Positions 1 through 64,000 of a stretch of DNA of 64,000 nt are shown here, one piece after another. Below the pieces are notes generated by a model. The model was not told the origin of the DNA, made no database searches, and worked only from the letters and a program-made list of their open reading frames with translations. Positions within the stretch are counted from its first letter, which is position 1, and every line of letters begins with the position of its first letter. The position numbers and the translations under genes are program-made. This stretch comes from Rhodovulum sulfidophilum DSM 1374 (lineage in GTDB: Bacteria; Pseudomonadota; Alphaproteobacteria; Rhodobacterales; Rhodobacteraceae): NCBI RefSeq assembly GCF_001633165.1, contig NZ_CP015420.1, positions 38,181 through 102,180 on the forward strand, given 5' to 3'.

Positions 1-1119
1 ATCCCGTCGCTCTGGCCCGAGGAAAGCTTCCGCGATGCCGGGCTGCGCGGCGATCTGAGCGAGATGGACGGCGCCCGCTACGAGGAAGAGCACAGCTTTT
101 CGGGCGCGCTCGATCCCAATGCCAAGTTCATCGACGCGGTCGCGGCCGTCATGCACCGGCGGATGGATACCGACGAGCGCGTCGTCGTGCTGGGCGAGGA
201 TGTGCACCGGCTGAAGGGCGGCACCAATGGCGCGACGCGCGGGCTGTCGCAGGACTTCCCCGACCGCTGCCTCGGCACGCCCATCGCCGAGAACGCCTTT
301 ACCGGGCTTGCCGCCGGCATGGCCGCCGATGGCCGCGTGCGCCCGGTGATCGAGTTCATGTATCCCGATTTCATGTGGGTCGCGGCCGACCAGGTCTTCA
401 ACCAGATCGGCAAGGCCCGGCACATGTTCGGCGGCGACAGTCCGATGCCGCTGGTGCTGCGCACCAAGGTCGCGATGGGCACGGGCTACGGCTCGCAGCA
501 TTCGATGGACCCGGCGGGCATCTTCGCCACCGCCCCGGGCTGGCGCATCGTCGCCCCCTCGACGCCCTTCGACTATGTCGGGCTGATGAATTCGGCGCTG
601 CGCTGCGACGACCCGGTCTTGGTGATCGAACATGTCGATCTCTACGCCTCGAAAGGCGCGGGCCCCGTCGACGATCTCGATTACTGCATCCCGCTCGGCA
701 AGGCCAAGGTGGTGCGCCCGGGCGCGCGGCTGACGATCCTGACCTATCTGGCCATGGTCGAGAAGACCCGCCAGGTGGTCGAAGACCTCGGCGTCGATGC
801 CGAGATCATCGATCTGCGCAGCCTCGACCGCGCCAGCCTCGACTGGGAGACCATCGAGGCCTCGATCCGCAAGACCAACAACGTGCTGATCGTCGAACAG
901 GGCGCGCGCGGCACCTCCTATGGCGGCATGCTGGCCGACGAGCTGCAGCGCCGGGTCTTCGACTGGCTCGACCAGCCGGTGCAGCGGGTGACGGGCGGCG
1001 AGGCCTCGCCCTCGATCTCGAAGGTGCTCGAGGCCGCGGCCTGTGCCCGTCCCGCCGATATCGCCGAGGCGATCCGGGCGGCGATGGCCGCCCAGGGCCT
1101 GCCGCTCGCCGCCGAATGA
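1..1119 (+). CDS. 2-oxoacid dehydrogenase E1, beta portion (5' end outside window)
   Basis: Thiamine-diphosphate-dependent decarboxylase subunit of a pyruvate/acetoin-type 2-oxoacid dehydrogenase complex, partnered by the E2 encoded 48 bp downstream. The reading frame is open from base 1, so the protein starts upstream of the window; the ATG at 64 is internal or at best an alternative start. The beta fold is recognisable from the GEDV segment after the conserved N-terminal helix, the EFMYPDF and GSQHS stretches, and the C-terminal transketolase domain (VEQGARG). The residues before the beta domain (SLWPEESFRDAG) look like the tail of an alpha domain, so a fused alpha-beta E1 is possible. The substrate cannot be told from sequence alone. 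Confidence 0.85.
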   Translation: MPSLWPEESFRDAGLRGDLSEMDGARYEEEHSFSGALDPNAKFIDAVAAVMHRRMDTDERVVVLGEDVHRLKGGTNGATRGLSQDFPDRCLGTPIAENAFTGLAAGMAADGRVRPVIEFMYPDFMWVAADQVFNQIGKARHMFGGDSPMPLVLRTKVAMGTGYGSQHSMDPAGIFATAPGWRIVAPSTPFDYVGLMNSALRCDDPVLVIEHVDLYASKGAGPVDDLDYCIPLGKAKVVRPGARLTILTYLAMVEKTRQVVEDLGVDAEIIDLRSLDRASLDWETIEASIRKTNNVLIVEQGARGTSYGGMLADELQRRVFDWLDQPVQRVTGGEASPSISKVLEAAACARPADIAEAIRAAMAAQGLPLAAE

Positions 1120-1167
1120 CCGAGGCCTGAGCGCACAGACCCCGCCCCCACAGACAAGGAGACAGAC

Positions 1168-2409
1168 ATGGCCACCGAGCTTACGCTGCCCGCGCTTTCG
1201 GCCGGGATGGAAGATGCCGTCATCGCGGCCTGGCTGGTCGGCCCCGGCGACCGGGTCGAGAAGGGCCAGCCGCTGGCCGAGGTCGAGACCGACAAGGCCA
1301 CGATGGAGCTCGAGGCCGAGGCCCCGGGGCGCGTCGGCCGGCTCGCCGTCGCGGCGGGCGCCCGGGCCGATGTCGGCCAGGTGATCGCGGTGCTGCTGGC
1401 CGAGGGTGAAACCCTGCCGACGCCAGCCCCCGAGGCCACACCCCCTGCCCCCGCTCCTGCTTCTGCTTCTGCGCCCGCCGCGATGGCCCCCGCCATGGGT
1501 CCGGCGGCGGAGCCCGACCGCCCCCGCGCCTCGCCGCTGGCCCGGCGGCTGGCGGCACAGGCGGGACTGGCGCTGGACGGGCTTGCGGGCTCGGGGCCCA
1601 AGGGCCGCATCGTCCGGGTCGATATCGAGCGGCTGATCGCCAGCGCGCCAACCCAAACCACGGCCGAACCGGCGCCCGCGCCCGAACCGGCCCCCGAAGC
1701 GGCGACGATCCCGCCCGGCCTCGGCCCTTACGAGGCCCGCCCGGTCTCGCAGATGCGCCGCACCATCGCCCGGCGCCTGTCCGAGGCCAAGCAGACCATC
1801 CCGCATTTCTACCTCGAGGCCGAGGCCGATCTCGAGGCGCTGATGGCGCTGCGCGCGCAGGTGAACGAGGGCCGCGAGGGCCCCGCGCGGATCTCGGTCA
1901 ACGACTTCATCGTCAAGGCCGCGGCGCGCGCGCTCGCCCGCCTGCCCGAGGCCAATGTGATCTGGCGCGGCGACGAGATCTGGCAGCTCTCGGAGATCGA
2001 CATCGCGGTCGCGGTCGCGACCGATGGCGGGCTGATGACGCCGATCCTGCGCGGCGCCGACCGGATGAGCCTCGGCACGCTCTCGGCCGAGATGAAGGAT
2101 CTGGCCGCCCGCGCCCGCGCCGGAACGCTGAGGCCCGAGGACTATCAGGGCGGCGGCTTCTCGGTCTCGAATCTGGGCATGTACGGGGTGCGCAGCTTCT
2201 CGGCCATCGTCAATCCGCCGCAAAGCTGCATTCTCGCGGCGGGCGCGGCCGAAAGGCGGCCGGTCGGCCGGGGCGACCAGATCGTGCTGGCCCCGGTGAT
2301 GAGCCTGACGCTGTCGGTCGATCACCGCTCGGTCGACGGCGCGCTGGGGGCGCAGCTTCTGGCCGAGATCCGGCAGGGGCTCGAAGACCCGATGGCGCTC
2401 CTGCTCTAG
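1168..2409 (+). CDS. Dihydrolipoamide acyltransferase (E2) of 2-oxoacid dehydrogenase complex
   Basis: Accepts the acyl group from E1 on a lipoyl arm and transfers it to CoA. Domains in order: lipoyl domain at residues 1-80 with the lipoylation site Lys43 in ETDKATMELE; Pro/Ala-rich flexible linker at about 82-115; peripheral subunit-binding domain at about 119-156 (ASPLARRLA...GSGPKGRI); catalytic acyltransferase domain at about 180-413 with the HxxxDG signature (DHRSVDG, His386). At 413 aa with one lipoyl domain it has the usual bacterial layout. An AAGGAGACAGAC ribosome binding site precedes the ATG. No E3 gene follows, so E3 must be encoded upstream or elsewhere. Confidence 0.93.
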   Translation: MATELTLPALSAGMEDAVIAAWLVGPGDRVEKGQPLAEVETDKATMELEAEAPGRVGRLAVAAGARADVGQVIAVLLAEGETLPTPAPEATPPAPAPASASAPAAMAPAMGPAAEPDRPRASPLARRLAAQAGLALDGLAGSGPKGRIVRVDIERLIASAPTQTTAEPAPAPEPAPEAATIPPGLGPYEARPVSQMRRTIARRLSEAKQTIPHFYLEAEADLEALMALRAQVNEGREGPARISVNDFIVKAAARALARLPEANVIWRGDEIWQLSEIDIAVAVATDGGLMTPILRGADRMSLGTLSAEMKDLAARARAGTLRPEDYQGGGFSVSNLGMYGVRSFSAIVNPPQSCILAAGAAERRPVGRGDQIVLAPVMSLTLSVDHRSVDGALGAQLLAEIRQGLEDPMALLL

Positions 2410-2502
2410 CCCTGCCGACCCGGCGGCGCGGCAAAGGTGAAGTCGGGCGGGACCGCCTTGCCGGTCGTCGCCCGGCCGCTTTCGCCGCGCTCCGCGCCCC
2501 GC

Positions 2503-2533
2503 GGACCGGCAACAGCCGCGCGGCCGCCGGTCC
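2503..2533 (+). terminator. GC-rich hairpin after the E2 gene
   Basis: Perfect 8-bp inverted repeat (GGACCGGC/GCCGGTCC) with a 15-nt loop, lying between the E2 gene and the AraC-type gene. There is no T-run after it, so intrinsic termination is uncertain. Nothing else is evident in the 182-bp gap. Confidence 0.3.
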
Positions 2534-2591
2534 ATCCCGCAAGCGCGCGCCGCCCTTCACGGGACGGGCGAAGGAATGATATGTCGGCCGG

Positions 2592-3398
2592 ATGCAGCGC
2601 AACCGCTATCATCACATCAGCTGGCTCGGCGGCATCGAGCTTTTCGAAGCCGCCTTCAGCACCCAGACCTTTCCCCGCCACGCGCATGAGGGCTTTGCCA
2701 TCGGCGCGATTTCCGAGGGCGCGGGCGGCTATCTGTGCCGGGGCGAAAACATGGTGCTGCCGGCCGGCTCGCTCTCGCTGATGAACCCGGAAGAGGCCCA
2801 TACCGGTCACGCGGCGGTGGGCCTCGTGCGCTACAACATGGTCTATGCCTCCGAGGGGGCGGTGCGCGACGTGCTGGGCTTGCGACAGCTTCGCGGCTTT
2901 GCCGAGATCGCCCCGCAGGATCGCGATTTCGCCCTGACCCGGGCGCTGGCCCGGCTGGCGGTCTGCCTGAACGACGCGCGGGCGGCGGACCGGAAGCTGG
3001 CGACCGAAGAGGCCGTGCATGAGGTTCTGGCCCAGGCCTTTTCCCATTACGGGCGTGCCGAGCTGCGCAAGCCGGGCCGCGAGCCCGCCGCCATCCGCGC
3101 GATGCTGGACCGGATCGAGGCCGCGGTCGCCGAGGGCGACGATCTCAGCCTGACCGATCTGGCCGGGGCGGTCGGGCTGACCCCCTCCTACCTGATCCGC
3201 AGCGCGCGCCGCGCCACCGGGCTCACCCCGCATGGCCATGTGATGCGCATCCGCGTGGATCGTGCCCGCCGCCTGCTGCTGGACGGGGTGGCCGCGGCCG
3301 AGGCCGCGGCCGAGGCCGGGTTCTGCGATCAGGCGCATCTGATCCGCCAGTTCCGGCGTCATTACGGGGTGACCCCCGGCGCCCTGATCCGGCACTGA
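2592..3398 (+). CDS. AraC-family transcriptional regulator
   Basis: A 268-aa DNA-binding regulator. The N-terminal 100 residues form a cupin-like AraC effector domain (FPRHAHEGFAIG, then LPAGSLSLMNPEEAHTG). The C-terminal 100 residues hold two helix-turn-helix units (LTDLAGAVGLTPSYLIRSAR; second unit ending in AGFCDQAHLIRQFRRHYGVTP). The layout matches AraC regulators that control neighbouring LysE-type exporters and small cytosolic enzymes, and the two genes just downstream are a DUF2000 protein and a LysE exporter. I infer it controls them. The effector is unknown. Confidence 0.92.
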   Translation: MQRNRYHHISWLGGIELFEAAFSTQTFPRHAHEGFAIGAISEGAGGYLCRGENMVLPAGSLSLMNPEEAHTGHAAVGLVRYNMVYASEGAVRDVLGLRQLRGFAEIAPQDRDFALTRALARLAVCLNDARAADRKLATEEAVHEVLAQAFSHYGRAELRKPGREPAAIRAMLDRIEAAVAEGDDLSLTDLAGAVGLTPSYLIRSARRATGLTPHGHVMRIRVDRARRLLLDGVAAAEAAAEAGFCDQAHLIRQFRRHYGVTPGALIRH

Positions 3399-3464
3399 AG
3401 GTCAATTTCATCCAAGACCCGGACGCGTCCCGCATGGCAGGGCAGGCGCCAAAAGGATCTTGCC

Positions 3465-3866
3465 ATGTCACTGAAACCGGTCATCATTCTGGATGAAACC
3501 CTGCCCACCGGCCTGAAGGCCAATTTCGCCGCCGTTCTGGGCATGAGCCTGGGCAAGACGCGCCCCGATCTGGTCGGGGCCGACACGCCGACGCAAGACG
3601 ACGTCGCGCTGGCCGGGATCACCTCGGTCGCGCTGCCCGTCCTTGGCGCCCCGGCAGCCGATCTGCCCGCGCTGTTCGACGCCGCGGCCGACCTGCCCCT
3701 GCGCCTTGCCTATATGCGCGCGGCCTTCGAGGCGCGGGACTATGCCGATTATTCCGCCCGTATCGCGGCGGCGCCGCTGCCGGACCATGCCCCGCAGGCG
3801 ATCCTGATCGCCGGACCGCGCAAGGCGGTGGACCGGATCTGCGGCCGCCTGCCGCTCCTGCGCTGA
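3465..3866 (+). CDS. DUF2000 family protein
   Basis: A 133-aa cytosolic protein resembling the DUF2000 family (start MSLKPVIILDETLPTGLKAN; central DDVALAGITSVALPVL). The family is structurally related to peptidyl-tRNA hydrolase-like folds, but no biochemical role is established. Its stop codon TGA shares one base with the start of the LysE gene, so the two are translationally coupled. The AraC regulator-DUF2000-LysE arrangement suggests handling and export of a small amino-acid-like molecule. That is inference from context only. Confidence 0.8.
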   Translation: MSLKPVIILDETLPTGLKANFAAVLGMSLGKTRPDLVGADTPTQDDVALAGITSVALPVLGAPAADLPALFDAAADLPLRLAYMRAAFEARDYADYSARIAAAPLPDHAPQAILIAGPRKAVDRICGRLPLLR

Positions 3867-4462
3867 TGCCGCCGCTTCAGACCGTGCTGGCCATGGCGGG
3901 CTTTGCGCTGGCCGCCTCGGCCACGCCGGGGCCGGTCAACATCATCGGGGCGATGACCGGCGCGCGCCATGGCGCGCGTCGCGCCTTGCGCTTCGTCACC
4001 GGCGCCACGGCCAGCTTTCTGGCGCTGTTCGTGGTCTTCGGCACCGGAATTCTGGCCGGCACCGGCTGGATCCTGGCCATCGCCAGACCGATGACGGTGA
4101 TCGGTTCGCTCTATCTGCTGTGGATGGCCTGGTCCCTCTTGCGCGACGATGGCCGGATCTCGGGCGACGGCATCCGTCAGGCGCCGGGCTTCTGGTCGGG
4201 CGCCGTGGTGCAGGGCCTGAACCCCAAGGCCTGGCTGGCGGCGGTCTCGTCGCTGTCGACCTTCGTGCTGCCGCTTGAGGACCGCGCAACCGGGCTGGCG
4301 GTCTTCGCGCTGCTGTTCGGGGCGATCTGCTGGCTGTCGCTGGCGGCCTGGGCCTGGGGCGGCGCCCGCATCGGTCACGGGCAGATGCGCGCCTTCAACC
4401 GCATCATGGCGCTGGTCCTCGCCCTCTCGGTCATCTGGATGCTGTCGCGCAGCCTGACCTGA
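3866..4462 (+). CDS. LysE/RhtB-family amino acid exporter
   Basis: A 198-aa inner-membrane exporter. It opens with the family hallmark (ATPGPVNIIGAMTGARHGARRA) and has about six hydrophobic segments: near the start, FLALFVVFGTGILAG, PMTVIGSLYLLWMAW, AVFALLFGAICWLSLAAW and the C-terminal ALVLALSVIWML stretch. The conserved NPKAWLAA motif lies near residue 112. The start overlaps the DUF2000 stop by one base. The substrate is not predictable; the family exports Lys, Thr, homoserine lactone, Cys pathway metabolites and similar compounds. Confidence 0.9.
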   Translation: MPPLQTVLAMAGFALAASATPGPVNIIGAMTGARHGARRALRFVTGATASFLALFVVFGTGILAGTGWILAIARPMTVIGSLYLLWMAWSLLRDDGRISGDGIRQAPGFWSGAVVQGLNPKAWLAAVSSLSTFVLPLEDRATGLAVFALLFGAICWLSLAAWAWGGARIGHGQMRAFNRIMALVLALSVIWMLSRSLT

Positions 4463-4507
4463 CCCTCCGGCTTGGGCCCCGACAGGGGCGGGGACGAGAG
4501 GCCAGGA

Positions 4508-4524
4508 TTTGCAAACCTTGCATT
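4508..4524. promoter_or_regulatory. Candidate autoregulatory operator TTTGCAA-N3-TTGCATT
   Basis: An imperfect TTTGCAA...TTGCATT element about 120 bp before the ScfR-type gene. Related TGCGAAG/TGCAAAT words follow at about 4579-4626. ScfR/PccR/RamB-type regulators are known to bind TTTGCAA-like inverted repeats, so autoregulation is likely. Assignment rests on motif similarity recalled from the family. Confidence 0.45.
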
Positions 4525-4644
4525 GCGTCAAAGCCTGTCCGGGCATAATCATGCGGAAAAGACCCGGAAAGGAACTGAAATGCGAAGAAATGCAAATCTT
4601 TCCGCGCGATATGCGAAGATTGCGAAGCCCGGGACGGGGCCGGC

Positions 4645-6093
4645 GTGAAGAAGGCGTTTCTCGGCGGCAGGCTGCGCCAGCTCCGCGAGACCCGAGGGCT
4701 GACCCAGGCGGCGCTGGCCGAGCGGCTCGGCCTCTCGCCCAGCTATCTCAACCAGATCGAGCGCAACCAGCGCCCGCTGACGGTGCAGGTGCTCCTGAAG
4801 ATCAACGCGGCCTTCGGGCTCGACATCCAGGTCTTTTCCGAAGAGGGCGATGCCCGGCTGCTGGCCGAGTTGCGCGAGGCGGTGCAGGGCGGCGAACCGG
4901 CGGTGGGCGCCTCCGAGATCCGCGATCTGATCGACAACGCCCCCGCGCTGGCCCGCCGCGTCGTCGCGCTGCACCGCCATCTGCGCGAGGCCGAGGACCG
5001 CGCCGCCGCGCTGGCGCTGGCGCAGGGCGCGCCCGACGCCATGCCGGTGCCCGCGCCATTCGAGGAGGTGCGGGATTTCTTCTACGACAACCGCAACTTC
5101 TTCGACCGGCTCGACGCCCAGGCCGAGGCCCTGGCCGAAACGCTGTCCGGAAGCGCCGCGGGCCTGACCCCGGGCCTTGTTCCGGGCGACCCGCTGCCGG
5201 GGCTGGCCGCCCATCTGAAGACCCGCCACGGCATCGTCCTGCGCCGGAACGAGGCCGATGGCGGCGATCTGCGCCATTTCGATCCCGACCGCCGCGAGCT
5301 GAGCCTGTCCCGCGATCTGAGCCCCGGCCAGATGGCGTTCCAGGCGGCGACCCAGATCGGCCTGATCGAGGCCGCCGGGGAAATCGACCGGCTGGTCGGC
5401 GACGGCGCGCTTTCGGGCGAAGAGGCCCGGCGGCTGGCCCGGATCGGGCTGGCCAATTACTTCGCGGGCGCGGCGGTGATGCCCTATGGCGCCTTCTGGC
5501 GCGCGGCCGAAGAGTCGGGATACGATATCGGCTGGCTCGGCCATCGCTTCGGCATGGGCTTCGAGGCCACCTGTCACCGGCTCTCGACGCTGCAGCGCCC
5601 CGGCATGCAGGGCGTGCCCTTCTTCTTCCTGCGGGTGGACCGCGCGGGCAACATCTCGAAACGCCAGTCCGCGACCGATTTCCATTTCTCGAAAGTCGGC
5701 GGAAGCTGTCCGCTCTGGCGGGTGCATTCGGCCTTCGACCGGCCCGGAGAGATCCTGACCCAGATCGCCGAAATGCCCGAGGGGCGGCGCTATTTCTGGC
5801 TCACCCGCATGGTGCAGAGCCGCCGCGGCCGTCATGGCTCGCCCGGCAAGGCCTTCGCCGTCGCGCTTGGCTGCGACATCGCCCATGCCGGCCGGCTGGT
5901 CTATTCCAAGGGGCTGGATCTGGCCGATCCGGCCGCGGCGACGCCGATCGGAGCGGGCTGCAAGATCTGCCCCCGCAACGGCTGCCCCCAGCGCGCCTTC
6001 CCGATGCTGGGCCGTCCGCTGGCCGCCGATCCGGCCCGCGCACCCTTCGCGCCCTATGCAAGGGCGGCAGGCCCGGACGAGCCGCCGCCCTGA
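4645..6093 (+). CDS. ScfR-type short-chain fatty acyl-CoA regulator (XRE HTH)
   Basis: A 482-aa one-component regulator with a GTG start. Residues 5-60 form an XRE helix-turn-helix (RLRQLRETRGLTQAALAERL, then LSPSYLNQIERNQRP). The rest matches the long C-terminal domain of the short-chain fatty acyl-CoA regulators, which sense acyl-CoA thioesters and control methylcitrate, ethylmalonyl-CoA, glyoxylate or propionyl-CoA carboxylase genes. A cysteine cluster at C439, C442 and C447 (CKICPRNGC) is typical of the family. Upstream TTTGCAA-type repeats suggest autoregulation. Its targets are not adjacent: the downstream gene is convergent. Confidence 0.88.
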   Translation: MKKAFLGGRLRQLRETRGLTQAALAERLGLSPSYLNQIERNQRPLTVQVLLKINAAFGLDIQVFSEEGDARLLAELREAVQGGEPAVGASEIRDLIDNAPALARRVVALHRHLREAEDRAAALALAQGAPDAMPVPAPFEEVRDFFYDNRNFFDRLDAQAEALAETLSGSAAGLTPGLVPGDPLPGLAAHLKTRHGIVLRRNEADGGDLRHFDPDRRELSLSRDLSPGQMAFQAATQIGLIEAAGEIDRLVGDGALSGEEARRLARIGLANYFAGAAVMPYGAFWRAAEESGYDIGWLGHRFGMGFEATCHRLSTLQRPGMQGVPFFFLRVDRAGNISKRQSATDFHFSKVGGSCPLWRVHSAFDRPGEILTQIAEMPEGRRYFWLTRMVQSRRGRHGSPGKAFAVALGCDIAHAGRLVYSKGLDLADPAAATPIGAGCKICPRNGCPQRAFPMLGRPLAADPARAPFAPYARAAGPDEPPP

Positions 6094-6127
6094 GGCCATG
6101 ACCGGGACCGAAACGCCGGTCATGGCC
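6094..6127. terminator. Perfect 12-bp hairpin between convergent genes
   Basis: GGCCATGACCGG and CCGGTCATGGCC flank a 10-nt loop and begin right at the ScfR-type stop codon. The position between two convergent genes fits a bidirectional terminator. There is no U-tract, so it may act with Rho or as an RNA-stabilising end. Confidence 0.6.
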
Positions 6128-6190
6128 GTCGCCTGCCGGGGGCCGGGGGCCGGGGATCGACGGATCGCCCCCCTGCCCCCGAGGCGGGCC

Positions 6191-6691
6191 TCAGGTCGGG
6201 TAGAAGTTGATATGCACGATATCGTTCGAGATCCCGGTGGTCATCGGCGCCACCAGGACATCGCCGTCATCGCGCTGATAGCCATAGGCGCCCTTGCCGT
6301 AATCGCCGAAGCCTTCCCATTTCATCGGCTCGGCGCCGGCAGCCTTGGCCATGTCCAGCGACATCTCGTCGGCCAGCGCCATCGGATCGGCGACATTCTG
6401 CAGGATGATGGAGCATTTGTCATCGGACATGCTCCCCCCGATGATCACCGAGGCATTGATCCCGTCCGGCCCGAGATAGCTGGCATACACGAAACTGCCC
6501 GAGCCGCTCTTGCGGCCATCTTCGAAGGTGTCGGACGCGTCCAGCGCCTCGATGGCCTTGCCAAGATCGCCGCCCGAGGCCAGGCAATAGGACTCGAAGG
6601 CCGAAATCGCCGCCGCCTCGCGTTCATCGGCATGCGCGGCGGTTGCCAGCACGGTGGCGGCCAAAAGCGGCAGGGCCAGTTTTTTCATCAT
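6191..6691 (-). CDS. Small secreted protein of unknown function
   Basis: A 166-aa protein with a clear Sec signal peptide (MMKKLALPLLAATVLATAAHA, cleavage after AHA). The mature part has two cysteines (ESYCLASGG, DDKCSII), which could form a disulphide. I do not recognise a family. A strong GAGGAGAAG ribosome binding site precedes the start, and only 29 bp separates it from the DUF805 gene, so it is probably the last gene of the four-gene minus-strand operon. A periplasmic location is inferred. Confidence 0.72.
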   Translation of the reverse strand: MMKKLALPLLAATVLATAAHADEREAAAISAFESYCLASGGDLGKAIEALDASDTFEDGRKSGSGSFVYASYLGPDGINASVIIGGSMSDDKCSIILQNVADPMALADEMSLDMAKAAGAEPMKWEGFGDYGKGAYGYQRDDGDVLVAPMTTGISNDIVHINFYPT

Positions 6692-6720
6692 CTTCTTCTC
6701 CTCTTTGGATGAAAAATCGG

Positions 6721-7206
6721 TCAGGCTTCGGGCACGGGGCCGAAGCGGTTTTCATGGGGCTCTCCCGGCCGGGCCAGCTGCACGATCAGCCAGATGCAGG
6801 ACAGCAGCGAGACCAGCGGCGCGCCAAGCAGGATCACATCGAGCGCGCTCCCGCCCGTTGCCTGGGCCAACATCCCGCGGATCGCGACGGCCGGCACCAG
6901 AAAGGCCAGCAGCGCGGCACCGGGCAGCAGCAGCCACCAGCCCGAGCGCCCGACATCGTGCAGGCGCCGCCAGCCCGCCGCCAGCGCGGGCAGCGTCAGG
7001 ACGAAGGAGACAAAGACCGAAAGCGGCCTGCGATCGGGCAGCCCCCGGTCGGGATCCGCCGGGAACAGGACCATGTCCAGCGCGGCGGCGCCCAGCAGCG
7101 CCAGAAGGCAGGCCGGAACAAACCACCAGTATTCGGCCCGCCCGGCGCGGCCGCCGAAGCGGGCAAACCTGCGCAGGCAGGTCAGGGTCGCGCGCAGGGG
7201 GCTCAT
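6721..7206 (-). CDS. DUF805 family inner-membrane protein
   Basis: A 161-aa integral membrane protein. I chose the ATG at 7206 because it overlaps the stop of the preceding gene by 4 bp (ATGA); the longer open frame to 7254 would run into that gene. DUF805 features are the N-terminal RFARFGGRAGRAEYWWF motif and GWRRLHDVGRSGWWLL, with four hydrophobic segments. DUF805 proteins are small, widespread and of unknown function. Coupling to two secreted partners suggests an envelope role. Confidence 0.85.
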   Translation of the reverse strand: MSPLRATLTCLRRFARFGGRAGRAEYWWFVPACLLALLGAAALDMVLFPADPDRGLPDRRPLSVFVSFVLTLPALAAGWRRLHDVGRSGWWLLLPGAALLAFLVPAVAIRGMLAQATGGSALDVILLGAPLVSLLSCIWLIVQLARPGEPHENRFGPVPEA

Positions 7207-8336
7207 TCCGCCTCCGGCGGCAGACCGGTTGGGACCGGGCGGCCGTCGCGCCACAGATCGCGCCCGACAGGCAGGCCATCTTCATAACGGGTGGTGGGGC
7301 CGTCCCTTTCGCCATCCTTCCAGGACTGCACCTCGCCGACCGCGCCATCCGGGCGGAAGAGATAGCGCAGCCCGTCCCGGGCGCCGTCCTCGTAGCGGGC
7401 CCGCTCGAGGCGATAGCCCTGCGCGTCGAACCGCTCCCACGGGCCGTTCCGCAGCCCCGCGGCATAGCTGCCCTGCCAGTATTCCTCGCCATGGGACCCG
7501 CCTTCGCGCCAGGGCCCGGTCTTCTGGCCTTCGGAATAGGCCCCGCCCGACAGCAGCCTGCCCTCGCGGTCGCGCTCTTCCCAGGGGCCGTCAAGCGTGC
7601 CGTGGACATAGGTTTCCAGCCGCCGCAGCTGGCCGTTCGCGCCGATCTCGCGGCGCGGGCCGTCAAGCCGCCCCTCGGGGTCGTAGACCTCATGGATGGT
7701 GGTGCCGTAGCGCTCTGTCCGCAGCCATTCGCCGATGCGGGTGCCGTGATCGTACATGCCCCGCTCCAGCGTCTCGCCCCGCCAGGTCCGGGTGAAAAGG
7801 CCGTGGGGCTTGTTGTCGACATAGGTGACACGGCTGACATCGTTGTCGATCCGCCCGGTCAGGATGTAGCGGCCCTGGATCTGGCCATCGATCACCTCCG
7901 AGCGGTCGATCAGCTCGTCGCCGCGATGGCGGGTGGTCAGCCGGTAGCCCTCGGCCCTGATGTCGGTTTCGGTGATGCTGCCATAGCGCTCGACGATCTT
8001 CTCGCCCGCGCCATGGCCCTCGACGGTCACCGGCAGGCGCTCATGGACCAGCTTGCCGTCCTTCCAGTGGCGGTCATGCAGAACCTTGCCATCATCCGAG
8101 AACCGGGTTTCGCGGATCAGGGCGCCCTCGCGGGACCAGCGCCGCGACAGGCCCACTTCCCGCCCGTCGACGAAATGGCGTTGGCTGCGGAGCTTGCCCG
8201 AGGGCCAGTGCTCGGTCCGGACATCCACCGCTTGCCCATCCGCCACGGCCTCGGCAGGCGGCGCCCCGGTTTCCGGCGCGGCAAGCCCCGGCACGGCCAG
8301 CAGCAGGGCAAGCGCGGTGGCGGTTCCGCGGATCAT
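7203..8336 (-). CDS. Secreted MORN/YwqK-like repeat protein
   Basis: A 377-aa protein with an N-terminal signal peptide (MIRGTATALALLLAVPGLAA). The mature part consists of tandem repeats of about 23 residues containing G-x-x-x-G-x-W/Y patterns (for example WPSGKLRSQRHFVDGREVG and GPWEERDREGRLLSGG). These resemble the MORN_2 variant found in YwqK-type proteins. Such repeats form extended beta sheets that bind partners, and no enzymatic activity is expected. Both ends are coupled by 4-bp ATGA overlaps, upstream to the 718-aa secreted protein and downstream to the DUF805 gene. YwqK is annotated as an antitoxin in some species, but no toxin is evident here. Confidence 0.8.
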   Translation of the reverse strand: MIRGTATALALLLAVPGLAAPETGAPPAEAVADGQAVDVRTEHWPSGKLRSQRHFVDGREVGLSRRWSREGALIRETRFSDDGKVLHDRHWKDGKLVHERLPVTVEGHGAGEKIVERYGSITETDIRAEGYRLTTRHRGDELIDRSEVIDGQIQGRYILTGRIDNDVSRVTYVDNKPHGLFTRTWRGETLERGMYDHGTRIGEWLRTERYGTTIHEVYDPEGRLDGPRREIGANGQLRRLETYVHGTLDGPWEERDREGRLLSGGAYSEGQKTGPWREGGSHGEEYWQGSYAAGLRNGPWERFDAQGYRLERARYEDGARDGLRYLFRPDGAVGEVQSWKDGERDGPTTRYEDGLPVGRDLWRDGRPVPTGLPPEAE

Positions 8337-10489
8337 TGCGCCGCCGCCTCCGGCACCGGAAGATCGGGGAAGCTCACCGCAAAGCTGCGGCTCAGCGGCT
8401 CGGGCGTCAGCTCGGCGCGCAGGATCTTCGCGGGGGGTCCGGCGACCCGCAGCGTGCCATCGGGGAATATCGCCTCCCGGATGCCGTCATCGGGCGACAG
8501 CGCCCCGCCCCCGGGCGCGCTCAGCGCCAGCGGCACGCCCTCGGCATCGACAAAGCGCAGCTGCTCCGTCAGCTCGGCCACGGTCATGTCATCGGCGATA
8601 TCCAGCGCCGCCGGATCGATCCGCCAGGGCCGGTCGGATGACGGCTGCACCCCGGCCCCGGTCCAGGCGAGGGTGGCGTCGCAGGACAGCGTCACCTCCC
8701 GGCTGCCGAGGCCGTAGAAATGCCGGCGCTGACCATCCCCGGTCTGCAGCTCCAGCACGTCGGCATCCTCCGCCTTGCGCCGGACGAAGACGAGCGTCTC
8801 GGCGCCCTCGGTCGCGGGCGGCGCGAGGCTGGCGGTGCAATGCGCGGCCTGGGCCGGGGCCAGAGGCAGGCGCAGCGCCCCGCTCTCCAGCCCCTCGGGC
8901 GCGACCTCCTCGGCCGCGGGCGGCGGGCCATCCCGGAACAGCGGCTGCCGCTCGGGCGCGGTATCGGGATCGAGACGCCGCCCCTCCTCGGTCAAAAACC
9001 GCATCTCGCGGCGGACGGCGGGCACCTCGGCATAGCGGTCGACGCGCACCGTCAGTTCCTCGGGCGGGGCCTCCATGCGCAGCAGCACCCGGATCGCGCT
9101 GTAATCGGGCGAGGCGATGCGCCGCGCCAGGCTCTCGCCCGGGGTCAGCCAGTCGGGGCCGCGATCGCCGGCAAAGATCATGCCCTGCGCCCCGCTTCCC
9201 TCGGGCAGCGCCCAGGAGAACACGTCTGTCTCGGCGCCTGACAGCGTCAGCACATAGCCCTCCGGCGCCGGGGCAAGCACCGCGCGCGCCCCGTCCCGGC
9301 TGGCCTCGGCATGGCCGGTCGCATCCGGCACCAGGCTCATCACGAAGGGCGCGACCGGGTACCAGTCGAGATCGGCCCGCAGCTCGGTCGCCGCCTCCAG
9401 ATCCTGACTGACATCGCGCAGGGTCGTCGCGTCCAGCAGGCTGCGCGAGATCTGCGGCACGCCCTCGGGGTCGCGCCAGTTCGGCAGCGTCAGCGGCGGT
9501 TCCGCCGTCAGGGGCACGTGCAGCGCCCGGTCTCCGGCAAAGAGCCGCAGGTCGGAAAGGGCGAAACGCCCGATATTGCGCCACTGCGCCGCCCGGTGAT
9601 CGAATTCCAGCCGCAGCCCGCCGAAATCCTCGACCAGACGCCCCGGCCCCCCGGGAAACACCTCGGCCTCGCTGGCCAGCGGCGCAGGCGGCTCGATCCG
9701 CTCGGGCATGTCGCGCCACTCGGCCGGGCGCATGCTGTTATCGGCATGCACCGTAACCGGATAGCCCCGCGGCGCAATCGCCAAGGTCTCGCGCAGCGAC
9801 CCGTTCTCATCCGTGCCCGGCACCAGACGGCGATCGGTGGTGATCGCCGCCCGCTCGACCCAGCCCTCGTCGCGGTCGACCACCACCAGCCCCGCCAGCC
9901 GTGCGATGAAATCCTCGCCCTCATAGCGCAGGAAGACGCGGTCCGCGGTCAGGTGATCCACGGTAATCGTCACATCCCGCACCCCGCCATATTCGGGAAC
10001 CGTGGTGCTCCAGCCCTCGGCAAGCTCGATCGGGACCGGCGGGAAAGCGGCGGCGAACTGCTCGCGCAGACCGCCAAGCATCGGGGCGGGCCCCTCGGTC
10101 TCGCCCAGCGGCCGGACCTCGCCCAGCCTGCCGGTGGCAAGGTCCAGCCGGGCGCCGAACCCGGCCTCGAAGCCCTGCCGCACCCGATCCGGAAGCGGAG
10201 CCGCCGTGGTCATGGTCTGGCTGCCCAGCCGGGTCTTCAGCCAGAGCGGGTTCAATGTCAGGTCGACAGTGTCGCCATCGCGCTCGGCCGCGCGGATCCG
10301 GGCCAGGAAAGACACCCGCTCAGGATCCAGCGGAACGGTCTGGCTGTCCGGCTCGACCGACCGGACCGAGAGCTCGACGCGATAGCTGCGCTCGCTGCCC
10401 TCGGCGGGGGCGAAGGTCAGTGTCTCGGCCCCGGCGACACTCGCCGCAAGCACAAGGATAAGGCCGTAACCGGCTGTCTTATAGGTCAT
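8333..10489 (-). CDS. Large secreted protein of unknown function (718 aa)
   Basis: A 718-aa protein with a signal peptide (about residues 1-21, cleaving after GAE or nearby). It is rich in predicted beta strand and acidic residues, with no membrane segment after the signal. The N-terminal part (LTFAPAEGSERSYRVELSV) resembles the first strands of barrel-like periplasmic domains, but I cannot name a family. One pair of cysteines lies near HCTASLAPP and SCDATLAW. It heads the four-gene operon and overlaps the MORN-like gene by 4 bp, so the products probably work together in the periplasm or at the outer membrane. Confidence 0.7.
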   Translation of the reverse strand: MTYKTAGYGLILVLAASVAGAETLTFAPAEGSERSYRVELSVRSVEPDSQTVPLDPERVSFLARIRAAERDGDTVDLTLNPLWLKTRLGSQTMTTAAPLPDRVRQGFEAGFGARLDLATGRLGEVRPLGETEGPAPMLGGLREQFAAAFPPVPIELAEGWSTTVPEYGGVRDVTITVDHLTADRVFLRYEGEDFIARLAGLVVVDRDEGWVERAAITTDRRLVPGTDENGSLRETLAIAPRGYPVTVHADNSMRPAEWRDMPERIEPPAPLASEAEVFPGGPGRLVEDFGGLRLEFDHRAAQWRNIGRFALSDLRLFAGDRALHVPLTAEPPLTLPNWRDPEGVPQISRSLLDATTLRDVSQDLEAATELRADLDWYPVAPFVMSLVPDATGHAEASRDGARAVLAPAPEGYVLTLSGAETDVFSWALPEGSGAQGMIFAGDRGPDWLTPGESLARRIASPDYSAIRVLLRMEAPPEELTVRVDRYAEVPAVRREMRFLTEEGRRLDPDTAPERQPLFRDGPPPAAEEVAPEGLESGALRLPLAPAQAAHCTASLAPPATEGAETLVFVRRKAEDADVLELQTGDGQRRHFYGLGSREVTLSCDATLAWTGAGVQPSSDRPWRIDPAALDIADDMTVAELTEQLRFVDAEGVPLALSAPGGGALSPDDGIREAIFPDGTLRVAGPPAKILRAELTPEPLSRSFAVSFPDLPVPEAAAQ

Positions 10490-10638
10490 TCATCCTCCGT
10501 TCCGCAGGCGAAGCTAGCGTCCCGGGCGCGGATTTTAACCCGTCTCGAACAAGTAGTTTAGAACGGGCATAATCTTGCTCATTCCGCAACCGGAACGGGC
10601 GCGGGAGGAAGAAGAGCGGAGGAGATGACGGACCCGGT

Positions 10639-10685
10639 CAGGGCCGGGCGCCGGGCGCGCTGCAAGGCAGCATGGCCCGGCCCTG
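10639..10685 (-). terminator. Nested hairpin after the dor/DUF2478 operon
   Basis: Perfect 11-bp arms (CAGGGCCGGGC at 10639-10649, GCCCGGCCCTG at 10675-10685) enclose a smaller GCTGC-AAG-GCAGC stem. It lies 5 bp past the DUF2478 stop on the minus strand, the expected position for the end of the anaerobic respiration operon. There is no clear U-run. The remaining part of the 200-bp gap before the 718-aa gene presumably holds that gene's promoter; I could not pick out -35/-10 boxes. Confidence 0.5.
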
Positions 10686-10689
10686 CCGG

Positions 10690-11238
10690 CTAGGCCGAAG
10701 CGCGCGCCCGAGGCGTGTTCGGGACATTGGCAGAGGCGATGGCGGGCGCATATCCAAGCCAGGCCAGCACCGCGCCGGTCTCGGCGAGGACCGGCTCGGC
10801 CAGACCGGCCGCGAAGCTCTCGAAGGCGCTCCGGTTCAGCCCGTTGACGCCGACCAGTACCGGAATGTCGCGCTCGAGCGCCTCGGCGATCAGCGGCACG
10901 AACCCATGCCCGCCCGCCTCGAGCTTGCCGAACTTGTTGACGATCAGCAGCGCCGCGCCCCCGAGATGGCGCGCGGCCTCGGCCGCCGCGGTCTCGACCG
11001 CGCCCGCATCCATCCGGCACCCGCGCGCGCCCTGCCCCAGCGGCTGCGACAGCTGCAGGACCGGCCCGTCGGGCAACACCTTCAGATCGCCATCGCAGGG
11101 ATGCCCGTCGGGATCGGCGGCACTGAACTGCACCGCCCCCGCAAGCCGCAGCCCCTGCGCCGAAAGCAGCGTCGCGGTCTCGGCCAGAACGAGGCTGGCC
11201 GCCCCGCGTTCCTCGGACATGAGATAGCCAAAGCGCAT
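10690..11238 (-). CDS. DUF2478 protein (NTPase-like, molybdenum-associated)
   Basis: A 182-aa protein resembling DUF2478. This family has a P-loop NTPase-like fold related to nucleotide-dependent chaperones and is often encoded beside molybdenum transport or molybdoenzyme genes. Visible features: an N-terminal strand and loop (LMSEERGAASLVLAE) with a degenerate P-loop, the CRMDAGAVE segment, LLIVNKFGKLEAGG (Walker B-like, NKFG) and VPVLVGVN. It lies 94 bp downstream of the molybdopterin reductase gene with a hairpin between them. A role in Mo cofactor supply to that enzyme is inferred. Confidence 0.75.
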   Translation of the reverse strand: MRFGYLMSEERGAASLVLAETATLLSAQGLRLAGAVQFSAADPDGHPCDGDLKVLPDGPVLQLSQPLGQGARGCRMDAGAVETAAAEAARHLGGAALLIVNKFGKLEAGGHGFVPLIAEALERDIPVLVGVNGLNRSAFESFAAGLAEPVLAETGAVLAWLGYAPAIASANVPNTPRARASA

Positions 11239-11261
11239 TGCAGAAGCCCTCGCAAATGGAA

Positions 11262-11302
11262 GGGCAGGCCCGTCTGGGGGAGTGAGAGTGACGGGCCTGC
11301 CC
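11262..11302 (-). terminator. 13-bp perfect hairpin between reductase and DUF2478 genes
   Basis: GGGCAGGCCCGTC and GACGGGCCTGCCC form a perfect 13-bp stem with a 15-nt loop, immediately downstream of the reductase stop on the minus strand. It probably terminates or stabilises the reductase transcript, so DUF2478 would be read at a lower level. Confidence 0.6.
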
Positions 11303-11332
11303 GGTCCGCCCGGACCCGGATCAGGGTCTGGG

Positions 11333-13792
11333 TCAGGCGGGTTGGCTGAAGACCGTTACCGGCGGCAACGGACCTTCAAAACGTTCGACCTCGGCCATCG
11401 CGGTCTGGCCGCAATTGGCCTGGGCCAGTCTCGACGTGGCGACGCCCGTGGTCAGGTTGTTGATGTCGCCATAGGCACAGAGGCTGCCGATCTTGCGCGG
11501 CTCGACCGGATCGAACCAGCCGCCCTCGCTGACCCGGATCACCCCGGGCCGGATCACGTCGGTGATGACAAGCCCGGCGAGGATCTGGCCGCGCTGGTTG
11601 AAGACCCGCACCACCTCGCCATCGCTCAGCCCACGCGCCTCGGCATCCTCGGGATGCATCCAGCACGGTTCCCGACCCTGCACCGCATAGGTCTCGCGGA
11701 TCTTGGTGCCGCAAAGCTGCGAGTGCAGCCGCAGGTCGGGGTGGTTCGAGGCCACGGCCAGCGGGTAGAGCGTGGTCGGCCCGCCCAGCCGCTCGATCGG
11801 TTCCATCCAGGTGGCATGCGGCGGACAGTCGTCATAGCCGTATTTCTCGATGGCGGTCGAATAGAGCTCGAACTTGCCTGACGCGGTGCCAAGCGCGTTC
11901 AGCAGCGGATCGGCCCGGAAATCGGCATGCCGCACAAAGTCCTTCTGCGCCTCTGCCAGCGGGAAGGCCAAGGGCTTGTTGCTGTCCCAGAACGCGTCGA
12001 AGACCGGCATTTCCATGCCCTTGGCGCGGGCCTCGACCTTGGCGGCCTCGTAGAAGCCGCGGATCCAGTCCATCTCGCTGAGCCCCTGGGTGAACTCGTA
12101 GCCCCGGCCCAGCTTGTCGGCGATATCGGCGAAGATGTCATAATCGCTCCGCGCCTCGAAGACCGGCTCGACGATCTTCTTCATCGGGACGATATGGCTC
12201 AGCGCATAGTCGCCGACCTGCTCGATGTCGTTGCGCTCGTAGGAGGTGGTCGCCGGCAGCACGATATCGGCATGGCGCGCCGAGGCGGTCCACTGGAAGT
12301 CATGCACGATGAAGGTGTCGAGCTGGCGCCAGGCACGCAGCATCTCGTTGCGGTCCTGATGGTGCGAGAACGGGTTGCCGCCCGCCCAGTAGGCCAGCTT
12401 GATCTCGGGCAGCTCGACCTCGTGGCCGTTGAACTGCATCACCTTGCCCGGGTTCAGCAGGGTCTCGACCAGCCGCGAGACCGGGATCGAGACCGCGCCG
12501 CTGGCCGCCAGCCAGGCCGCGCCTTCGACCTTGACCCCCGAGGCATCGTCGACGGCCTTCAGGATCGGCGTGGTATGGGTCGGCGAGCCGCCCGAGGCAT
12601 AGTGATAGCTCAGCCCGTAACCGCCGCCCGGCAGCCCGATCTGACCCAGCATCGAAGCCAGCGTGATCAGCGCCCAGTGGATCTGTTCGCCATGGTGCTG
12701 CCGCTGGGTCGAATAGCCGAGCGCCAGCATGGTGCGCTTGGACGAGAACCGCCGCGCCAGGTCGCGCAGCTTGTCGGCCGGAACGCCGCAGATTTCCGCG
12801 GCCCATTCGGGCGTCTTCGGCGTGCCGTCGGTGTCGCCCAGCAGATAGGGCAGGAACTTGTCGAAGCCGACGGTGTAGCGGTCGAGGAAGGCCTGGTCAT
12901 GCAGCCCTTCATCCTGCAGCGCATACATGATGCCCAGCATCATCGCCACGTCGGTCTGCGGCGCCGGCGCGATCCATTCGCTGTCCAGATGCTGCGCGGT
13001 CTCGGTGCGGACCGGGTCGATGCAGATCGACTCGACGCCCGCCTCCTTGATCTGGTCGACGCCGCGGAACGAGCCGTGATCGGCGACCTGCCAGCAGATT
13101 TCCGAGTTGTTCAGCGGGTTGGCGCCCCAGAACACCATCAGCTCGCAATTCTCGGCGAGGTTGTCCCAGGTGGTGCACTGTTCATAGACCTCGATCGAGC
13201 CCGAGACATAGGGCAGGATCACCTGCGCGGCCCCGGTCGAATAGTCGCCGACCGAGTTGGTGTAGCTGCCCGTCAGGTTCAGCATCCGGCGCAGCAGGGT
13301 CTGGCAGTTATGCAGCTTGCCCGGACTCTTCCAGCCATAGGACCCGGCAAAGACCGCCGGATGACCGTAGGTTTCGCGCACGCGGGTGATCTCGCCCGCG
13401 ACCAGCTCGATCGCCTTTTCCCAGCTGACGCGGACGAAATCGCCCGAGCCGCGGCCGTCCGGATCGGCGCCGGGGCCCTGTTCAAGCCAGGCGCGGCGCA
13501 CCATCGGATAGCGGATGCGCGATTCCGAGTAGAGCGAGTCGAGCACGCCCGGCAGCTGCGGCGAGGGCGCGGGGTCCCCCTCCCAGGGCTTGAACTCGAC
13601 GGCGCGGCCGTCCTCGACCATGCCGTAGAAGACGCCCCAGTGGCAGCCCGAGACGACCCCCTTGCTGGCGGCCTGGGCGGCGGCGCCGCGGCCGAAGAGC
13701 GGGAGCCCGGCAAAGCCGAGGCCGGTGGCAAGCGATCCTTTCAGGAAGCTGCGCTTCGAAAGGGTCAGGGAAGAATTGGAAGTCGAAGTCAT
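11333..13792 (-). CDS. dorA: Periplasmic DMSO/TMAO reductase, bis-MGD molybdoenzyme
   Basis: Reduces dimethyl sulfoxide and/or trimethylamine N-oxide as terminal electron acceptor in anaerobic respiration. The 819-aa length and lack of an N-terminal Fe-S Cys motif match the TorA/DorA/BisC subfamily. The Mo ligand Ser185 lies in GDYSTGAAQ. The active-site SYGWKS (Tyr152, Trp154) has the Tyr found in Rhodobacter DorA; as I recall, E. coli TorA has SGW here instead, which argues for DMSO as well as TMAO use. The Tat signal reads LSKRSFLKG, with Lys13-Arg14 in place of the twin arginine. The gene follows cytochrome and TorD genes, as in dorCBA operons. Confidence 0.92.
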   Translation of the reverse strand: MTSTSNSSLTLSKRSFLKGSLATGLGFAGLPLFGRGAAAQAASKGVVSGCHWGVFYGMVEDGRAVEFKPWEGDPAPSPQLPGVLDSLYSESRIRYPMVRRAWLEQGPGADPDGRGSGDFVRVSWEKAIELVAGEITRVRETYGHPAVFAGSYGWKSPGKLHNCQTLLRRMLNLTGSYTNSVGDYSTGAAQVILPYVSGSIEVYEQCTTWDNLAENCELMVFWGANPLNNSEICWQVADHGSFRGVDQIKEAGVESICIDPVRTETAQHLDSEWIAPAPQTDVAMMLGIMYALQDEGLHDQAFLDRYTVGFDKFLPYLLGDTDGTPKTPEWAAEICGVPADKLRDLARRFSSKRTMLALGYSTQRQHHGEQIHWALITLASMLGQIGLPGGGYGLSYHYASGGSPTHTTPILKAVDDASGVKVEGAAWLAASGAVSIPVSRLVETLLNPGKVMQFNGHEVELPEIKLAYWAGGNPFSHHQDRNEMLRAWRQLDTFIVHDFQWTASARHADIVLPATTSYERNDIEQVGDYALSHIVPMKKIVEPVFEARSDYDIFADIADKLGRGYEFTQGLSEMDWIRGFYEAAKVEARAKGMEMPVFDAFWDSNKPLAFPLAEAQKDFVRHADFRADPLLNALGTASGKFELYSTAIEKYGYDDCPPHATWMEPIERLGGPTTLYPLAVASNHPDLRLHSQLCGTKIRETYAVQGREPCWMHPEDAEARGLSDGEVVRVFNQRGQILAGLVITDVIRPGVIRVSEGGWFDPVEPRKIGSLCAYGDINNLTTGVATSRLAQANCGQTAMAEVERFEGPLPPVTVFSQPA

Positions 13793-13803
13793 GACCTGTC
13801 CTT

Positions 13804-14454
13804 TCAGATCCGCGCCGTGGCGGGGTCGTGCAGGGGTTGGGCGGCGGCCTCATCGGCCGTCATCAGGGTCTTGAATGCCAGCACCAGCCGGGCCAGCGCA
13901 CCGTAGAAACCGGTATCGTCCGCCTTGATCAGCGCAGCGCCGAAGCGCGCGCACCAGTCAAGCTCGTCCAGCAGCCGCGCCGCGATGTCGGGGCGGCCGC
14001 GCCGCAGCGCCTCGGCCAGCGTCGCCAGCTGGATGCCGATATGGTCGGGCATCTCCGAGGTGCCTTCGAGATGGATGTCGAGATCGCGCAGGATCTGCTG
14101 CATCCGGCCCACGGCGGGGCCGCAAAGCCGTCCGGTCCCGTCCCAGGCGCTGGCATAGGGCGGCAGGCTGCGCTGCCGGAAGATGCCCTCGAACAAGGCC
14201 GTGTGGCGACGTTCGAGCGAGACCGCGACCTCTTCGGCCGATCCCGCGGTGAGGATCTGGCGGATCGCATCGACCGCCGTCTCCTCGCCCAGATACCCTC
14301 CGATCCGGCCCAGCGAGACCTGTCCCTGCATCGAGCGCAGCGCCTGCAGGCAGTCGCGGTCGGGCGGGGTCAGCAGAAGCGAGGCGAGGAATTCGGCCAT
14401 GAAAGCCAGGTCGGCGGCCTCTTCCTCGCTCATGTCGACGAGGAATTCGGTCAT
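13804..14454 (-). CDS. torD: TorD-family reductase chaperone
   Basis: A 216-aa cytoplasmic chaperone that binds the reductase apoprotein and its Tat signal until the Mo cofactor is inserted. It is all-helical, with the family motif EMPDHIGIQL at residues 134-143 and the RRHTALFEGI / LPPYAS segments that shape the signal-peptide pocket. Its start overlaps the cytochrome gene stop by 4 bp (ATGA), and its end is 11 bp from the reductase start, so the three are one transcription unit. Confidence 0.9.
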   Translation of the reverse strand: MTEFLVDMSEEEAADLAFMAEFLASLLLTPPDRDCLQALRSMQGQVSLGRIGGYLGEETAVDAIRQILTAGSAEEVAVSLERRHTALFEGIFRQRSLPPYASAWDGTGRLCGPAVGRMQQILRDLDIHLEGTSEMPDHIGIQLATLAEALRRGRPDIAARLLDELDWCARFGAALIKADDTGFYGALARLVLAFKTLMTADEAAAQPLHDPATARI

Positions 14455-16076
14455 TGCACCGTCTCCTTGCTGACATTGAGATCCTTCGAGTGGTTCTGCA
14501 GATAGGCCAGGATCAGCCGGTACTGGTCATCGCTGAAGGAGGTGAAGCGGCGCATCGCCTTCAGCGTCCCGATCCACTGGTTGGCCGTGAAATGGGTCTT
14601 CTGCGGCAGCACGTGGCAGGCGGCACAGGCTTTCTGGAAGGTGTCCTGACCGTACTCCCAGACCGCGCCGCGATCGGTGTTCATGCCCCCGGCATCGGAC
14701 CACAGCGCGATCTCGGCCGGCACCCAGCTCTGGCCGGTCGCGGCCGCGACCTCGGGCGCGCCGCGCGTCACGGCGGCGGCGGCGGCATCGTCGAAGACCG
14801 CCATCATCACCCGCTGGCCCTTGGCCTGGTAGAGCACCGTCGGCGCGTCTTCCATCTGCCAGCCGCGCAGCGTCAGCTGCACCTTGTCGCCGTCGCGTGC
14901 CGTGACCTCGGCCGCGGCCCCGCCCAGGATCTTGCCGTCGGGCTGGTTCTCGGTGGCGACCATGTCGGCGCCAAGCCAGACATCCTTGGTTTCGACCACG
15001 GTAGCGCTGTCGCCTGCCGCGATGGCGGAGGCGGCCGAGACCGGCAGTTGCGGCGCCTTGCCGACGGCCTGGTCCAGCATCACCACGTGATCGGCATAGT
15101 TCGGCGCGGGCTGGCCCGGCGCCCGGTTCTCGACCGGCGGCACCGATTTCAGATAGACCGCCATCGCCTGCACGTCCGAAAACGGCAGCTGCGAGGTATT
15201 GGCCACGACCTCGGCCATGTCGCCATCGGCCATCCGGCCGATCGGGTTCTTGCCGGTATGCAGGTAGTTGGCGATCCGCGCCGTCGACCAGTAGCCGATC
15301 CCGGTCTGGTCGGGCGAGATGTTCGGGAACCAGCCGGTGCCCTCGGGGTTCGGGCCGCCGCCATAGCGCTTGTCGGCGATCACCTCGCCCATCAGACCGC
15401 GCGGCGAGTGGCATTCGGCGCAGTGGCCCGCGCCTTCGACCAGATATTCGCCGCGGTGATAGACATCGGGGTCGACGCCGTCCGGCACCTCGCCGGGGGT
15501 CAGGGCGTCGCCGTCAAGGAAGGCCAGCCGCCAGATGCCGACGCCGCGGCGCAGGTTGTAGGGGAATTTCAGCTCGTGATCGGGCACGTCGGACCGGACC
15601 GCGGGCAGCGACATGAGATAGGCGTAAAGGTCGCGCGAATCCTCGCCGGTCAGCCGCTGATACGAGGTATAGGGGAAGGCCGGATACAGGTTCTGGCCGT
15701 CGGGCATCACGCCCTCGGGGCCGACGCCCTCGCGCAGCGCGCGGTCGAACTCGGCCAGGGTCCAGCTGCCGATGCCGGTTTCCTCATCGGGCGAGATGTT
15801 GGGCATGTGGAAGATGCCGAAGGCGGTGTCCAGCGACCGGCCGCCGCCCAAATGGGTTTCATCTTCCGCGTCCGGGCTGGCATGGCAGGTGGCGCAATCC
15901 GAGGCCAGGAAGACGGTGCGGCCATTCTCGAGATCTGCGCCTTCCAGCGCGGGCAGCTCGCGGCTGCCGTTCACTGCGGACCAGGTCCAGGGCGAGGTCA
16001 CGACAAGGAAACCCGCCCCTCCCAGAACCAACAGGCTACCCGCCAGCTTCACTAGCGTTCTTGCTTTGACTGTCAT
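14451..16076 (-). CDS. Membrane-anchored tri-haem cytochrome c, atypical TorC/DorC substitute
   Basis: The probable electron donor to the reductase. I chose the ATG at 16076 for its GGAGG ribosome binding site, giving 541 aa with an uncleaved N-terminal anchor (residues 8-28). Three haem motifs are visible: CATCH (61-65), CAECH (219-223) and CAACH (484-488). The first two sit in paired domains with NISPDEETGIG and NISPDQTGIG motifs, typical of the dihaem subunits of gluconate, alcohol and aldehyde dehydrogenases. The last 180 residues (CHVLPQKTHFTANQWIG, then MRRFTSFSDDQYRLILAYLQ) resemble the C-terminal haem domain of TorC. There is no NapC/NirT tetrahaem domain. It heads the operon, divergent from the kinase gene. 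Confidence 0.88.
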   Translation of the reverse strand: MTVKARTLVKLAGSLLVLGGAGFLVVTSPWTWSAVNGSRELPALEGADLENGRTVFLASDCATCHASPDAEDETHLGGGRSLDTAFGIFHMPNISPDEETGIGSWTLAEFDRALREGVGPEGVMPDGQNLYPAFPYTSYQRLTGEDSRDLYAYLMSLPAVRSDVPDHELKFPYNLRRGVGIWRLAFLDGDALTPGEVPDGVDPDVYHRGEYLVEGAGHCAECHSPRGLMGEVIADKRYGGGPNPEGTGWFPNISPDQTGIGYWSTARIANYLHTGKNPIGRMADGDMAEVVANTSQLPFSDVQAMAVYLKSVPPVENRAPGQPAPNYADHVVMLDQAVGKAPQLPVSAASAIAAGDSATVVETKDVWLGADMVATENQPDGKILGGAAAEVTARDGDKVQLTLRGWQMEDAPTVLYQAKGQRVMMAVFDDAAAAAVTRGAPEVAAATGQSWVPAEIALWSDAGGMNTDRGAVWEYGQDTFQKACAACHVLPQKTHFTANQWIGTLKAMRRFTSFSDDQYRLILAYLQNHSKDLNVSKETVQ

Positions 16077-16271
16077 GATGCGTGCCTCCGATCCTCTCGG
16101 ACGTGGGGAATTTTCGAGCTGGACCATAACCTGTCGGACGGCCACAGAGGCTTCGGTTTTGTGAGGATTTGTAAATGCGACGTGAACGGGGCCCGAATGC
16201 CCCTGCGCACAACCGTCTTTCGCCTGCTATGAGCGATTGCCAATTTGCCGCAGTTGTGGTCGATTGCGCGC
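16077..16271. promoter_or_regulatory. Divergent control region of the respiration operon and its two-component genes
   Basis: A 195-bp gap between the divergently read cytochrome and hybrid kinase genes. It must hold promoters for both directions and probably the response-regulator sites. It is less GC-rich than its surroundings, with TTTACAAATCCTCACAAAA-like sequence on the minus strand near 16155-16175. I could not identify convincing TorR boxes. Confidence 0.4.
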
Positions 16272-18638
16272 ATGCCTCCGCCCCCCGCGCCCTCGTCAGG
16301 CCCGCCATGCTGGCCTGCCGACATCCTGACCGATCTGCTCTCCGGCGCCAGCGACGCGCTTGTCGACGAGATTCTGCGTCTCGGCGCCGCCAACGGCTTC
16401 ACGGATCAGACAAGTTCGATGCGGGCGGCCTGGGTCGAATCGATCGAGATCATCAATGCCAGCCTGATCGCCAGCCTCTCCGCCCCCAATCAGGAAAGCG
16501 GCCCCAACGGGCATAACGACTATGCCACCGATCCCCGCTTCGCCGGGCTGCGCGAGGTCGCCTGGCGGCATCGCCGCTCGGGCGTGCCGCTCTGGCTGAA
16601 CCACGGGTTGCTGAAAGATTACCGCCACGGCTATGTGGCGTTTTTCCGCGAACTGTTTCGCGATGAGAAACGGCCCCCCGCCCTGGACGACCCCGAGGCC
16701 CTGATCGAGCGACTCGGGCTGTTCTTCGACGAGGTCGAGCTGGCGATGCTGGCGCCCTGGTCCGAGCCCGGCACCGAAGAGGCCGCGATGGCCGACCGGC
16801 TGCGGCGCCTCACCCGCGAACGCGACCAGCTTTTCGGCGTGCTCGAAAGCCTGCGCGGCCCGGTCTTCATCGCCGACGAGGACAACCGGCTGATCAGCGC
16901 CAACCGCGCCGCGATGCAGACCTTCCTCGGGCTCGACGAGACCGGGGCGCTGGCCTACCGGCTGGCGCTGCAATCGCGCCGCAGCGAGCTGCAGCCCATC
17001 GTCGACGAGATCCTCGGCACCGAAGGCAGCCAGTGGAGCGCGATCTGGCTGCAGACCCAGTCCGGCAGCCGCTGCTTCGACATCCGGCTCGAGACCGTCG
17101 AGGACACCGCCTACAAGCTCGACCGCTGGCGCATCGTGCTGATGAACGACGTCACCGACCACCAGCAGGCGATCGAGCAGGCGCGCGAGGCCGAACGCAC
17201 GATGTCACTGTTCCTCGCCGCGATGAGCCACGAGATCCGGACCCCCCTGCACAGCGTGCTGGGCGCGGCCGAGCTGTTGCGGGACGTGCCGCCGCAGGAT
17301 GTCGAGGAACGCACCCGGCTGACCGAACTGCTCGACATCTCGGCCCGCGGGCTCAGCGCCACGCTCGAGAACGTGCTCAGCTTCTCGCGATTCGAACAGC
17401 AGGCGCCCAAGCCGCGGCCGGGCCCGGTGGTGCTGGCCGAGGTGCTGGAAAACCTCGTGCGCAGCCGCGACATCCTCGCCCGCCAGCAGGGCGTGCCGCT
17501 GATGCTGTCGCTGGCCGCCGACCTGCCCGACGAGGTCGGGCTCGACTGGTCGATGGTGCAGCAGATCCTCGGCAACCTGATCCAGAACGCGATCCGCCAT
17601 GATGACGGGCGCGGCGTCGCGCTGGAGCTGAGCCGCGAAACGGGCGACGCCGGCGACGAGCTGGTCTTCGCCGTCACCGATCACGGCCCCGGCCTGCCCG
17701 CCCCGATCCGCGAGATGCTGACCGCCGCGCCCACCGCGCTCCGGCCGCGCCCGACCGGAAAGTCGGGCTCGGGGCTGGGCCTCGCCATCGCCCAGCGGAT
17801 GACGCTGGCCCATGGCGGCACCATCTCGGGCGGCTCGGCCGCGGGGCCCGGCGGCGGCGCCCGGATCGAGGTGCGGCTGCCCCTGGTCGCGGCCCCGGCC
17901 CCGGCCAAGGCGACCCCCCGCCCCGATGGCGCGCTGTCCAGCAAAAGCTGCCTTCTGATCGACGACGACCCGGTCGGCGTCCTCGTCACCCTGGCCATGC
18001 TGGAACGCATGGGCCTGTCCGTCGACCATGCCCGCTCGCTGCGCCAGGCCGGCGCGCTCTGCCAGGCGCATCCCGAGAATTACGACCTCTTCATCGTCGA
18101 TTACCGCCTGCCCGACGGCAATGGCGTCGATTTCGCCCGCAGCCTGCGCCAGGGCGGCACGCTGGGCGAGCGTCCGGTCTTCCTGCTCAGCGCCAATGTC
18201 GATCTGGTGCGTCAGACCGACGGTCAGGCCGCGCTGTTCACCGCGCTTCTGGAAAAGCCGCTCGATGCCGGGGCGCTGGGGCGGGCGATCCGCAGCGGCA
18301 CCCGCCCGATCCGCGCCAGCGCGATGCTGGACGGGCTGTCTCCCGCGGCGCAGCGGCGGATGGCCGAGGCCTTCGCCGAAGGCTGGCGCGCCTTCGGCGC
18401 CCGGCTCGAGACCTGCACCGACCGCGCGCCCGATGCGGAACTGGCCGCCCTGGCCCACAAGCTGGCGAATGGCGCCGCCATCTTCGGCCGGACCGAGCTG
18501 CATGCCGCCCTCCGCACCTTCGAGCAGGCCTTCGATTCGCCCGCCGCCACCGAGCGGATGCGCGCCGTGGCCCGCGCCCGGGTTCTGGCCACCGCCCCCG
18601 AGGACATGACTGCGCCGAACGAGGCCCCCGACGCATGA
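16272..18638 (+). CDS. Soluble hybrid histidine kinase (PAS-HK-REC-HPt)
   Basis: Predicted sensor for the divergent reductase operon. No membrane segment is seen, so it senses a cytoplasmic signal, unlike membrane-bound TorS. Order: an unassigned His/Trp-rich helical N-terminal domain (about 15-160); PAS (LRGPVFIADEDNRLISANRA); HisKA with the phospho-His in AAMSHEIRTPLHSVLG; HATPase with GNLIQNAIRH, DHGPGLP and GSGLGLAIAQRM; receiver domain with phospho-Asp in IVDYRLPDG; C-terminal HPt with AHKLANGAAIFG. The start is uncertain: ATG at 16272 is preferred over a TTG at 16245, and neither has a strong ribosome binding site. The stop overlaps the regulator start (ATGA). Confidence 0.88.
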   Translation: MPPPPAPSSGPPCWPADILTDLLSGASDALVDEILRLGAANGFTDQTSSMRAAWVESIEIINASLIASLSAPNQESGPNGHNDYATDPRFAGLREVAWRHRRSGVPLWLNHGLLKDYRHGYVAFFRELFRDEKRPPALDDPEALIERLGLFFDEVELAMLAPWSEPGTEEAAMADRLRRLTRERDQLFGVLESLRGPVFIADEDNRLISANRAAMQTFLGLDETGALAYRLALQSRRSELQPIVDEILGTEGSQWSAIWLQTQSGSRCFDIRLETVEDTAYKLDRWRIVLMNDVTDHQQAIEQAREAERTMSLFLAAMSHEIRTPLHSVLGAAELLRDVPPQDVEERTRLTELLDISARGLSATLENVLSFSRFEQQAPKPRPGPVVLAEVLENLVRSRDILARQQGVPLMLSLAADLPDEVGLDWSMVQQILGNLIQNAIRHDDGRGVALELSRETGDAGDELVFAVTDHGPGLPAPIREMLTAAPTALRPRPTGKSGSGLGLAIAQRMTLAHGGTISGGSAAGPGGGARIEVRLPLVAAPAPAKATPRPDGALSSKSCLLIDDDPVGVLVTLAMLERMGLSVDHARSLRQAGALCQAHPENYDLFIVDYRLPDGNGVDFARSLRQGGTLGERPVFLLSANVDLVRQTDGQAALFTALLEKPLDAGALGRAIRSGTRPIRASAMLDGLSPAAQRRMAEAFAEGWRAFGARLETCTDRAPDAELAALAHKLANGAAIFGRTELHAALRTFEQAFDSPAATERMRAVARARVLATAPEDMTAPNEAPDA

Positions 18639-19318
18639 GTGCGACTGCCGACATCCTTCTCGTCGATGACGACATTCTGGTGCAGGTGATGGTCGAGGAC
18701 ATCGTCACCCAGCTTGGCCACCGCTTCCATGCCGCGGGCGATGGCGAGACCGCGCGCGAGGCCATCGGCCGGAACGGCTTCGACTTGGTGATCCTCGACC
18801 GCCGCCTGCCCGACACTGACGGGCTTCTGCTGGCGCCGCTGCTGCAGCAGGACCGCAAGATCCCCTTCATCGTGTTCTCCAGCCTCGACGCCCCCACCGA
18901 CCAGGTGCTGGGGCTGGGCATGGGTGCCAGCGACTATGTCTGCAAGCCGGTCGAACCCGCGGTGCTGCGCGCCCGCATCCAGGCCCGGCTGACCGCCCGC
19001 CGCACCCCCGAGGAACAGACCACCTTCCGGCTCGGCGACGCGCTCCGGCTCGATGCGGTGTCGCGCAGGCTCTGGATCGCCGACCGGGTCGAGGTGCTCT
19101 CGCCCGCTGAATCGCGGCTGCTGATCTGCCTGCTGCGCAATATCGGCAAGCCGCGCGACCGGATGCAGATCAGCATGGCCACCTGCGGCCGCGAATGGGT
19201 CTATGGCGACCGCACCATCGACGTGCTGATCTCGCGGCTGCGGCGCCGGCTCAAGGGCAGCGAGGTGCGGATCACCACCGTGCACGGGCTGGGCTATGTG
19301 CTGACCCTCGACAACTAG
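18635..19318 (+). CDS. OmpR/TorR-type response regulator
   Basis: A 227-aa regulator with an N-terminal receiver domain (acidic pair in LLVDDD, phospho-Asp in VILDRRLPD, switch Lys in YVCKPVEP) and a C-terminal winged helix (TIDVLISRLRRRL, then TTVHGLGYVL). It is translationally coupled to the hybrid kinase by a 4-bp overlap, so it is almost certainly the kinase's phosphorelay target. By position it should activate the cytochrome-torD-reductase operon in response to the electron acceptor or redox state. Confidence 0.92.
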   Translation: MSATADILLVDDDILVQVMVEDIVTQLGHRFHAAGDGETAREAIGRNGFDLVILDRRLPDTDGLLLAPLLQQDRKIPFIVFSSLDAPTDQVLGLGMGASDYVCKPVEPAVLRARIQARLTARRTPEEQTTFRLGDALRLDAVSRRLWIADRVEVLSPAESRLLICLLRNIGKPRDRMQISMATCGREWVYGDRTIDVLISRLRRRLKGSEVRITTVHGLGYVLTLDN

Positions 19319-19437
19319 CCCGGCTGCAACAGCGCACTGCCCCTGTTCGGCGATGGGGACTGCCACGACCCGGCGGCACGCCCTAGATCGGCGACAGGAA
19401 AGGCGTTCCGACGCCGTCGCTGCAAAGGAGCACCGCC

Positions 19438-20460
19438 ATGAAGAAGATCGGCTTTTTGTCCTTCGGGCACTGGTCGCCCGCGCCCAGCTCGGGCACCCGC
19501 TCGGCCGCGGATGCGCTGATCCAGTCGATCGAGCTGGCCGAGGCCGCCGAGGATCTCGGCGCCGACGGCGCCTATTTCCGCGTCCATCACTTCGCCCGCC
19601 AGCTGGCCTCGCCCTTCCCGCTTCTGGCCGCCGTCGCGGCCCGGACCCGGACCATCGAGATCGGCACCGGCGTGATCGACATGCGCTATGAAAACCCGTT
19701 CTACATGGTCGAGGATGCCGGCGCCGCAGACCTGATCTCGGGCGGGCGGCTGCAGCTCGGCATCAGCCGTGGCTCACCCGAACAGGTGATCGAGGGCTGG
19801 CGCCATTTCGGCCATGACCCCGAGGCGGGTCAAAGCGATGCCGATATGGGCCGCGAGCATGGCCGGATCTTCTTCGACCTGCTGAAGGGCGAGGGTTTCG
19901 CCCAGCCGAACCCGCATCCGATGTTCCCGAACCCGCCGGGCCTGCTGCGCATCGAGCCCCATTCCGAAGGGCTGCGCGACCGGATCTGGTGGGGCTCGGG
20001 CTCGAACGCCACCGCGATCTGGGCCGCCGAGATGGGCATGAACCTGCAAAGCTCGACCCTGAAGGATGACGAGACCGGCGAGCCGTTCCATGTCCAGCAG
20101 GCCCGTCAGATCCGCGCCTATCGCGAGGCCTGGGCCAGGGCCGGGCACAGCCGCAAGCCGCGGGTCTCGGTCAGCCGCTCGATCTTCGCCCTCGTCGACG
20201 ACCGCGACCGCGCCTATTTCGGCCGGGGCGTGCAAAGCCGCGACTCGGTCGGCCAGCTTGACGAGACGACGCGGGCGATCTTCGGGCGCAGCTATGCCGC
20301 CGAGCCCGACCGGCTGGTCGCGGAGCTGGAAAAGGACGAGGCCATCGCCGAGGCCGACACGCTGCTTCTGACCGTGCCGAACCAGCTTGGCGTCGATTAC
20401 AATGCCCATGTGATCGAGGCGATCCTGACCCATGTCGCGCCCCAGCTCGGCTGGCGCTGA
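19438..20460 (+). CDS. LLM-class flavin-dependent oxidoreductase
   Basis: A 340-aa TIM-barrel monooxygenase of the bacterial luciferase family, using reduced FMN or F420-like flavin. Visible family elements: LGADGAYFRVHHF near residue 40, the TRTIEIGTGVIDMRYENPF strand-loop, GGRLQLGISRGSP and the later WWGSGSNATAIWAAE segment. An AAGGAG ribosome binding site is 7 nt before the ATG. It stands alone between the two-component genes and vapBC, and the substrate is unknown. Some relatives act on alkanesulfonates or aldehydes, but nothing here specifies that. Confidence 0.88.
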   Translation: MKKIGFLSFGHWSPAPSSGTRSAADALIQSIELAEAAEDLGADGAYFRVHHFARQLASPFPLLAAVAARTRTIEIGTGVIDMRYENPFYMVEDAGAADLISGGRLQLGISRGSPEQVIEGWRHFGHDPEAGQSDADMGREHGRIFFDLLKGEGFAQPNPHPMFPNPPGLLRIEPHSEGLRDRIWWGSGSNATAIWAAEMGMNLQSSTLKDDETGEPFHVQQARQIRAYREAWARAGHSRKPRVSVSRSIFALVDDRDRAYFGRGVQSRDSVGQLDETTRAIFGRSYAAEPDRLVAELEKDEAIAEADTLLLTVPNQLGVDYNAHVIEAILTHVAPQLGWR

Positions 20461-20494
20461 CCCGGGGCCAGGCAACCCCGATCCGGGCCATCCC

Positions 20495-20531
20495 TTGACA
20501 GACCGCATTCATCTAGCCATCTATCTAGCCA
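20495..20531 (+). promoter_or_regulatory. vapBC promoter with tandem ATCTAGCCA operator
   Basis: A consensus -35 box TTGACA (20495-20500) is followed 17-18 bp later by AT-rich sequence suitable as a -10. Overlapping it are two exact ATCTAGCCA repeats (20511-20519, 20523-20531) with a 12-bp period. Such repeats are where the antitoxin, alone or with toxin, represses its own operon. Confidence 0.55.
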
Positions 20532-20552
20532 GATCATGCGGAGGCCCGTCCG

Positions 20553-20813
20553 ATGTGGACATTGCAGGATGCCAAGAACCGGTTCAGCGCGGTCGTCGAG
20601 GCGGCTCTGGCCGGGGTGCCCCAGGAAGTCACCCGCCGCGGCAAGCCCGCGGTCGTGGTGCTGTCGGCCGATGACTACCGGCGCCTGCTGAAAGGCGCCG
20701 CCGCCGCCCGCGAAAGCTTTGCCGAGCATCTCATGGCCTTCCCTGCCCCCGAAATAGAGGCTGCCTCCGGGATCGGCCGCGCCGAGGTCCGCCCGCGCGA
20801 CGTCCGCTTCTGA
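20553..20813 (+). CDS. Phd/YefM-family antitoxin
   Basis: An 86-aa antitoxin. The N-terminal half is the DNA-binding Phd/YefM fold (MWTLQDAKNRFSAVVEAAL, then TRRGKPAVVVLSADDYRRLL). The C-terminal tail (residues 52-86) should wrap around the toxin. The start has a GGAGG ribosome binding site. The TGA stop shares a base with the ATG of the PIN-domain toxin, the usual tight coupling that keeps antitoxin in excess. It is labile by analogy and autoregulates through the tandem ATCTAGCCA repeats. Confidence 0.9.
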   Translation: MWTLQDAKNRFSAVVEAALAGVPQEVTRRGKPAVVVLSADDYRRLLKGAAAARESFAEHLMAFPAPEIEAASGIGRAEVRPRDVRF

Positions 20814-21214
20814 TGTATCTGATCGATACCAACGTCATTTCCGCGGTGCGCCGTCCCGACCGCGCGCCGCAGGTCCGCGCCTGGCTGGCCGCGCGGCCCG
20901 AGCCCGAGCTGTTTCTCAGCGTCATCACCCTGGGCGAGATCGAGCGCGGCATCCGCCAGCAGGAGACCCGCGACCCCGGTTTCGCCCGCGACCTGCGGGT
21001 CTGGCTCGACCGGACCATGCTGGTCTTTGCCGACCGGCTGCTGCCCTTCGGCGCCGCCGAGGCGCGGATCTGGGGCCGGCTTTCGGCCGAGATCGGCCAT
21101 CCCGGCGCCGACCTGATGATCGCGGCAACCGCGCTTCAGCACGGCGCCACCGTGGTCACCGGCAATGTCTCGGATTTCGAACCGACCGGGGTCCCGATCG
21201 AGAACCCGTTCTGA
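20813..21214 (+). CDS. vapC: VapC-type PIN-domain toxin ribonuclease
   Basis: A 133-aa endoribonuclease that typically cleaves tRNA or rRNA when freed from its antitoxin. The acidic metal-binding residues are all present: Asp5 (YLIDTNVIS), Glu42 (LGEIERG), Asp100 (GADLMIAA) and Asp121 (NVSDFEPTG), so it should be active. It is next to the replication gene, where it can act as an addiction module that stabilises the replicon. It ends 10 bp from the convergent repB stop. Confidence 0.93.
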   Translation: MYLIDTNVISAVRRPDRAPQVRAWLAARPEPELFLSVITLGEIERGIRQQETRDPGFARDLRVWLDRTMLVFADRLLPFGAAEARIWGRLSAEIGHPGADLMIAATALQHGATVVTGNVSDFEPTGVPIENPF

Positions 21215-21224
21215 GCCCCTGCCC

Positions 21225-22418
21225 TCAGTCGAGCCCGTCGAAGGCGCCCGGATGCAGCTCTTCCCAGAAGGCGGCGATGGCCTCGGCATTAAGCGCCGAC
21301 ATCCAGCCGTGACGCTCGAAATCGTCGCGCGCAGCAGCATCGAGCCGGGCCATGAACAGCCGCTTGTCGGCATCGCGCTGGGTCGGCTTGCGCGCCGCCG
21401 CCAGATCGCGGATCCGCTCGAGCCGCCTGGCCCGGAAAGACCGCGGCGGGGCCGGGTTTCGCGGCGAAACCCCGGGCTCGGGCGCGCTGCCGTCGAAATC
21501 CTCGCGCAGCGCCGCCGTGAGATAGCCGACCGCGTTCTTCACGCCCCCCTGCCCCGCCACATAGTCGAGCTTGCGCCGCACATAATCCTGCCCGTGCTCG
21601 GCGATCCATTGCCGCGCCAGCCGGTCGCTGACCCCGAGCGCCCGCAGCCGGGCATAGACCTCGGAATTCCTCAGCCCCTCGCCATCGTCGAGATCGAGGA
21701 TCGCCAGCTGCGGGTTCTCGGCGATGCGGAAGCGGATATCGGTCACGCTCCGCCCCATCTTGCGCAGCTCGGGGGTGACGACGATGTTCGAGGTCTTGTT
21801 CACCTCGGCCACGGCGGGCTTGATGACCTTGGCATTGAGATGCTTGAACACCTCGTAATAGGGGCTGTCGGCCACCCCCATCAGGCGCCGGAACAGATCG
21901 AGCGACCACCAGCCGGTGCTGCCGGTGCGGATGAAGCGGTAACAGTTCTCGTAAAGCGCCAGCGCATGGCCCGAGGTGAAGCGGCGCTGGATGTTCAGGT
22001 TGATCAGCGCGAAGACCTTGGGGTCGTGCAGCTTTTCCGCCAGCGCCGGGGAATAGGCATATTCGCAGATCCCGCCCTTGAGCTTGGCATAGGACAGAAG
22101 CGCCGAGACCCCCCATTCCTGCCGCCCCTCGGCATCGAGCATGTCCCATTCGGCCACGGTCTCGGCCAGCCCGCGCAGCGACTGCTTGAGCGTCTCCATG
22201 TCGTTCGAATTGTAGCCGATCATCAGGCACAGCGTGCGGGCGTCGATCTGGTGGCGGCTCTGCGAGATCAGCGTGTCATAGGCATTCAGCAGCAGCACGT
22301 TCGACAGCTTGCGCTGCAACAGCGTCAGCTTGCCCGAGACATGGATCGCGGCCACATGCTTCTTGACCGCTCCGCGCCGCAGCGGCCCGGTCAGCCGGTC
22401 GCGTGGAATGTCGTCCAT
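21225..22418 (-). CDS. repB: Rep_3-family plasmid replication initiator
   Basis: A 397-aa initiator with paired winged-helix domains. I chose the ATG at 22418 (MDDIPRDRLTGPLRRG) over upstream starts because it has a GAGGG ribosome binding site and the N-terminal KKHVAAIHVSGKLTLLQRKL typical of the family. Other landmarks: SNDMETLKQSLRGLAETVAEW, then SALLSYAKLKGG, LYENCYRFIRTGSTGWWSLDLFR (not all conserved) and the DNA-contact region VIKPAVAEVNKTSNI. The C-terminal 130 residues are an Arg-rich extension. Rep_3 proteins bind iterons and open an AT-rich segment; both kinds of sequence lie upstream of this gene. This defines a RepB-type replicon of the sort found in Rhodobacterales. Confidence 0.88.
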   Translation of the reverse strand: MDDIPRDRLTGPLRRGAVKKHVAAIHVSGKLTLLQRKLSNVLLLNAYDTLISQSRHQIDARTLCLMIGYNSNDMETLKQSLRGLAETVAEWDMLDAEGRQEWGVSALLSYAKLKGGICEYAYSPALAEKLHDPKVFALINLNIQRRFTSGHALALYENCYRFIRTGSTGWWSLDLFRRLMGVADSPYYEVFKHLNAKVIKPAVAEVNKTSNIVVTPELRKMGRSVTDIRFRIAENPQLAILDLDDGEGLRNSEVYARLRALGVSDRLARQWIAEHGQDYVRRKLDYVAGQGGVKNAVGYLTAALREDFDGSAPEPGVSPRNPAPPRSFRARRLERIRDLAAARKPTQRDADKRLFMARLDAAARDDFERHGWMSALNAEAIAAFWEELHPGAFDGLD

Positions 22419-22609
22419 CCCGCCCTCGCTCGCGGGGCGCGTCGCCCCGTCGGATGCCTCGTCACCTGGTTCCGGAATCGTGCGACTCGCGCCGACCTGT
22501 TCCGGTTGCGGCCATGATCTGTCAAAAGGTGTCCGCAGGCAAGCCCGCCTCTGGCACCTGAAAGCCGGTCCCGGAAACGGGCACCTCACGCATCCGGCCC
22601 TGTCCCGAA

Positions 22610-22764
22610 GGTACCCGTTTGCGGGAGAGGCGGTCCGGCCTCGGGCGGCCCGAAAGGCTCCGGCATGGAAAAACAGAGCCTAACATGGCCAAACCGGGGG
22701 GCCCTGAGTCGCGCGAAGGCCCCTTCCCCGCGAATCGGCGCCCGATATCCCGCAAACAGGTGCC
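22610..22764. repeat. Inverted 17-bp iteron-like pair
   Basis: GGTACCCGTTTGCGGGA (22610-22626) and its near-complement TCCCGCAAACAGGTGCC (22748-22764) match at 15 of 17 positions in opposite orientation. They are likely initiator-binding sites or an autoregulatory operator for repB. Confidence 0.5.
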
Positions 22765-22770
22765 TGTCCC

Positions 22771-22803
22771 CCTGCATCCGGCGCCCTCTCCGCCTGCATC
22801 CGG
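22771..22803. repeat. Direct repeats CCTGCATCCGG, 22-bp period
   Basis: Exact copies at 22771-22781 and 22793-22803, spaced two helical turns apart. A related GCATCCGG lies at 22590. The 22-bp spacing is typical of iterons bound by Rep_3 initiators on one DNA face. Confidence 0.5.
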
Positions 22804-22814
22804 GCACCCATGTT

Positions 22815-22922
22815 GCGCTTAGGTCTTGAAATATATTGATATTATGGAGACGAAAGATTCAGAAAACCTGAAAAGACTCCTAAAACCACTCTGCCGATGT
22901 TCTTGATTTTCGTCTTTTTCAG
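22815..22922. other. AT-rich block with inverted repeat, candidate DNA unwinding element
   Basis: A sharp drop in GC content, including AATATATTGATATTAT near 22829-22844, in otherwise very GC-rich DNA. Arms CCTGAAAAGAC (22867-22877) and GTCTTTTTCAGG (22911-22922) form an inverted repeat with one unpaired base. It may be the unwinding segment of the origin, a ParA/ParB operator, or both. Confidence 0.5.
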
Positions 22923-23012
22923 GCAAGGAACAGCCCAGCCGATTCCCAACGGGGACAGGATGTGCCATAGTTTGGCGCGTATCGCGAAAAACAGCGAACA
23001 TGCAGAGGCATC

Positions 23013-24416
23013 ATGGCAAAGAAAACCGGCGCTCCCAGCAAGCCAGATCTTCCCCCCTATTTCAACATCGACCCGGCTGCAGCGGCCGCCAAGCTCTCGG
23101 CGCCGATCGACACGCCGCGCTTTGCCAAGGCCGCGGCCTTCGCCGCCCGCGGGCGCGACGACCTTGCCCGGCGGGGTTATGCGCCCGACGGCAAGAAGCG
23201 GCTGCGGAAATTCTCGACCTGGGAGGTCTGCCGTTATCTGATCCCGGTCAATCCGGCCCATCTGCGCCGGGTGCTGCGCCAGAATCCCGACCTGCCCCAA
23301 GGCGAAGGCGAAGGCGGCGCCAAGTGGTACACGCTGGACGAGGTGCTGCGGCTGCGCGAGCATTTCGCCGAGGAAGGCGCCAAGGACCGCGAATACCAGG
23401 CCTGGCGGCCCGAGGGCCTGCCCGCCAAGGTCGTGGCGGTCGCCAATTTCAAGGGTGGCGTCGGCAAGACCTCGACCTGTGCCCATCTGGCGATGTCGGC
23501 CGCGCTCGACGGTTACCGGGTGCTGGTGATCGATCTCGACAGCCAGGGCTCGATGACCTCGATCATGGGCGGTCAGGTCGAGGATGAATGGCAGACCGTC
23601 TTCCCGATGCTGGCCCGCGACTATGCCAGGCATCTGCAGGCGGAAAACCGGGTCCGCGAGGCCGCCGGAGAGGCCCCGTTCGGCTTCGACGAAACCCTGA
23701 CCGCGGCGCTGGAGGTTTCGCCGCGAAACCTGGTGCAGCCGACCCACTGGCCCAATATCGACCTGATCGGGGCGCAGCTGAACCTGTACTGGGCCGAGTT
23801 CCAGGTGCCGGTCTGGCGGATGCAGATGCGGTCCTGGCCGCTTTGGGATTCGCTCCAGAACGCGCTGGAAGAGGGCGGCATGCTTGACGATTACGACATC
23901 GTCCTGCTCGACACCCCGCCGGCGCTTGGCTACCTGACCATCAACGCGCTGTCGGCGGCCGATATCCTCCTGGTGCCGCTGGGCGCCTCCTTCCTCGAAT
24001 TCGATTCCACGGGCCGGTTCTTCGACATGATCTATTCGACCTTCGCCTCGATCGAGGAAGGCGAGAACCGGGCGCGCCGGGCCGACGGGCTGCCCGAGAT
24101 CCGCTTTGAATGGGATGCGGTCCGGGCGCTGGTGACGCGCTTCGATGCCGCCCAGCAGACCGATCTGGCGAACGTGATCCAGGCCTATTTCGGCGATTTC
24201 ATGACCACCTACCGGCAGGAGCTGACGGCGATGGTCGGGCAGGCGGGCGAACAGGTCTCGGGGATCTACGAGACCGATTACCGCGACTTCAACCGCGACA
24301 CCTATGTCCGGGGGCGCGAGACCTTCGACCGCACCTGGGCCGAGGTCAAGGAAGTCATCCTGGGAACCTGGTGGCGCGATGCCCGGATGGCCGACGCCGC
24401 GACGGAGGAGGTGTGA
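23013..24416 (+). CDS. parA: ParA-type partitioning ATPase
   Basis: A 467-aa ATPase that positions the replicon for segregation. A long N-terminal region (residues 1-140) carries a helix-turn-helix-like part (STWEVCRYLIPVNPAHLRRV), as in plasmid ParA proteins that repress their own promoter. The deviant Walker A is at 147-154 (KGGVGKTS). The next motifs are VIDLDSQGSMT and the Walker B-like IVLLDTPPALGYLT. A single base separates its stop from the parB start, so the two are coupled. Confidence 0.94.
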   Translation: MAKKTGAPSKPDLPPYFNIDPAAAAAKLSAPIDTPRFAKAAAFAARGRDDLARRGYAPDGKKRLRKFSTWEVCRYLIPVNPAHLRRVLRQNPDLPQGEGEGGAKWYTLDEVLRLREHFAEEGAKDREYQAWRPEGLPAKVVAVANFKGGVGKTSTCAHLAMSAALDGYRVLVIDLDSQGSMTSIMGGQVEDEWQTVFPMLARDYARHLQAENRVREAAGEAPFGFDETLTAALEVSPRNLVQPTHWPNIDLIGAQLNLYWAEFQVPVWRMQMRSWPLWDSLQNALEEGGMLDDYDIVLLDTPPALGYLTINALSAADILLVPLGASFLEFDSTGRFFDMIYSTFASIEEGENRARRADGLPEIRFEWDAVRALVTRFDAAQQTDLANVIQAYFGDFMTTYRQELTAMVGQAGEQVSGIYETDYRDFNRDTYVRGRETFDRTWAEVKEVILGTWWRDARMADAATEEV

Positions 24417-24417
24417 C

Positions 24418-25512
24418 ATGGCCAAACGCCGCAAGCTGCAAGCGCCCTCGGCCGAGGAGCTGAGCCGGATCGAGGAGGAGTTTCGCCGCGAAACCGGGCC
24501 GGGGGTGGCGGCCCGGCCGATGGCCCCGATCGCCCAGGTCGCGGCCGAGAGCGCGGGCGCCCACGAACCCCGTCCGGCCGAGGAACGCGCCGATACCGCG
24601 CGCGACCGGACCGATGCCCGGCGGCTGCGCGAGGCCGAGGGCAGGGGGCTTGTCATGCTCGAGCTGCCCTTGGACGAGATCGATGCCGACGCCCTGGTCC
24701 GCGACCGGGTCGTGCTGGATGCCGAAGAGCTGGAAGAGCTGAAATCCTCGATTGCGAAGAACGGGTTGCGGCTTCCGGTCGAGGTGTTCGAACTGGCCTC
24801 CGATGGCCGTGGGTTCCGCTATGGCCTGCTGTCGGGCTATCGCCGCCTCAAGGCGTTCCGCGATCTCAAGGCGCTGACCAATGACAGCCGCTATGACAGC
24901 ATCAAGGCGGTTCTGCGCGATCCCGAAGAGATGGGCGGCACCTTCGCCGCGATGATCGAAGAGAACGAGATCCGCGCCACGCTGAGCCATTTCGAGCGTG
25001 GCCGGATCGCGGTGATCGCGGTGCAGCAGGGCGCCTTCGTCAATACCGAGGCCGCGGTCAATGCGCTTTACCCGATGGCCTCGAAGGCCAAGCGCTCGAA
25101 GATCCGGTCCTTCGCGCTGATCTTCGAGGAGCTCGGCGACATGCTGAGCTTTCCCGATCTCTTGCGCGAGAAGGACGGGCTGAAGCTGGCCGCCGCCCTG
25201 CGCGACGGCGCCGAGGCGCGTCTGCGCGAGGCGCTGGCCGAACGGGTGCCCGCCGATCCGGCCGACGAGGCCGAGATCATCGCCGAGGCGCTGTCCAAGG
25301 TCGAGACCGGGACCGATCCGCGCCGCGGCGGGCGGCCGCCCAAGCGGGCGCGCCAGGGCGCGGTGCGGCGGATCTCGGGCGGGCTCCGGATGCAGGCCGG
25401 CGAGGATGCGCGCGGCTGGTATATCCGGCTGGCCGGAACCGGCGTCGACCGCGAACTGGTCGAGCGGGCGATGGAGGAACTCGAACGGCTGCTGGAACGG
25501 CCCGAGGGCTGA
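24418..25512 (+). CDS. parB: ParB-type centromere-binding protein
   Basis: A 364-aa partner of ParA that binds parS and spreads. I chose the ATG at 24418 (MAKRRKLQAPSAEEL), one base after parA; earlier in-frame starts lie inside parA. The N-terminal domain contains LPLDEIDADALVRDR and ELKSSIAKNGLRLPVEV, then SGYRRLKAFRDL, the ParB/Srx-like CTPase region. The HTH domain includes NEIRATLSHFERGRIAVIA. The C-terminal part likely dimerises. No parS site could be identified by eye. Confidence 0.92.
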   Translation: MAKRRKLQAPSAEELSRIEEEFRRETGPGVAARPMAPIAQVAAESAGAHEPRPAEERADTARDRTDARRLREAEGRGLVMLELPLDEIDADALVRDRVVLDAEELEELKSSIAKNGLRLPVEVFELASDGRGFRYGLLSGYRRLKAFRDLKALTNDSRYDSIKAVLRDPEEMGGTFAAMIEENEIRATLSHFERGRIAVIAVQQGAFVNTEAAVNALYPMASKAKRSKIRSFALIFEELGDMLSFPDLLREKDGLKLAAALRDGAEARLREALAERVPADPADEAEIIAEALSKVETGTDPRRGGRPPKRARQGAVRRISGGLRMQAGEDARGWYIRLAGTGVDRELVERAMEELERLLERPEG

Positions 25513-25636
25513 GGGCCGGACGCCCGGTTCGCGTGATCCCGCCCATTGCGGCGGCATCCGGCGGCGGACCCTTGCACCCGGGCGTTGCGGCGATAGCTTG
25601 CGTGTCGCGGACGGTACGGAACGAGTGGGGACGGTC

Positions 25637-27580
25637 ATGGCAGCATTTTTCGATCAGAAGGCCCGGATGGGGCGGCTCGAGACCGCCCTCGGCGAAAACG
25701 AGCTGGTGCTTCAGCGCGTCGAGGGCAGCGAGCGGGTCAACGGGCTGTACGATTTCGAGGTCGGTTGCCTTGCCGCCCGCGCCGATCTCGATTTCGACGC
25801 CTTGCTGGGCACCCATGCCACGGTGACGCTGGTCGCGCATGACGGGGCCGAGCGCGATTTCGACGGGCTTGTCACCGAGGCGCGCTGGCTCGGGGCGGGC
25901 GAGAACGGGCATCGCTACCGGCTGCGGCTGCGCCCCTGGCTGTGGCTGGCCGGGCTGAGGCGCAATCAGCGGATCTTCCACAACCGGACCGTGGTCGAGA
26001 TCCTCGAGGAGCTGTTCGCGCCCTATGCCTCGGCGGGGCGGCTGTCGGTCGAGCTGTCGGCCGATTATCCCGAGCTGGAATATACCGTGCAATATGGCGA
26101 AACCGATCTGGCCTTTGCCTGCCGGATGATGGAGCGGCACGGGATTTCCTACCATTTCCGCCATGCGCGCGGCAGCCACGAGATGGTGCTGACCGATACC
26201 GCCGAGGCCCATGGCGCGATCGGGGCGCGGCCGTTCCGCCCCGTCGACGGGCATCACCAAGAGGATGTCGAGCATTTCTGGGAATGGCGCCCGGCGCGGC
26301 GGATCACGACCGGGGCGATCCGGCTGACCGATTACAATTTCAAGACCCCGGTCGCGGCGATGGAGACCGACCGCGCGGGCGATGCCGCCTTCGAGCATGG
26401 CCAGATCGAAAGCTTCGACTGGCCGGGCGATTATCGCGATCAGGGCCGCGGCCAGCAGGTGGCCGAGCTGCGGCTGGGCGCCGAACGCGGCCAGGATCGC
26501 CGCTTCGAGGCGGTGGGCGACATTCCGGCGCTGGCGGCGGGGATGCGGGTCACGCTGGAGGGCGATCCGGTGCCGGGCTCGGGCGAGGAATATCTCTGCC
26601 TCGTGGCGACCCACAGCTATACCTCGGACAATTACGGCTCGGGCGGCGAGGGCGGCGACGGCTATGCCTATACCGGGCATTATGTGCTGATGCCCGCCGA
26701 GGCGCCGCTTCTGCCCGAACGCAAGACCCCGCGCGCCGATGTGCGCGGCCCCCAGACCGCGACCGTCGCGGGCTCGGGCGAGGTCGATTGCGACGAATAC
26801 GGACGGATCCTGGTGCGGTTCCACTGGGATCTCGACGAGGATCTGTCGATGCGCTGCCGGGTCAGCCAGAGCTGGGCCGGGCCGGGCTGGGGCGGCATGG
26901 TGATCCCGCGCGTGGGCATGGAGGTGGTGGTCGAGTTCCTCGACGGCGATCCCGACAAGCCTCTGGTCACGGGCTGCGTCTATAACGGCCGCAACGCTCC
27001 GCCCGCGGCGCTGCCCGAACACAAGTCGCGGTCGGTCTTCAAGACCAAGAGCCATGAGGGCGAGGGCTTCAACGAGCTGACCTTCGAGGATCAGGCGGGC
27101 GAAGAGTTCATCTACATGCATGCGCAGAAGAATCTGGACGTGCATGTCGAGAATTCGGCGCAGCGGCGGGTCGAGTTCGATGACAGCGTCTCGGTCGGCA
27201 ACGATTCGATGCTGGCGGTCGCGGCGAACCGGACCGAGACCGTCGAGGGCCGGATGGATGTCACCGTGACCGGCGCGGTCAGCGAGAAGACCGAGGCCGC
27301 GCGCGGCATGGATGTGGCGGCCGATCTGGCGGTCCGGGCCGGGGGCGACCTGACGCTGAAGGCGGGCGGCGAGATCGTGATCGACGCGTCCAAGATCACG
27401 CTGGTCGCGGGCGGTGCGGCGCTGACGCTGGAGGGCGGCGCGGTCAATGCGGTGCCGGTCCTGAATGTGGGCTCGGCCTCGCCCGGGGCGGCGGCGGTTC
27501 CGGCGATCCCCGAGGTCCTGAAGGCGGCGGCGGGCGAGGGCACCCCCTTCGTCAGCCATTGTCCGCTGGCGGATGCATGA
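25637..27580 (+). CDS. vgrG: T6SS spike protein VgrG (TssI)
   Basis: The trimeric tip of the T6SS tube, delivered with effectors. I chose the ATG at 25637 (MAAFFDQKARMGRLET); the open frame extends upstream into parB but without coding sense. The gp27-like part covers about residues 1-370 and includes NRTVVEILEELFAPY and YTVQYGETDLAFACRMMERH. The gp5-like OB domain follows (DEYGRILVRFHWD, then QSWAGPGWGGMVIPRVGMEV). The C-terminal beta-helix of short repeats ends at residue 647 without an added enzymatic domain. Cargo must therefore be non-covalent. PAAR and TagH genes follow. Confidence 0.95.
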   Translation: MAAFFDQKARMGRLETALGENELVLQRVEGSERVNGLYDFEVGCLAARADLDFDALLGTHATVTLVAHDGAERDFDGLVTEARWLGAGENGHRYRLRLRPWLWLAGLRRNQRIFHNRTVVEILEELFAPYASAGRLSVELSADYPELEYTVQYGETDLAFACRMMERHGISYHFRHARGSHEMVLTDTAEAHGAIGARPFRPVDGHHQEDVEHFWEWRPARRITTGAIRLTDYNFKTPVAAMETDRAGDAAFEHGQIESFDWPGDYRDQGRGQQVAELRLGAERGQDRRFEAVGDIPALAAGMRVTLEGDPVPGSGEEYLCLVATHSYTSDNYGSGGEGGDGYAYTGHYVLMPAEAPLLPERKTPRADVRGPQTATVAGSGEVDCDEYGRILVRFHWDLDEDLSMRCRVSQSWAGPGWGGMVIPRVGMEVVVEFLDGDPDKPLVTGCVYNGRNAPPAALPEHKSRSVFKTKSHEGEGFNELTFEDQAGEEFIYMHAQKNLDVHVENSAQRRVEFDDSVSVGNDSMLAVAANRTETVEGRMDVTVTGAVSEKTEAARGMDVAADLAVRAGGDLTLKAGGEIVIDASKITLVAGGAALTLEGGAVNAVPVLNVGSASPGAAAVPAIPEVLKAAAGEGTPFVSHCPLADA

Positions 27581-27593
27581 GGAGGAGGGAGCG

Positions 27594-27848
27594 ATGAAAC
27601 CTGTGGCGCGGCTGGGCGATCTGCATGTCTGCCCCAAGCATGGCAAGGGCGAGATCGTGACCGCCTCGGGCAAGACCTTTTGCGACGGTCGGCCGGTGGC
27701 GCTGGTCGGCGACAAGATCAGCTGCGGCGCGGTCATCGTCGAGGGTTCGGATGTGGCGTTCTGCGACGGGCGTCCGGTGGCGCGGATCGGCTCGCGCACC
27801 GATCATGGCGGCCAGATCACCACCGGGTCCGATCTGAAGACCTGCTGA
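27594..27848 (+). CDS. PAAR-domain T6SS tip protein
   Basis: An 84-aa cone that caps the VgrG trimer. The start at 27594 has a near-perfect GGAGGAGGGAG ribosome binding site; an upstream ATG at 27573 overlapping vgrG is less likely. Typical PAAR pattern: ARLGDLHVCPKHGKG, GRPVALVGDKISCG, GRPVARIGSRTDHGG. It has Cys and His residues for zinc (C14, C43 region, H71 region). There is no extension, so it carries no covalent effector. Confidence 0.92.
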   Translation: MKPVARLGDLHVCPKHGKGEIVTASGKTFCDGRPVALVGDKISCGAVIVEGSDVAFCDGRPVARIGSRTDHGGQITTGSDLKTC

Positions 27849-27924
27849 CGGGCCGGGCGCGGGGGCGGACCTGCGCGGAGGAGGCTCTGGAAAGAGCGGC
27901 GGGGCCGGGTTATCTGGAGATCCG

Positions 27925-29199
27925 ATGATGTTGATCTTGCGGATAGAGAATGCCGAGCGGCTGACCGATGGCAGTCCCGCCTGGATCGGGCTGGACGGCC
28001 GCGATTTCTGCGTCGGACGGCGGCGCGGCATGGACTGGGTGCTGCCCGATCCGGCGCGGCATGTCTCGGGCCATCATTTCGACCTGAAATTCAGCGAGGG
28101 GCGCTATTGGCTGGTCGATCTGTCGACCAATGGCACCTTTCTCGAGGGCCATCCCCATCGGCTGCAGGCGCCGCATCCGCTGGTGCCGGGCGACCGGTTC
28201 CGGGTCGGCCCCTATGTGATCGCGGTGGCCGAGGGCTCGGAGGGCGCGGCGGCGGGCGAGGGGGGCGGTGGCCCCCTGCCGGCCGAGGACGACCCCTGGG
28301 ATTTCGGCGCGCTGGCCGCCGCCCCGGTCGCGTCTCCGGGGCACCGGCCCGCGCCCGCCATGTCCGGGCCGCTGGCGGGGTCCGGGCGCGATGACGGTCT
28401 GCAGGGCTTCGTGCCGCTGGCGCCTTCTGCTCCTGCGGTGCCGGGGGCGCCCGTGCCCGCCGGGACAGGCGCAGTCTCCGGGGCTTTGTCGGGTGGGCCC
28501 GCGCCCCGGCGCCAACCGTCAGGCGCCCCGCCGGTCGCGCCGGAGCCGCAGCCCTTCCATCCGCCGGGCCGCGATCCGGCCGCGGCACAGGCCGCCCCGT
28601 CCCCGGCCGGGCCCGACCGGGACGAGGCCTTCCTGCGGGCCTTCTGCGAGGGGGCGGGGCTTGACCCCGATCTGGCCAAAGGCGCCGATGCCGAGGCGCT
28701 GGCGCGCGATCTGGGCCGGGTCGCGCGGGTCGCGACCGGCGGCGTGATGCGGATGCTGCGCGACCGGGCCAGCGTCAAGCAGTTCACCCGGTCGGGCGAG
28801 CGCACCATGCGCAGCGCCAGCGGCAACAACCCGATGAAGTTCCTGCCCGATACCGACTCGGCGCTGGAGGTTCTGTTCCTGGTGCCGCGCGACGGCTTTC
28901 TGGACGGGGCCGGGGGCTTCGAGACCGCTCTGGCGGATCTTGCCCGCCATCAGCAGGGTATCTTCGCGGCGATTCAGCCGGCGCTGGCCGCGGTTCTGGA
29001 CGGTCTGGCGCCCGAGGCGGTCGAAGCCGGGGCGACCGGCGGAAACTTGCTGGCCGGATCGCGCAAGGCGCGAGCCTGGGACACCTATGTCACGCGCTGG
29101 GATGCCCTTGCCGGGAAAGGCGAAAATGGCATGCTGGACGCGTTCCTCGAGGCCTTTTCCGAGGCCTATGCCCGGGCCCAGGGGGAGATGCCGGATTAG
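27925..29199 (+). CDS. tagH: T6SS FHA-domain protein TagH
   Basis: A 424-aa phosphothreonine reader of the threonine-phosphorylation switch of T6SS. The N-terminal FHA domain (about 1-95) shows the key GR (VGRRRG), HVSGHH and STNGTF motifs needed to bind pThr. A long Pro/Ala-rich linker follows (about 110-230). The C-terminal TagH domain (about 235-424) has the family run FTRSGERTMRSASGNNPMKF. In Pseudomonas and Agrobacterium the Fha protein binds a pThr protein made by PpkA; ppkA, pppA and candidate target motifs in TssL are all present in this locus. Confidence 0.93.
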   Translation: MMLILRIENAERLTDGSPAWIGLDGRDFCVGRRRGMDWVLPDPARHVSGHHFDLKFSEGRYWLVDLSTNGTFLEGHPHRLQAPHPLVPGDRFRVGPYVIAVAEGSEGAAAGEGGGGPLPAEDDPWDFGALAAAPVASPGHRPAPAMSGPLAGSGRDDGLQGFVPLAPSAPAVPGAPVPAGTGAVSGALSGGPAPRRQPSGAPPVAPEPQPFHPPGRDPAAAQAAPSPAGPDRDEAFLRAFCEGAGLDPDLAKGADAEALARDLGRVARVATGGVMRMLRDRASVKQFTRSGERTMRSASGNNPMKFLPDTDSALEVLFLVPRDGFLDGAGGFETALADLARHQQGIFAAIQPALAAVLDGLAPEAVEAGATGGNLLAGSRKARAWDTYVTRWDALAGKGENGMLDAFLEAFSEAYARAQGEMPD

Positions 29200-29305
29200 C
29201 CTAGGTTGATCTCGGTCAAGGCGCTCTACATAACTGATCCGACGACGGTCCTGCAGGGAGAGCGGGACCGCAGAGCACGGTGGGCGGAATTTTAAGGGGT
29301 GCCTC

Positions 29306-30652
29306 ATGGGTCTTGACTCCCTCGCGGAACCGATGGCCGACGACGGCCCTTGCGGGCCCGATCTCAACGCACGGATGGACCCCGATTTCGACGCTTATTA
29401 TTTCGCGGCGCTCGGTCGTCTTCCCGATGCCTATGCCCGCCCGGGCGTGACCCGGCCCGACGGCTCGGTGTCCCCCGACAGGGTTTTCGATCCCGGTACG
29501 CTGGATCTGGCCGGCGAGCTGCGCCAGATCGATGCCCTGCTCGAGCGTAGCCGCGACCTGCGCCTGCTTGCGCTGCGCGTGCAATGGCTGGCGCTGGCGG
29601 GGCGGGTTCCGGCGCTGGCCGAGACGCTGGAGACGGTGGCGCTGTTGCTCGAACGTTTCCCGCGCGAGGTGCATCCCGGTGCCGAGAGCGATCCGGCCGA
29701 GCGGCGCGAGGCGCTGGCCGAGCTGGCGGCGCCGGCGACGGTGATCCAGCCGCTGGCCTGGGCCGGGCTGGCCGGTACCGCCGAGGTGACGCTGCGCAAG
29801 CTGCGGGTGGCGGCCGGGCAGGCGACGCCGCTGCAGGGCGAAAGCGGGCTGTCGACCGAATCGCTGACCGCGGTGCTGGCCGATCCCGGCAATGGCGCGC
29901 GGCTGACGCGGACGCTGGCCGCGCTCGACCAGGCGACGGCCGCGGTGACGCGGATCGTGGCGGCCTGCGCGGCCGATCCCGAGGCGCCCTTCACCCCGCA
30001 TCTGGACCCGCTGACGGCGGTTCTGGACGAGATGCGGGGGGCGATCGTCGCGGTCCGTCCCGATCTGGCCGCGCCGGTGCCGGTGCCCGAGACGGCTGCG
30101 CCCGAGCCGGTGCCGCACAGTGCCCCGGTGCAGGTGCCGCCGCCCACGCGGGAGCTTCCGGCCGGGGCGCCCGAGGTGCGCGACCAGGACCATGCAAGAC
30201 GCCTGCTGGAGGCCTGCGAGGCCTATTACCGCCGCGCCGAACCCTCGTCGCCCGCGCTGTTGCTGGTGACGCAGGCACGGCTGCTGATCGGGCGGCCGCT
30301 GATCGAGGCGCTGGAGGTGCTGATGCCCGGCCGCGCGGCCGAGGCGCAGATCGGCTTCGGTCCCGAGACCGGCTTCGTGCTGGACAGCGCGCGGCTGCGC
30401 AGTCTGACCGAGGAGGGCGGGCCCGGCGACCCGGCGCCGGCGCGGGCCGAATCGACCCTGCGCCCGCCGCCGCCCGCCATCGACAGCGCCGAACAGGCCG
30501 CGGGCACGCTGCGCGCGGTCGAGGATCATTTCCGCCGCACCGAGAGATCGAGCCCGGTACCCATGTTGCTGGAGCGGGCGCAAGCCTATCTGGGTAAGGA
30601 TTTCCCTGCCATCCTGCGGGATTTGCTGCCATCGGCGGAGGGAGGACGATAG
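29306..30652 (+). CDS. tssA: T6SS TssA (ImpA N-terminal domain)
   Basis: A 448-aa protein that primes and coordinates tube-sheath assembly at the baseplate. The ImpA_N domain opens with the standard PCGPDLNARMDPDFDAYYFAA motif region and LERSRDLRLLALRVQWLAL. The C-terminal third contains two copies of a helical unit, EACEAYYRRAEPSSPALLL (near 303) and VEDHFRRTERSSPVPMLLE (near 410), an internal duplication of the unit usually found once at the end of such proteins. The start follows an AAGGGG ribosome binding site. The 107-bp gap before it shows no gene. Confidence 0.9.
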   Translation: MGLDSLAEPMADDGPCGPDLNARMDPDFDAYYFAALGRLPDAYARPGVTRPDGSVSPDRVFDPGTLDLAGELRQIDALLERSRDLRLLALRVQWLALAGRVPALAETLETVALLLERFPREVHPGAESDPAERREALAELAAPATVIQPLAWAGLAGTAEVTLRKLRVAAGQATPLQGESGLSTESLTAVLADPGNGARLTRTLAALDQATAAVTRIVAACAADPEAPFTPHLDPLTAVLDEMRGAIVAVRPDLAAPVPVPETAAPEPVPHSAPVQVPPPTRELPAGAPEVRDQDHARRLLEACEAYYRRAEPSSPALLLVTQARLLIGRPLIEALEVLMPGRAAEAQIGFGPETGFVLDSARLRSLTEEGGPGDPAPARAESTLRPPPPAIDSAEQAAGTLRAVEDHFRRTERSSPVPMLLERAQAYLGKDFPAILRDLLPSAEGGR

Positions 30653-30795
30653 AGTATGTCCAAATGGTCGAATTTCCGCCGATCTTCGGCCGGACCACAT
30701 CTCTGCGTTGACAACTTCGATCCGGAACGGGTCCAAACGACGGGCGACGCGCTTCGGTCGAATGACGACAAGAGACTGATAAAGGAAGGAAAATA
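30653..30795 (+). promoter_or_regulatory. Leader region before tssBC with possible promoter
   Basis: A 143-bp gap between tssA and tssB, less GC-rich than its surroundings. TTGACA at 30708-30713 is a good -35 match, but the -10 is weak (TCCAAA, 18 bp away). A strong AAGGAAGGAAAAT ribosome binding site precedes tssB. A promoter separate from the tssA one would let the sheath genes be made in bulk. Confidence 0.35.
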
Positions 30796-31323
30796 ATGTC
30801 ATCGAACTCCGGTTCCGGTTTCATCAAGCGCAATCGCCCGCCGCGGGTCCAGATCCAGTATCAGGACCCCTATGATAGCGAGAAGATGGTCGAGCTGCCC
30901 TTTGTCATGGGGGTGATGTCGGACCTGTCGGGCAACAATCCGGGGGTCGAGAAACCGGCGGTCGAGGATCGCAGCTTCACCGATGTCACCAAGGATACGC
31001 TGGACGATTACATGGCCTCGGTCACGCCGGGCGTCACCTTCACCGTCGACAACCGGCTGCAGCCGGGGTCGGGCGAGAAGCTGGCGGTCAACCTCCAGTT
31101 CGAGAAGATGGAGGATCTGGAACCGGCGGCGGTGGCCCGGCAGGTGCCGGCGCTGCGCCAGCTTCTGGAGGCGCGCGAGCAGCTCGCCAACCTGCAGCGC
31201 TACATGGGCACCAAGCCCCGTGCGCAGGAACATATCAAACGTCTGCTGGCCGACCCCGAACTGATGGCGGCGCTGGCGGACAGTGCGGCGCGCGACGACG
31301 ACGCGTCGTCGGATGACGCGTGA
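30796..31323 (+). CDS. tssB: T6SS contractile sheath small subunit TssB (VipA)
   Basis: A 175-aa partner of TssC in the contractile sheath. Family hallmarks: RNRPPRVQIQYQDPYD-like start (IKRNRPPRVQIQYQ), the ELPFVMGVMSDLSG segment and NRLQPGSGEKLAVNLQFEKM. The length is normal. It is followed 22 bp later by tssC, so the pair is co-translated in similar amounts. Confidence 0.96.
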   Translation: MSSNSGSGFIKRNRPPRVQIQYQDPYDSEKMVELPFVMGVMSDLSGNNPGVEKPAVEDRSFTDVTKDTLDDYMASVTPGVTFTVDNRLQPGSGEKLAVNLQFEKMEDLEPAAVARQVPALRQLLEAREQLANLQRYMGTKPRAQEHIKRLLADPELMAALADSAARDDDASSDDA

Positions 31324-31345
31324 GCTGCCGGGGGGAATGGGGTAA

Positions 31346-32839
31346 ATGACTCAGAACGCAGAACGGCAGGCGGGTGCGGCCGAGGGCGCGCTCGACGAGC
31401 TTTCCGAATTTCAGGACATCCTGAAACAGACCATCAAGCCGCGCAGCGACATCGCCGCGCGCGAGGTCGACAATGCGGTGACCGCGCTGGCGCGCGAGGC
31501 GCTGGGGTCGAGCGAGCTGATCGCCGAGGACGTGATCGACACGCTGGATGCGATGATCGCGCGGCTGGACGAGAAGCTGAGCGACCAGGTCAACGAGATC
31601 CTGCATGCGGAGGAGTTCCAGCAGATCGAATCCTCCTGGCGCGGGCTGGCCTACACGCTGAACAATGCCGAGACCGACGCCTCGCTGCGGGTCAAGGTGC
31701 TGAATATCTCGAAATCCGAGCTGCAGGCGATGATGCGGCGCTATCCCGGCGCGAAATGGGACAAGTCGCCCCTGCACACGATGATCTACGAGCAGAACCT
31801 GGGCACGCTGGGCGGCAAGCCCTTCGGCGCGCTGGTGGGCGATTACTATTTCGACCATTCCTCGCCCGACGTGAACCTGCTGCAATCGGTCGCCCGGATT
31901 TCCGAGGCCTCGCTGGCGCCCTTCATCTCGGGCACCGCGCCCGAGCTTCTGGGGCTGGACAGCTGGAACGAGATCTCGGTGCCGCCGGATCTGTCCGAGA
32001 TCTTCGAGACGCCGGAATACGCGCAGTGGAACAGCCTGCGCGACAGCGAGAATTCGCGCTTCGTGGCGCTGGTCGCGCCGCGCGTGCTGGCGCGCGAGCC
32101 CTATGGTCCGAATTCCAACGCGGTGGTCGAGGAATTCAACTTCGTCGAGGAAACCGACGGCCATGGCGGCAGGAATTACGCCTGGATGAACGCGGCCCAT
32201 GCGATGGCGGCGAACATCAACCGTGCCTTCAAGGAATATGGCTGGACGGTGCGGATCCGCGGCGTGACCTCGGGCGGCGAGGTGGCGAACCTGCCGACCC
32301 ATCTGTTCGATACCGGCGACGGCGCCAAGGACATGAAATGTCCGACCGAGGTGTCGATCACCGACCGGCGCGAGGGCGAGCTGTCCAAGGCCGGGCTGAT
32401 CGGGCTGATCCACCGCCAGCATACCGACAAGGCGGCTTTCATTGGTGCCCAGTCCCTTTACCGTCCAAAGAAATATGTCGACGACCTGGCGACCGCCTCG
32501 GACAACATGTCGTCGCGCATCCCCTATATTTTCGCAGTGTCGCGATTTGCCCATTACCTGAAGGTCATGGTGCGAGACAAGATCGGCCAGAGCCCCGACC
32601 GGCTGCAGCTCGAGAAAGAGCTGCAGGCCTGGGTCAACAAGTATGTCTCGGGCAATCCCGAGAGCGCCAGCGAGATGGAGAAGGCTCGCAAACCGCTGGC
32701 GGGGGCAAAGGTCGAAGTGATCGAGGACGAACTGAACCCCGGATATTACCAGGGCAAGTTCTATCTCAGGCCGCATTTCCAGCTGGAAGGCATGGATATC
32801 GGCATGAGCCTCGTGTCGAGGCTGCCAGTCGGCAAATAG
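31346..32839 (+). CDS. tssC: T6SS contractile sheath large subunit TssC (VipB)
   Basis: A 497-aa sheath protein. Recognisable parts are the QQIESSWRGLAYTLNNAETD segment, PFGALVGDYYFDH, the FVALVAPRVLAREPYGPNS motif with the following NFVEE, ITDRREGELSKAGLIGL and the C-terminal PGYYQGKFYLRPHFQLEGM, where TssC contacts ClpV and TssB. Full length, with no insertions. The next gene is hcp after a 72-bp gap carrying a GAGGTAAC ribosome binding site. Confidence 0.97.
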   Translation: MTQNAERQAGAAEGALDELSEFQDILKQTIKPRSDIAAREVDNAVTALAREALGSSELIAEDVIDTLDAMIARLDEKLSDQVNEILHAEEFQQIESSWRGLAYTLNNAETDASLRVKVLNISKSELQAMMRRYPGAKWDKSPLHTMIYEQNLGTLGGKPFGALVGDYYFDHSSPDVNLLQSVARISEASLAPFISGTAPELLGLDSWNEISVPPDLSEIFETPEYAQWNSLRDSENSRFVALVAPRVLAREPYGPNSNAVVEEFNFVEETDGHGGRNYAWMNAAHAMAANINRAFKEYGWTVRIRGVTSGGEVANLPTHLFDTGDGAKDMKCPTEVSITDRREGELSKAGLIGLIHRQHTDKAAFIGAQSLYRPKKYVDDLATASDNMSSRIPYIFAVSRFAHYLKVMVRDKIGQSPDRLQLEKELQAWVNKYVSGNPESASEMEKARKPLAGAKVEVIEDELNPGYYQGKFYLRPHFQLEGMDIGMSLVSRLPVGK

Positions 32840-32911
32840 CCGGTCAGCAAATAAAAGGCCTCGACCCCGACCGCCATCCCTGAACGCGCAATTAGAGTGA
32901 GGTAACGCGCA

Positions 32912-33409
32912 ATGGCCATCGATTGCTTCCTGAAACTGGAAAACAACATCAAGGGCGAGTCCCTGGATGACAAACACAAGGACTGGATCGACGTGCTGTC
33001 CTGGAACTGGGGTCTGAGCCAGTCGGGCACGACCCACATGGGTCACGGCGGCGGCGGCGGCAAGGTCGACGTCCAGGACATCACCGTCACCAAATACGTC
33101 GATGCCGCCACCCATGACCTGATCAAGCGCTGCTGCTCGGGCGAGCATATCACCGCCGGTCAGCTGGTGGTGCGCAAGTCGGGCGGCTCGGCGCCGGTCG
33201 ACTATCTCAAGATCGACCTCAAGGACGTGATGATCACCTCCTATGTCACCGGCGGCTCGAAGGACGGTCTGGACCGCGTGCAGGAAACCCTGACGCTGAA
33301 CTTCCGCGCCTTCCAGGTGACCTACACCATGCAGGAGGAAACCGGCGGCGCCGGTCCCGAAAGCACCGCCGGCTGGGAAATCGCCGAGAACAAGGAATGG
33401 GCGGCCTGA
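32912..33409 (+). CDS. hcp: T6SS inner tube protein Hcp (TssD)
   Basis: A 165-aa protein that forms the hexameric tube propelled out of the cell. Typical: MAIDCFLKLENNIKGESLDD, WIDVLSWNWGLSQSG, the DITVTKYVDAATHDLIKRC stretch and the C-terminal YTMQEETGGAG. A strong hairpin with a T/C tail follows the gene and should reduce readthrough into tssE, which fits the higher demand for Hcp. No C-terminal effector extension. Confidence 0.96.
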   Translation: MAIDCFLKLENNIKGESLDDKHKDWIDVLSWNWGLSQSGTTHMGHGGGGGKVDVQDITVTKYVDAATHDLIKRCCSGEHITAGQLVVRKSGGSAPVDYLKIDLKDVMITSYVTGGSKDGLDRVQETLTLNFRAFQVTYTMQEETGGAGPESTAGWEIAENKEWAA

Positions 33410-33435
33410 GGCGGAAACGCCCCAGCGACGTCGCG

Positions 33436-33466
33436 GGCGGAGGCCGGGTTTCCGGCCTCCGCCTTT
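33436..33466 (+). terminator. Intrinsic terminator after hcp
   Basis: GGCGGAGGCCGG and CCGGCCTCCGCC form a perfect 12-bp stem with a 4-nt GTTT loop, followed by TTTCCCC. This is the best intrinsic terminator in the window. It sits between hcp and tssE, inside a run of genes otherwise read as one unit, so it probably causes partial termination. Confidence 0.72.
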
Positions 33467-33516
33467 CCCCCTGACCGGCCGCGGGCCGGGTCTTGCAACC
33501 AGCATCAGGAGAGGCA

Positions 33517-34110
33517 ATGGCCGGACCTCCGCAGGAGACCGGGCCCGGGGCCCGTGAGGCCTGGCGCGACCGGGACCGCGCCAAGATCTCGATTTTCCAG
33601 ATCTTCCGTTCGGCCCATGAGGAACATGACGCGCGCCGCGCGAACCGGCCCGCCGAGAATGGCGAGACCGAGGTTTCGGCCCGTGCCAAGCCGCGCCGCG
33701 AGGGGGTTTCGGCCAGCATCCTGCGCGCCCATCTGCAGGCCGATCTGGATGGGCTGCTGAACACGATCCGGCTCGATGCCGCGATCGATCTGAGCACCGC
33801 GCCGCATGTCGCGAACTCGATCCTGAATTACGGCTTCCGCGACCTGTCCTCGGTCTCGCCGGCCGAGTTCCACAGCCCCGCCATCGTCGAGTCGATCCGC
33901 GAATCGCTGTTGCGCCACGAGCCGCGCTTTCTGCCCGGCACGCTCGAGGTCCGGGTGGTCGATGCCAATGGCGACAGCGGCCAGCGCCTGTCGGTCACGG
34001 TCGAGGGCGAGCTGACCGGCGACCCGGTCGATCTGTCGGTGGGCTTCGATGCCGAGGTCGATCTGGGCGCGGGCAAGATGGACATGTCGGATCTGAGGAT
34101 GCGGTCGTGA
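33517..34110 (+). CDS. tssE: T6SS baseplate subunit TssE
   Basis: A 197-aa gp25-like baseplate protein. I chose the ATG at 33517 for its AGGAGAGG ribosome binding site. The lysozyme-related gp25 domain fills the C-terminal 130 residues (SASILRAHLQADLDGLLNT, VANSILNYGFRDLS, then SIRESLLRHEPRFLPG). The N-terminal 65 residues are charged and variable. Its TGA overlaps the tssF GTG start by 4 bp. Confidence 0.92.
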   Translation: MAGPPQETGPGAREAWRDRDRAKISIFQIFRSAHEEHDARRANRPAENGETEVSARAKPRREGVSASILRAHLQADLDGLLNTIRLDAAIDLSTAPHVANSILNYGFRDLSSVSPAEFHSPAIVESIRESLLRHEPRFLPGTLEVRVVDANGDSGQRLSVTVEGELTGDPVDLSVGFDAEVDLGAGKMDMSDLRMRS

Positions 34111-36035
34111 ACCCGGCGCTGCGCGACACCTATAACCGCGAGCTGGCGCTTCTGAAGGAACGCACCGCCGAATTCGCCCGCGACTATCCGGGCCTGGCCG
34201 ACCGGCTGGGCGGGCTGATGGCCGACAATCTCGACCCCACGGTCGCCGGGCTGCTGGAGGGCTCGGCCTTTCTGGCCGCGCGGGTGCAGCTCAAGTTGCA
34301 GGACGAGTTCCGCGGCTTTACCGAGGCGCTTCTGGATCAGGTCTTTCCCGATGCGCTGGCGCCGACGCCCTCGGCGATGCTGGTCGAGGCCTCGGTTCCG
34401 GCCGGGAATTCCGACATCGTCAAGGGGCTGCGCTTCGACCCCGGCGCCTATATGGATGCGCGCTTTCGCGATGCCGACAAGCGCATCGCCTGCCGGTTCT
34501 CGCTGGCCGCGCCGCTGACGATCTGGCCGCTGAAACTGGCCGGGCTGCGCTATCTGTCGGGCGCGGGGCCGGTCGGCGCGCTGGGGCAGGAGATCGCCGA
34601 GGGCACCAAGGCCGGGCTGGTGCTGGATCTGGCGCGGATCGCGCCGTCCGGGCTGGCCGACGGCTCGGCGCCGCTTGCCGAGCTGGAGCTCGACCGGCTC
34701 GATCTGCACCTGACCGGCCCGATGGCCGAGGCGGTCGCGCTGTATGAACAGATCTTCGCGCGCAGCCTCAGGGTCTCGCTGCGCTGGCTTGACGCGCAGG
34801 GCGATCCGGTCTTCGCGCGGCTGCCGCCCGATTGCCTGGAACAGGTGGGCTTCGACCCCGAAGAGCGGCTTTTCCCGCATCATGCGAGGCTGTTCGACGG
34901 CTTCGCCCTGCTGCGCGAATATTTCGTCTTCCCGCGCAAGTTCCTGGGCTTCCGCATCAAGGGGCTGGCCGATCATCTGCCCCGGATACGCGGGTCCGAG
35001 GTTCAGGTGATCGTCGAGTTCGACCGCGCCGATCCGCGCCTGGCCGAGCGGTTGTCCGAGGGCGATGTCGCGCTGAACTGTGCGCCCGCGGTGAACCTGT
35101 TCGAGGAGATGTCCTCGACCGTGCGGATCGACGGCAAGCAGCATGAATATGTGGTCACGCCCAATGCGACGCCGGTCACCCATTACGAGCTGCTCGATAT
35201 TCTCGACGTGCAGGCCCATTACGCCACCCATCGCAGCAAGGAACGGGTGCAGCCGCTTTACGCGCTGCCCGAGGGCGGGCAGGACCCGCGCCGGACGCTG
35301 TATTACACCGCGCGGCGCAAGCCCCGCCGCCTGACCGCGCGCGAGCATCGCTTTGGCCCGGCGCGCAATCGCTATCGCGGCACCGAGACCTTCATCTCGA
35401 TCTACGAGCCCGATGGCGGCGACGACATCCAGCGGCTGCAGGTGCGCGCGCTCTGTTCCAACCGGCATCTGCCCGCCGAGCTGCCGATCGCCCAGAGCGA
35501 GGGCGATTTCCACATGACCGACGATGTCACCGTGTCGCTGGCCTGCCGGGCCGGGCCGACGCCGCCGCGCAACCCGCTGGGCCGGAGCGATCCGGGGGCG
35601 GGGCCGCGCGCGGGGGCGGGCGATGTCTACTGGCGGCTGATTTCCTACCTGTCGCTGAACCAGTTCGGGCTGGGCGGGCGGCAGGAGGGCGACAGTGCCG
35701 CGGCATTGCGCGAGATGCTGGCGCTGTTTGCCGATTTCTCGGACAGCGCGGCCGAGGCCGGGGTGCGCGGGCTGCGCTCGGTCGAGACCCGGCCGGTGAC
35801 GCGCTCGGTCGCGATGGCCGACGGCTATCACCTGGCCCGCGGCACCGAGATTTCGCTGAGCTTCGATGAAAGCGATTACGAAAGCACGGGCGTGATGCTG
35901 ATCGGCGCGGTGCTCGACCGCTTCCTGTCGGAATATGCCGCGGTGAACAGCTTTACCCAGGTCCGGGTGGCCTCGGTTCAGCGCGGCGCGATCCGGAGCT
36001 GGCCGCCGCGCTCGGGCAGCGGGCCGATCCTGTGA
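34107..36035 (+). CDS. tssF: T6SS baseplate subunit TssF
   Basis: A 642-aa wedge protein (VasA/ImpG family) that forms the baseplate with TssG, TssE and TssK. It starts with GTG and overlaps tssE by 4 bp. The N-terminus NPALRDTYNRELALLKERTAE and the following FARDYPGLADRLGG motif are diagnostic; further on lie FVFPRKFLGFRIKGL and NLFEE. Standard length. It ends in a 4-bp overlap (GTGA) with tssG. Confidence 0.95.
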   Translation: MNPALRDTYNRELALLKERTAEFARDYPGLADRLGGLMADNLDPTVAGLLEGSAFLAARVQLKLQDEFRGFTEALLDQVFPDALAPTPSAMLVEASVPAGNSDIVKGLRFDPGAYMDARFRDADKRIACRFSLAAPLTIWPLKLAGLRYLSGAGPVGALGQEIAEGTKAGLVLDLARIAPSGLADGSAPLAELELDRLDLHLTGPMAEAVALYEQIFARSLRVSLRWLDAQGDPVFARLPPDCLEQVGFDPEERLFPHHARLFDGFALLREYFVFPRKFLGFRIKGLADHLPRIRGSEVQVIVEFDRADPRLAERLSEGDVALNCAPAVNLFEEMSSTVRIDGKQHEYVVTPNATPVTHYELLDILDVQAHYATHRSKERVQPLYALPEGGQDPRRTLYYTARRKPRRLTAREHRFGPARNRYRGTETFISIYEPDGGDDIQRLQVRALCSNRHLPAELPIAQSEGDFHMTDDVTVSLACRAGPTPPRNPLGRSDPGAGPRAGAGDVYWRLISYLSLNQFGLGGRQEGDSAAALREMLALFADFSDSAAEAGVRGLRSVETRPVTRSVAMADGYHLARGTEISLSFDESDYESTGVMLIGAVLDRFLSEYAAVNSFTQVRVASVQRGAIRSWPPRSGSGPIL

Positions 36036-37087
36036 CGGGCGAGAGCTTTTCCGACCGCCGCGCGGCCGAGGCGACAGCGGCCGAGGGGGTGGGGCTGTTC
36101 GCGGCGCTCCGGGCGCTGGAACGCGCGGCGCCCGACGCGCCCCGGATCGGGCGCAATGCCCGGGTCGCCGAGGCGGTGGTGCGGCTGGGGCAGGACCCGT
36201 TCCTGGCCTTCCCGGTCTCGGATCTGTCGCGGGCGGGGCGGGACGGGCGCGCCCGGCCGGTCTTCAGGGCCCAGTTCCTGGGCTTTTACGGCGCCTTCGG
36301 CGCGCTGCCCCTGGCCTGGACCGAAGAGGTCCGGCGCTGGTTCGATGCGGGCGATGAAAGCTTCACCGCCTTCACCGACATCTTTACCGAGCGGTTTCAG
36401 GAGCTGTTCTTCCGGGCCTGGTCCGATGCCCGCCCGATCACCCAGTTCGACCATCCCGACGACCGCTTCCAGGGCTATCTGCTGGGCTTTGCGGGCACCG
36501 CGACGCCGGCCTTCCGCGACCGGTGCCGGGTGCCCGATACCGCGCTGGCCCGGCTGGTGCCGCTGGCCGCGGGCCGGGTGAAAAGCCCGGTCCGGCTGCG
36601 CCAGATGCTGGGGCTGCATTTCGAGGGCCGGGCGCGGGTCGAGATCGAGGAGATGGTGCCGGGCTGGCTCGATTTCGAGCCCGGGACCGAATCCCGGCTG
36701 GGGCTGGGCGCGGCCAGTCTGGGGCGCGACGCCCATCTGGGGGCCCGGGCCCGCACCATCAGCGACCGGATCCGGGTGCATCTGCATGTGCCTGACATGG
36801 CCGCCTTCGACCGTTTCCTGCCCGGCGGTCCCGACAATCGCGAACTGGCCGACCTGTGCCGCTGGTATCTCGGAGAGACGCTCGAGATCGAGGCCGCCCT
36901 GTGGCTGCCCCAGCCCAAGGTGGTGCCCGCCGTTCTGGGCCGCTCGGCCCGGCTGGGCTGGATGGCCTGTCTCGCGCCCGATCCCGACAACCCCGAACAG
37001 ATGGTCCATATCGCGCGGTTCGACCTGAATCGCGAGGACGACGCCCCCCGGCCCGCCGCCGCGGCCCCGGCCGCCATCGCGGCCTGA
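36032..37087 (+). CDS. tssG: T6SS baseplate subunit TssG
   Basis: A 351-aa baseplate wedge protein (VasB/ImpH family) with a GTG start overlapping tssF. Family features: LFAALRALERAAPDAPRIG near the start, the FLGFYGAFGALP motif and YLGETLEIEAALWLP-like C-terminal part (RWYLGETLEIEAALWL). The C-terminus ends in an Ala/Pro-rich tail. ClpV follows after 29 bp. Confidence 0.93.
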   Translation: MTGESFSDRRAAEATAAEGVGLFAALRALERAAPDAPRIGRNARVAEAVVRLGQDPFLAFPVSDLSRAGRDGRARPVFRAQFLGFYGAFGALPLAWTEEVRRWFDAGDESFTAFTDIFTERFQELFFRAWSDARPITQFDHPDDRFQGYLLGFAGTATPAFRDRCRVPDTALARLVPLAAGRVKSPVRLRQMLGLHFEGRARVEIEEMVPGWLDFEPGTESRLGLGAASLGRDAHLGARARTISDRIRVHLHVPDMAAFDRFLPGGPDNRELADLCRWYLGETLEIEAALWLPQPKVVPAVLGRSARLGWMACLAPDPDNPEQMVHIARFDLNREDDAPRPAAAAPAAIAA

Positions 37088-37116
37088 CAAGAAGACCCGA
37101 AAGAGCCTGAGCAGAC

Positions 37117-39855
37117 ATGACCGAGATTACCATCGAGACCTATGCCGGCAAGATGAACCGTGCCGGATACGACGCCTTCCTGCAGGGCATGCGCCATGCC
37201 CGGGGCGAGAAGAACCGCCATGTCGATCTCAGCCACTGGCTGTTCCATTCGGTCTCGAACCAGAATGCCGACATCTCGGTCACGCTGAACGAGCTGGGGC
37301 TCGACCGCGGCCGGGTGCTGCGCGATCTCGACGCCGCCATGGCCGCGCTGCAGAAGAACGTGACCGAGACGCCCGGCATTTCCGAGGTGCTGTCGGATGC
37401 GCTGAACCATGCCTGGACCTATGCCACGCTGTTCTTCGGCGAGGCCCAGATCCGCACCGGCCATGTGCTGACCGCGCTTCTGAACGATCCGGGGCTCAAG
37501 CGGCACCTGCTGCAGCTGTCGAAGGTCTTTGCCGAGATCTCGGTCGACCGGCTGGGGCAGGATGCGCGCAGCCTCTGGGCCGCCTCCGAGGAAGAGGACA
37601 TGCGCCCGATGGACGGCTCGGGGCTGGCCGCGCGCGGCGAGGGCGCCGAGGGCGCGGCCGGGCGCGGCGGCGGGCAGAGCGCGCTGGGGCGGTTCGCCCA
37701 GGACATGACCGCCGAGGCCGAGGCCGGACGGCTCGACCGGGTGGTCGGGCGCGATGACGAGATCCGGCAGGTGATCGACGCGCTTCTGCGCCGCCGCCAG
37801 AACAACCCGATCCTGACCGGCGAGGCCGGGGTCGGCAAGACGGCGGTCGTCGAGGGCTTTGCCCAGAAGCTGGCCGCGGGCGAGGTGCCGCCCAAGCTGA
37901 AGGGCACGCGGCTTTACATGCTGGACATCCAGGCGATGCAGGCCGGGGCCTCGATGCGGGGCGAGTTCGAACAGCGGCTGAAATCGGTGATCGACGAGGT
38001 GCAGGCCTCGGATGTGCCGATCATCCTGTTCATCGACGAGGCCCATACCCTGATCGGCGCGGGCGGGCAGGCGGGCACGGGCGATGCCGCCAACCTGCTG
38101 AAACCGGCGCTGGCGCGCGGCACGCTCAGGACCATCGCCGCGACCACCTGGTCGGAATACCGCCAGCATATCGAGAAGGATCCGGCCCTGACCCGGCGTT
38201 TCCAGCCGGTCACCGTCGACGAGCCCGATGTCGGGACCTGCTGTGCCATGCTGCGCGGCATTCTCGGCCCGATGGAGGCCCATCACGGCGTGCGGATCTC
38301 GGATGAGGCAGTAGTGGCCGCCGTCCAGCTGTCGCAGCGCTACATCCCGGCGCGGCAGCTGCCCGACAAGGCGGTGTCGCTGCTGGACACCGCGGCGGCG
38401 CGGGTGGCGGTCAGCCAGGCCTCGGTGCCCGCGCGGATCGAGGATCTGAAGGCCCGGATCGACGCGCTGGACAGCGAGATCGCCGCCAAGCGCGGGGCGC
38501 AGGATCTGGGCGAGGATGCGGGCGAGCGGATCGCCGAGCTGGAGGCCGACCGGGCGGAGGCCGGCCAAGACCTGGCGCGGCTGGAAGAGCTTCACGACGA
38601 GCAGAAGGCGCTGGTCGAGCAGATCCTCGGGCTCCGCGCCCGGATCGCGGGCGCGGCTGACGGCGCGGCCGGTGAAGACATGGCCGGTGACGACATGGCC
38701 GGCGAGGCCGGGACGGAGGACGGCGCGGCGGGCGAGGACAAAGAGCCGCTCGATATCGATGCCTTGCGGGCCGAGATGCATGAACGTCTTGCCACGCTTG
38801 AGGCGGGCGATCCCGAGACCCGGATGGTCGAGCCCCATGTCGGCGCCCAGACCGTGGCGCAGGTGATCTCGGACTGGACCGGCATCCCGACCGGGCGGAT
38901 GGTGCGCGACGAGCTGCAGGCGGTCCTGACCCTGAAGGACCATCTGCGCGAGCGGGTGGTGGGCCAGGACCATGCCCTTGCCGCCATCGCCCGGCGGATC
39001 GAGACCTCGCGCGCGGGGCTGGCCAATCCCGAGAAGCCGATCGGGGTGTTCATGCTGTGCGGGCCCTCGGGCGTCGGCAAGACCGAGACCGCCATCGCGC
39101 TGGCCGAGGCGCTGTATGGCGGCGCGCAGAACATGATCACCATCAACATGTCGGAATTCCAGGAGGCCCATACCGTCAGCCTGCTGAAGGGCGCGCCGCC
39201 CGGCTATGTCGGCTATGGCGAGGGCGGGCGGCTGACCGAGGCGGTGCGGCGCAAGCCCTATTCGGTGGTGCTGCTCGACGAGGTCGAGAAGGCGCATCCC
39301 GATGTGCACGAGATCTTCTTCCAGGTCTTCGACAAGGGCTGGATGGAGGATGGCAACGGCCGCCGCATCGATTTTCGCAATACCCTGATCCTGCTGACCT
39401 CGAATGTGGGCACCGACACCATCATGGCGATGGCCGAGGACGGCCGGACGCGGCCCGATCTGGACGAGGTCACGGCGGCGCTGAAGCCGCGCCAGCTCGA
39501 GGTCTTCCCGCCCGCGCTCCTGGGCCGGGTGGTCTCGATCCCCTATCTGCCGCTCTCGGCCGAGGGGCTGGCGGCCATCGTCCGGCTGAAGCTTTCGGCG
39601 GTCGAGGCCCGGATGCGGGGCGCCCATGGCGCCGAGCTTGTCTATGGCGACGCGGTCATGGACCATATCGTCGATCAGTGCCACGACCCCGACAGCGGCG
39701 GGCGGATGATCGACAACATCATCACCAATACCATCCTGCCCGACCTCTCGCGCGAGGTGCTGGGGCGGATGGTGTCAGGCGAGGGCATCGCGCGGGTCGA
39801 GATCCTGCTGCAAGACGGCGCGCTGGCCTACAGCTTCGAAGGAGAAAACGCGTGA
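37117..39855 (+). CDS. clpV: T6SS sheath-recycling AAA+ ATPase ClpV (TssH)
   Basis: A 912-aa double-AAA+ disaggregase that dismantles contracted TssBC sheaths. The N-terminal Clp-N-like domain covers about residues 1-160. AAA-1 has Walker A at 235-243 (GEAGVGKTA) and FIDEAHTLIGAG. AAA-2 has Walker A GPSGVGKTE starting at 649 and LLDEVEKAHPDVHE. The coiled-coil middle region carries an Ala/Gly/Glu/Asp-rich insertion (about 512-546, 38650-38755) that I do not expect in other ClpV proteins. The stop overlaps the next gene by 4 bp (GTGA). Confidence 0.95.
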   Translation: MTEITIETYAGKMNRAGYDAFLQGMRHARGEKNRHVDLSHWLFHSVSNQNADISVTLNELGLDRGRVLRDLDAAMAALQKNVTETPGISEVLSDALNHAWTYATLFFGEAQIRTGHVLTALLNDPGLKRHLLQLSKVFAEISVDRLGQDARSLWAASEEEDMRPMDGSGLAARGEGAEGAAGRGGGQSALGRFAQDMTAEAEAGRLDRVVGRDDEIRQVIDALLRRRQNNPILTGEAGVGKTAVVEGFAQKLAAGEVPPKLKGTRLYMLDIQAMQAGASMRGEFEQRLKSVIDEVQASDVPIILFIDEAHTLIGAGGQAGTGDAANLLKPALARGTLRTIAATTWSEYRQHIEKDPALTRRFQPVTVDEPDVGTCCAMLRGILGPMEAHHGVRISDEAVVAAVQLSQRYIPARQLPDKAVSLLDTAAARVAVSQASVPARIEDLKARIDALDSEIAAKRGAQDLGEDAGERIAELEADRAEAGQDLARLEELHDEQKALVEQILGLRARIAGAADGAAGEDMAGDDMAGEAGTEDGAAGEDKEPLDIDALRAEMHERLATLEAGDPETRMVEPHVGAQTVAQVISDWTGIPTGRMVRDELQAVLTLKDHLRERVVGQDHALAAIARRIETSRAGLANPEKPIGVFMLCGPSGVGKTETAIALAEALYGGAQNMITINMSEFQEAHTVSLLKGAPPGYVGYGEGGRLTEAVRRKPYSVVLLDEVEKAHPDVHEIFFQVFDKGWMEDGNGRRIDFRNTLILLTSNVGTDTIMAMAEDGRTRPDLDEVTAALKPRQLEVFPPALLGRVVSIPYLPLSAEGLAAIVRLKLSAVEARMRGAHGAELVYGDAVMDHIVDQCHDPDSGGRMIDNIITNTILPDLSREVLGRMVSGEGIARVEILLQDGALAYSFEGENA

Positions 39856-40886
39856 CCCAATGTTTTGTCGACGATGCCGGCGTCAGCTGGAGCTATGACC
39901 AACAGGCCGCGCTGCGCCTGATCGCGCATTATGCCCGGCTGAGGGCGATGAACGAGACGACCCGGGTCGTGACCTCGCGCGACAGCCTGATCCAGAAGCT
40001 CTACCTCGCGCGCGAGCTGGCCAATGTCGAAACCGACGTCAACCGGATGCTGGCGCGCAAGACCGAGATCGAGGAGGTCGAGGGCCGCCGCTTTGCCACG
40101 CTGATGCTGGGCGCGGCCGGGGATGCCCAGGCCTATCTGATCGGGCTGAGGCGCGAGACCGACCGGCTGATGAGCGCCAACCAGTCGATCTACCGCTCGG
40201 CCCAGGACATCAACCAGGCCGCCATCGACCATGCCGAAACCGCGATCAAGGTGGCCAAGGGGGTGCGCGACAGCTCGGTGCTGACGCTGGGCGTGATCGC
40301 GACCGTCGCGACCGGCGGCACCACCATCGCGGTGGCTTCGGGCGCGGGCGCGGGGCTGTCGGCGACGGCGACCTATCAGGATACCGGATCGGCCTCGAAG
40401 GCGGCGATCAAGGGCGGGCTGTTCCTCCTGCCGCTGGGCACCCGGCAGATCACCGGGGCGGCCACGGCCGCGGGGGCCTCGCCGACCATGACCGCGGCGA
40501 TGAGCCTTGCAATCGATACCGGCGCCGAGACCTTCGAGGGTGTCTATGTCAACGATGCCACGCTGGAACGGGCGCTGAGCGCGGCCCTGATCAACCAGGT
40601 CAGCGGTCGCTATGTCGGCGCGCTGGCTAAGGAGAATACCCGCTGGATGGGCCAGCGCCTGCGCGGCGCGGTCCGGCTTCTGGACAATCATGGCGGGCAG
40701 ATGTCGAACCGCGCCTATCCCTTCCTCTCGGAGATGGGCGGCAAGCTGACCCAGGAGGCGATCAAGGTGAGCCCGGGCGAGACGCCCGCCGGCACCGGCC
40801 CCGGTTCCGCCGCGAGGGCCGCGCAGGCGCAGGCGCGCGATACCGCCAGCCTCTGGGTGATGCGCGAGGTGATGCGGCGGCTCTGA
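39852..40886 (+). CDS. Unknown T6SS-locus protein with Gly/Ala-rich hydrophobic core; possible effector
   Basis: A 344-aa protein read from a GTG that overlaps the clpV stop, so it is made with the T6SS machine. I recognise no family. Residues 1-140 are helical and charged with coiled-coil character (NVETDVNRMLARKTEIEEVE). Residues 141-225 form a Gly/Ala/Thr-rich hydrophobic region (SSVLTLGVIATVATGGTTIA, then GGLFLLPLGTRQITGAATAA) that could insert into a membrane. The C-terminal 110 residues are charged. There is no signal peptide. Options are a membrane-acting effector, a chaperone-like cargo protein or an unknown structural part. No clear immunity gene is adjacent. Confidence 0.75.
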   Translation: MTQCFVDDAGVSWSYDQQAALRLIAHYARLRAMNETTRVVTSRDSLIQKLYLARELANVETDVNRMLARKTEIEEVEGRRFATLMLGAAGDAQAYLIGLRRETDRLMSANQSIYRSAQDINQAAIDHAETAIKVAKGVRDSSVLTLGVIATVATGGTTIAVASGAGAGLSATATYQDTGSASKAAIKGGLFLLPLGTRQITGAATAAGASPTMTAAMSLAIDTGAETFEGVYVNDATLERALSAALINQVSGRYVGALAKENTRWMGQRLRGAVRLLDNHGGQMSNRAYPFLSEMGGKLTQEAIKVSPGETPAGTGPGSAARAAQAQARDTASLWVMREVMRRL

Positions 40887-40896
40887 GGCCCGCGTC

Positions 40897-42633
40897 TCAG
40901 CCGGTCGCGAGGATCGCGTCGACGGTTTCGCGGTAGCGGCGGATCTCGGGCGAGACCACGGCGGGGGCGGCGGTGCCGGTCATCTTGCGGTCGGCCCAGG
41001 CCAGCAGCTCGCCGATGGTCTTGCCGGTCAGGAACGGGTTTGCGCTGACCACGGCCGTGCCCATGATTTCGGCCACCCCGGCCGCGGGATCGGCGGAAAG
41101 CGCGCGGTTGGCGCCCTCGGCGCCGAGGAAATGCGCCAGATACAGCCGCCCCGGGGTCAGCCCATGGCCCCGGGCGGCCAGATAGGCGGCATTCTCGCGG
41201 GCCAGGGCATAGACCATCTCGACACTCAGGACCGGATCGGTCCTGAGCGCCAGCAGCGCCGCGCGGTCCATCCGGGCGGCCAGCTCGGGATGGTGCTCGC
41301 GCATCATCCGAAGCCAGGTCGAGGAGATGAACTGCCCCAGCCCGAGCGCGCTTGACAGCGGGTTCTTCGCATCCGCCCGGCCGCCGCTTTCGACATGGAC
41401 GATGCGGGCGACGAGGGTCTCGACCGCGGCGTCGTCGTCGATCCCGGCGGTGGCGCCCGCCAATGATCCTGTCCCGGCGCAGGCATGGCCGCCCGCGGGC
41501 ATCGGCAGTACATAGCAGCCGCTGCGCCCGTCCAGCCCGACATAGAACAGCCGTGCCGCGCCGCCGGGCCCCGGCCGGGTCGCGTAAAGCACCCGCAGCC
41601 GCTGGTCGGGCGCGGCCGGGCGACCCAGATCCATGCGCTGTGCCAGCAGCACGATCAGCTCGCCGGTCAGGTCGGGGCCGAGCCCGGCGCCGAGTGCCGC
41701 GCCATAGACCGCATCGAGCAGCCGGGGCGGGGCCTTGGGCGGGGTCCGGCCCTCGCTGGCAAGGTCGCGGTCGGCCCAAGGGTCGGCGGCGCGGGCATAG
41801 CGACCGGCGCCAAGCCGGGCCAGCGTCGTCAGATAGCCCCCGGCGCCGTAAAGCGAAAGCTGCAGCAGCTCGGCTTCGGGTTCGGGGCCGGTCCCGGATC
41901 GGGTGCCGCCGGGCCGGAGCCGCAGCGCGGCCAGCCGGGGCGGATCGGCCAGCGTCGGCAGCGCCCCGGTCGCGGCGCTGGCGGCCTCGGACCCGAGCCC
42001 GGCGCCCGTCAGTGCCGTCGTCAGGTCGGCGCCGGGCCCGAGCCTCAGCAGGCTGTCGGCGAAGAAGGGGTGGCGGGCGGCCTCGGGCAGAAGGCCCAAG
42101 GCAAGATCGCCGGGCGCGCTGCCGCTGCGCCGGGCCTGGGCAAGGGCGCGGCTGCGGCGGGCCTGGTAAAGCGCCAGATCCTCGCGGCTCGAGGGCGGGT
42201 CGAGCGCGCGCGGCCCGCTGCCGGGGCCGAGCCCGACCTCGATCAGGGTCAGCCGGTCGGGGGCGGGCGGGCCCGCGCGACCGGGTTCGAAACCCGGCGG
42301 GCCGGGCAGGGTGCGCGCGGGGGCCGAAGGCCCGGCCGAGAGCCGCAGCACCATCGGATCGCGCGGCAGACCGCGCAGCGCCAGCGACGGGTCGGGCGCT
42401 GGGGGTGTTTCCGCGTCCGGCTCGGCCTCGGGCACCATGGCGAGATCGTCGCCGGTGGCGATGGCGGGCGGCGTTTCGGGGCGGTCTCGGGTCAGCCGCC
42501 ATCCGGCCGTGGCCAGCGTCAGTGCAAGCAGGCCCAGCAGGACCGGCCGGATCAGTCGCCGCCGCCGCCGGGCCCGGGCGCGGGCGGCGGCGGCGCGAAA
42601 GGCGGGATCGACGCCGAAACCGGGCGGTTTCAC
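40897..42633 (-). CDS. Membrane-anchored lytic transglycosylase (SLT domain)
   Basis: A 578-aa protein with a GTG start at 42633 that overlaps the preceding gene by 4 bp; a longer frame to 43389 is an artefact through the neighbouring gene. The N-terminus is cytoplasmic and Arg-rich, followed by one membrane helix (PVLLGLLALTLATAGW, about residues 28-43). A Pro-rich periplasmic stretch leads to a domain around RLFYVGLDGRSGCYVLP. The C-terminal SLT domain starts near VARIVHVESGGRADAKN (catalytic Glu in HVESGG) and has SSALGLGQFISSTWL. It probably opens peptidoglycan locally for the T6SS membrane complex, as dedicated murein hydrolases do in other T6SS. Confidence 0.88.
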   Translation of the reverse strand: MKPPGFGVDPAFRAAAARARARRRRRLIRPVLLGLLALTLATAGWRLTRDRPETPPAIATGDDLAMVPEAEPDAETPPAPDPSLALRGLPRDPMVLRLSAGPSAPARTLPGPPGFEPGRAGPPAPDRLTLIEVGLGPGSGPRALDPPSSREDLALYQARRSRALAQARRSGSAPGDLALGLLPEAARHPFFADSLLRLGPGADLTTALTGAGLGSEAASAATGALPTLADPPRLAALRLRPGGTRSGTGPEPEAELLQLSLYGAGGYLTTLARLGAGRYARAADPWADRDLASEGRTPPKAPPRLLDAVYGAALGAGLGPDLTGELIVLLAQRMDLGRPAAPDQRLRVLYATRPGPGGAARLFYVGLDGRSGCYVLPMPAGGHACAGTGSLAGATAGIDDDAAVETLVARIVHVESGGRADAKNPLSSALGLGQFISSTWLRMMREHHPELAARMDRAALLALRTDPVLSVEMVYALARENAAYLAARGHGLTPGRLYLAHFLGAEGANRALSADPAAGVAEIMGTAVVSANPFLTGKTIGELLAWADRKMTGTAAPAVVSPEIRRYRETVDAILATG

Positions 42634-43361
42634 CGGAACACCCCCAGCGAGGGCGCCAGCCGGATCTGCGGCGGGGGGGCCTCGGATCGTTCGGGCGCGG
42701 TCTGGCGGCGGGGCGTCGGCGCGCGCGCGGTCGTGGGCGCTGGCGGGGCGGGGCAGGCCACGTCCTCGGCCGCGACGATCCGGCGGAACAGCCCGGGCGA
42801 GGGGGCGTCGGGGGCGCGGCCCAGCCCGCGTTCGGCGAAATAGCGCGCGACGGCGGCGCGCGAGCCCTCGCCCCAGAGCCCGTCGATGCCGCCGCGATAG
42901 CAGTTCATCCGCGCCAGCTCGGTCTGGATCGCGCGGGGCAGGGCGTCTTCGGGCGGATCGAGCGCGCCCGCGGCGACGAGGCGGGCAAAGCCCTCGGGGT
43001 CGTCCTGCCTCAGCCGGGTGCGGGTGGCGAGGTCCGACCAGACCGGCAGGTCCTCGGTGTCGGGGTTGAGCAACCCGACGATGACCGAGGGCTCGGGCAG
43101 GCCCTCGGCGCGGGGCAGGGCGGCGAGGCTTTGGCGCGGCGGGGGGGTGAAGATCTCGACCGCCGGGGCCTCGGGGCGCGCGCTCAGGACCGGGGCGGCC
43201 GACGCGGCGGGCGCGACCCGGACGGGGGCGACGCGGCGCGGGGCGGGCGCGGTCTCTGCCTGCTGTGGCGTTTCGCTGGCCAGCGCGATGGCGGGCAACA
43301 GCCACAGGGCCAGCCCGGCCGCGGCCGGCCAGCGCGTTCTGGCTTGTCCTCCGATCCTCAT
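42630..43361 (-). CDS. Secreted peptidoglycan-binding protein
   Basis: A 243-aa protein with a signal peptide (WPAAAGLALWLLPAIALA, residues about 11-28). The central region is Pro/Ala-rich. A PG_binding_1-like motif appears in AIQTELARMNCYRGGIDGLW followed by GEGSRAAVARYF (about residues 148-178). The stop overlaps the transglycosylase start, so the two are made together and likely act on the same wall site. It is read opposite to the T6SS genes that flank it. Confidence 0.82.
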   Translation of the reverse strand: MRIGGQARTRWPAAAGLALWLLPAIALASETPQQAETAPAPRRVAPVRVAPAASAAPVLSARPEAPAVEIFTPPPRQSLAALPRAEGLPEPSVIVGLLNPDTEDLPVWSDLATRTRLRQDDPEGFARLVAAGALDPPEDALPRAIQTELARMNCYRGGIDGLWGEGSRAAVARYFAERGLGRAPDAPSPGLFRRIVAAEDVACPAPPAPTTARAPTPRRQTAPERSEAPPPQIRLAPSLGVFR

Positions 43362-43452
43362 CCCGGTTGCCGTCCTGCCCTCGTTTCAATGGGGGTCATA
43401 GCGCAAATCCGCGCGGGATGCAGCGGGGTCGGCTGCCGCGATCGCCCGGTCG

Positions 43453-43866
43453 TCACTCGGCGTCGGGATGCAGCGTCAGCGTGAAATCGGCGGCATTGCC
43501 GGTATCGATCTCGCGGAACCGGGCCTCGAGATAGCCGCGGGTCAGACAATCGGTCGCGCCGCGGATCTCGAACCGGCCGGGGCCGACGCACATCGGGGTG
43601 GCGCCTTCCAGCAGCACCCGGCCGAAGGCATCCAGCGCGAAGACATAGAGAAAGCGCGCATCGAGCGGCCGGTCGAGCGGGCTGGCGCATTCGCCGGGCC
43701 CGATCAGCCACCAGCCCGAGGTTCCGAAGCCGTTCTCGCCGGGCTGGCCGAGGGCAAGGTTGACCTCGTCGAGGCTGCGGTTGCAGACCGAAAACCCCGC
43801 CAGCGCGGGTGCGGCCGCCAGCAGGGCGCAAAGCAGGGCAGGACAGGCGAGCGGGGCACGGGGCAT
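43453..43866 (-). CDS. Secreted DUF1036 protein
   Basis: A 137-aa protein. The start at 43866 (MPRAPLACPALLCALLAAAP) gives a clean signal peptide; the longer open frame to 44163 runs through the divergent gene. The mature part has the DUF1036 pattern (GFSVCNRSLDEVNLALG, then GWWLIGPGECASPLD, YVFALDAFGR). Cysteines at C28, C58 and two later positions probably form disulphides. The function of DUF1036 is unknown. It heads the minus-strand set DUF1036, peptidoglycan-binding protein and transglycosylase. Confidence 0.85.
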   Translation of the reverse strand: MPRAPLACPALLCALLAAAPALAGFSVCNRSLDEVNLALGQPGENGFGTSGWWLIGPGECASPLDRPLDARFLYVFALDAFGRVLLEGATPMCVGPGRFEIRGATDCLTRGYLEARFREIDTGNAADFTLTLHPDAE

Positions 43867-44023
43867 CGATGATCCTCGGGGCGCGGACGGCTTTCGGCAA
43901 AGCACGGGGGCCGGGGCCAAGGCAAGCCCCGCGCGGGCCATGGTTGGCAAAGACCGGCCGACGGGCGGCGGGTCCGGGGCTTGCCCGCTGTGCGCGGCGC
44001 CGGGATCTGCTAGGCATTGCTGC

Positions 44024-44542
44024 ATGATACGCGCCACTGCACTCGGTTCGCTGCTGGTCGGCCTGACGGTCGCGGGCGGCATCGCTCTGGCCCTCGGCCA
44101 TGGTCTGGTTTCGGAACGCCGCGCGGCGGTTTCGGCGCCCACCCCGGCCGTGCCTGCCGCCACCCCGGTCGCGGGGGCGCGGATTGCCAGCTCGGCCCCG
44201 GCCGATCCGACGCTGCCGGTGTTCCGGCGGCGGACGGTCCCGGCGATACCCGCCGGGGCGACAGAGGCCGCGCGGCCGGCCCCGGCCCTGCCGGTCCCGG
44301 CGGCGCCTCGGGGATCCGCGCTTCTGCCCCAGCGCGACGGCCCGAGGCTGGTGTCGATCGAGGCGCCCCGGCCGGGTCCCGGCCATGGTCCCAGGATCGG
44401 TGTCCGGCTTGCGCCCCGCTTTGATGCGGCGGCCGATATGGCGCCGCCGCCGCGCCCGCCATTCCGGCAGGATGTCGCGGCCGGGGCCGGGTTGCCCGCG
44501 CAGGTCGACAGCGAGAATTACCTGATCGGGGTCTATCGCTGA
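44024..44542 (+). CDS. Hypothetical membrane-anchored Pro/Ala-rich protein
   Basis: A 172-aa protein. The start at 44024 (MIRATALGSLLVGLTVAGGI) gives an N-terminal membrane helix or signal; longer frames from 43760 overlap the divergent DUF1036 gene. The rest is low-complexity Ala/Pro/Arg sequence ending in AQVDSENYLIGVYR. No family is recognised. It precedes the secreted 149-aa protein and the ExbBD module and may be part of that unit. No lipobox is present, so it is not an obvious TssJ. Confidence 0.6.
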   Translation: MIRATALGSLLVGLTVAGGIALALGHGLVSERRAAVSAPTPAVPAATPVAGARIASSAPADPTLPVFRRRTVPAIPAGATEAARPAPALPVPAAPRGSALLPQRDGPRLVSIEAPRPGPGHGPRIGVRLAPRFDAAADMAPPPRPPFRQDVAAGAGLPAQVDSENYLIGVYR

Positions 44543-44592
44543 TCCCGACCCGGCTTGCGGCGCGGTTGCGGTTGACTCGGGCGCCGGTTTCT

Positions 44593-44609
44593 TTTGCAAA
44601 GGTTGCGAG
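44593..44609. promoter_or_regulatory. TTTGCAA-N3-TTGCGAG element before the ExbBD unit
   Basis: TTTGCAA (44593-44599), 3 bp, then TTGCGAG (44603-44609). It has the same layout as the element before the ScfR-type gene at 4508. A TTGACT -35-like box lies at 44572-44577, so the element would overlap the promoter's -10. This could be chance; no other evidence links the ScfR regulator to this unit. Confidence 0.3.
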
Positions 44610-44633
44610 ACCCGCCCGATCCGAGAGGCTTCC

Positions 44634-45083
44634 ATGATCCGTATCCCGCGTTTCGTTCCGGTGCTGACCGCGCTGGCCCTGGCCCCGGTTGGGCCCGCCC
44701 TTGCCCAGGGCGTCCCTGATACCGCCTCGGGTATGCTGGTCGAGCTGAACGCCGCCGCCGAGACGCCGGCGGGCGCCTGCCGCCTGACCTATGTCGCCAC
44801 CAACCGCAGCGAGACCGGCCTGTCCGAGATCGCCTATGAGATCGCCGTGTTCGATGCCGAGGGGATCGTCAGCCAGCTTCTGGTGCTCGATTTCGGCGCG
44901 ATGCCCCCCGGCAAGACCCGGGTGGTGCAGTTCGACATGCCGGACCAGCCCTGCGAGGCGATCTCGCGGATCGTGGTCAATGCAGCACCCGGCTGTGTCC
45001 GGGCCGAGGACGGCGCCCAGAGCCCTGTCTGCCTCGACGGGCTCGAGACCCGCGCCCGCGGCGCGATCCAGTTCGGTCTCTGA
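44634..45083 (+). CDS. Small secreted protein preceding the ExbB gene
   Basis: A 149-aa protein with a signal peptide (VPVLTALALAPVGPALAQG, cleaved after ALA). The mature part looks like an immunoglobulin-type beta sandwich (ACRLTYVATNRSETGLSEI, then YEIAVFDAEGIVSQLLVLDF) with four cysteines (ACRL, QPCEA, PGCVR, PVCLD), probably two disulphides. Family not recognised. It is 31 bp upstream of exbB, so it is likely a periplasmic component of the same unit. Confidence 0.75.
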   Translation: MIRIPRFVPVLTALALAPVGPALAQGVPDTASGMLVELNAAAETPAGACRLTYVATNRSETGLSEIAYEIAVFDAEGIVSQLLVLDFGAMPPGKTRVVQFDMPDQPCEAISRIVVNAAPGCVRAEDGAQSPVCLDGLETRARGAIQFGL

Positions 45084-45114
45084 TACCCTTCCCGCGCCCT
45101 TAGGAGAATCGCGC

Positions 45115-45759
45115 ATGCCCAACCTGTCCGAGTCCGGCCTGCTGATGCCGGCCACGCTTGCGGTCTTCGCCGCGCTCGGGGTGCTGTCGGTGATGGCGCT
45201 GACCATCTCGATCTGGAAGGCCTGGCAGTTCCGCCGCATGGGCGTCGGCCGCCGGGCGCTGGCCGAGACGGTGCTGGATTGCTGGCTGTCGGGCCGGGTC
45301 GAGGAGGCGATGGAACGGGCCGTGGCCGGGCGCGCGGTGCTGGGCCGGGTGCTGCGCGCGGTGATGTCGGCGGCGCAGGCGCGGCCTGGCGAGACCGGCT
45401 ATGCCGAGGAGCTGGGCCGCCAGACCGCGCTGATCGAGCTGGCGCGGATGGGCGAGCGGATGCGCGCGCTGGAACTGATCGTCAGCTCGGCGCCGATGCT
45501 GGGGCTGCTAGGCACCGTGGTCGGCATGATCGACGCCTTCTCGGCGCTGTCGCTGGCGGCCGAGGCCGCCGATCCGGCCAGCCTCGCGGCCGGGATCTGG
45601 ACCGCGCTGACCACGACCGCGGCGGGGCTGGCGCTGGCGCTGGTCGCCAATGCGCTGACGACCTGGTTCGAGGGCCGGATCGAGGCCGAGCGCACGCTGC
45701 TGGAGGCGGCGATCTCGGCCGCGATCTATGGCCGGGTCGATTCCGACGGCGGGGTCTGA
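45115..45759 (+). CDS. exbB: MotA/TolQ/ExbB proton-channel subunit
   Basis: A 214-aa inner-membrane stator protein that with ExbD converts proton flow into mechanical work. I chose the ATG at 45115 with a TAGGAGAA ribosome binding site. Three membrane helices: about 8-32 (MPATLAVFAALGVLSVMAL), about 122-144 (APMLGLLGTVVGMIDAFSAL) and about 160-184 (TALTTTAAGLALALVANAL). The conserved polar Thr residues of the last two helices, which line the proton path in TolQ/ExbB, are present. The length is typical. Two ExbD genes and a TonB-like gene follow directly. Confidence 0.92.
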   Translation: MPNLSESGLLMPATLAVFAALGVLSVMALTISIWKAWQFRRMGVGRRALAETVLDCWLSGRVEEAMERAVAGRAVLGRVLRAVMSAAQARPGETGYAEELGRQTALIELARMGERMRALELIVSSAPMLGLLGTVVGMIDAFSALSLAAEAADPASLAAGIWTALTTTAAGLALALVANALTTWFEGRIEAERTLLEAAISAAIYGRVDSDGGV

Positions 45760-45765
45760 GCCGCG

Positions 45766-46224
45766 ATGGCGCGGCCGCCGCTGCTTGGGGCGCCCAAAAG
45801 GGCGCGCCGCCCGCGCTTTGCGCTGACCGCGCTGGCCGATACCATGTTCCAGCTTCTGATCTTCTTCATGCTGTCCTCGGGGCTGACGCCCTATGCGCTC
45901 TTGCCGCTGACGCCGGCCGCGGGCAACCGGCTGGCCGAGACCCGGGCGCCGGGGGGCGAGGGCGCCGAGACGGCGGGGGCGGTGCTGCCCGCGGGCACCC
46001 GGCTCTGGCAGATCGGGCCGGGCAGCCTGACCGCGGGCGGCCAGCGCTTCGGTTTCGACGAGATCGGCGCGCTGGCACGGGCGCTGGCGGCGCGCGATCC
46101 GGTGCCGCCGGTGGTGCTGCTGGCGGGGCCGGGCGCGCGGGTGCAGGACCTGACGACCGCGCTCGACCGGCTGCGGGCGGCGGGGCTGACCGAGGTCCGG
46201 CTCGGCCTCGGCGGGGAGGGCTGA
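45766..46224 (+). CDS. exbD: ExbD/TolR-family protein 1 (intact proton-site Asp)
   Basis: A 152-aa stator partner of ExbB with one N-terminal membrane helix (LTALADTMFQLLIFFMLSSG). Asp25 sits where the essential protonatable Asp of ExbD/TolR lies (TPxxDxMxxLLIxFM pattern). The C-terminal periplasmic domain (GPGARVQDLTTALDRLRAAG, then EVRLGLGG) has the ExbD fold pattern. It is separated by 6 bp from exbB and 4 bp from the second exbD. Confidence 0.9.
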   Translation: MARPPLLGAPKRARRPRFALTALADTMFQLLIFFMLSSGLTPYALLPLTPAAGNRLAETRAPGGEGAETAGAVLPAGTRLWQIGPGSLTAGGQRFGFDEIGALARALAARDPVPPVVLLAGPGARVQDLTTALDRLRAAGLTEVRLGLGGEG

Positions 46225-46228
46225 GTCG

Positions 46229-46654
46229 ATGCGGCGGGGGACGATCCTGCCGGTGCGGCGGCGCCGGGACGGGCCCGACACGGCGATTGCCATCGTCAAT
46301 CTGGTGCTGCTGCTGATCCTGTTCTTTCTGGTCAGCGGCGGGCTCTGGAACCGCGACGCGCCGACCGGGCTGCGGCTGGCCGAGACCCGCGCCTTCGATC
46401 CGGCGCGGCTGCCCCGGCCGCTGCTGGAACTGACGCCCGACGGTCGGCTGGCGCTGGACGGGCAGGCGGTGGCGCTGGCCGGGCTGCCCGAGGCGCTGGC
46501 GGGCGCCTCCCGGGTGCATCTGCTGATCGATCGCAGCGCCCCGGCGCGGCAATTGCTGCATCTGCTGGGCTCGGCCGGGTTCGACGGGCGCGAGGTGGTT
46601 CTGGTGACGGTGCGCGCGGGCGGCGGCGGGGCCGGGCGCGGGGCAGGGCAATGA
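46229..46654 (+). CDS. ExbD/TolR-family protein 2 (Asp replaced by Asn24)
   Basis: A 141-aa second ExbD-like protein. The membrane helix reads AIAIVNLVLLLILFFLVSGG: Asn24 is at the position of the essential Asp, so this subunit should not carry protons. The periplasmic part (GASRVHLLIDRSAPARQLLH, then GREVVLVTVRAGG) keeps the ExbD fold. It probably pairs with ExbD 1 as a heterodimer inside the ExbB pentamer. The stop overlaps the TonB-like start by 4 bp (ATGA). Confidence 0.85.
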   Translation: MRRGTILPVRRRRDGPDTAIAIVNLVLLLILFFLVSGGLWNRDAPTGLRLAETRAFDPARLPRPLLELTPDGRLALDGQAVALAGLPEALAGASRVHLLIDRSAPARQLLHLLGSAGFDGREVVLVTVRAGGGGAGRGAGQ

Positions 46655-47859
46655 GCTATCTGCCCTATGGACCCGAGCCCCGGCGCGGCTGGGCCCTGGC
46701 CGGGCTTGCGGCGCTGGCCGCGCATGGTCTGCTGGGGGCGGCGGTCGCGCTCTGGATCGGGCAGGACCCGGCGTCGCCGGGCCCGCCCGCGCCGCGGTTC
46801 GAGGTGACGCTGGAGCGGCTGGACAGCGACACGCTGGCCGGGCTGCGGCTGAGCGAGGGCCGGGCCAATGCCGCCGATCCGGCGCTGGGGCCGGGCGAGG
46901 ACAGCGAAGAGGGCGAGGACGGCCCGGCGCCCGCGACCGGACCGGACAGCCGGGTCGAGGACCGTGTCGAGGATCGGGCTGAACCTCGGGCCGAGATGCG
47001 GGAGGGGATCGCCGGAGAGACGCCATCGTCCTCCGCCCCGTTATCGGCCGCCGTGCCGCAACCGGTGCCGTCACATCGGCTTTCGCCGGTGATGGCGCGG
47101 TCGGGGGTGGCGGCGGTTGCGGTCGCGCCGGATCGAATCGCCCCGGTCGGCACCGGCGCGGGGGCTGGCGCCGGATCCGGCACGGCGTCGGGCACGGGCA
47201 TCGCGCGGCGCCCGGCTTTCGCGTCGTCCGAACCCCGCGCCCGCGATCTGGCGGCGGCGGCGCTGATTCGTCGCATCCGCGAGACCCCGGCCCCCGACTG
47301 CCTGCTGGCATTGCCCCGGCGCGATGCCGAGGGCGGTGCAGGGCTCGACCTGATGGCCGCCTCGGAGGCCGGGATGGCCGATTATGCCGGGCGGCTTCTG
47401 ACCGGCGATCTGGCCGGAACCGCCCAGCGGCGCCGCCTGATCGATCCGCGGCAATGCCCCGTGCTCGAGCTGCTGCGCGACAGCCCCGATTATCCCGCGA
47501 CGCGGCTGGGGCTGGGGCTCGACCGGACCGAGATCGTGTCGGGCGGGCGCTTGACCGGCCGCCTGCGCGGGGTCGGCGGGCGCTATGTATTGTTGCTTCT
47601 GATCGACAATAACGGCGTGGTCCAGGACCTGCAGCGCTTCCTGTCCTTTGCCGGGAACCGGGCGAAATTCGAGGTGCCGGTATCCTTGGCCGGACCCGCG
47701 CGCGACACGTCGCAACTGCTGCTTGCGGTGGCGGCGGACGGGCCGGTCTCGGGGCTGCGCGCCCAGATCGGGCGTCGCGCCGACGAGGTCTTCTCGTCCG
47801 GGCGCCGGACCGCGCTGGGGGCGGCCGCGCTGGCGCTGGCGGGATTCGATCTGCGCTGA
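46651..47859 (+). CDS. TonB/TolA-like transducer with atypical C-terminal domain
   Basis: A 402-aa protein with one N-terminal membrane helix (GLAALAAHGLLGAAVALWIG, about 19-38) after a short cytoplasmic part, then a long acidic/Pro/Ala-rich linker (about 50-190) like those of TonB and TolA. The folded C-terminal 210 residues (ALIRRIRETPAPDCLLALP, then GGRYVLLLLIDNNGVVQDLQ) are not a recognisable TonB C-terminal domain; the last piece resembles domains found in proteins with a DUF4384-like sheet. The position after exbB-exbD-exbD implies it is driven by that motor. Its outer-membrane or wall target is unknown. Confidence 0.78.
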   Translation: MSYLPYGPEPRRGWALAGLAALAAHGLLGAAVALWIGQDPASPGPPAPRFEVTLERLDSDTLAGLRLSEGRANAADPALGPGEDSEEGEDGPAPATGPDSRVEDRVEDRAEPRAEMREGIAGETPSSSAPLSAAVPQPVPSHRLSPVMARSGVAAVAVAPDRIAPVGTGAGAGAGSGTASGTGIARRPAFASSEPRARDLAAAALIRRIRETPAPDCLLALPRRDAEGGAGLDLMAASEAGMADYAGRLLTGDLAGTAQRRRLIDPRQCPVLELLRDSPDYPATRLGLGLDRTEIVSGGRLTGRLRGVGGRYVLLLLIDNNGVVQDLQRFLSFAGNRAKFEVPVSLAGPARDTSQLLLAVAADGPVSGLRAQIGRRADEVFSSGRRTALGAAALALAGFDLR

Positions 47860-48086
47860 AGAAAGCTGCCCGCGGTGACGAGATCCGGGCTGGACAACTG
47901 CGTTGAGTATGACGAAGTTGGCTCGCGCAAAAGTATATTTTAGGCAAATAAGGTCATAAAAAAGATGAAATGTGGGCGATGGGTTGTCCCCGCCGTCTCA
48001 ACGATTAAGACCAGACCGGAGCAAAATGTCGCGGTGGTCTGCATGTCCATGGATTTGTAATTGTGTCGATTCACCAAGGGGTTTCA
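47860..48086 (+). promoter_or_regulatory. AT-rich leader before the autotransporter gene
   Basis: A 227-bp gap. The part near 47925-47965 (TATATTTTAGGCAAATAAGG and A-rich sequence) is far more AT-rich than the genes around it, which suggests the autotransporter has its own promoter. I could not place confident -35/-10 boxes. An AAGGGG ribosome binding site precedes the chosen ATG. Confidence 0.4.
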
Positions 48087-51000
48087 ATGGTATTGTTCAC
48101 AGAGGCCGGTTTGGGCCGGAGCGAGGGCGTCAGGCGGCCGTTTTCGCCGCAATTCCGGAAAATTCTGCGACAGGCATTGAGAAGCACCACCGCATTGGCA
48201 GCCGGGCTTACTCTGGGTGCCGCGGCGGCCGGGGCCGATACGTTCCATTGGACCGGCACGGCCGAAGACGGGTTCTGGGCCAATCCCGAAAACTGGCAAG
48301 ATGCGATGGGCGACCCGATCGAGGGCGATGCGCCGGGTCTTGACGGCATGCCGGCCGGGATCGTTCTGGGAGAGGCCGCGACGGGGACGATCGGTCTCGA
48401 GGCCGGCCGCGCCACGCTGAGCGCACTTGAACTGACCGACAATTCCGGCACGGCGCTGACCGACGGCACGCTGGCCTTTTCCCTGCCCGAGGGCGCCTCC
48501 GGGACGGCGGCGCGGCTGACCGTCGCGGGCAGCGGCGATTTCATGGGCGAGTCGCTGGCTTTCGACCTCGAGGACGATCTGCTGGTCGAGGCCTCGGTCG
48601 ATACCGGGCTGGCGGGCAATGTTTCCGGCACCGGGGCGCTGCGGCTGCGGGCGGCCGGGGACAGCGAGATCACGCTGTCGGGTCGCAACAGCCAGACCGG
48701 CGGCACCGTGATCGAGGCCGGAACGGTGGCCGCGACCGGCGGTGAGGCGCTGTCCGAGGCCGGTGCCGTGACCCTTGCGGGCGGGATCGACGGCCGCGCG
48801 GCCTCGGTGCTGCGGATCGAACAGGACGAGACCGTGGGCGGGCTGGCGTCGGCCGAGGGCGCCCGGGGCGGGCTCGAGCTTGCGGGTGGCAGCCTGACGG
48901 TGTCGGGTGGCCCCGCCTCCAGCTTCGGGCTCGGGATCTCGGGCTCGGGCGGGCTGGCCGTCGGCGACGGCGCCGATCTGACGCTGGCCGCGGCGAACAG
49001 CTATGAGGGCGGCACGGTCGTCTCGGGCGGGGCGCTGTCGGTGACGGCGGGCGGCAGCCTCGGTTCGGGCGATGTGTCGGTCGCCGATGGCAGCCTTCTG
49101 ACCTATGGCGCGGCGCTTGGCGCGGATCAGACCGTGACGCTGGGCGATGGCGGGCTCTGGACGCTGGCGGGCGACGAGACCGTGGGCGGGCTTGACGGCA
49201 CGGGCACGGCCGATCTGGGCGGAAACAGGCTCGATATCGCCCTGCCCGGGACCGAGACCCTGGCTTTCGCGGGCAGCCTCAAGGGCGGCACCGACAGCCT
49301 GCTGGCTCTGACCGGCGGCGGCGAATACATGCTGACGGGGTCGCTTTCGGACTATCGGGGCGGGTTCAGGATCGAGGCCGGACGGCTGGGTCTTTCCGAT
49401 GCCGGTGGCGCGCTGAACGACAATGCGCTCACGCTGGCGGGCGGCACGCTGGTCGCCGATCTGGAAAATGCCTTTGGCGGCACGATTGCGACCGAGGCGG
49501 GCAGCACAAGCACGATCACTGCCGCCGCGGGCACGACCCTGAGCCTGACCGGCGGGATGGCGCTGGCGGGCGATCTGAGCTTCACGGCCGAGGGCGAGGA
49601 TGCCGAGATCGGGCTGAAGATGGCGTCGGTGACGCTGCAAGAGGGCGTTTCGCTGGGCTTCGACAGGGCCCGGTTCAAGATCGGCTCGGAGGCCGCGGCG
49701 GGGATGTTCGCCGCCGACGGGGGCACCCGGCTGGGGGCCGAGGCGGTGCTGGATCTGGCCGGTCACGATGTCGGGATCGCGGCGCTGACCGGGTCGGGCA
49801 GGATCCTGACCGATAGCGGCGATGCCGTTCTCGGCCTGGGCGACGGCACCGATTTCGGCGGCGTTCTGGCCGATGGCGCGGCCGGCCGCCTGTCGCTGGA
49901 AACCGACGGCACGGTGCGGCTGACGGGCGACAACAGCCTGACCGGCGGCACCTCGGTCACCGGCGGCAGCCTGACCCTGGCCGGAGGCGGGACGCTGGGC
50001 GATATCGAGATCGCCTCGGCCGGGCGCTTCGTGCTGGAGGACGGATCGGCCGGGTCGGTGGTCAACTCGGGGACCGGCAGCTCGAATGCCGGCACGATCG
50101 CCGCGCTGACCCAGAAGGCGGGCAGCTTCGCCAACAGCGGCACGGTTTCCGGCGCGACATCCGTCGAAGGCGGGGACCTGAGCAATACCGGCACATTGTC
50201 GGACGATGTGTCGGTCTCGGGCGGGTCGCTGTCGTCGAGCGGCAGCATCGGCGGCAAGCTCGATTTGTCGGAGGGCGAGGCCCGGATTGATGGCAGCGTT
50301 TCCGGCGCGGTCGATGTCAGCGGGGGCAGCCTCGATGCGGGCAAGGGCAGCGCGCTGAAGAGCGGTCTCGGCGTCTCTGGCGGCAGCGCCGAGACGGCCG
50401 GGACGGTCTTGGGCGGGGTGTCCGTGACCGGCGGCCGCTATGACAACAGTGGCAACGTAAGCGGCGGTCTGGATCTCGCGGATGGCTCGGTGGGCAATAC
50501 CGGCACCATCGGCGGCGCGGTCACGGTCGGCGGCGGCACGCTGACGAATGGCGGCACATTGTCTGACGATGTTTCGGTCTCGGGCGGGTCGCTGTCGTCG
50601 AGCGGCAGCATCGGCGGCACGCTCGACGTCTCGGAGGGCGAGGCCCGGATCGATGGCAGCGTTACCGGCGCGGTCGATGTCAGCGGGGGCAGCCTCGAGG
50701 CGGGCAGGGACAGCGCGCTGAAGGGCGGTCTCGGCGTCTCGGGCGGCAGCGCCGAGACGGCCGGGACGGTTTCGGGCGGGGTGTCGGTGACCGGCGGCCG
50801 CTATGACAACAGCGGCAGCGTGAGCGGTGGTCTGGATCTCGCGGATGGCACGGTCGGCAATACCGGCACCATCGGCGGTGAGGTCACGGTCGGCGGCGGC
50901 ACGCTGACGAATGGCGGCACGCTGTCGGGCGATGTTTCGGTCTCGGGCGGGTCGCTGTCGTCGAGCGGCAGCATCGGCGGAGATCTCGATGTCACCGGCG

Positions 51001-54000
51001 GCACGGCGACCAATAGCGGCTGGGTCGGGGGCAAGAGCAGCGTCGGCAGCGGCGGGGTTCTGGTCTCGGAAGGCGGGCGCTTCGGCGACGATCTGACCAT
51101 TCAGGGCGACACCGGCAGTGGCGCGGGCACCCTGCGGCTGTCGGGCACGACCACGGTGGCGGGCGATGTGACCAATGACGGCAACATCGAGACCGCGGGC
51201 GGCAAGGACACCGCGCTGAACCTGACCGATGGCGGCGGCTTCACCAATAATGGCAGCATCACGGTCGAGGACGGGTCTCTGACGGTGGCGGCCGACACCA
51301 TCACGATCAGCGACGGCGCCTCGATGAAGGGCGATATCGATTTCGTCGGCGCGGTGGTGAACAAGGGCGAGCTCGATCTCGAGAACGACCTCCGGGATAC
51401 GCTCCGGACCGACGAGGACGGGGTGACGCGGATCGTCGCCTCGCTCGACGGCGCGGGCAACGATGTCGAGAATGCCGGCCGCCTGGAGCTTGGCGAGGAC
51501 CTGTCCTTTACCGGGGTCGGCGAGGTCTCGAACAGCGGCACGGTCGAGATCGGCGCGAACGGGCGTCTGCAGGCCGAGCGGATCGGGAATGCCGGCCGCC
51601 TGAACCTGGGCGCGGGCGCGGCGCTGGAGGGCACCGGCAACACGCTGGAGAATACCGGGACGATCACCGTCGGCGATGGCGGCAGCGTGACCGATGCCGG
51701 CGCGATCGAGAACCGCGAGACCGGGCTGATCGAGTTCACCGGCGGCGGCACGCTCGCCTCGGACAGCGATGCGAGCGGCGACGAGCCGATCCGGAATGCC
51801 GGTCGGATCGTCACCACCGACGACGGCGATGACACCATCACGCTGGGCGGCGCGAACCCGAATCTGCTGGAAAACCTGGCGAGTGGCAGTCTCGAGATCG
51901 GCGACAGCGACAGCGTGATCGGCAGCGCGACCACGCTGGACAATGCCGGATCGGTGACGATCGGCACCGGCTCGACGCTGGAGCTGGCCGCGCTTGCGAC
52001 CGCGGCGGGTGGCAGCCTGACCAATAACGGGATGCTGAAGGCGGGGTCGGTGACCTCGGCGGGCAGCCTGACCAACAATGCGGGCGCCGAGATCGCCTCC
52101 GACGTGACCAGCTCGGGCAGCCTGAGCAATGCCGGCACGATCTCGGGCGATCTGAGCGTGACCGGCGGCACCGCCACCAACAGCGGCAGCCTGCAGGACG
52201 TGTCGGTCTCGGGCGGGGCGCTGACGGTGACGGCGGGCAGCCTGACCGGGCTGTCGGTCTCGGGCGGCAGCGCGTCGCTGGAAGGCGGGTCGCTGTCGGG
52301 CGATCTCGAGGTCTCGGGCGGTGCGGCGGATGTCGATGTCGCGGTCGGTGGCACGGCGGATGTGACCGGTGGCCGGTTGACGATCGGCGCCGACGGCTCG
52401 GTCGCGGAGCTGACCACGGTCGGCAGCGCGGGCAGCCTGGATACGGCGGGAACGCTGGCCTCGCTGACAAGCGCGGGCCAGGTCGAGAATAGCGGCACCA
52501 TCACCGGCGATGTGGCGGCCTCGGGCGGGACCTTCCTGTCCTCGGGCACGGTATCGGGCGATGTCGCGGCGACGGGCGGGGCGCTGGCCTCGGTCTCGGG
52601 GCGGATCGACGGGGCGCTGACGGCCGGAAGCGGCTCGGAGGCGCGGGTGACCGGCGATCTGGCACTTGGCGGCGGTCTCGGCATCGACGCGGGCGGCAAA
52701 TTCGACCTGCGATCGGGCACCGTGACCATGGCCGAGGACACCGATGCCGTGAATGACGGCACCGCCATCATCGGCGATGGCACGCTGAAGGGCGGGACCG
52801 GGGGCAGCTTCCGGAACCGCGACGGCGGCCAGTTGAGCGTGACCGGGACCGGTCGGCTGGAAACGGATCTGGTGAATGCCGACGGCGCGGGGGCCGAGAT
52901 CGACGGCACCATTGCCGGGGCGGTCGAGAATGACGGCGAGATCGCGCTTGGCGGCACCATCGACGGCGCGCTTGGCAATGACGGGACGGTCAGGGTGGCG
53001 GCGGACGATACGGCCGGGATCACCGGCGCCATTGCCGGGCTCGGGTCCTATCTGGTGGAGGGCAGGCTCGATTTCGGCGGCAGCTTCGATCTGGGCCGCG
53101 AGGGCGAGACCGAGGGCCGCCTGGCCCTTGGCGAGAATGCCACCGTCAGCGGCGACCTGGTGACGAGCTACGGCACCGTCACGCTGGCCGATGGCAGCCG
53201 GCTCGAGGCCGATCTGGTCTCGTCCGGCCAGCTGACGGCCTCGGGCAGCGCGACCGTCGACGGCGATCTGACCCTGTCGGACGGCGCGGTGCTGAGCCTG
53301 TCCGACGGCACCGCCGACGACCGTCTCGACGTGACCGGCGATGCCCGGCTGAACGGCACCATCGGGATGGATATCGACCTGACCGATGGCGCCCAGAGCG
53401 CCGATGCGATCCATATCGACGGGGTCGCAAGCGGCAATGTGCTGCTGGCCTTCAACGACCTGACCACGGGTGATTACGGCCAGATCAGGGACCGGCTCGA
53501 CCTGCTGTCCTATGGCTCGGATGGCGGATTGTCGGTCCGCTCCAGCGGCTTGCCCACCAGCGGCAGCATCCTCTACCGGCTTGACCGCAATGCCGGCGGC
53601 GACGGCTGGGGGCTGATCTCGGGGGCGAACCCGGCGCTTGGCGGCCTGTCCAGCGGTCTGGCCCTGACCCAGTCGCTGATCGGCTCGGTGGTGAACCGGC
53701 CGACCAGCCCCTATGTCTCGGGGCTGGCCTCGACCGAGGGCTCGCCCTGCGGCTGGGGCAGCTGGGGCCGGGCGATGGGCGGGAAGGCCACCGCCAGCGG
53801 CAACTCGCATACCGCTCTGGGCAGTTTCTCGACCGAGATCGATGCCAGCTATGGCGGGGTGCAGGCCGGGCTCGATTACAGCTGTTTCGACGGCGGCGAG
53901 GATGGCTGGAACCTCAGCTTCGGCACCATTTTCGGGCTCAATGACGGGTCGATCAAGCAGCCGGTCTACCTGTTCGACCCCAATACCGGCACCGTCAACC

Positions 54001-54731
54001 AGGGCATCCAGACCAGCCGCAACCATACCGACTTCCAGCAGCTTTACGGCGGTGCCTATATCGGCGCCTCCCGGGGCCGGTTCTTCGCCGATCTGCAGGT
54101 CACCGTGAACGAGACCGAGTTCGATCTGGAGAACAAGGCGGCCGCGGGTGCCTATGGCGAGCGGCTGGGGGTCGACGACCAGAGCTATGACAGCACCGGT
54201 CACACGGTTTCGGGCACGGTGGGCTATGCCTTCCCGCTGGGCGAGGAGAGCGGGTTCAGCCTGATCCCGTCGCTTGGCTTCTCGGTCAGCCGGACCAAGT
54301 CGGACGACCTTTACTTCAGCAACGACCCCGGCGATGACGCGGATGACGGGGTGCTGAAATTCGATCCGATCAACAACGAGGTCGGCTTTGCCTCGGTGAC
54401 GCTGTCGCGCAGCCGGGTGCTGCCCTCGGGGGTCTCGGTTCTGAACGGCTTCGCCACCGCCACGGCCTATCACGACTTCTCAGACCGCTCGGTGGCGAAG
54501 TATTACGAGCTCGATTCGAGCGGCGCACCGCTGGGGGCGCCGCTGGTGTCGGAGAATGACGGGCTTGGCAATTATGGCGAGCTCAGTGCGGGGTTCAACT
54601 ATACCCGCATCCTGGGCAAGGGTCAGGCCGGGGCGGCCCGGCAGATGGACGCGTCGGTTCGGGTCGACAGCCGGTTCGGCGACGATCTGGATGGCTGGGG
54701 CGTGACCGCGCAGATGCGGTTCCAGTTCTAG
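48087..54731 (+). CDS. Giant type V autotransporter, adhesin-like
   Basis: A 2,214-aa outer-membrane protein. I chose ATG 48087 (MVLFTEAGLGRSEG); GTG 48063 is an alternative. The signal region is extended (FRKILRQALRSTTALAAGLT), as in large autotransporters. The passenger (about 1-1870) is a repetitive Gly/Ser/Thr-rich beta helix, with GGTVVSGGALSV-type autotransporter strand repeats and a 121-residue tandem repeat. The last 280 residues (WGSWGRAMGGKATASGNS onward) are a beta barrel ending in MRFQF, with the terminal Phe read by the Bam complex. There are very few cysteines. No catalytic domain is visible, so adhesion or surface shielding is likely. It lies between the ExbBD unit and tssK on the T6SS strand. 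Confidence 0.9.
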   Translation: MVLFTEAGLGRSEGVRRPFSPQFRKILRQALRSTTALAAGLTLGAAAAGADTFHWTGTAEDGFWANPENWQDAMGDPIEGDAPGLDGMPAGIVLGEAATGTIGLEAGRATLSALELTDNSGTALTDGTLAFSLPEGASGTAARLTVAGSGDFMGESLAFDLEDDLLVEASVDTGLAGNVSGTGALRLRAAGDSEITLSGRNSQTGGTVIEAGTVAATGGEALSEAGAVTLAGGIDGRAASVLRIEQDETVGGLASAEGARGGLELAGGSLTVSGGPASSFGLGISGSGGLAVGDGADLTLAAANSYEGGTVVSGGALSVTAGGSLGSGDVSVADGSLLTYGAALGADQTVTLGDGGLWTLAGDETVGGLDGTGTADLGGNRLDIALPGTETLAFAGSLKGGTDSLLALTGGGEYMLTGSLSDYRGGFRIEAGRLGLSDAGGALNDNALTLAGGTLVADLENAFGGTIATEAGSTSTITAAAGTTLSLTGGMALAGDLSFTAEGEDAEIGLKMASVTLQEGVSLGFDRARFKIGSEAAAGMFAADGGTRLGAEAVLDLAGHDVGIAALTGSGRILTDSGDAVLGLGDGTDFGGVLADGAAGRLSLETDGTVRLTGDNSLTGGTSVTGGSLTLAGGGTLGDIEIASAGRFVLEDGSAGSVVNSGTGSSNAGTIAALTQKAGSFANSGTVSGATSVEGGDLSNTGTLSDDVSVSGGSLSSSGSIGGKLDLSEGEARIDGSVSGAVDVSGGSLDAGKGSALKSGLGVSGGSAETAGTVLGGVSVTGGRYDNSGNVSGGLDLADGSVGNTGTIGGAVTVGGGTLTNGGTLSDDVSVSGGSLSSSGSIGGTLDVSEGEARIDGSVTGAVDVSGGSLEAGRDSALKGGLGVSGGSAETAGTVSGGVSVTGGRYDNSGSVSGGLDLADGTVGNTGTIGGEVTVGGGTLTNGGTLSGDVSVSGGSLSSSGSIGGDLDVTGGTATNSGWVGGKSSVGSGGVLVSEGGRFGDDLTIQGDTGSGAGTLRLSGTTTVAGDVTNDGNIETAGGKDTALNLTDGGGFTNNGSITVEDGSLTVAADTITISDGASMKGDIDFVGAVVNKGELDLENDLRDTLRTDEDGVTRIVASLDGAGNDVENAGRLELGEDLSFTGVGEVSNSGTVEIGANGRLQAERIGNAGRLNLGAGAALEGTGNTLENTGTITVGDGGSVTDAGAIENRETGLIEFTGGGTLASDSDASGDEPIRNAGRIVTTDDGDDTITLGGANPNLLENLASGSLEIGDSDSVIGSATTLDNAGSVTIGTGSTLELAALATAAGGSLTNNGMLKAGSVTSAGSLTNNAGAEIASDVTSSGSLSNAGTISGDLSVTGGTATNSGSLQDVSVSGGALTVTAGSLTGLSVSGGSASLEGGSLSGDLEVSGGAADVDVAVGGTADVTGGRLTIGADGSVAELTTVGSAGSLDTAGTLASLTSAGQVENSGTITGDVAASGGTFLSSGTVSGDVAATGGALASVSGRIDGALTAGSGSEARVTGDLALGGGLGIDAGGKFDLRSGTVTMAEDTDAVNDGTAIIGDGTLKGGTGGSFRNRDGGQLSVTGTGRLETDLVNADGAGAEIDGTIAGAVENDGEIALGGTIDGALGNDGTVRVAADDTAGITGAIAGLGSYLVEGRLDFGGSFDLGREGETEGRLALGENATVSGDLVTSYGTVTLADGSRLEADLVSSGQLTASGSATVDGDLTLSDGAVLSLSDGTADDRLDVTGDARLNGTIGMDIDLTDGAQSADAIHIDGVASGNVLLAFNDLTTGDYGQIRDRLDLLSYGSDGGLSVRSSGLPTSGSILYRLDRNAGGDGWGLISGANPALGGLSSGLALTQSLIGSVVNRPTSPYVSGLASTEGSPCGWGSWGRAMGGKATASGNSHTALGSFSTEIDASYGGVQAGLDYSCFDGGEDGWNLSFGTIFGLNDGSIKQPVYLFDPNTGTVNQGIQTSRNHTDFQQLYGGAYIGASRGRFFADLQVTVNETEFDLENKAAAGAYGERLGVDDQSYDSTGHTVSGTVGYAFPLGEESGFSLIPSLGFSVSRTKSDDLYFSNDPGDDADDGVLKFDPINNEVGFASVTLSRSRVLPSGVSVLNGFATATAYHDFSDRSVAKYYELDSSGAPLGAPLVSENDGLGNYGELSAGFNYTRILGKGQAGAARQMDASVRVDSRFGDDLDGWGVTAQMRFQF
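50190..50978 (+). repeat. 363-bp tandem repeat in the autotransporter passenger
   Basis: Two full units start at 50190 and 50553, and a partial third starts at 50916. Each begins GGCAC(A/G)(T/C)TGTC and encodes VSVSGGSLSSSGSIGG at the same place, giving a 121-residue protein period. The near-identity at DNA level implies recent duplication and likely copy-number variation between strains. Confidence 0.8.
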
Positions 54732-54743
54732 GCCCCGGGCCGG

Positions 54744-54771
54744 GGTGGGCGCCTTCGCGGGCGCCTGCCCG
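54744..54771 (+). terminator. Hairpin between autotransporter and tssK
   Basis: GGGTGGGCGCC and GGCGCCTGCCC pair over 11 bp (two G-T pairs) with a 6-nt loop, 12 bp after the autotransporter stop. There is no T-run. It may separate the adhesin transcript from the tssKLM operon. Confidence 0.45.
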
Positions 54772-54807
54772 AGAAACACGACAAAGAGATAGGAAGCTTT
54801 TCGAGCC

Positions 54808-56139
54808 ATGTCCCGTTTCAGCAAGGTCGCCTGGAAAGAAGGTTTGTTCCTGCAGCCGCATCACCTGCAGCAGGCCGACCGCCATCTCGAGCATCTGATC
54901 CGCGCGCAGGTGGCCGCGCTGTCGCCCTATCCCTGGGGTCTGGCCGAGCTGCGTTTCGATCGCGACATGCTGCAACAGGGCCGGATCGGGCTGTTGGCGG
55001 CCGCGGGCACGATGCCCGACGGCACCGCCTTCGAGGCTCCCGGCGCCTCGCCGCTGCCGGTCGCGGCCGAGGTGCCCGAGGACGGGGCCGGGCTCGATGT
55101 CTGGCTGACCCTGCCCGATGCGCCGGTCGACGGCCAGGAGGTCGCCCCCGCCGCCGCCGATGCCGCCACCCGCTATGTGCTGGGCCGCGAGACGGTGGCC
55201 GACAATGCCGCCGCCGCGCGCTCGGAACAGGTGCTGGAAGTGGCCCATCCGCGGCTGGAGCTGGCGCTGCGCAAGACGCCCCGCCCGGGCTATCAGTGCC
55301 TCAGGCTCGGCCGGGTGCTCGATCTGCGCGACGGCATCGTCACGCTTGACGACCGGGTGCCGCCGACCGCGCTGCGGCTTGCGGTGCATCCGGCCTATGA
55401 CGGCTATCTCGGCCGGGTGATCGGCTGGATCGAATCGAAGCTCGACACGCTGGCGCGCTATGCCGCGGATCCCTCCTCGGGTGGCGGAATGCAGGCGGGC
55501 GACTATCTGATGCTGATGCTTCTGAACCGCGAGCTGCCGGTGCTTCGGCATCTGAAATCCATGGCCAGCGTGCATCCCGAGCGGCTTTACGAAAAGCTGG
55601 TCGGGCTGGCGGGCGAGCTGGCCACCTTCGATCAGGGCGAGCGCCGCGCCCCGGCCTACGAGGCCTATCGCCATGACGATCCCAAGGCCAGCTTTCCGCC
55701 GGTGGTGGCCGATATCCAGCGGCTGCTGGCGCGTGACGTCGGCCGCGCGGTCAGGCTGCCCCTGCAGGAGGTGCGGGCCAATTCCTATGCCGCGCTGATC
55801 AACGACCGGAACCTCTTCGCTCAGGCGACCTTCGTGCTGGAGGTCAGTTCCGGCCTGCCGCTGGCCGAGGTCCAGCAGCAGTTCCCGCAGCTTTGCAAGG
55901 TCGGTCCCTCGACCCAGATGAAGACCATCATCAACAACAACCTGCCGGGCATCGGGCTGGTGCATCTGCCCAACCCGCCGCGGCAGATCCGGGTGGTCTC
56001 GACCAATGTCTATTTCCTGCTCGACCGCTCGACCCCGCTCTGGAGCGAGTTTTCCAGCGCGCCCGCGATCGGGATGCATTTCGCGGGCAACTGGCCCGAT
56101 CTCAAGCTTGAACTCTGGGCGGTGCCGGAGGGGGCGTGA
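54808..56139 (+). CDS. tssK: T6SS baseplate-membrane linker TssK
   Basis: A 443-aa trimeric protein that docks the baseplate to TssL and TssM. The diagnostic start is VAWKEGLFLQPHHLQQADRH. Other landmarks are LMLMLLNRELPVLRHLKSM, HPERLYEKLVGLAGELATF and INNNLPGIGLVHLPNPPRQ near the end, all standard for VasE/ImpJ. Normal length. The stop overlaps the tssL ATG by 4 bp. Confidence 0.96.
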   Translation: MSRFSKVAWKEGLFLQPHHLQQADRHLEHLIRAQVAALSPYPWGLAELRFDRDMLQQGRIGLLAAAGTMPDGTAFEAPGASPLPVAAEVPEDGAGLDVWLTLPDAPVDGQEVAPAAADAATRYVLGRETVADNAAAARSEQVLEVAHPRLELALRKTPRPGYQCLRLGRVLDLRDGIVTLDDRVPPTALRLAVHPAYDGYLGRVIGWIESKLDTLARYAADPSSGGGMQAGDYLMLMLLNRELPVLRHLKSMASVHPERLYEKLVGLAGELATFDQGERRAPAYEAYRHDDPKASFPPVVADIQRLLARDVGRAVRLPLQEVRANSYAALINDRNLFAQATFVLEVSSGLPLAEVQQQFPQLCKVGPSTQMKTIINNNLPGIGLVHLPNPPRQIRVVSTNVYFLLDRSTPLWSEFSSAPAIGMHFAGNWPDLKLELWAVPEGA

Positions 56140-57680
56140 TGGCAGATAACGACGACGATGACGACAAGACCGTGTTCGGGCAGCCGCTGCCGCCGCCGCC
56201 GCTGACCCCGCATCCGCTGACCTATCCGCCGGGCTCGGGCTGGAACGTCTATCCGCAGGAGTCCTCCGGCACCGAGCGCACCGCCTTCGGCCAGACCGCG
56301 TCCCCGCCCGGGACCGGCGTGCCGCCGACGCCCCGCTCGCCGGGGCCGCATCCGTTCTATCAGCCGGGCACCGGCCAGCGCAGCGCGGCGGCCGGGATCT
56401 TCCCCGAGATCCGCCGCCCCGAGGCCGCGCCGCGCCCGGCGGCCCAGGCGCGGATCGCGCTGGACGATGCGCTTCGGGCGGCCGATGCGGGCCGCGGTGC
56501 CGCCTCTAACCCGCTTCTGGCCGAGGCGACCCAGCTTCTGATCCTGCTGGGGCGGCTCCGGACCGGGCTGGTCGAGATGCAGGCCGGGCCGCTGATCGAC
56601 CATGTCACCCGCGAGATCGACGATATCGAGCGGCGCTGCCTGGCCGTCGGGCTGCCCGCCTCCGAGGTGCGGGACGCGAAATACGCGCTTTCGGCCACCG
56701 CCGACGACATCGTGCAGAACCTGCCCGGCGCCGACCGGGCGATGTGGCTGCAATATTCGATGGTGGCGCGGTTCTTCGGCGAACGCTCGTCCGGGGTCGG
56801 CTTCTTCCGCAAGATGGACGAGGCGATGAAGGCGCCGGGGCAGCGCTATCACCTGCTTGAACTGATGCTGGTCTGCCTGTCGCTGGGATTCGAGGGCCAG
56901 TACCGGGCGATGCCCTCGGGTGCGGCCGAGCTGGCGCGGATCCGCAGCGCCATCTACGAGACCCTGCGCCGGATCTCGCCGCGGCCCGATGACGATGTCT
57001 CGCCGCATTGGACGGCGGTGCCGCTGGATGCGCGCAGGCGCGGCGGGCAGACCCCGCTCTGGGTGATCGCGGCCATCGCCGCGGCGATGCTGGTGGCGCT
57101 GTTCGCCACGCTCTCGACGCTGCTGACGCGGCAGGGGGCGACGGTGCGCGACGACATCCTGGCGCTGCATGCCGGACAGCCCGAGATCGCGATCGAGCGC
57201 ACCGAGCCGGTGATCGCGCCCTATCAGGCGCCCGAGACGACGCAGATGGACCGGATCCGCACCGCGCTGGCCGAACCGCTCGAGACGGGCCGGGTCGAGG
57301 TCGATCAGGTAAATGACTGGGTGCTGGTGCGGCTGCGCGAGGCGCTGCGCTTCGCCACCGGCTCGGCCGATCTCGGGAACGGATCCGCGCCGCTGCTGGC
57401 CGAGATCGCGGCGATGCTCGATGGCGAGGACGGCCCGGTGCGGGTGGTCGGCCATACCGACAGCGTGCCGATGTCGGGGCGCGGCCGGTTCCGCAGCAAC
57501 CATGACCTGTCGCTGGCCCGGGCCGAGACCGTGGCCGAACGGCTGGGCGCTCTGGTCGCCGATCCGGCGCGGCTGAGTGCCGAGGGCAAGGGGGCGACCG
57601 ACCCGGTTGCCGGGAATGACACCCCCGAAGGCCGGGGGATGAACCGGCGTGTCGAGATCATGATACCGCGGGAGGACTGA
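56136..57680 (+). CDS. tssL: T6SS membrane protein TssL with OmpA-like peptidoglycan-binding tail
   Basis: A 514-aa protein. The N-terminal cytoplasmic tail (1-90) is acidic and Pro-rich with two similar Thr sites, DDKT12VFGQ and TERT49AFGQ. The DotU domain (about 120-285) includes NPLLAEATQLLILLGRLRTG and EIDDIERRC. One membrane helix follows (WVIAAIAAAMLVALFATLST, about 309-328). The periplasmic C-terminus is an OmpA/Pal domain with VVGHTDSVPMSG and SLARAETVAERLG that binds peptidoglycan. This evolved TssL form is common where TssJ is lacking. In Agrobacterium, TssL Thr14 is phosphorylated by PpkA and read by Fha, and T12 here is in the matching place. Confidence 0.95.
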   Translation: MMADNDDDDDKTVFGQPLPPPPLTPHPLTYPPGSGWNVYPQESSGTERTAFGQTASPPGTGVPPTPRSPGPHPFYQPGTGQRSAAAGIFPEIRRPEAAPRPAAQARIALDDALRAADAGRGAASNPLLAEATQLLILLGRLRTGLVEMQAGPLIDHVTREIDDIERRCLAVGLPASEVRDAKYALSATADDIVQNLPGADRAMWLQYSMVARFFGERSSGVGFFRKMDEAMKAPGQRYHLLELMLVCLSLGFEGQYRAMPSGAAELARIRSAIYETLRRISPRPDDDVSPHWTAVPLDARRRGGQTPLWVIAAIAAAMLVALFATLSTLLTRQGATVRDDILALHAGQPEIAIERTEPVIAPYQAPETTQMDRIRTALAEPLETGRVEVDQVNDWVLVRLREALRFATGSADLGNGSAPLLAEIAAMLDGEDGPVRVVGHTDSVPMSGRGRFRSNHDLSLARAETVAERLGALVADPARLSAEGKGATDPVAGNDTPEGRGMNRRVEIMIPRED

Positions 57681-57685
57681 GCGGG

Positions 57686-60600
57686 ATGCGAAGAGCTCTT
57701 CGGGCGGTGGGCGCCGCCTTCGCCGCCATGTGGCGGGCGCGCTGGATGCGCGTCCTTCTGATCGTTCTGGGGCTTCTGGCGCTTGGCGCCGCGATCTGGT
57801 TCGGGCTGCCGATGACCGGATCGGCGCTGCTGGCCTCGGTCTGGCTCAGGGCCGGGCTGATCGTGCTGATCGCGGGCACGCTGGGGCTGGTCTATGGGCT
57901 GGGCTGGCTGCGCCGCCGCCGCCGCGCCGAGGCGCTGGAAGACAGCCTGATGGCCGAGCCCGCGGGCGATGGCCGGGTGCTGGCCGAGCGGATGCAGGAG
58001 GCGCTGGCCAAGCTGCGGCGGTCGGGCGGCAAGAGCGCGCTTTACGATCTGCCCTGGTATGTGATCATCGGCCCGCCGGGTGCGGGCAAGACCACGGCGC
58101 TTGCGAATTCCGGCATCGGCTTTCCGGGCCGGGACGGGCCCGGCTCGGGCATCGAGGGCTTCGGCGGCACCCGCAATTGCGACTGGTGGTTCGCCGAGGA
58201 GGCGGTGCTGATCGACACCGCCGGGCGCTATACCACCCAGGACAGCGATGCCGAGGCCGACCGCGCCAGTTGGACGTCCTTCCTGCAGCTTCTCAAGAAG
58301 GGCCGTCCCGACCAGCCGGTGAACGGTGTGATCCTGGCCTTTTCGGTGGCCGACATGATGGCCGCCTCGGAGGCCGATCTGGCGCGCCATGCCGAGACCG
58401 TGCGCACCCGGCTGGCCGAGCTGCACGAGACGCTCAAGATCGACGTGCCGGTCTATGTGCTGTTCACCAAGGCCGACCTGATCTCGGGGTTCCGGGAATA
58501 TTTCGGCTCGTTCAGCCAGTCGCGGCGGCGGCTGGTCTGGGGCACCACCTTCCAGACCCGCGACCGCAGCGCGCGCACCTGCGAACTGGTTCCGGCCGAA
58601 TTCGACGCGCTGGTGGCGCGGCTGTCGGACGAGGTCAGCGATCGCATGACCGAAGAGCCCGACGGCGCGGCGCGGATCGCGATCTTCGGGCTGCCGGGCC
58701 AGATGGCGATGCTGCGCGACACCGTCTCGGACTTCCTGCGCCGGGTCTTCGCGCCGACGCGCTACCAGTCGAACGCGATCCTGAGGGGCTTCTACTTCAC
58801 CTCGGGCACCCAGGAGGGCACGCCCATCGACCAGGTGCTGGGGGCGATGGCCAAGGGCGGCGACGAGGCCGCCTTCCAGCCCGCCTTCCTGTCCGGCAAG
58901 GGCCGCAGCTACTTCCTGCATGACCTGCTGAAGAAGGTGATCTTCGAGGAGCGCGACTGGGTCGGCTTCGACCGCCGCGCGGTGCGCCGCCGCCAGATCC
59001 TGCGCAGTGCCGCCATGGTGCTGATCGCCACGGTCACGCTGGGCGGCATGGCGGGGTTCGGCTACAGCTTCTGGCAGAATGCCAGCCTGCTGGCCGCCGC
59101 CGAGGCCGATGCCGACGCCTATCGCGATGCCGCGCGCAACGAGCTGGCGCGCACGGTGATCGACGATTCCGACGCCTCGGTGGTGCTGCCGCAGCTGCAG
59201 CAGCTTCGGCAGATGACCGCGGGCTATGTCGATCCGCGCCGTCCGGGCCTGTTCGAGGGGCTGGGGCTGTCGCGCCATGACGAGCTGCACGCCGCCGCCG
59301 ACCGGGCCTATTCCGACGGTCTGGAACGGATGCTGCGGCCGCGGCTGATCCTGGCGCTGGAAAACCGCCTGCCGCAGCTCATCGCCGATGACGACACCGC
59401 CGCGATCTACCGCGCGCTCAAGGTCTATCTGCTGCTGGGCGGGCAGGGCGGGACGCGCGGCGCCGAGGACGATGCCGCCATCGCGGGCTATTTCGACGAG
59501 ATCTGGCGGGCCCGCTTCGCCGCCCCGGGCGAGTTTCGGCTGCGCGAGGAGCTGACCCAGCATCTTCAGGCGATGCTCGATCTCGACGGCGATCGCCGGA
59601 TCACCATCGGCATCGACCCCGAGATCGTGCGCAAGGCGCGCGATGCCATCGTCACCCTGCCGCTGGCCGAGCAGGCCTATGCCTCGATCCGCGACCGGGC
59701 GCTGACCTCGGGCCTGCCCGCCTTTGCGCCGGCCGAGGCCATCGGCGGCCAGGTCGAGCGGGTGCTGGCCACCACCGACGGCACGCCTCTGGACAGGCTT
59801 TCGGTGCCGGGGCTTTACACCTTCGAGGGCTATTGGGGCTTCTTCCTCGACGAGCTGACCCATGCCCGGTCGCGGCTGAAGGATGACCGCTGGGTGCTGG
59901 GCGAGGCCGCCGACCGGGTTGATTACGACCGCCAGCTGGGCAGCCTCGAACGCGATCTGCACCGGCGCTACCGGCAGGAATTCGACGCCGCCTGGACCGG
60001 GCTTCTGTCGCGGCTGACGATGGCGCGGATGTCGGCCGACCCGCCGCGCTATGACGCGCTGGCCGCCGCCGCCTCGCCGGTCGATTCGCCGCTGGCCCGG
60101 CTGGTCGAGGAGATCGGCCGCCAGACCCGGCTGAGCCGGCTTTACGACGAGATCGACGCGATGGCGCCCGAGGATGCGGCCAAGGCCGCCGCGGGCGGCG
60201 ATCTGGCGGGCAACATGGGCGATGCGGCCTTCTCGCGGATCTATTCGCGCTCGGGCGTGTTCCAGCGCGTGGTGCTGGATGCGGTTCAGGCCCGCGGCAA
60301 GAGCCAGGTCCGGGCGGGCGCGGTGTCCGAGGATTCTCAGCGCGCCCAGGTCCAGCGGATCTCGGACGATTTCGCCGACTGGCACCGGCTGCTGACCGGC
60401 GAGCCCGGCGCCCGGCCCATCGACGCGGTGCTGGCCAATCTGGCCGCGCTGCGCGAGAACCGGCGCAATGCCGCGCTGGCCCCCAGCCCCGCCGATGAGA
60501 CCCTGCTGCGCCAGACCCTGTCGGCGCTGACCATGAACAACAGCGCCCTGCCGCCCGATCTCGGCCGGATGCTGAGCGCGGTCGAGGCCGAGTTCCGTTC

Positions 60601-61324
60601 GGAGGCGCAGGATGCCAGTCTCGGCCAGATCGAGCGGGCGATGAATGACGAGGTCGGCGCCTTCTGCCGCGAATTCATCGAGCCCTATTTCCCCTTCACC
60701 GAGGGTGGGCGCCATGTCTCGCCCGCCATTTTCGGCCAGTTCTTCGCGCCGGGCGGGCGGGCCGACCGCTTCTTCACCACCTATCTGCAGCCGCATGTGA
60801 CGCGCGGGCCCGACGGGCTGGAACCGATCCCGGGCAGTTCCATCGGCGAACGGCTCTCGCCCGATCTGCTGAAGGCCTTCGACCGGATCGAGGCGATCCG
60901 CATGGCCTTCTTCGCCTCTGGCGCCTCCGAGCCGCGGGTCGACATGGCGGTGACGCATATCTCCTCCTCGCCCTCGGTCAATCTGGCGGTGCTGGCGATC
61001 AACGGGTCGGAATTGCGGACCCAGCCCGGCTCGACCCCGGGCGAACTTAGCTGGCCGGGCCCCGGATCGGGGGTGTCGCTGGCGCTGTTCCCGCAGCAAT
61101 CGGGGCGGCCGAACGGCATCCGCTTCGATGCCGGCCGCTGGGATATCGTGACCTTCCTGCGCACCGGCCGGAGCCGGGTCAACGGCACCTCGGTCGAGGT
61201 CACCCAGGATGTCGGCGGGCGCTCGATCACCTACCGGTTCTCCTTCGACTCGACGACGGTGCCCTTCCTGATGCCCGAGCTGTCGCAATTCTCCTGTCCG
61301 GTCTCGGTCGAGGCCCGGCCATGA
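57686..61324 (+). CDS. tssM: T6SS membrane complex protein TssM (IcmF)
   Basis: A 1,212-aa inner-membrane protein spanning the periplasm. Two N-terminal helices (VLLIVLGLLALGAAIW, then LIVLIAGTLGLVYGLGW) flank a short loop. The cytoplasmic NTPase-like domain has Walker A at 129-137 (GPPGAGKTT) and the DTAGRYTTQDSD switch. A third helix (AMVLIATVTLGGMAGFGYSF, about 437-456) leads to a long periplasmic region ending in the VasK-type beta domain. An intact Walker A suggests nucleotide binding. Start 5 bp after tssL; stop overlaps tagF by 4 bp. Confidence 0.96.
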   Translation: MRRALRAVGAAFAAMWRARWMRVLLIVLGLLALGAAIWFGLPMTGSALLASVWLRAGLIVLIAGTLGLVYGLGWLRRRRRAEALEDSLMAEPAGDGRVLAERMQEALAKLRRSGGKSALYDLPWYVIIGPPGAGKTTALANSGIGFPGRDGPGSGIEGFGGTRNCDWWFAEEAVLIDTAGRYTTQDSDAEADRASWTSFLQLLKKGRPDQPVNGVILAFSVADMMAASEADLARHAETVRTRLAELHETLKIDVPVYVLFTKADLISGFREYFGSFSQSRRRLVWGTTFQTRDRSARTCELVPAEFDALVARLSDEVSDRMTEEPDGAARIAIFGLPGQMAMLRDTVSDFLRRVFAPTRYQSNAILRGFYFTSGTQEGTPIDQVLGAMAKGGDEAAFQPAFLSGKGRSYFLHDLLKKVIFEERDWVGFDRRAVRRRQILRSAAMVLIATVTLGGMAGFGYSFWQNASLLAAAEADADAYRDAARNELARTVIDDSDASVVLPQLQQLRQMTAGYVDPRRPGLFEGLGLSRHDELHAAADRAYSDGLERMLRPRLILALENRLPQLIADDDTAAIYRALKVYLLLGGQGGTRGAEDDAAIAGYFDEIWRARFAAPGEFRLREELTQHLQAMLDLDGDRRITIGIDPEIVRKARDAIVTLPLAEQAYASIRDRALTSGLPAFAPAEAIGGQVERVLATTDGTPLDRLSVPGLYTFEGYWGFFLDELTHARSRLKDDRWVLGEAADRVDYDRQLGSLERDLHRRYRQEFDAAWTGLLSRLTMARMSADPPRYDALAAAASPVDSPLARLVEEIGRQTRLSRLYDEIDAMAPEDAAKAAAGGDLAGNMGDAAFSRIYSRSGVFQRVVLDAVQARGKSQVRAGAVSEDSQRAQVQRISDDFADWHRLLTGEPGARPIDAVLANLAALRENRRNAALAPSPADETLLRQTLSALTMNNSALPPDLGRMLSAVEAEFRSEAQDASLGQIERAMNDEVGAFCREFIEPYFPFTEGGRHVSPAIFGQFFAPGGRADRFFTTYLQPHVTRGPDGLEPIPGSSIGERLSPDLLKAFDRIEAIRMAFFASGASEPRVDMAVTHISSSPSVNLAVLAINGSELRTQPGSTPGELSWPGPGSGVSLALFPQQSGRPNGIRFDAGRWDIVTFLRTGRSRVNGTSVEVTQDVGGRSITYRFSFDSTTVPFLMPELSQFSCPVSVEARP

Positions 61325-62010
61325 CGGTTGCGGGACGGGCAAGCATCGGGCTTCTGGGCAAGCATCCGGGCTATGGCGATTTTTTGCGCGCGGGGCTGTC
61401 GGACGGGGTGGCCGACGGGTTGACCGGCTGGATCGATGCCACGCTGGCCGAGCTGCGCGACGAGCTGGGCCAGGACTGGGGGCCGTTCTGGGACGGCGCG
61501 CAGGAGCTGCGCTTCCGGGTCGGGCGCGCGGTTCTGGGGCGGACGCTGGCGGGGGTCCTGCGGCCCTCCTGCGACCGGGTCGGGCGGCGCTATCCGCTGC
61601 TGCTTCTGACCGAGGGGGCCGAGGTGGCGCCGCCGACCGCCTCCGATGCCAGCCAGGATCTGTGGGAGGCGCTGTCGGCGCATCTCGACGGGGCCGAGCC
61701 GGGGCACGGGGCGCGGGCGCTTCTGCGCGGGCTCGATCTGGCCATCGAAGCCGAACCGGCCGAACGGGCGGCCGAAGGGCCGGTGGTTTGGGCGCATCGG
61801 CCCGATGGCGATCTTGGCGCGCTGTTGCGTGCGGCGCGGCCGGTCGAGGCCGAGCGGGCCGAGCTGTTGCGGGCACAGTTCTGGACCCCGGGCAACGGGC
61901 CCTGCGCCGCGCAATGGCTGGCCGGAACCGGGCTGCCCGAAGCCAGGGCTCTGGCCTGGATGCTGGCGGGGGTGCCCTGTGATCGTGGCGATGCGGGAGC
62001 GCAGCAATGA
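61321..62010 (+). CDS. tagF: T6SS post-translational repressor TagF
   Basis: A 229-aa protein of the TagF/ImpM family. The signature is near the start (GLLGKHPGYGDFLRAG, then WIDATLAELRDELG) with RRYPLLLLTEG in the middle. In Pseudomonas and Agrobacterium TagF holds T6SS off, in part by sequestering Fha, and is relieved by the phosphorylation route. Here it sits between tssM and pppA with 4-bp overlaps on both sides. It stands alone, without the PppA fusion seen in some species. Confidence 0.93.
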   Translation: MTVAGRASIGLLGKHPGYGDFLRAGLSDGVADGLTGWIDATLAELRDELGQDWGPFWDGAQELRFRVGRAVLGRTLAGVLRPSCDRVGRRYPLLLLTEGAEVAPPTASDASQDLWEALSAHLDGAEPGHGARALLRGLDLAIEAEPAERAAEGPVVWAHRPDGDLGALLRAARPVEAERAELLRAQFWTPGNGPCAAQWLAGTGLPEARALAWMLAGVPCDRGDAGAQQ

Positions 62011-62786
62011 GGCCCGAGGCGCATTGGAACGGCTGGTTCCTGCTTGAGACCGGGATGGCGACCGATGTCGGCTGCCGCCGCGAGATCAACGAGGATGACA
62101 TGATCGCCCGGCCCGATCTGGGGCTCTGGGCGGTGGCGGACGGCATGGGCGGGCATGCGGCGGGCGAGTTTGCCAGCCAGGCCATCGTCACCGAGCTGTC
62201 CGAGGCCGGGCTGCCCGCCTCGGCGGTCGATCTGCAGGCTCGCTTCATGGAACGGCTGATCCGCGCCAATGACCGCATCCGCGCGCATTCGGCCGAGCTG
62301 GCGGCGGGGCCGATCGGCTCGACCGTGGCGGCGCTGCTGGTGCATGAGGACAGCTATGGCGTGGTCTGGTGCGGCGACAGCCGGGGCTATCTGCTGCGCG
62401 ACGGCCATCTGGTGCAGCAGAGCCGCGACCATACCGAGCTGCGCGCCGCGCTCGAGGCGGGGCGGATCACGCCCGAAGAGGCCAGGACCTGGCCCCGGCG
62501 CAATGTCATCACCCGCGCCATCGGGGTCGGCCCGGACCCGGAATGCGACATCGTCTCGGGCCGGATCGCGCCGGGCGATCTGTTCCTGCTCTGCTCGGAC
62601 GGGCTGACCGAGCATCTGGACGATACCGAGATCGCCGATATCCTGCTGGACCTGCCGCCGCAGGCCGCCTGCGAGGCGCTGATCGCCGAGACCGTGGCGC
62701 GGGGGGCGCGCGACAATGTCACCGCCGTGGTGCTGGCCTGCCGCAGCGGCGATGACGATGACGAGAAGACGGCGCCGCCATTATGA
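62007..62786 (+). CDS. pppA: T6SS PP2C-type phosphatase PppA
   Basis: A 259-aa Ser/Thr phosphatase that reverses PpkA phosphorylation and resets the secretion switch. All PP2C metal and phosphate motifs are present: GCRREINEDDM, LWAVADGMGGHAAGE, GSTVAALLV, WCGDSRGYLL, LLCSDGLTEHL and ARDNVTAVVL. It is translationally coupled to tagF upstream and ppkA downstream by ATGA overlaps, so kinase and phosphatase are made together. Confidence 0.95.
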   Translation: MRPEAHWNGWFLLETGMATDVGCRREINEDDMIARPDLGLWAVADGMGGHAAGEFASQAIVTELSEAGLPASAVDLQARFMERLIRANDRIRAHSAELAAGPIGSTVAALLVHEDSYGVVWCGDSRGYLLRDGHLVQQSRDHTELRAALEAGRITPEEARTWPRRNVITRAIGVGPDPECDIVSGRIAPGDLFLLCSDGLTEHLDDTEIADILLDLPPQAACEALIAETVARGARDNVTAVVLACRSGDDDDEKTAPPL

Positions 62787-64000
62787 CCGGACCCGACGAG
62801 CCGCGGAAGGAGGGGCAGGACGGGACCGGCCCCGACCGCACCATGGTCTCGTCTCCGCCCCCCTCCCCGTCGTCTGCGGAGGAGGGCGCGGCGCCCGACC
62901 GGACGCGGATCTCCGTCCCCCCGGACGCGCCCGGGGATGCAGGCGACGAGCGCACCGCCTTCATGGCGCCGGGCGGCGGGGAAGACGCGACCCGGATTTC
63001 CGTACCTTCCGCCCCCTCCGGGCCGGACGCGTCCCCGGCGGCGGAGGAGGCCCGGGTGCCGATCCTGTCGGCCGGAACCGTCATCAACAACAATTACCGG
63101 ATCGCCGGGGTGCTCAGCTCGGGGGGTATGGGTGCGGTCTATCACGGGGTCGAGATCGGCACCGGCGATCCGGTCGCGATCAAGGCGATCCTGCCGGATC
63201 TGGCCGCCGATCCGCGCGCGGGCGCGCTGTTTCGCAGCGAGGCGCGGATGCTGCGCCAGCTCGCCGACGATGCCATCGTGCGCTATTACAACTACGTCCA
63301 CGACCATGCGCTCGAGCGGTATTTCCTGGTGATGGAATTCATCGAGGGCATCACGCTTTCGGATCACATGGCGCGCTCGGGGCCGTTGCCGCCTGCCGCC
63401 GCCGAGGCGCTGATCCGCAGGCTGGCCCGGGCCCTGTCGCGGGCGCATGCCCTGGGCGTGATCCATCGTGACCTGTCGCCCGACAACGTGATGCTGCCCG
63501 GCGGCGCCGTGGCCGAGGCCCGGCTGATCGATTTCGGCATCGCCCGCTCGGCGCGACTGTCCGAGGAGGAGGCGCCCGGCACCTTCGCGGGCAAGCTGAA
63601 ATATGTCGCGCCCGAGCAGCTTGGCCATTTCGGCGGCCATGTCGGCCCCGAGACCGATATCTACGGGCTGGCGCTGCTGGTGGGGGCGGCGCTGTCCGGT
63701 CGCGCGCTGCCGATGGGCAACAGCATCGAGGAGGCGGCCGAGCGGCGCCGGAGGGTGCCCGACCTGTCCGGGGTGTCCTCGGGGCTCAGGCCGCTCCTGA
63801 CCCATATGCTCGAGCCCGATCCGGCGGCGCGCCCGGCCTCGATGGAAGAGGTGCTGCGGCTGATCGAGCATCCGCATCTCTTGCCGCCGCGCTATGGCGG
63901 CCCCAGCGCGGCGGTGCCCGGCGGGCTGACCCTGCCGCCGGGGCTGGGGCGGCCGGGGGCCGCGCGTGCGGCCGGGGCCGGGGCCGGGCAGGGCGCGGGG
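62783..64000 (+). CDS. ppkA: T6SS Ser/Thr kinase PpkA (3' end outside window)
   Basis: A Hanks-type kinase read to the window end (at least 406 residues). ATG 62783 overlaps the pppA stop. The N-terminal 90 residues are disordered and carry four similar Thr sites: PDRT20MVS, PDRT41RIS, DERT58AFM and EDAT70RIS. The kinase domain (about 97-370) has SSGGMGAVYHG, catalytic Lys134 (VAIKAIL), HRDLSPDN (Asp230) and DFG (Asp250), so it should be active. GKLKYVAPEQ marks the P+1 loop. A Gly/Ala/Pro-rich linker follows, beyond which other PpkA proteins have a membrane helix and a periplasmic domain; that part is not visible here. Confidence 0.94.
   Translation, partial: MTGPDEPRKEGQDGTGPDRTMVSSPPPSPSSAEEGAAPDRTRISVPPDAPGDAGDERTAFMAPGGGEDATRISVPSAPSGPDASPAAEEARVPILSAGTVINNNYRIAGVLSSGGMGAVYHGVEIGTGDPVAIKAILPDLAADPRAGALFRSEARMLRQLADDAIVRYYNYVHDHALERYFLVMEFIEGITLSDHMARSGPLPPAAAEALIRRLARALSRAHALGVIHRDLSPDNVMLPGGAVAEARLIDFGIARSARLSEEEAPGTFAGKLKYVAPEQLGHFGGHVGPETDIYGLALLVGAALSGRALPMGNSIEEAAERRRRVPDLSGVSSGLRPLLTHMLEPDPAARPASMEEVLRLIEHPHLLPPRYGGPSAAVPGGLTLPPGLGRPGAARAAGAGAGQGAG

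What the first reader, a model, noticed from the sequence alone, without database searches (positions are those of the whole stretch)
45115..47859. ExbB-ExbD-ExbD-TonB-like motor embedded in a T6SS locus
A complete proton-motive stator module (ExbB, two ExbD and a TonB/TolA-like transducer) lies between clpV and tssK, in the same direction as the T6SS genes and preceded by two small envelope proteins. Core T6SS has no known ExbBD requirement. The transducer's folded end is not a standard TonB domain, so its partner may be new. Possible roles: energising the TssJ-less membrane complex across the wall, driving the adjacent peptidoglycan enzymes, or maturing the adjacent autotransporter.
Basis: partly seen in the sequence, partly recalled or inferred. 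Interest (0 to 1): 0.85.

Follow-up and report, generated by a model that had tools for sequence, protein, structure and literature searches.

The report
Proton motor attached to T6SS loci
A bacterial plasmid carries a small proton-driven motor (relatives of ExbB, ExbD and TonB) inside the gene cluster of a toxin-injecting nanomachine, and most of the related genomes examined that own such a machine carry a motor of this kind too, which suggests that in these bacteria the machine is powered or steered by the energy of the cell membrane.

Summary
In detail: exbB 45115-45759, exbD1 45766-46224, exbD2 46229-46654 and a 402-aa TonB-like transducer 46651-47859 lie inside a plasmid-type T6SS locus close to Rhodovulum sulfidophilum. 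It is not a local accident. Of 80 loci found by the transducer's end domain alone, 79 hold the whole block. Of 390 genomes of the order, 111 have TssK; 85 of these have this motor or a second version (same gene order, DUF4384 transducer), 69 of 86 motor genomes within 60 kb of TssK. The transducer lacks TonB_C. Its 206-aa end is homologous to the periplasmic end of the locus's own T6SS kinase (hhalign E 6.5e-22); the second version resembles kinases of its T6SS subtype (E 8.5e-8). I read it as a proton-driven accessory of TssJ-less T6SSs acting on a periplasmic partner shared with the kinase; what it does there is inferred. Main rival: a motor for the giant autotransporter (in 49 of 51 genomes with the domain; three genomes keep autotransporter, kinase and motor without that T6SS). 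Against strict need: one genome lacks the four motor genes but keeps T6SS, kinase and autotransporter, and 26 of 111 TssK genomes showed neither transducer.

The parts
45115..45759 (+). ExbB-like stator (214 aa)
   Evidence: PF01618 E 2.5e-23; T134 and T167 conserved in 81 of 81 aligned rows
45766..46224 (+). ExbD1 (152 aa), keeps the membrane aspartate (D25)
   Evidence: PF02472 E 3.5e-9; Asp in 82 of 84 aligned rows, the other 2 are cut off there
46229..46654 (+). ExbD2 (141 aa), asparagine (N24) where ExbD1 has the aspartate
   Evidence: PF02472 E 0.0026, below cut-off; Asn in 83 of 85 rows, 1 Ser, 1 Asp in a misaligned broken copy
46651..47859 (+). TonB-like transducer (402 aa): membrane anchor, linker, 206-aa end domain at 47239-47856
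   Evidence: no Pfam/NCBIfam; alignments A1 and A7; fold
44634..45083 (+). small exported protein, called sec here (149 aa), predicted fold nearest to E. coli IrmA
   Evidence: model pLDDT 89.8; Foldseek E 2.2e-5 to 5ek5; detected in 74 of 80 loci
44024..44542 (+). small membrane-anchored protein (172 aa), poorly conserved
   Evidence: reading frame; homologues only in 2 of 100 loci by phmmer; no Pfam
43453..43866 (-). exported DUF1036 protein
   Evidence: PF06282 E 9.6e-29; detected in 66 of 80 loci
42630..43361 (-). putative peptidoglycan-binding envelope protein
   Evidence: PF01471 E 0.012, below cut-off; homologues detected in 71 of 80 loci
40897..42633 (-). membrane-anchored putative wall enzyme (SLT-like; M23 in Sagittula and Paracoccus counterparts)
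   Evidence: PF01464 E 0.0029, below cut-off; M23 E 3.7e-37 in L022 and 2.3e-11 in L021; detected in 58 of 80 loci
39852..40886 (+). hypothetical protein overlapping the end of clpV
   Evidence: no Pfam; annotated counterpart in L018
37117..39855 (+). clpV/tssH
   Evidence: TIGR03345 1184.6 bits
48063..54731 (+). giant autotransporter (2222 aa), partner candidate specific to this subtype
   Evidence: PF12951 PATR E 2.6e-6; conserved C-terminal 330 aa (A6)
54808..56139 (+). tssK
   Evidence: PF05936 E 1.1e-133
56136..57680 (+). tssL with OmpA domain
   Evidence: PF09850, PF00691
57686..61324 (+). tssM
   Evidence: PF14331, PF06761, PF06744
61321..62007 (+). tagF
   Evidence: PF09867 E 7e-21
62007..62786 (+). 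PP2C phosphatase
   Evidence: PF00481 E 1.1e-13
62783..64000 (+). T6SS Ser/Thr kinase, first part; the gene runs on at the other end of the same contig, where its membrane segment and end domain are read
   Evidence: counterpart in L019 is Pkinase E 8.4e-40

Best explanation
It is a dedicated proton-motive-force motor that serves the T6SS of Rhodobacterales. ExbB with an ExbD1/ExbD2 pair would form the proton-conducting stator (family knowledge; channel residues are conserved here). It moves a TonB-like transducer that reaches into the periplasm (inferred from layout). The end of the transducer is the same domain as the periplasmic end of the T6SS transmembrane kinase (shown by sequence profiles), so motor and kinase most likely dock on the same periplasmic part of the system (inferred). 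The most likely job is to couple membrane energy to activation or envelope passage of a T6SS that lacks the outer-membrane anchor TssJ, under control of the kinase/phosphatase pair (inferred).
For: 85 of 111 TssK genomes carry one of two motor versions. 47 of 48 genomes with the window-type transducer have TssK, against 111 of 390 overall. On the same contig within 60 kb of TssK: 35 of 48 (window type), 34 of 38 (second type). The second type lies next to tssA, with at most one gene between, in Parasedimentitalea, Leisingera M658 and Ruegeria conchae, and next to tssA or tssB in a third TssK class (G204, G428). Transducer end against kinase end of the window type: hhalign prob 99.4, E 6.5e-22 over 189 columns. 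Second type against kinases of its T6SS subtype: prob 94.4, E 8.5e-8 (4 kinases, 2 of them from loci with that motor, 2 from G026 and G435 without it). G026, G435 and G209, which keep the window-type motor without its T6SS, have another T6SS in which no second-type motor was detected, so help in trans is possible. In these three the genes are open and dN/dS is 0.08-0.37 (parts of some genes, dS near saturation). The transducer has no TonB_C; TonB proteins of the same genome have it.
Against: 26 of 111 TssK genomes showed neither transducer. Of these G425 has the window-type exbB-exbD-exbD at a contig end, G396 has an ExbB 30 kb from TssK and G412 a strong ExbB on another contig; the other 23 had no ExbB within 60 kb of TssK at E 1e-12 (22 plus G277). 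G277 lacks exbB-exbD-exbD-transducer exactly between sec and the kinase while tssK-tssL-tssM, kinase and autotransporter remain (L144). In one genus (4 genomes) the motor is over 1 Mb from TssK. Qingshengfaniella has the second-type motor with no tss gene annotated within 15 kb. The end domains of the two versions are not significantly alike (hhalign prob 1.0, E 0.056) and TonB-type ExbBs fall between their ExbBs. The second-type transducer was searched in 68 genomes, all with TssK, so it has no negative control; in plasmids it hit 24 records, of which I read the surroundings of 4 (3 with tss genes, 1 without). Counts are not corrected for kinship. No experiment.
Confidence: 0.5

Rival explanations
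1. The motor serves the giant autotransporter next to it: it powers display, stretching or movement of this surface protein, as GldLM does for SprB in Flavobacterium; the T6SS is a neighbour that profits from contact.
For: End domain (in transducer or kinase) and autotransporter barrel co-occur in 49 genomes (51 and 52 carriers among 390). G026, G435 and G209 keep autotransporter-PP2C-kinase facing the motor with tssK-tssL-tssM-tagF absent, open genes with dN/dS below 0.4, and no close copy of the window's sheath protein (TssC 51-52% identity against 62-69% in six genomes that have this T6SS).
Against: The autotransporter barrel (E up to 1e-10) is found in 1 (G288, elsewhere in the genome) of the 38 genomes with the second-type motor. 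It lies within 3 kb of tssK in 39 of 52 genomes, so it is itself a T6SS-locus gene. In one genus the motor is over 1 Mb from it. G277 has it without the motor.
Confidence: 0.22
2. The motor drives or gates wall enzymes (SLT/M23-like and peptidoglycan-binding proteins) so that the T6SS can pass the wall.
For: Homologues of the PG-binding gene in 71 and of the SLT-type gene in 58 of 80 loci, divergent from the motor; M23 domains in counterparts.
Against: The three T6SS-free loci have a caspase-type protein in that place; second-type loci have caspase and OmpA proteins. No link between transducer end and these enzymes is known or was found.
Confidence: 0.13
3. It is an ordinary TonB system for nutrient uptake that happens to be inserted in the locus.
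For: Its ExbB falls nearest to TonB-type ExbBs; the sec gene and the Asp/Asn ExbD pair are shared with a chromosomal exbB-exbD-exbD-tonB operon.
Against: The transducer lacks TonB_C, which four TonB proteins of such operons have; no TonB-dependent receptor is annotated in the 10 T6SS plasmid stretches read (gene tables incomplete); conserved with T6SS.
Confidence: 0.05

Closest known systems
ExbB-ExbD-TonB energiser
   Same: ExbB domain and channel residues, one ExbD with the membrane Asp, one-pass transducer with a membrane His and a linker
   Different: end domain is not TonB_C; the neighbours are T6SS and kinase genes, not receptors
TolQ-TolR-TolA
   Same: stator plus periplasmic transducer (recalled)
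   Different: no TolA end domain found; T6SS context; the genome's own TolQ served only as outgroup
GldL-GldM (type IX secretion and gliding)
   Same: a proton motor tied to a secretion system and a large surface adhesin (PMC8986121, abstract read)
   Different: different transducer and secretion system; here a kinase shares the end domain
PpkA/PppA threonine phosphorylation pathway of T6SS (recalled)
   Same: transmembrane Ser/Thr kinase and PP2C next to tssM-tagF
   Different: its periplasmic end is shared with a TonB-like transducer; I recall no described system with this
Roseobacter T6SS1 clusters of PMC9515649
   Same: TssJ-less T6SSs of the same order (section 12 read)
   Different: the main text has no mention of exb, tolQ or tonB

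Membership tests
ExbB/TolQ/MotA proton channel | PF01618 over cut-off and two conserved channel threonines (their role is recalled) | tested here: met
   82.6 bits against 22.9; T134 and T167 in 81 of 81 rows
ExbD/TolR, first copy | membrane Asp (equivalence to E. coli D25 is recalled) | tested here: met
   Asp in 82 of 84 rows, 2 cut off
ExbD/TolR, second copy | membrane Asp | tested here: not met
   Asn in 83 of 85 rows; PF02472 below cut-off
TonB | TonB_C end domain (PF03544/PF13103) | tested here: not met
   no such match (66 sequences); model is alpha/beta plus Ig-like sandwich
TonB | membrane anchor with conserved His (TonB His20 is recalled) | tested here: met
   11 of 11; rough scan 77 of 80 window type, 14 of 14 second type
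TonB | energises TonB-dependent receptors | not testable with these tools
   none annotated in 10 T6SS plasmid stretches
T6SS core component | present in every T6SS | tested here: not met
   85 of 111 TssK genomes; absent in G277
T6SS accessory | conserved linkage to tss genes across genera | tested here: met
   64 of 80 loci have a core tss gene in the fetched flank; of the other 16 genomes 14 have TssK
DUF4384 family | PF14326 over cut-off | tested here: not met
   none for the window type; met in the four second-type transducers scanned

The most novel reading that the evidence does not exclude
Rhodobacterales T6SSs are proton-powered at the envelope: a TonB-like arm takes over the anchoring or gating role of TssJ, and kinase and motor compete for, or hand over, the same periplasmic site, so that phosphorylation and membrane energy jointly license firing. 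This would have been built twice from ExbBD operons.
Probability: 0.22. Interest if true: 0.87.

Novelty: new variant of a known kind. Interest (0 to 1): 0.72.

Why it matters
T6SS is held to be powered by sheath contraction and the ClpV ATPase, with no stator (recalled). A dedicated proton motor in most TssK-bearing genomes of this order would give a new energy input or control point, bear on how TssJ-less systems deal with the outer envelope, and show how ExbBD motors are re-targeted by changing the arm's end domain. The domain shared by kinase and transducer makes it directly testable.

Tried and rejected
Autotransporter as the main partner: I leaned to this after (49 genomes shared; T6SS-free clusters) and demoted it when searches showed a second motor version in T6SS loci without that autotransporter. 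'The Asp/Asn ExbD pair is special to this motor': rejected, since chromosomal TonB-type operons of the genome and Sulfitobacter L023 have it too, while both ExbDs carry Asp in the two second-type loci aligned. 'The sec protein is specific to the autotransporter': rejected, since a homologue precedes a chromosomal TonB operon (E 1.2e-18). 'The second motor type is sister to the window type': not supported. Sequence searches of solved structures with the end domain and with sec gave nothing at E up to 10. Foldseek for the end domain gave only weak generic matches (best E 7.7e-4, TM 0.25).

Rows dropped before counts: from the 51-genome list, genomes with only a kinase-type or weak row (G277, G425, G300) were dropped, leaving 48 transducer genomes; from the 40 genomes, G412 and G294 (weak) and the kinase-sized second rows were dropped, leaving 38. 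The second-type search did not cover the other window-type genomes. A7 uses the window and 65 of 77 full-length loci, A8 the window and 40 of 72; the scan kept 80 of 93 relatives. Dividing TssK by Pfam bits into subtypes is my own device.
Full report
What is there. The finding's coordinates are exact: exbB 45115-45759, exbD1 45766-46224, exbD2 46229-46654 and a 402-aa protein 46651-47859, the last two overlapping by 4 bases. The window is the end of a 102-kb contig (G000:C3). In the plasmid collection the nearest ExbB is that of Rhodovulum sulfidophilum plasmid 1 (99.5% identical), which has the same block behind clpV. The contig is probably circular: the kinase gene cut at the window's end continues in frame at the contig's start. 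Around the block are clpV, tssK, tssL, tssM, tagF, a PP2C and a kinase on the same strand, a divergent group of DUF1036, peptidoglycan-binding and SLT/M23-like genes, and a 2222-aa autotransporter.

Is it a working motor? ExbB keeps both channel threonines in 81 of 81 aligned rows; ExbD1 keeps the membrane aspartate in 82 of 84 rows (two are cut off there); ExbD2 has asparagine in its place in 83 of 85 rows. The transducer has one membrane segment with an invariant histidine (11 of 11; 77 of 80 by a rough scan), as TonB has (recalled). Its end domain is not TonB_C: Pfam gave nothing for the window protein, and in 66 aligned sequences only scattered weak hits (at most 3 members, best E 0.017) to unrelated families, while TonB proteins of the same genome match PF03544/PF13103. 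The predicted structure (pLDDT 91.5) is an alpha/beta part followed by an Ig-like sandwich, with two cysteines invariant in the 66 sequences. Foldseek found only weak generic matches.

How widespread is the block? One scan of GTDB contigs with the end domain gave 93 relatives, of which the best 80 were kept. 79 of the 80 carry exbB, exbD1, exbD2 and transducer; the remaining one is cut by a contig end. A core tss gene lies within the fetched flank in 64 of 80; among the genomes of the other 16, 14 have TssK and 15 the autotransporter barrel, not always on the same contig. Of the 15 plasmid hits with 58% identity or more, I read the surroundings of 11, and each has tss genes nearby; the one weaker hit I read (38.9%, Sulfitobacter) is a TonB operon without tss genes. 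The orientation of the block relative to the tss genes varies (same strand in Rhodovulum, inverted in Paracoccus, convergent with kinase-PP2C-tagF-tssM-tssL-tssK in many roseobacters), so one frozen operon does not explain the linkage. In 289 genomes of the class 2 had the domain, both of the window's family.

Counts in 390 genomes of the order. TssK: 111. End domain: 51. Autotransporter barrel: 52 at E up to 1e-10. Overlaps are 49 for domain and autotransporter, 49 for domain and TssK, 49 for autotransporter and TssK (Fisher p 4e-56, 1e-28, 2e-27, not corrected for kinship). After dropping kinase-only and weak genomes, 48 have the window-type transducer, 47 of them with TssK (the other, G397, is a fragmented assembly); 31 have it within 15 kb and 35 within 60 kb of TssK on one contig, 5 have it on the same contig but over 1 Mb away, 8 share no contig.

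A second version. In G288 (the record NZ_CP127249, Parasedimentitalea psychrophila) a T6SS locus of another subtype has sec-exbB-exbD-exbD and a 520-aa transducer with DUF4384 (PF14326 E 8.2e-9) and a weak BON-like match. A search in 68 TssK genomes (62 without the window-type domain, plus G026, G435, G209, G294, G350, G000) found it in 40, strongly in 38; 34 of these 38 lie within 60 kb of TssK and the other 4 share no contig with it. Annotated examples sit next to tssA in Leisingera M658 and Ruegeria conchae; a third TssK class also has it (G428, G204); Qingshengfaniella has it with no tss gene annotated within 15 kb. Altogether 85 of 111 TssK genomes have one of the two versions. The ExbB tree puts the second type outside a group of window-type and TonB-type ExbBs (support 95); the window-type clade itself is weakly supported (ultrafast bootstrap 50; FastTree 0.82). 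Two separate recruitments to T6SS are the simplest reading, not a proved one.

The clue to the partner. The T6SS kinase of the window-type loci ends in a domain homologous to the transducer's end: hhalign prob 99.4, E 6.5e-22 over 189 columns. The window's own kinase shows it too (read by eye). The second-type transducer end matches kinases of its T6SS subtype (prob 94.4, E 8.5e-8), though only 2 of the 4 kinases used come from loci with that motor. The end domains of the two versions are not significantly alike. Two public records name the transducer 'serine/threonine protein kinase'. A kinase and a motor arm that share their outer end most likely bind the same thing.

Natural deletions. G026, G435 and G209 keep autotransporter-PP2C-kinase facing the motor with no tssK-tssL-tssM-tagF between and no tss gene in the 20 kb read (two weak TssL hits are OmpA proteins); dN/dS is 0.08-0.37. 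They have another T6SS (TssC 51-52% identical) in which no second-type transducer was found. So either the motor works for the autotransporter and kinase, or it helps the other T6SS in trans. Conversely G277 lacks exactly exbB-exbD-exbD-transducer and keeps sec, kinase, tssKLM and autotransporter (L144; no window-type ExbB found). These cases limit any strong claim, as do the 26 TssK genomes without a detected transducer; of these, G425 has window-type exbB-exbD-exbD genes at a contig end and G396 an ExbB 30 kb from TssK.

Mechanism. Shown: gene content, conserved channel residues, domain sharing with the kinase, wide linkage to T6SS. Inferred: that the stator conducts protons, how far the arm reaches, that arm and kinase share a partner, and that the outcome is activation or envelope passage of a T6SS without TssJ. 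Absence of tssJ from roseobacter T6SS1 clusters is stated in PMC9515649 (section 12 read); none of the window proteins scanned matched a TssJ family, but I did not search the genome for TssJ. TagQRST-PpkA signalling and the role of TssJ are recalled.

What is known. Nine answered searches of the open PMC library (listings of at most 15 titles each) showed no title or abstract start that describes an ExbBD module in a T6SS locus; passages seen in PMC9515649, PMC9113992, PMC5749857 and PMC5217246 do not either. Most subscription papers and preprints are not covered. The abstract of PMC8986121 gives the nearest functional parallel, GldLM.

Verdict. I file it as a new variant of the ExbBD-type energisers, attached to T6SS and its kinase; not a TonB system by membership, and not a core T6SS part.

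Noticed in passing
L136 about 6348-9306, L137, L138 (same genome, chromosome); L023: Chromosomal exbB-exbD-exbD-tonB operons of this order also pair an Asp-bearing with an Asn-bearing ExbD (read by eye; L023); the meaning of this asymmetric pair is not explained.
   Followed up: partly
window 44634-45083: The small exported protein before exbB is predicted to fold like E. coli IrmA (5ek5, Foldseek E 2.2e-5), has 4 invariant cysteines in 41 aligned sequences, and a homologue precedes a chromosomal TonB operon: perhaps a general ExbBD partner in this order.
   Followed up: partly
L113, L114, L115, L139, L169: Caspase-family (Peptidase_C14) proteins, some with weak peptidoglycan-binding matches, lie next to the motor in T6SS-free and second-type loci.
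   Followed up: no
L172 (AP014801) and L025 (Leisingera S132): Public annotation names the transducer 'serine/threonine protein kinase', though no kinase domain is present; in L018 and L022 it is 'hypothetical protein'.
   Followed up: yes
L035, L036 (Leisingera JC1, ANG-M7): These strains carry the window-type motor; the small second T6SS clusters that PMC9515649 reports for them may be this subtype. JC1 has a TssK of matching score on another contig, so its cluster may be complete but split.
   Followed up: partly
window 23013-25512: ParA- and ParB-like partition genes near the T6SS, in line with a plasmid.
   Followed up: no
window 20553-21214: By eye only: a Phd-like/PIN (VapC-like) toxin-antitoxin pair near the T6SS.
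   Followed up: no
L093: In the Paracoccus cavernae contig several tss genes and exbD2 are split over frames (draft errors or decay).
   Followed up: no
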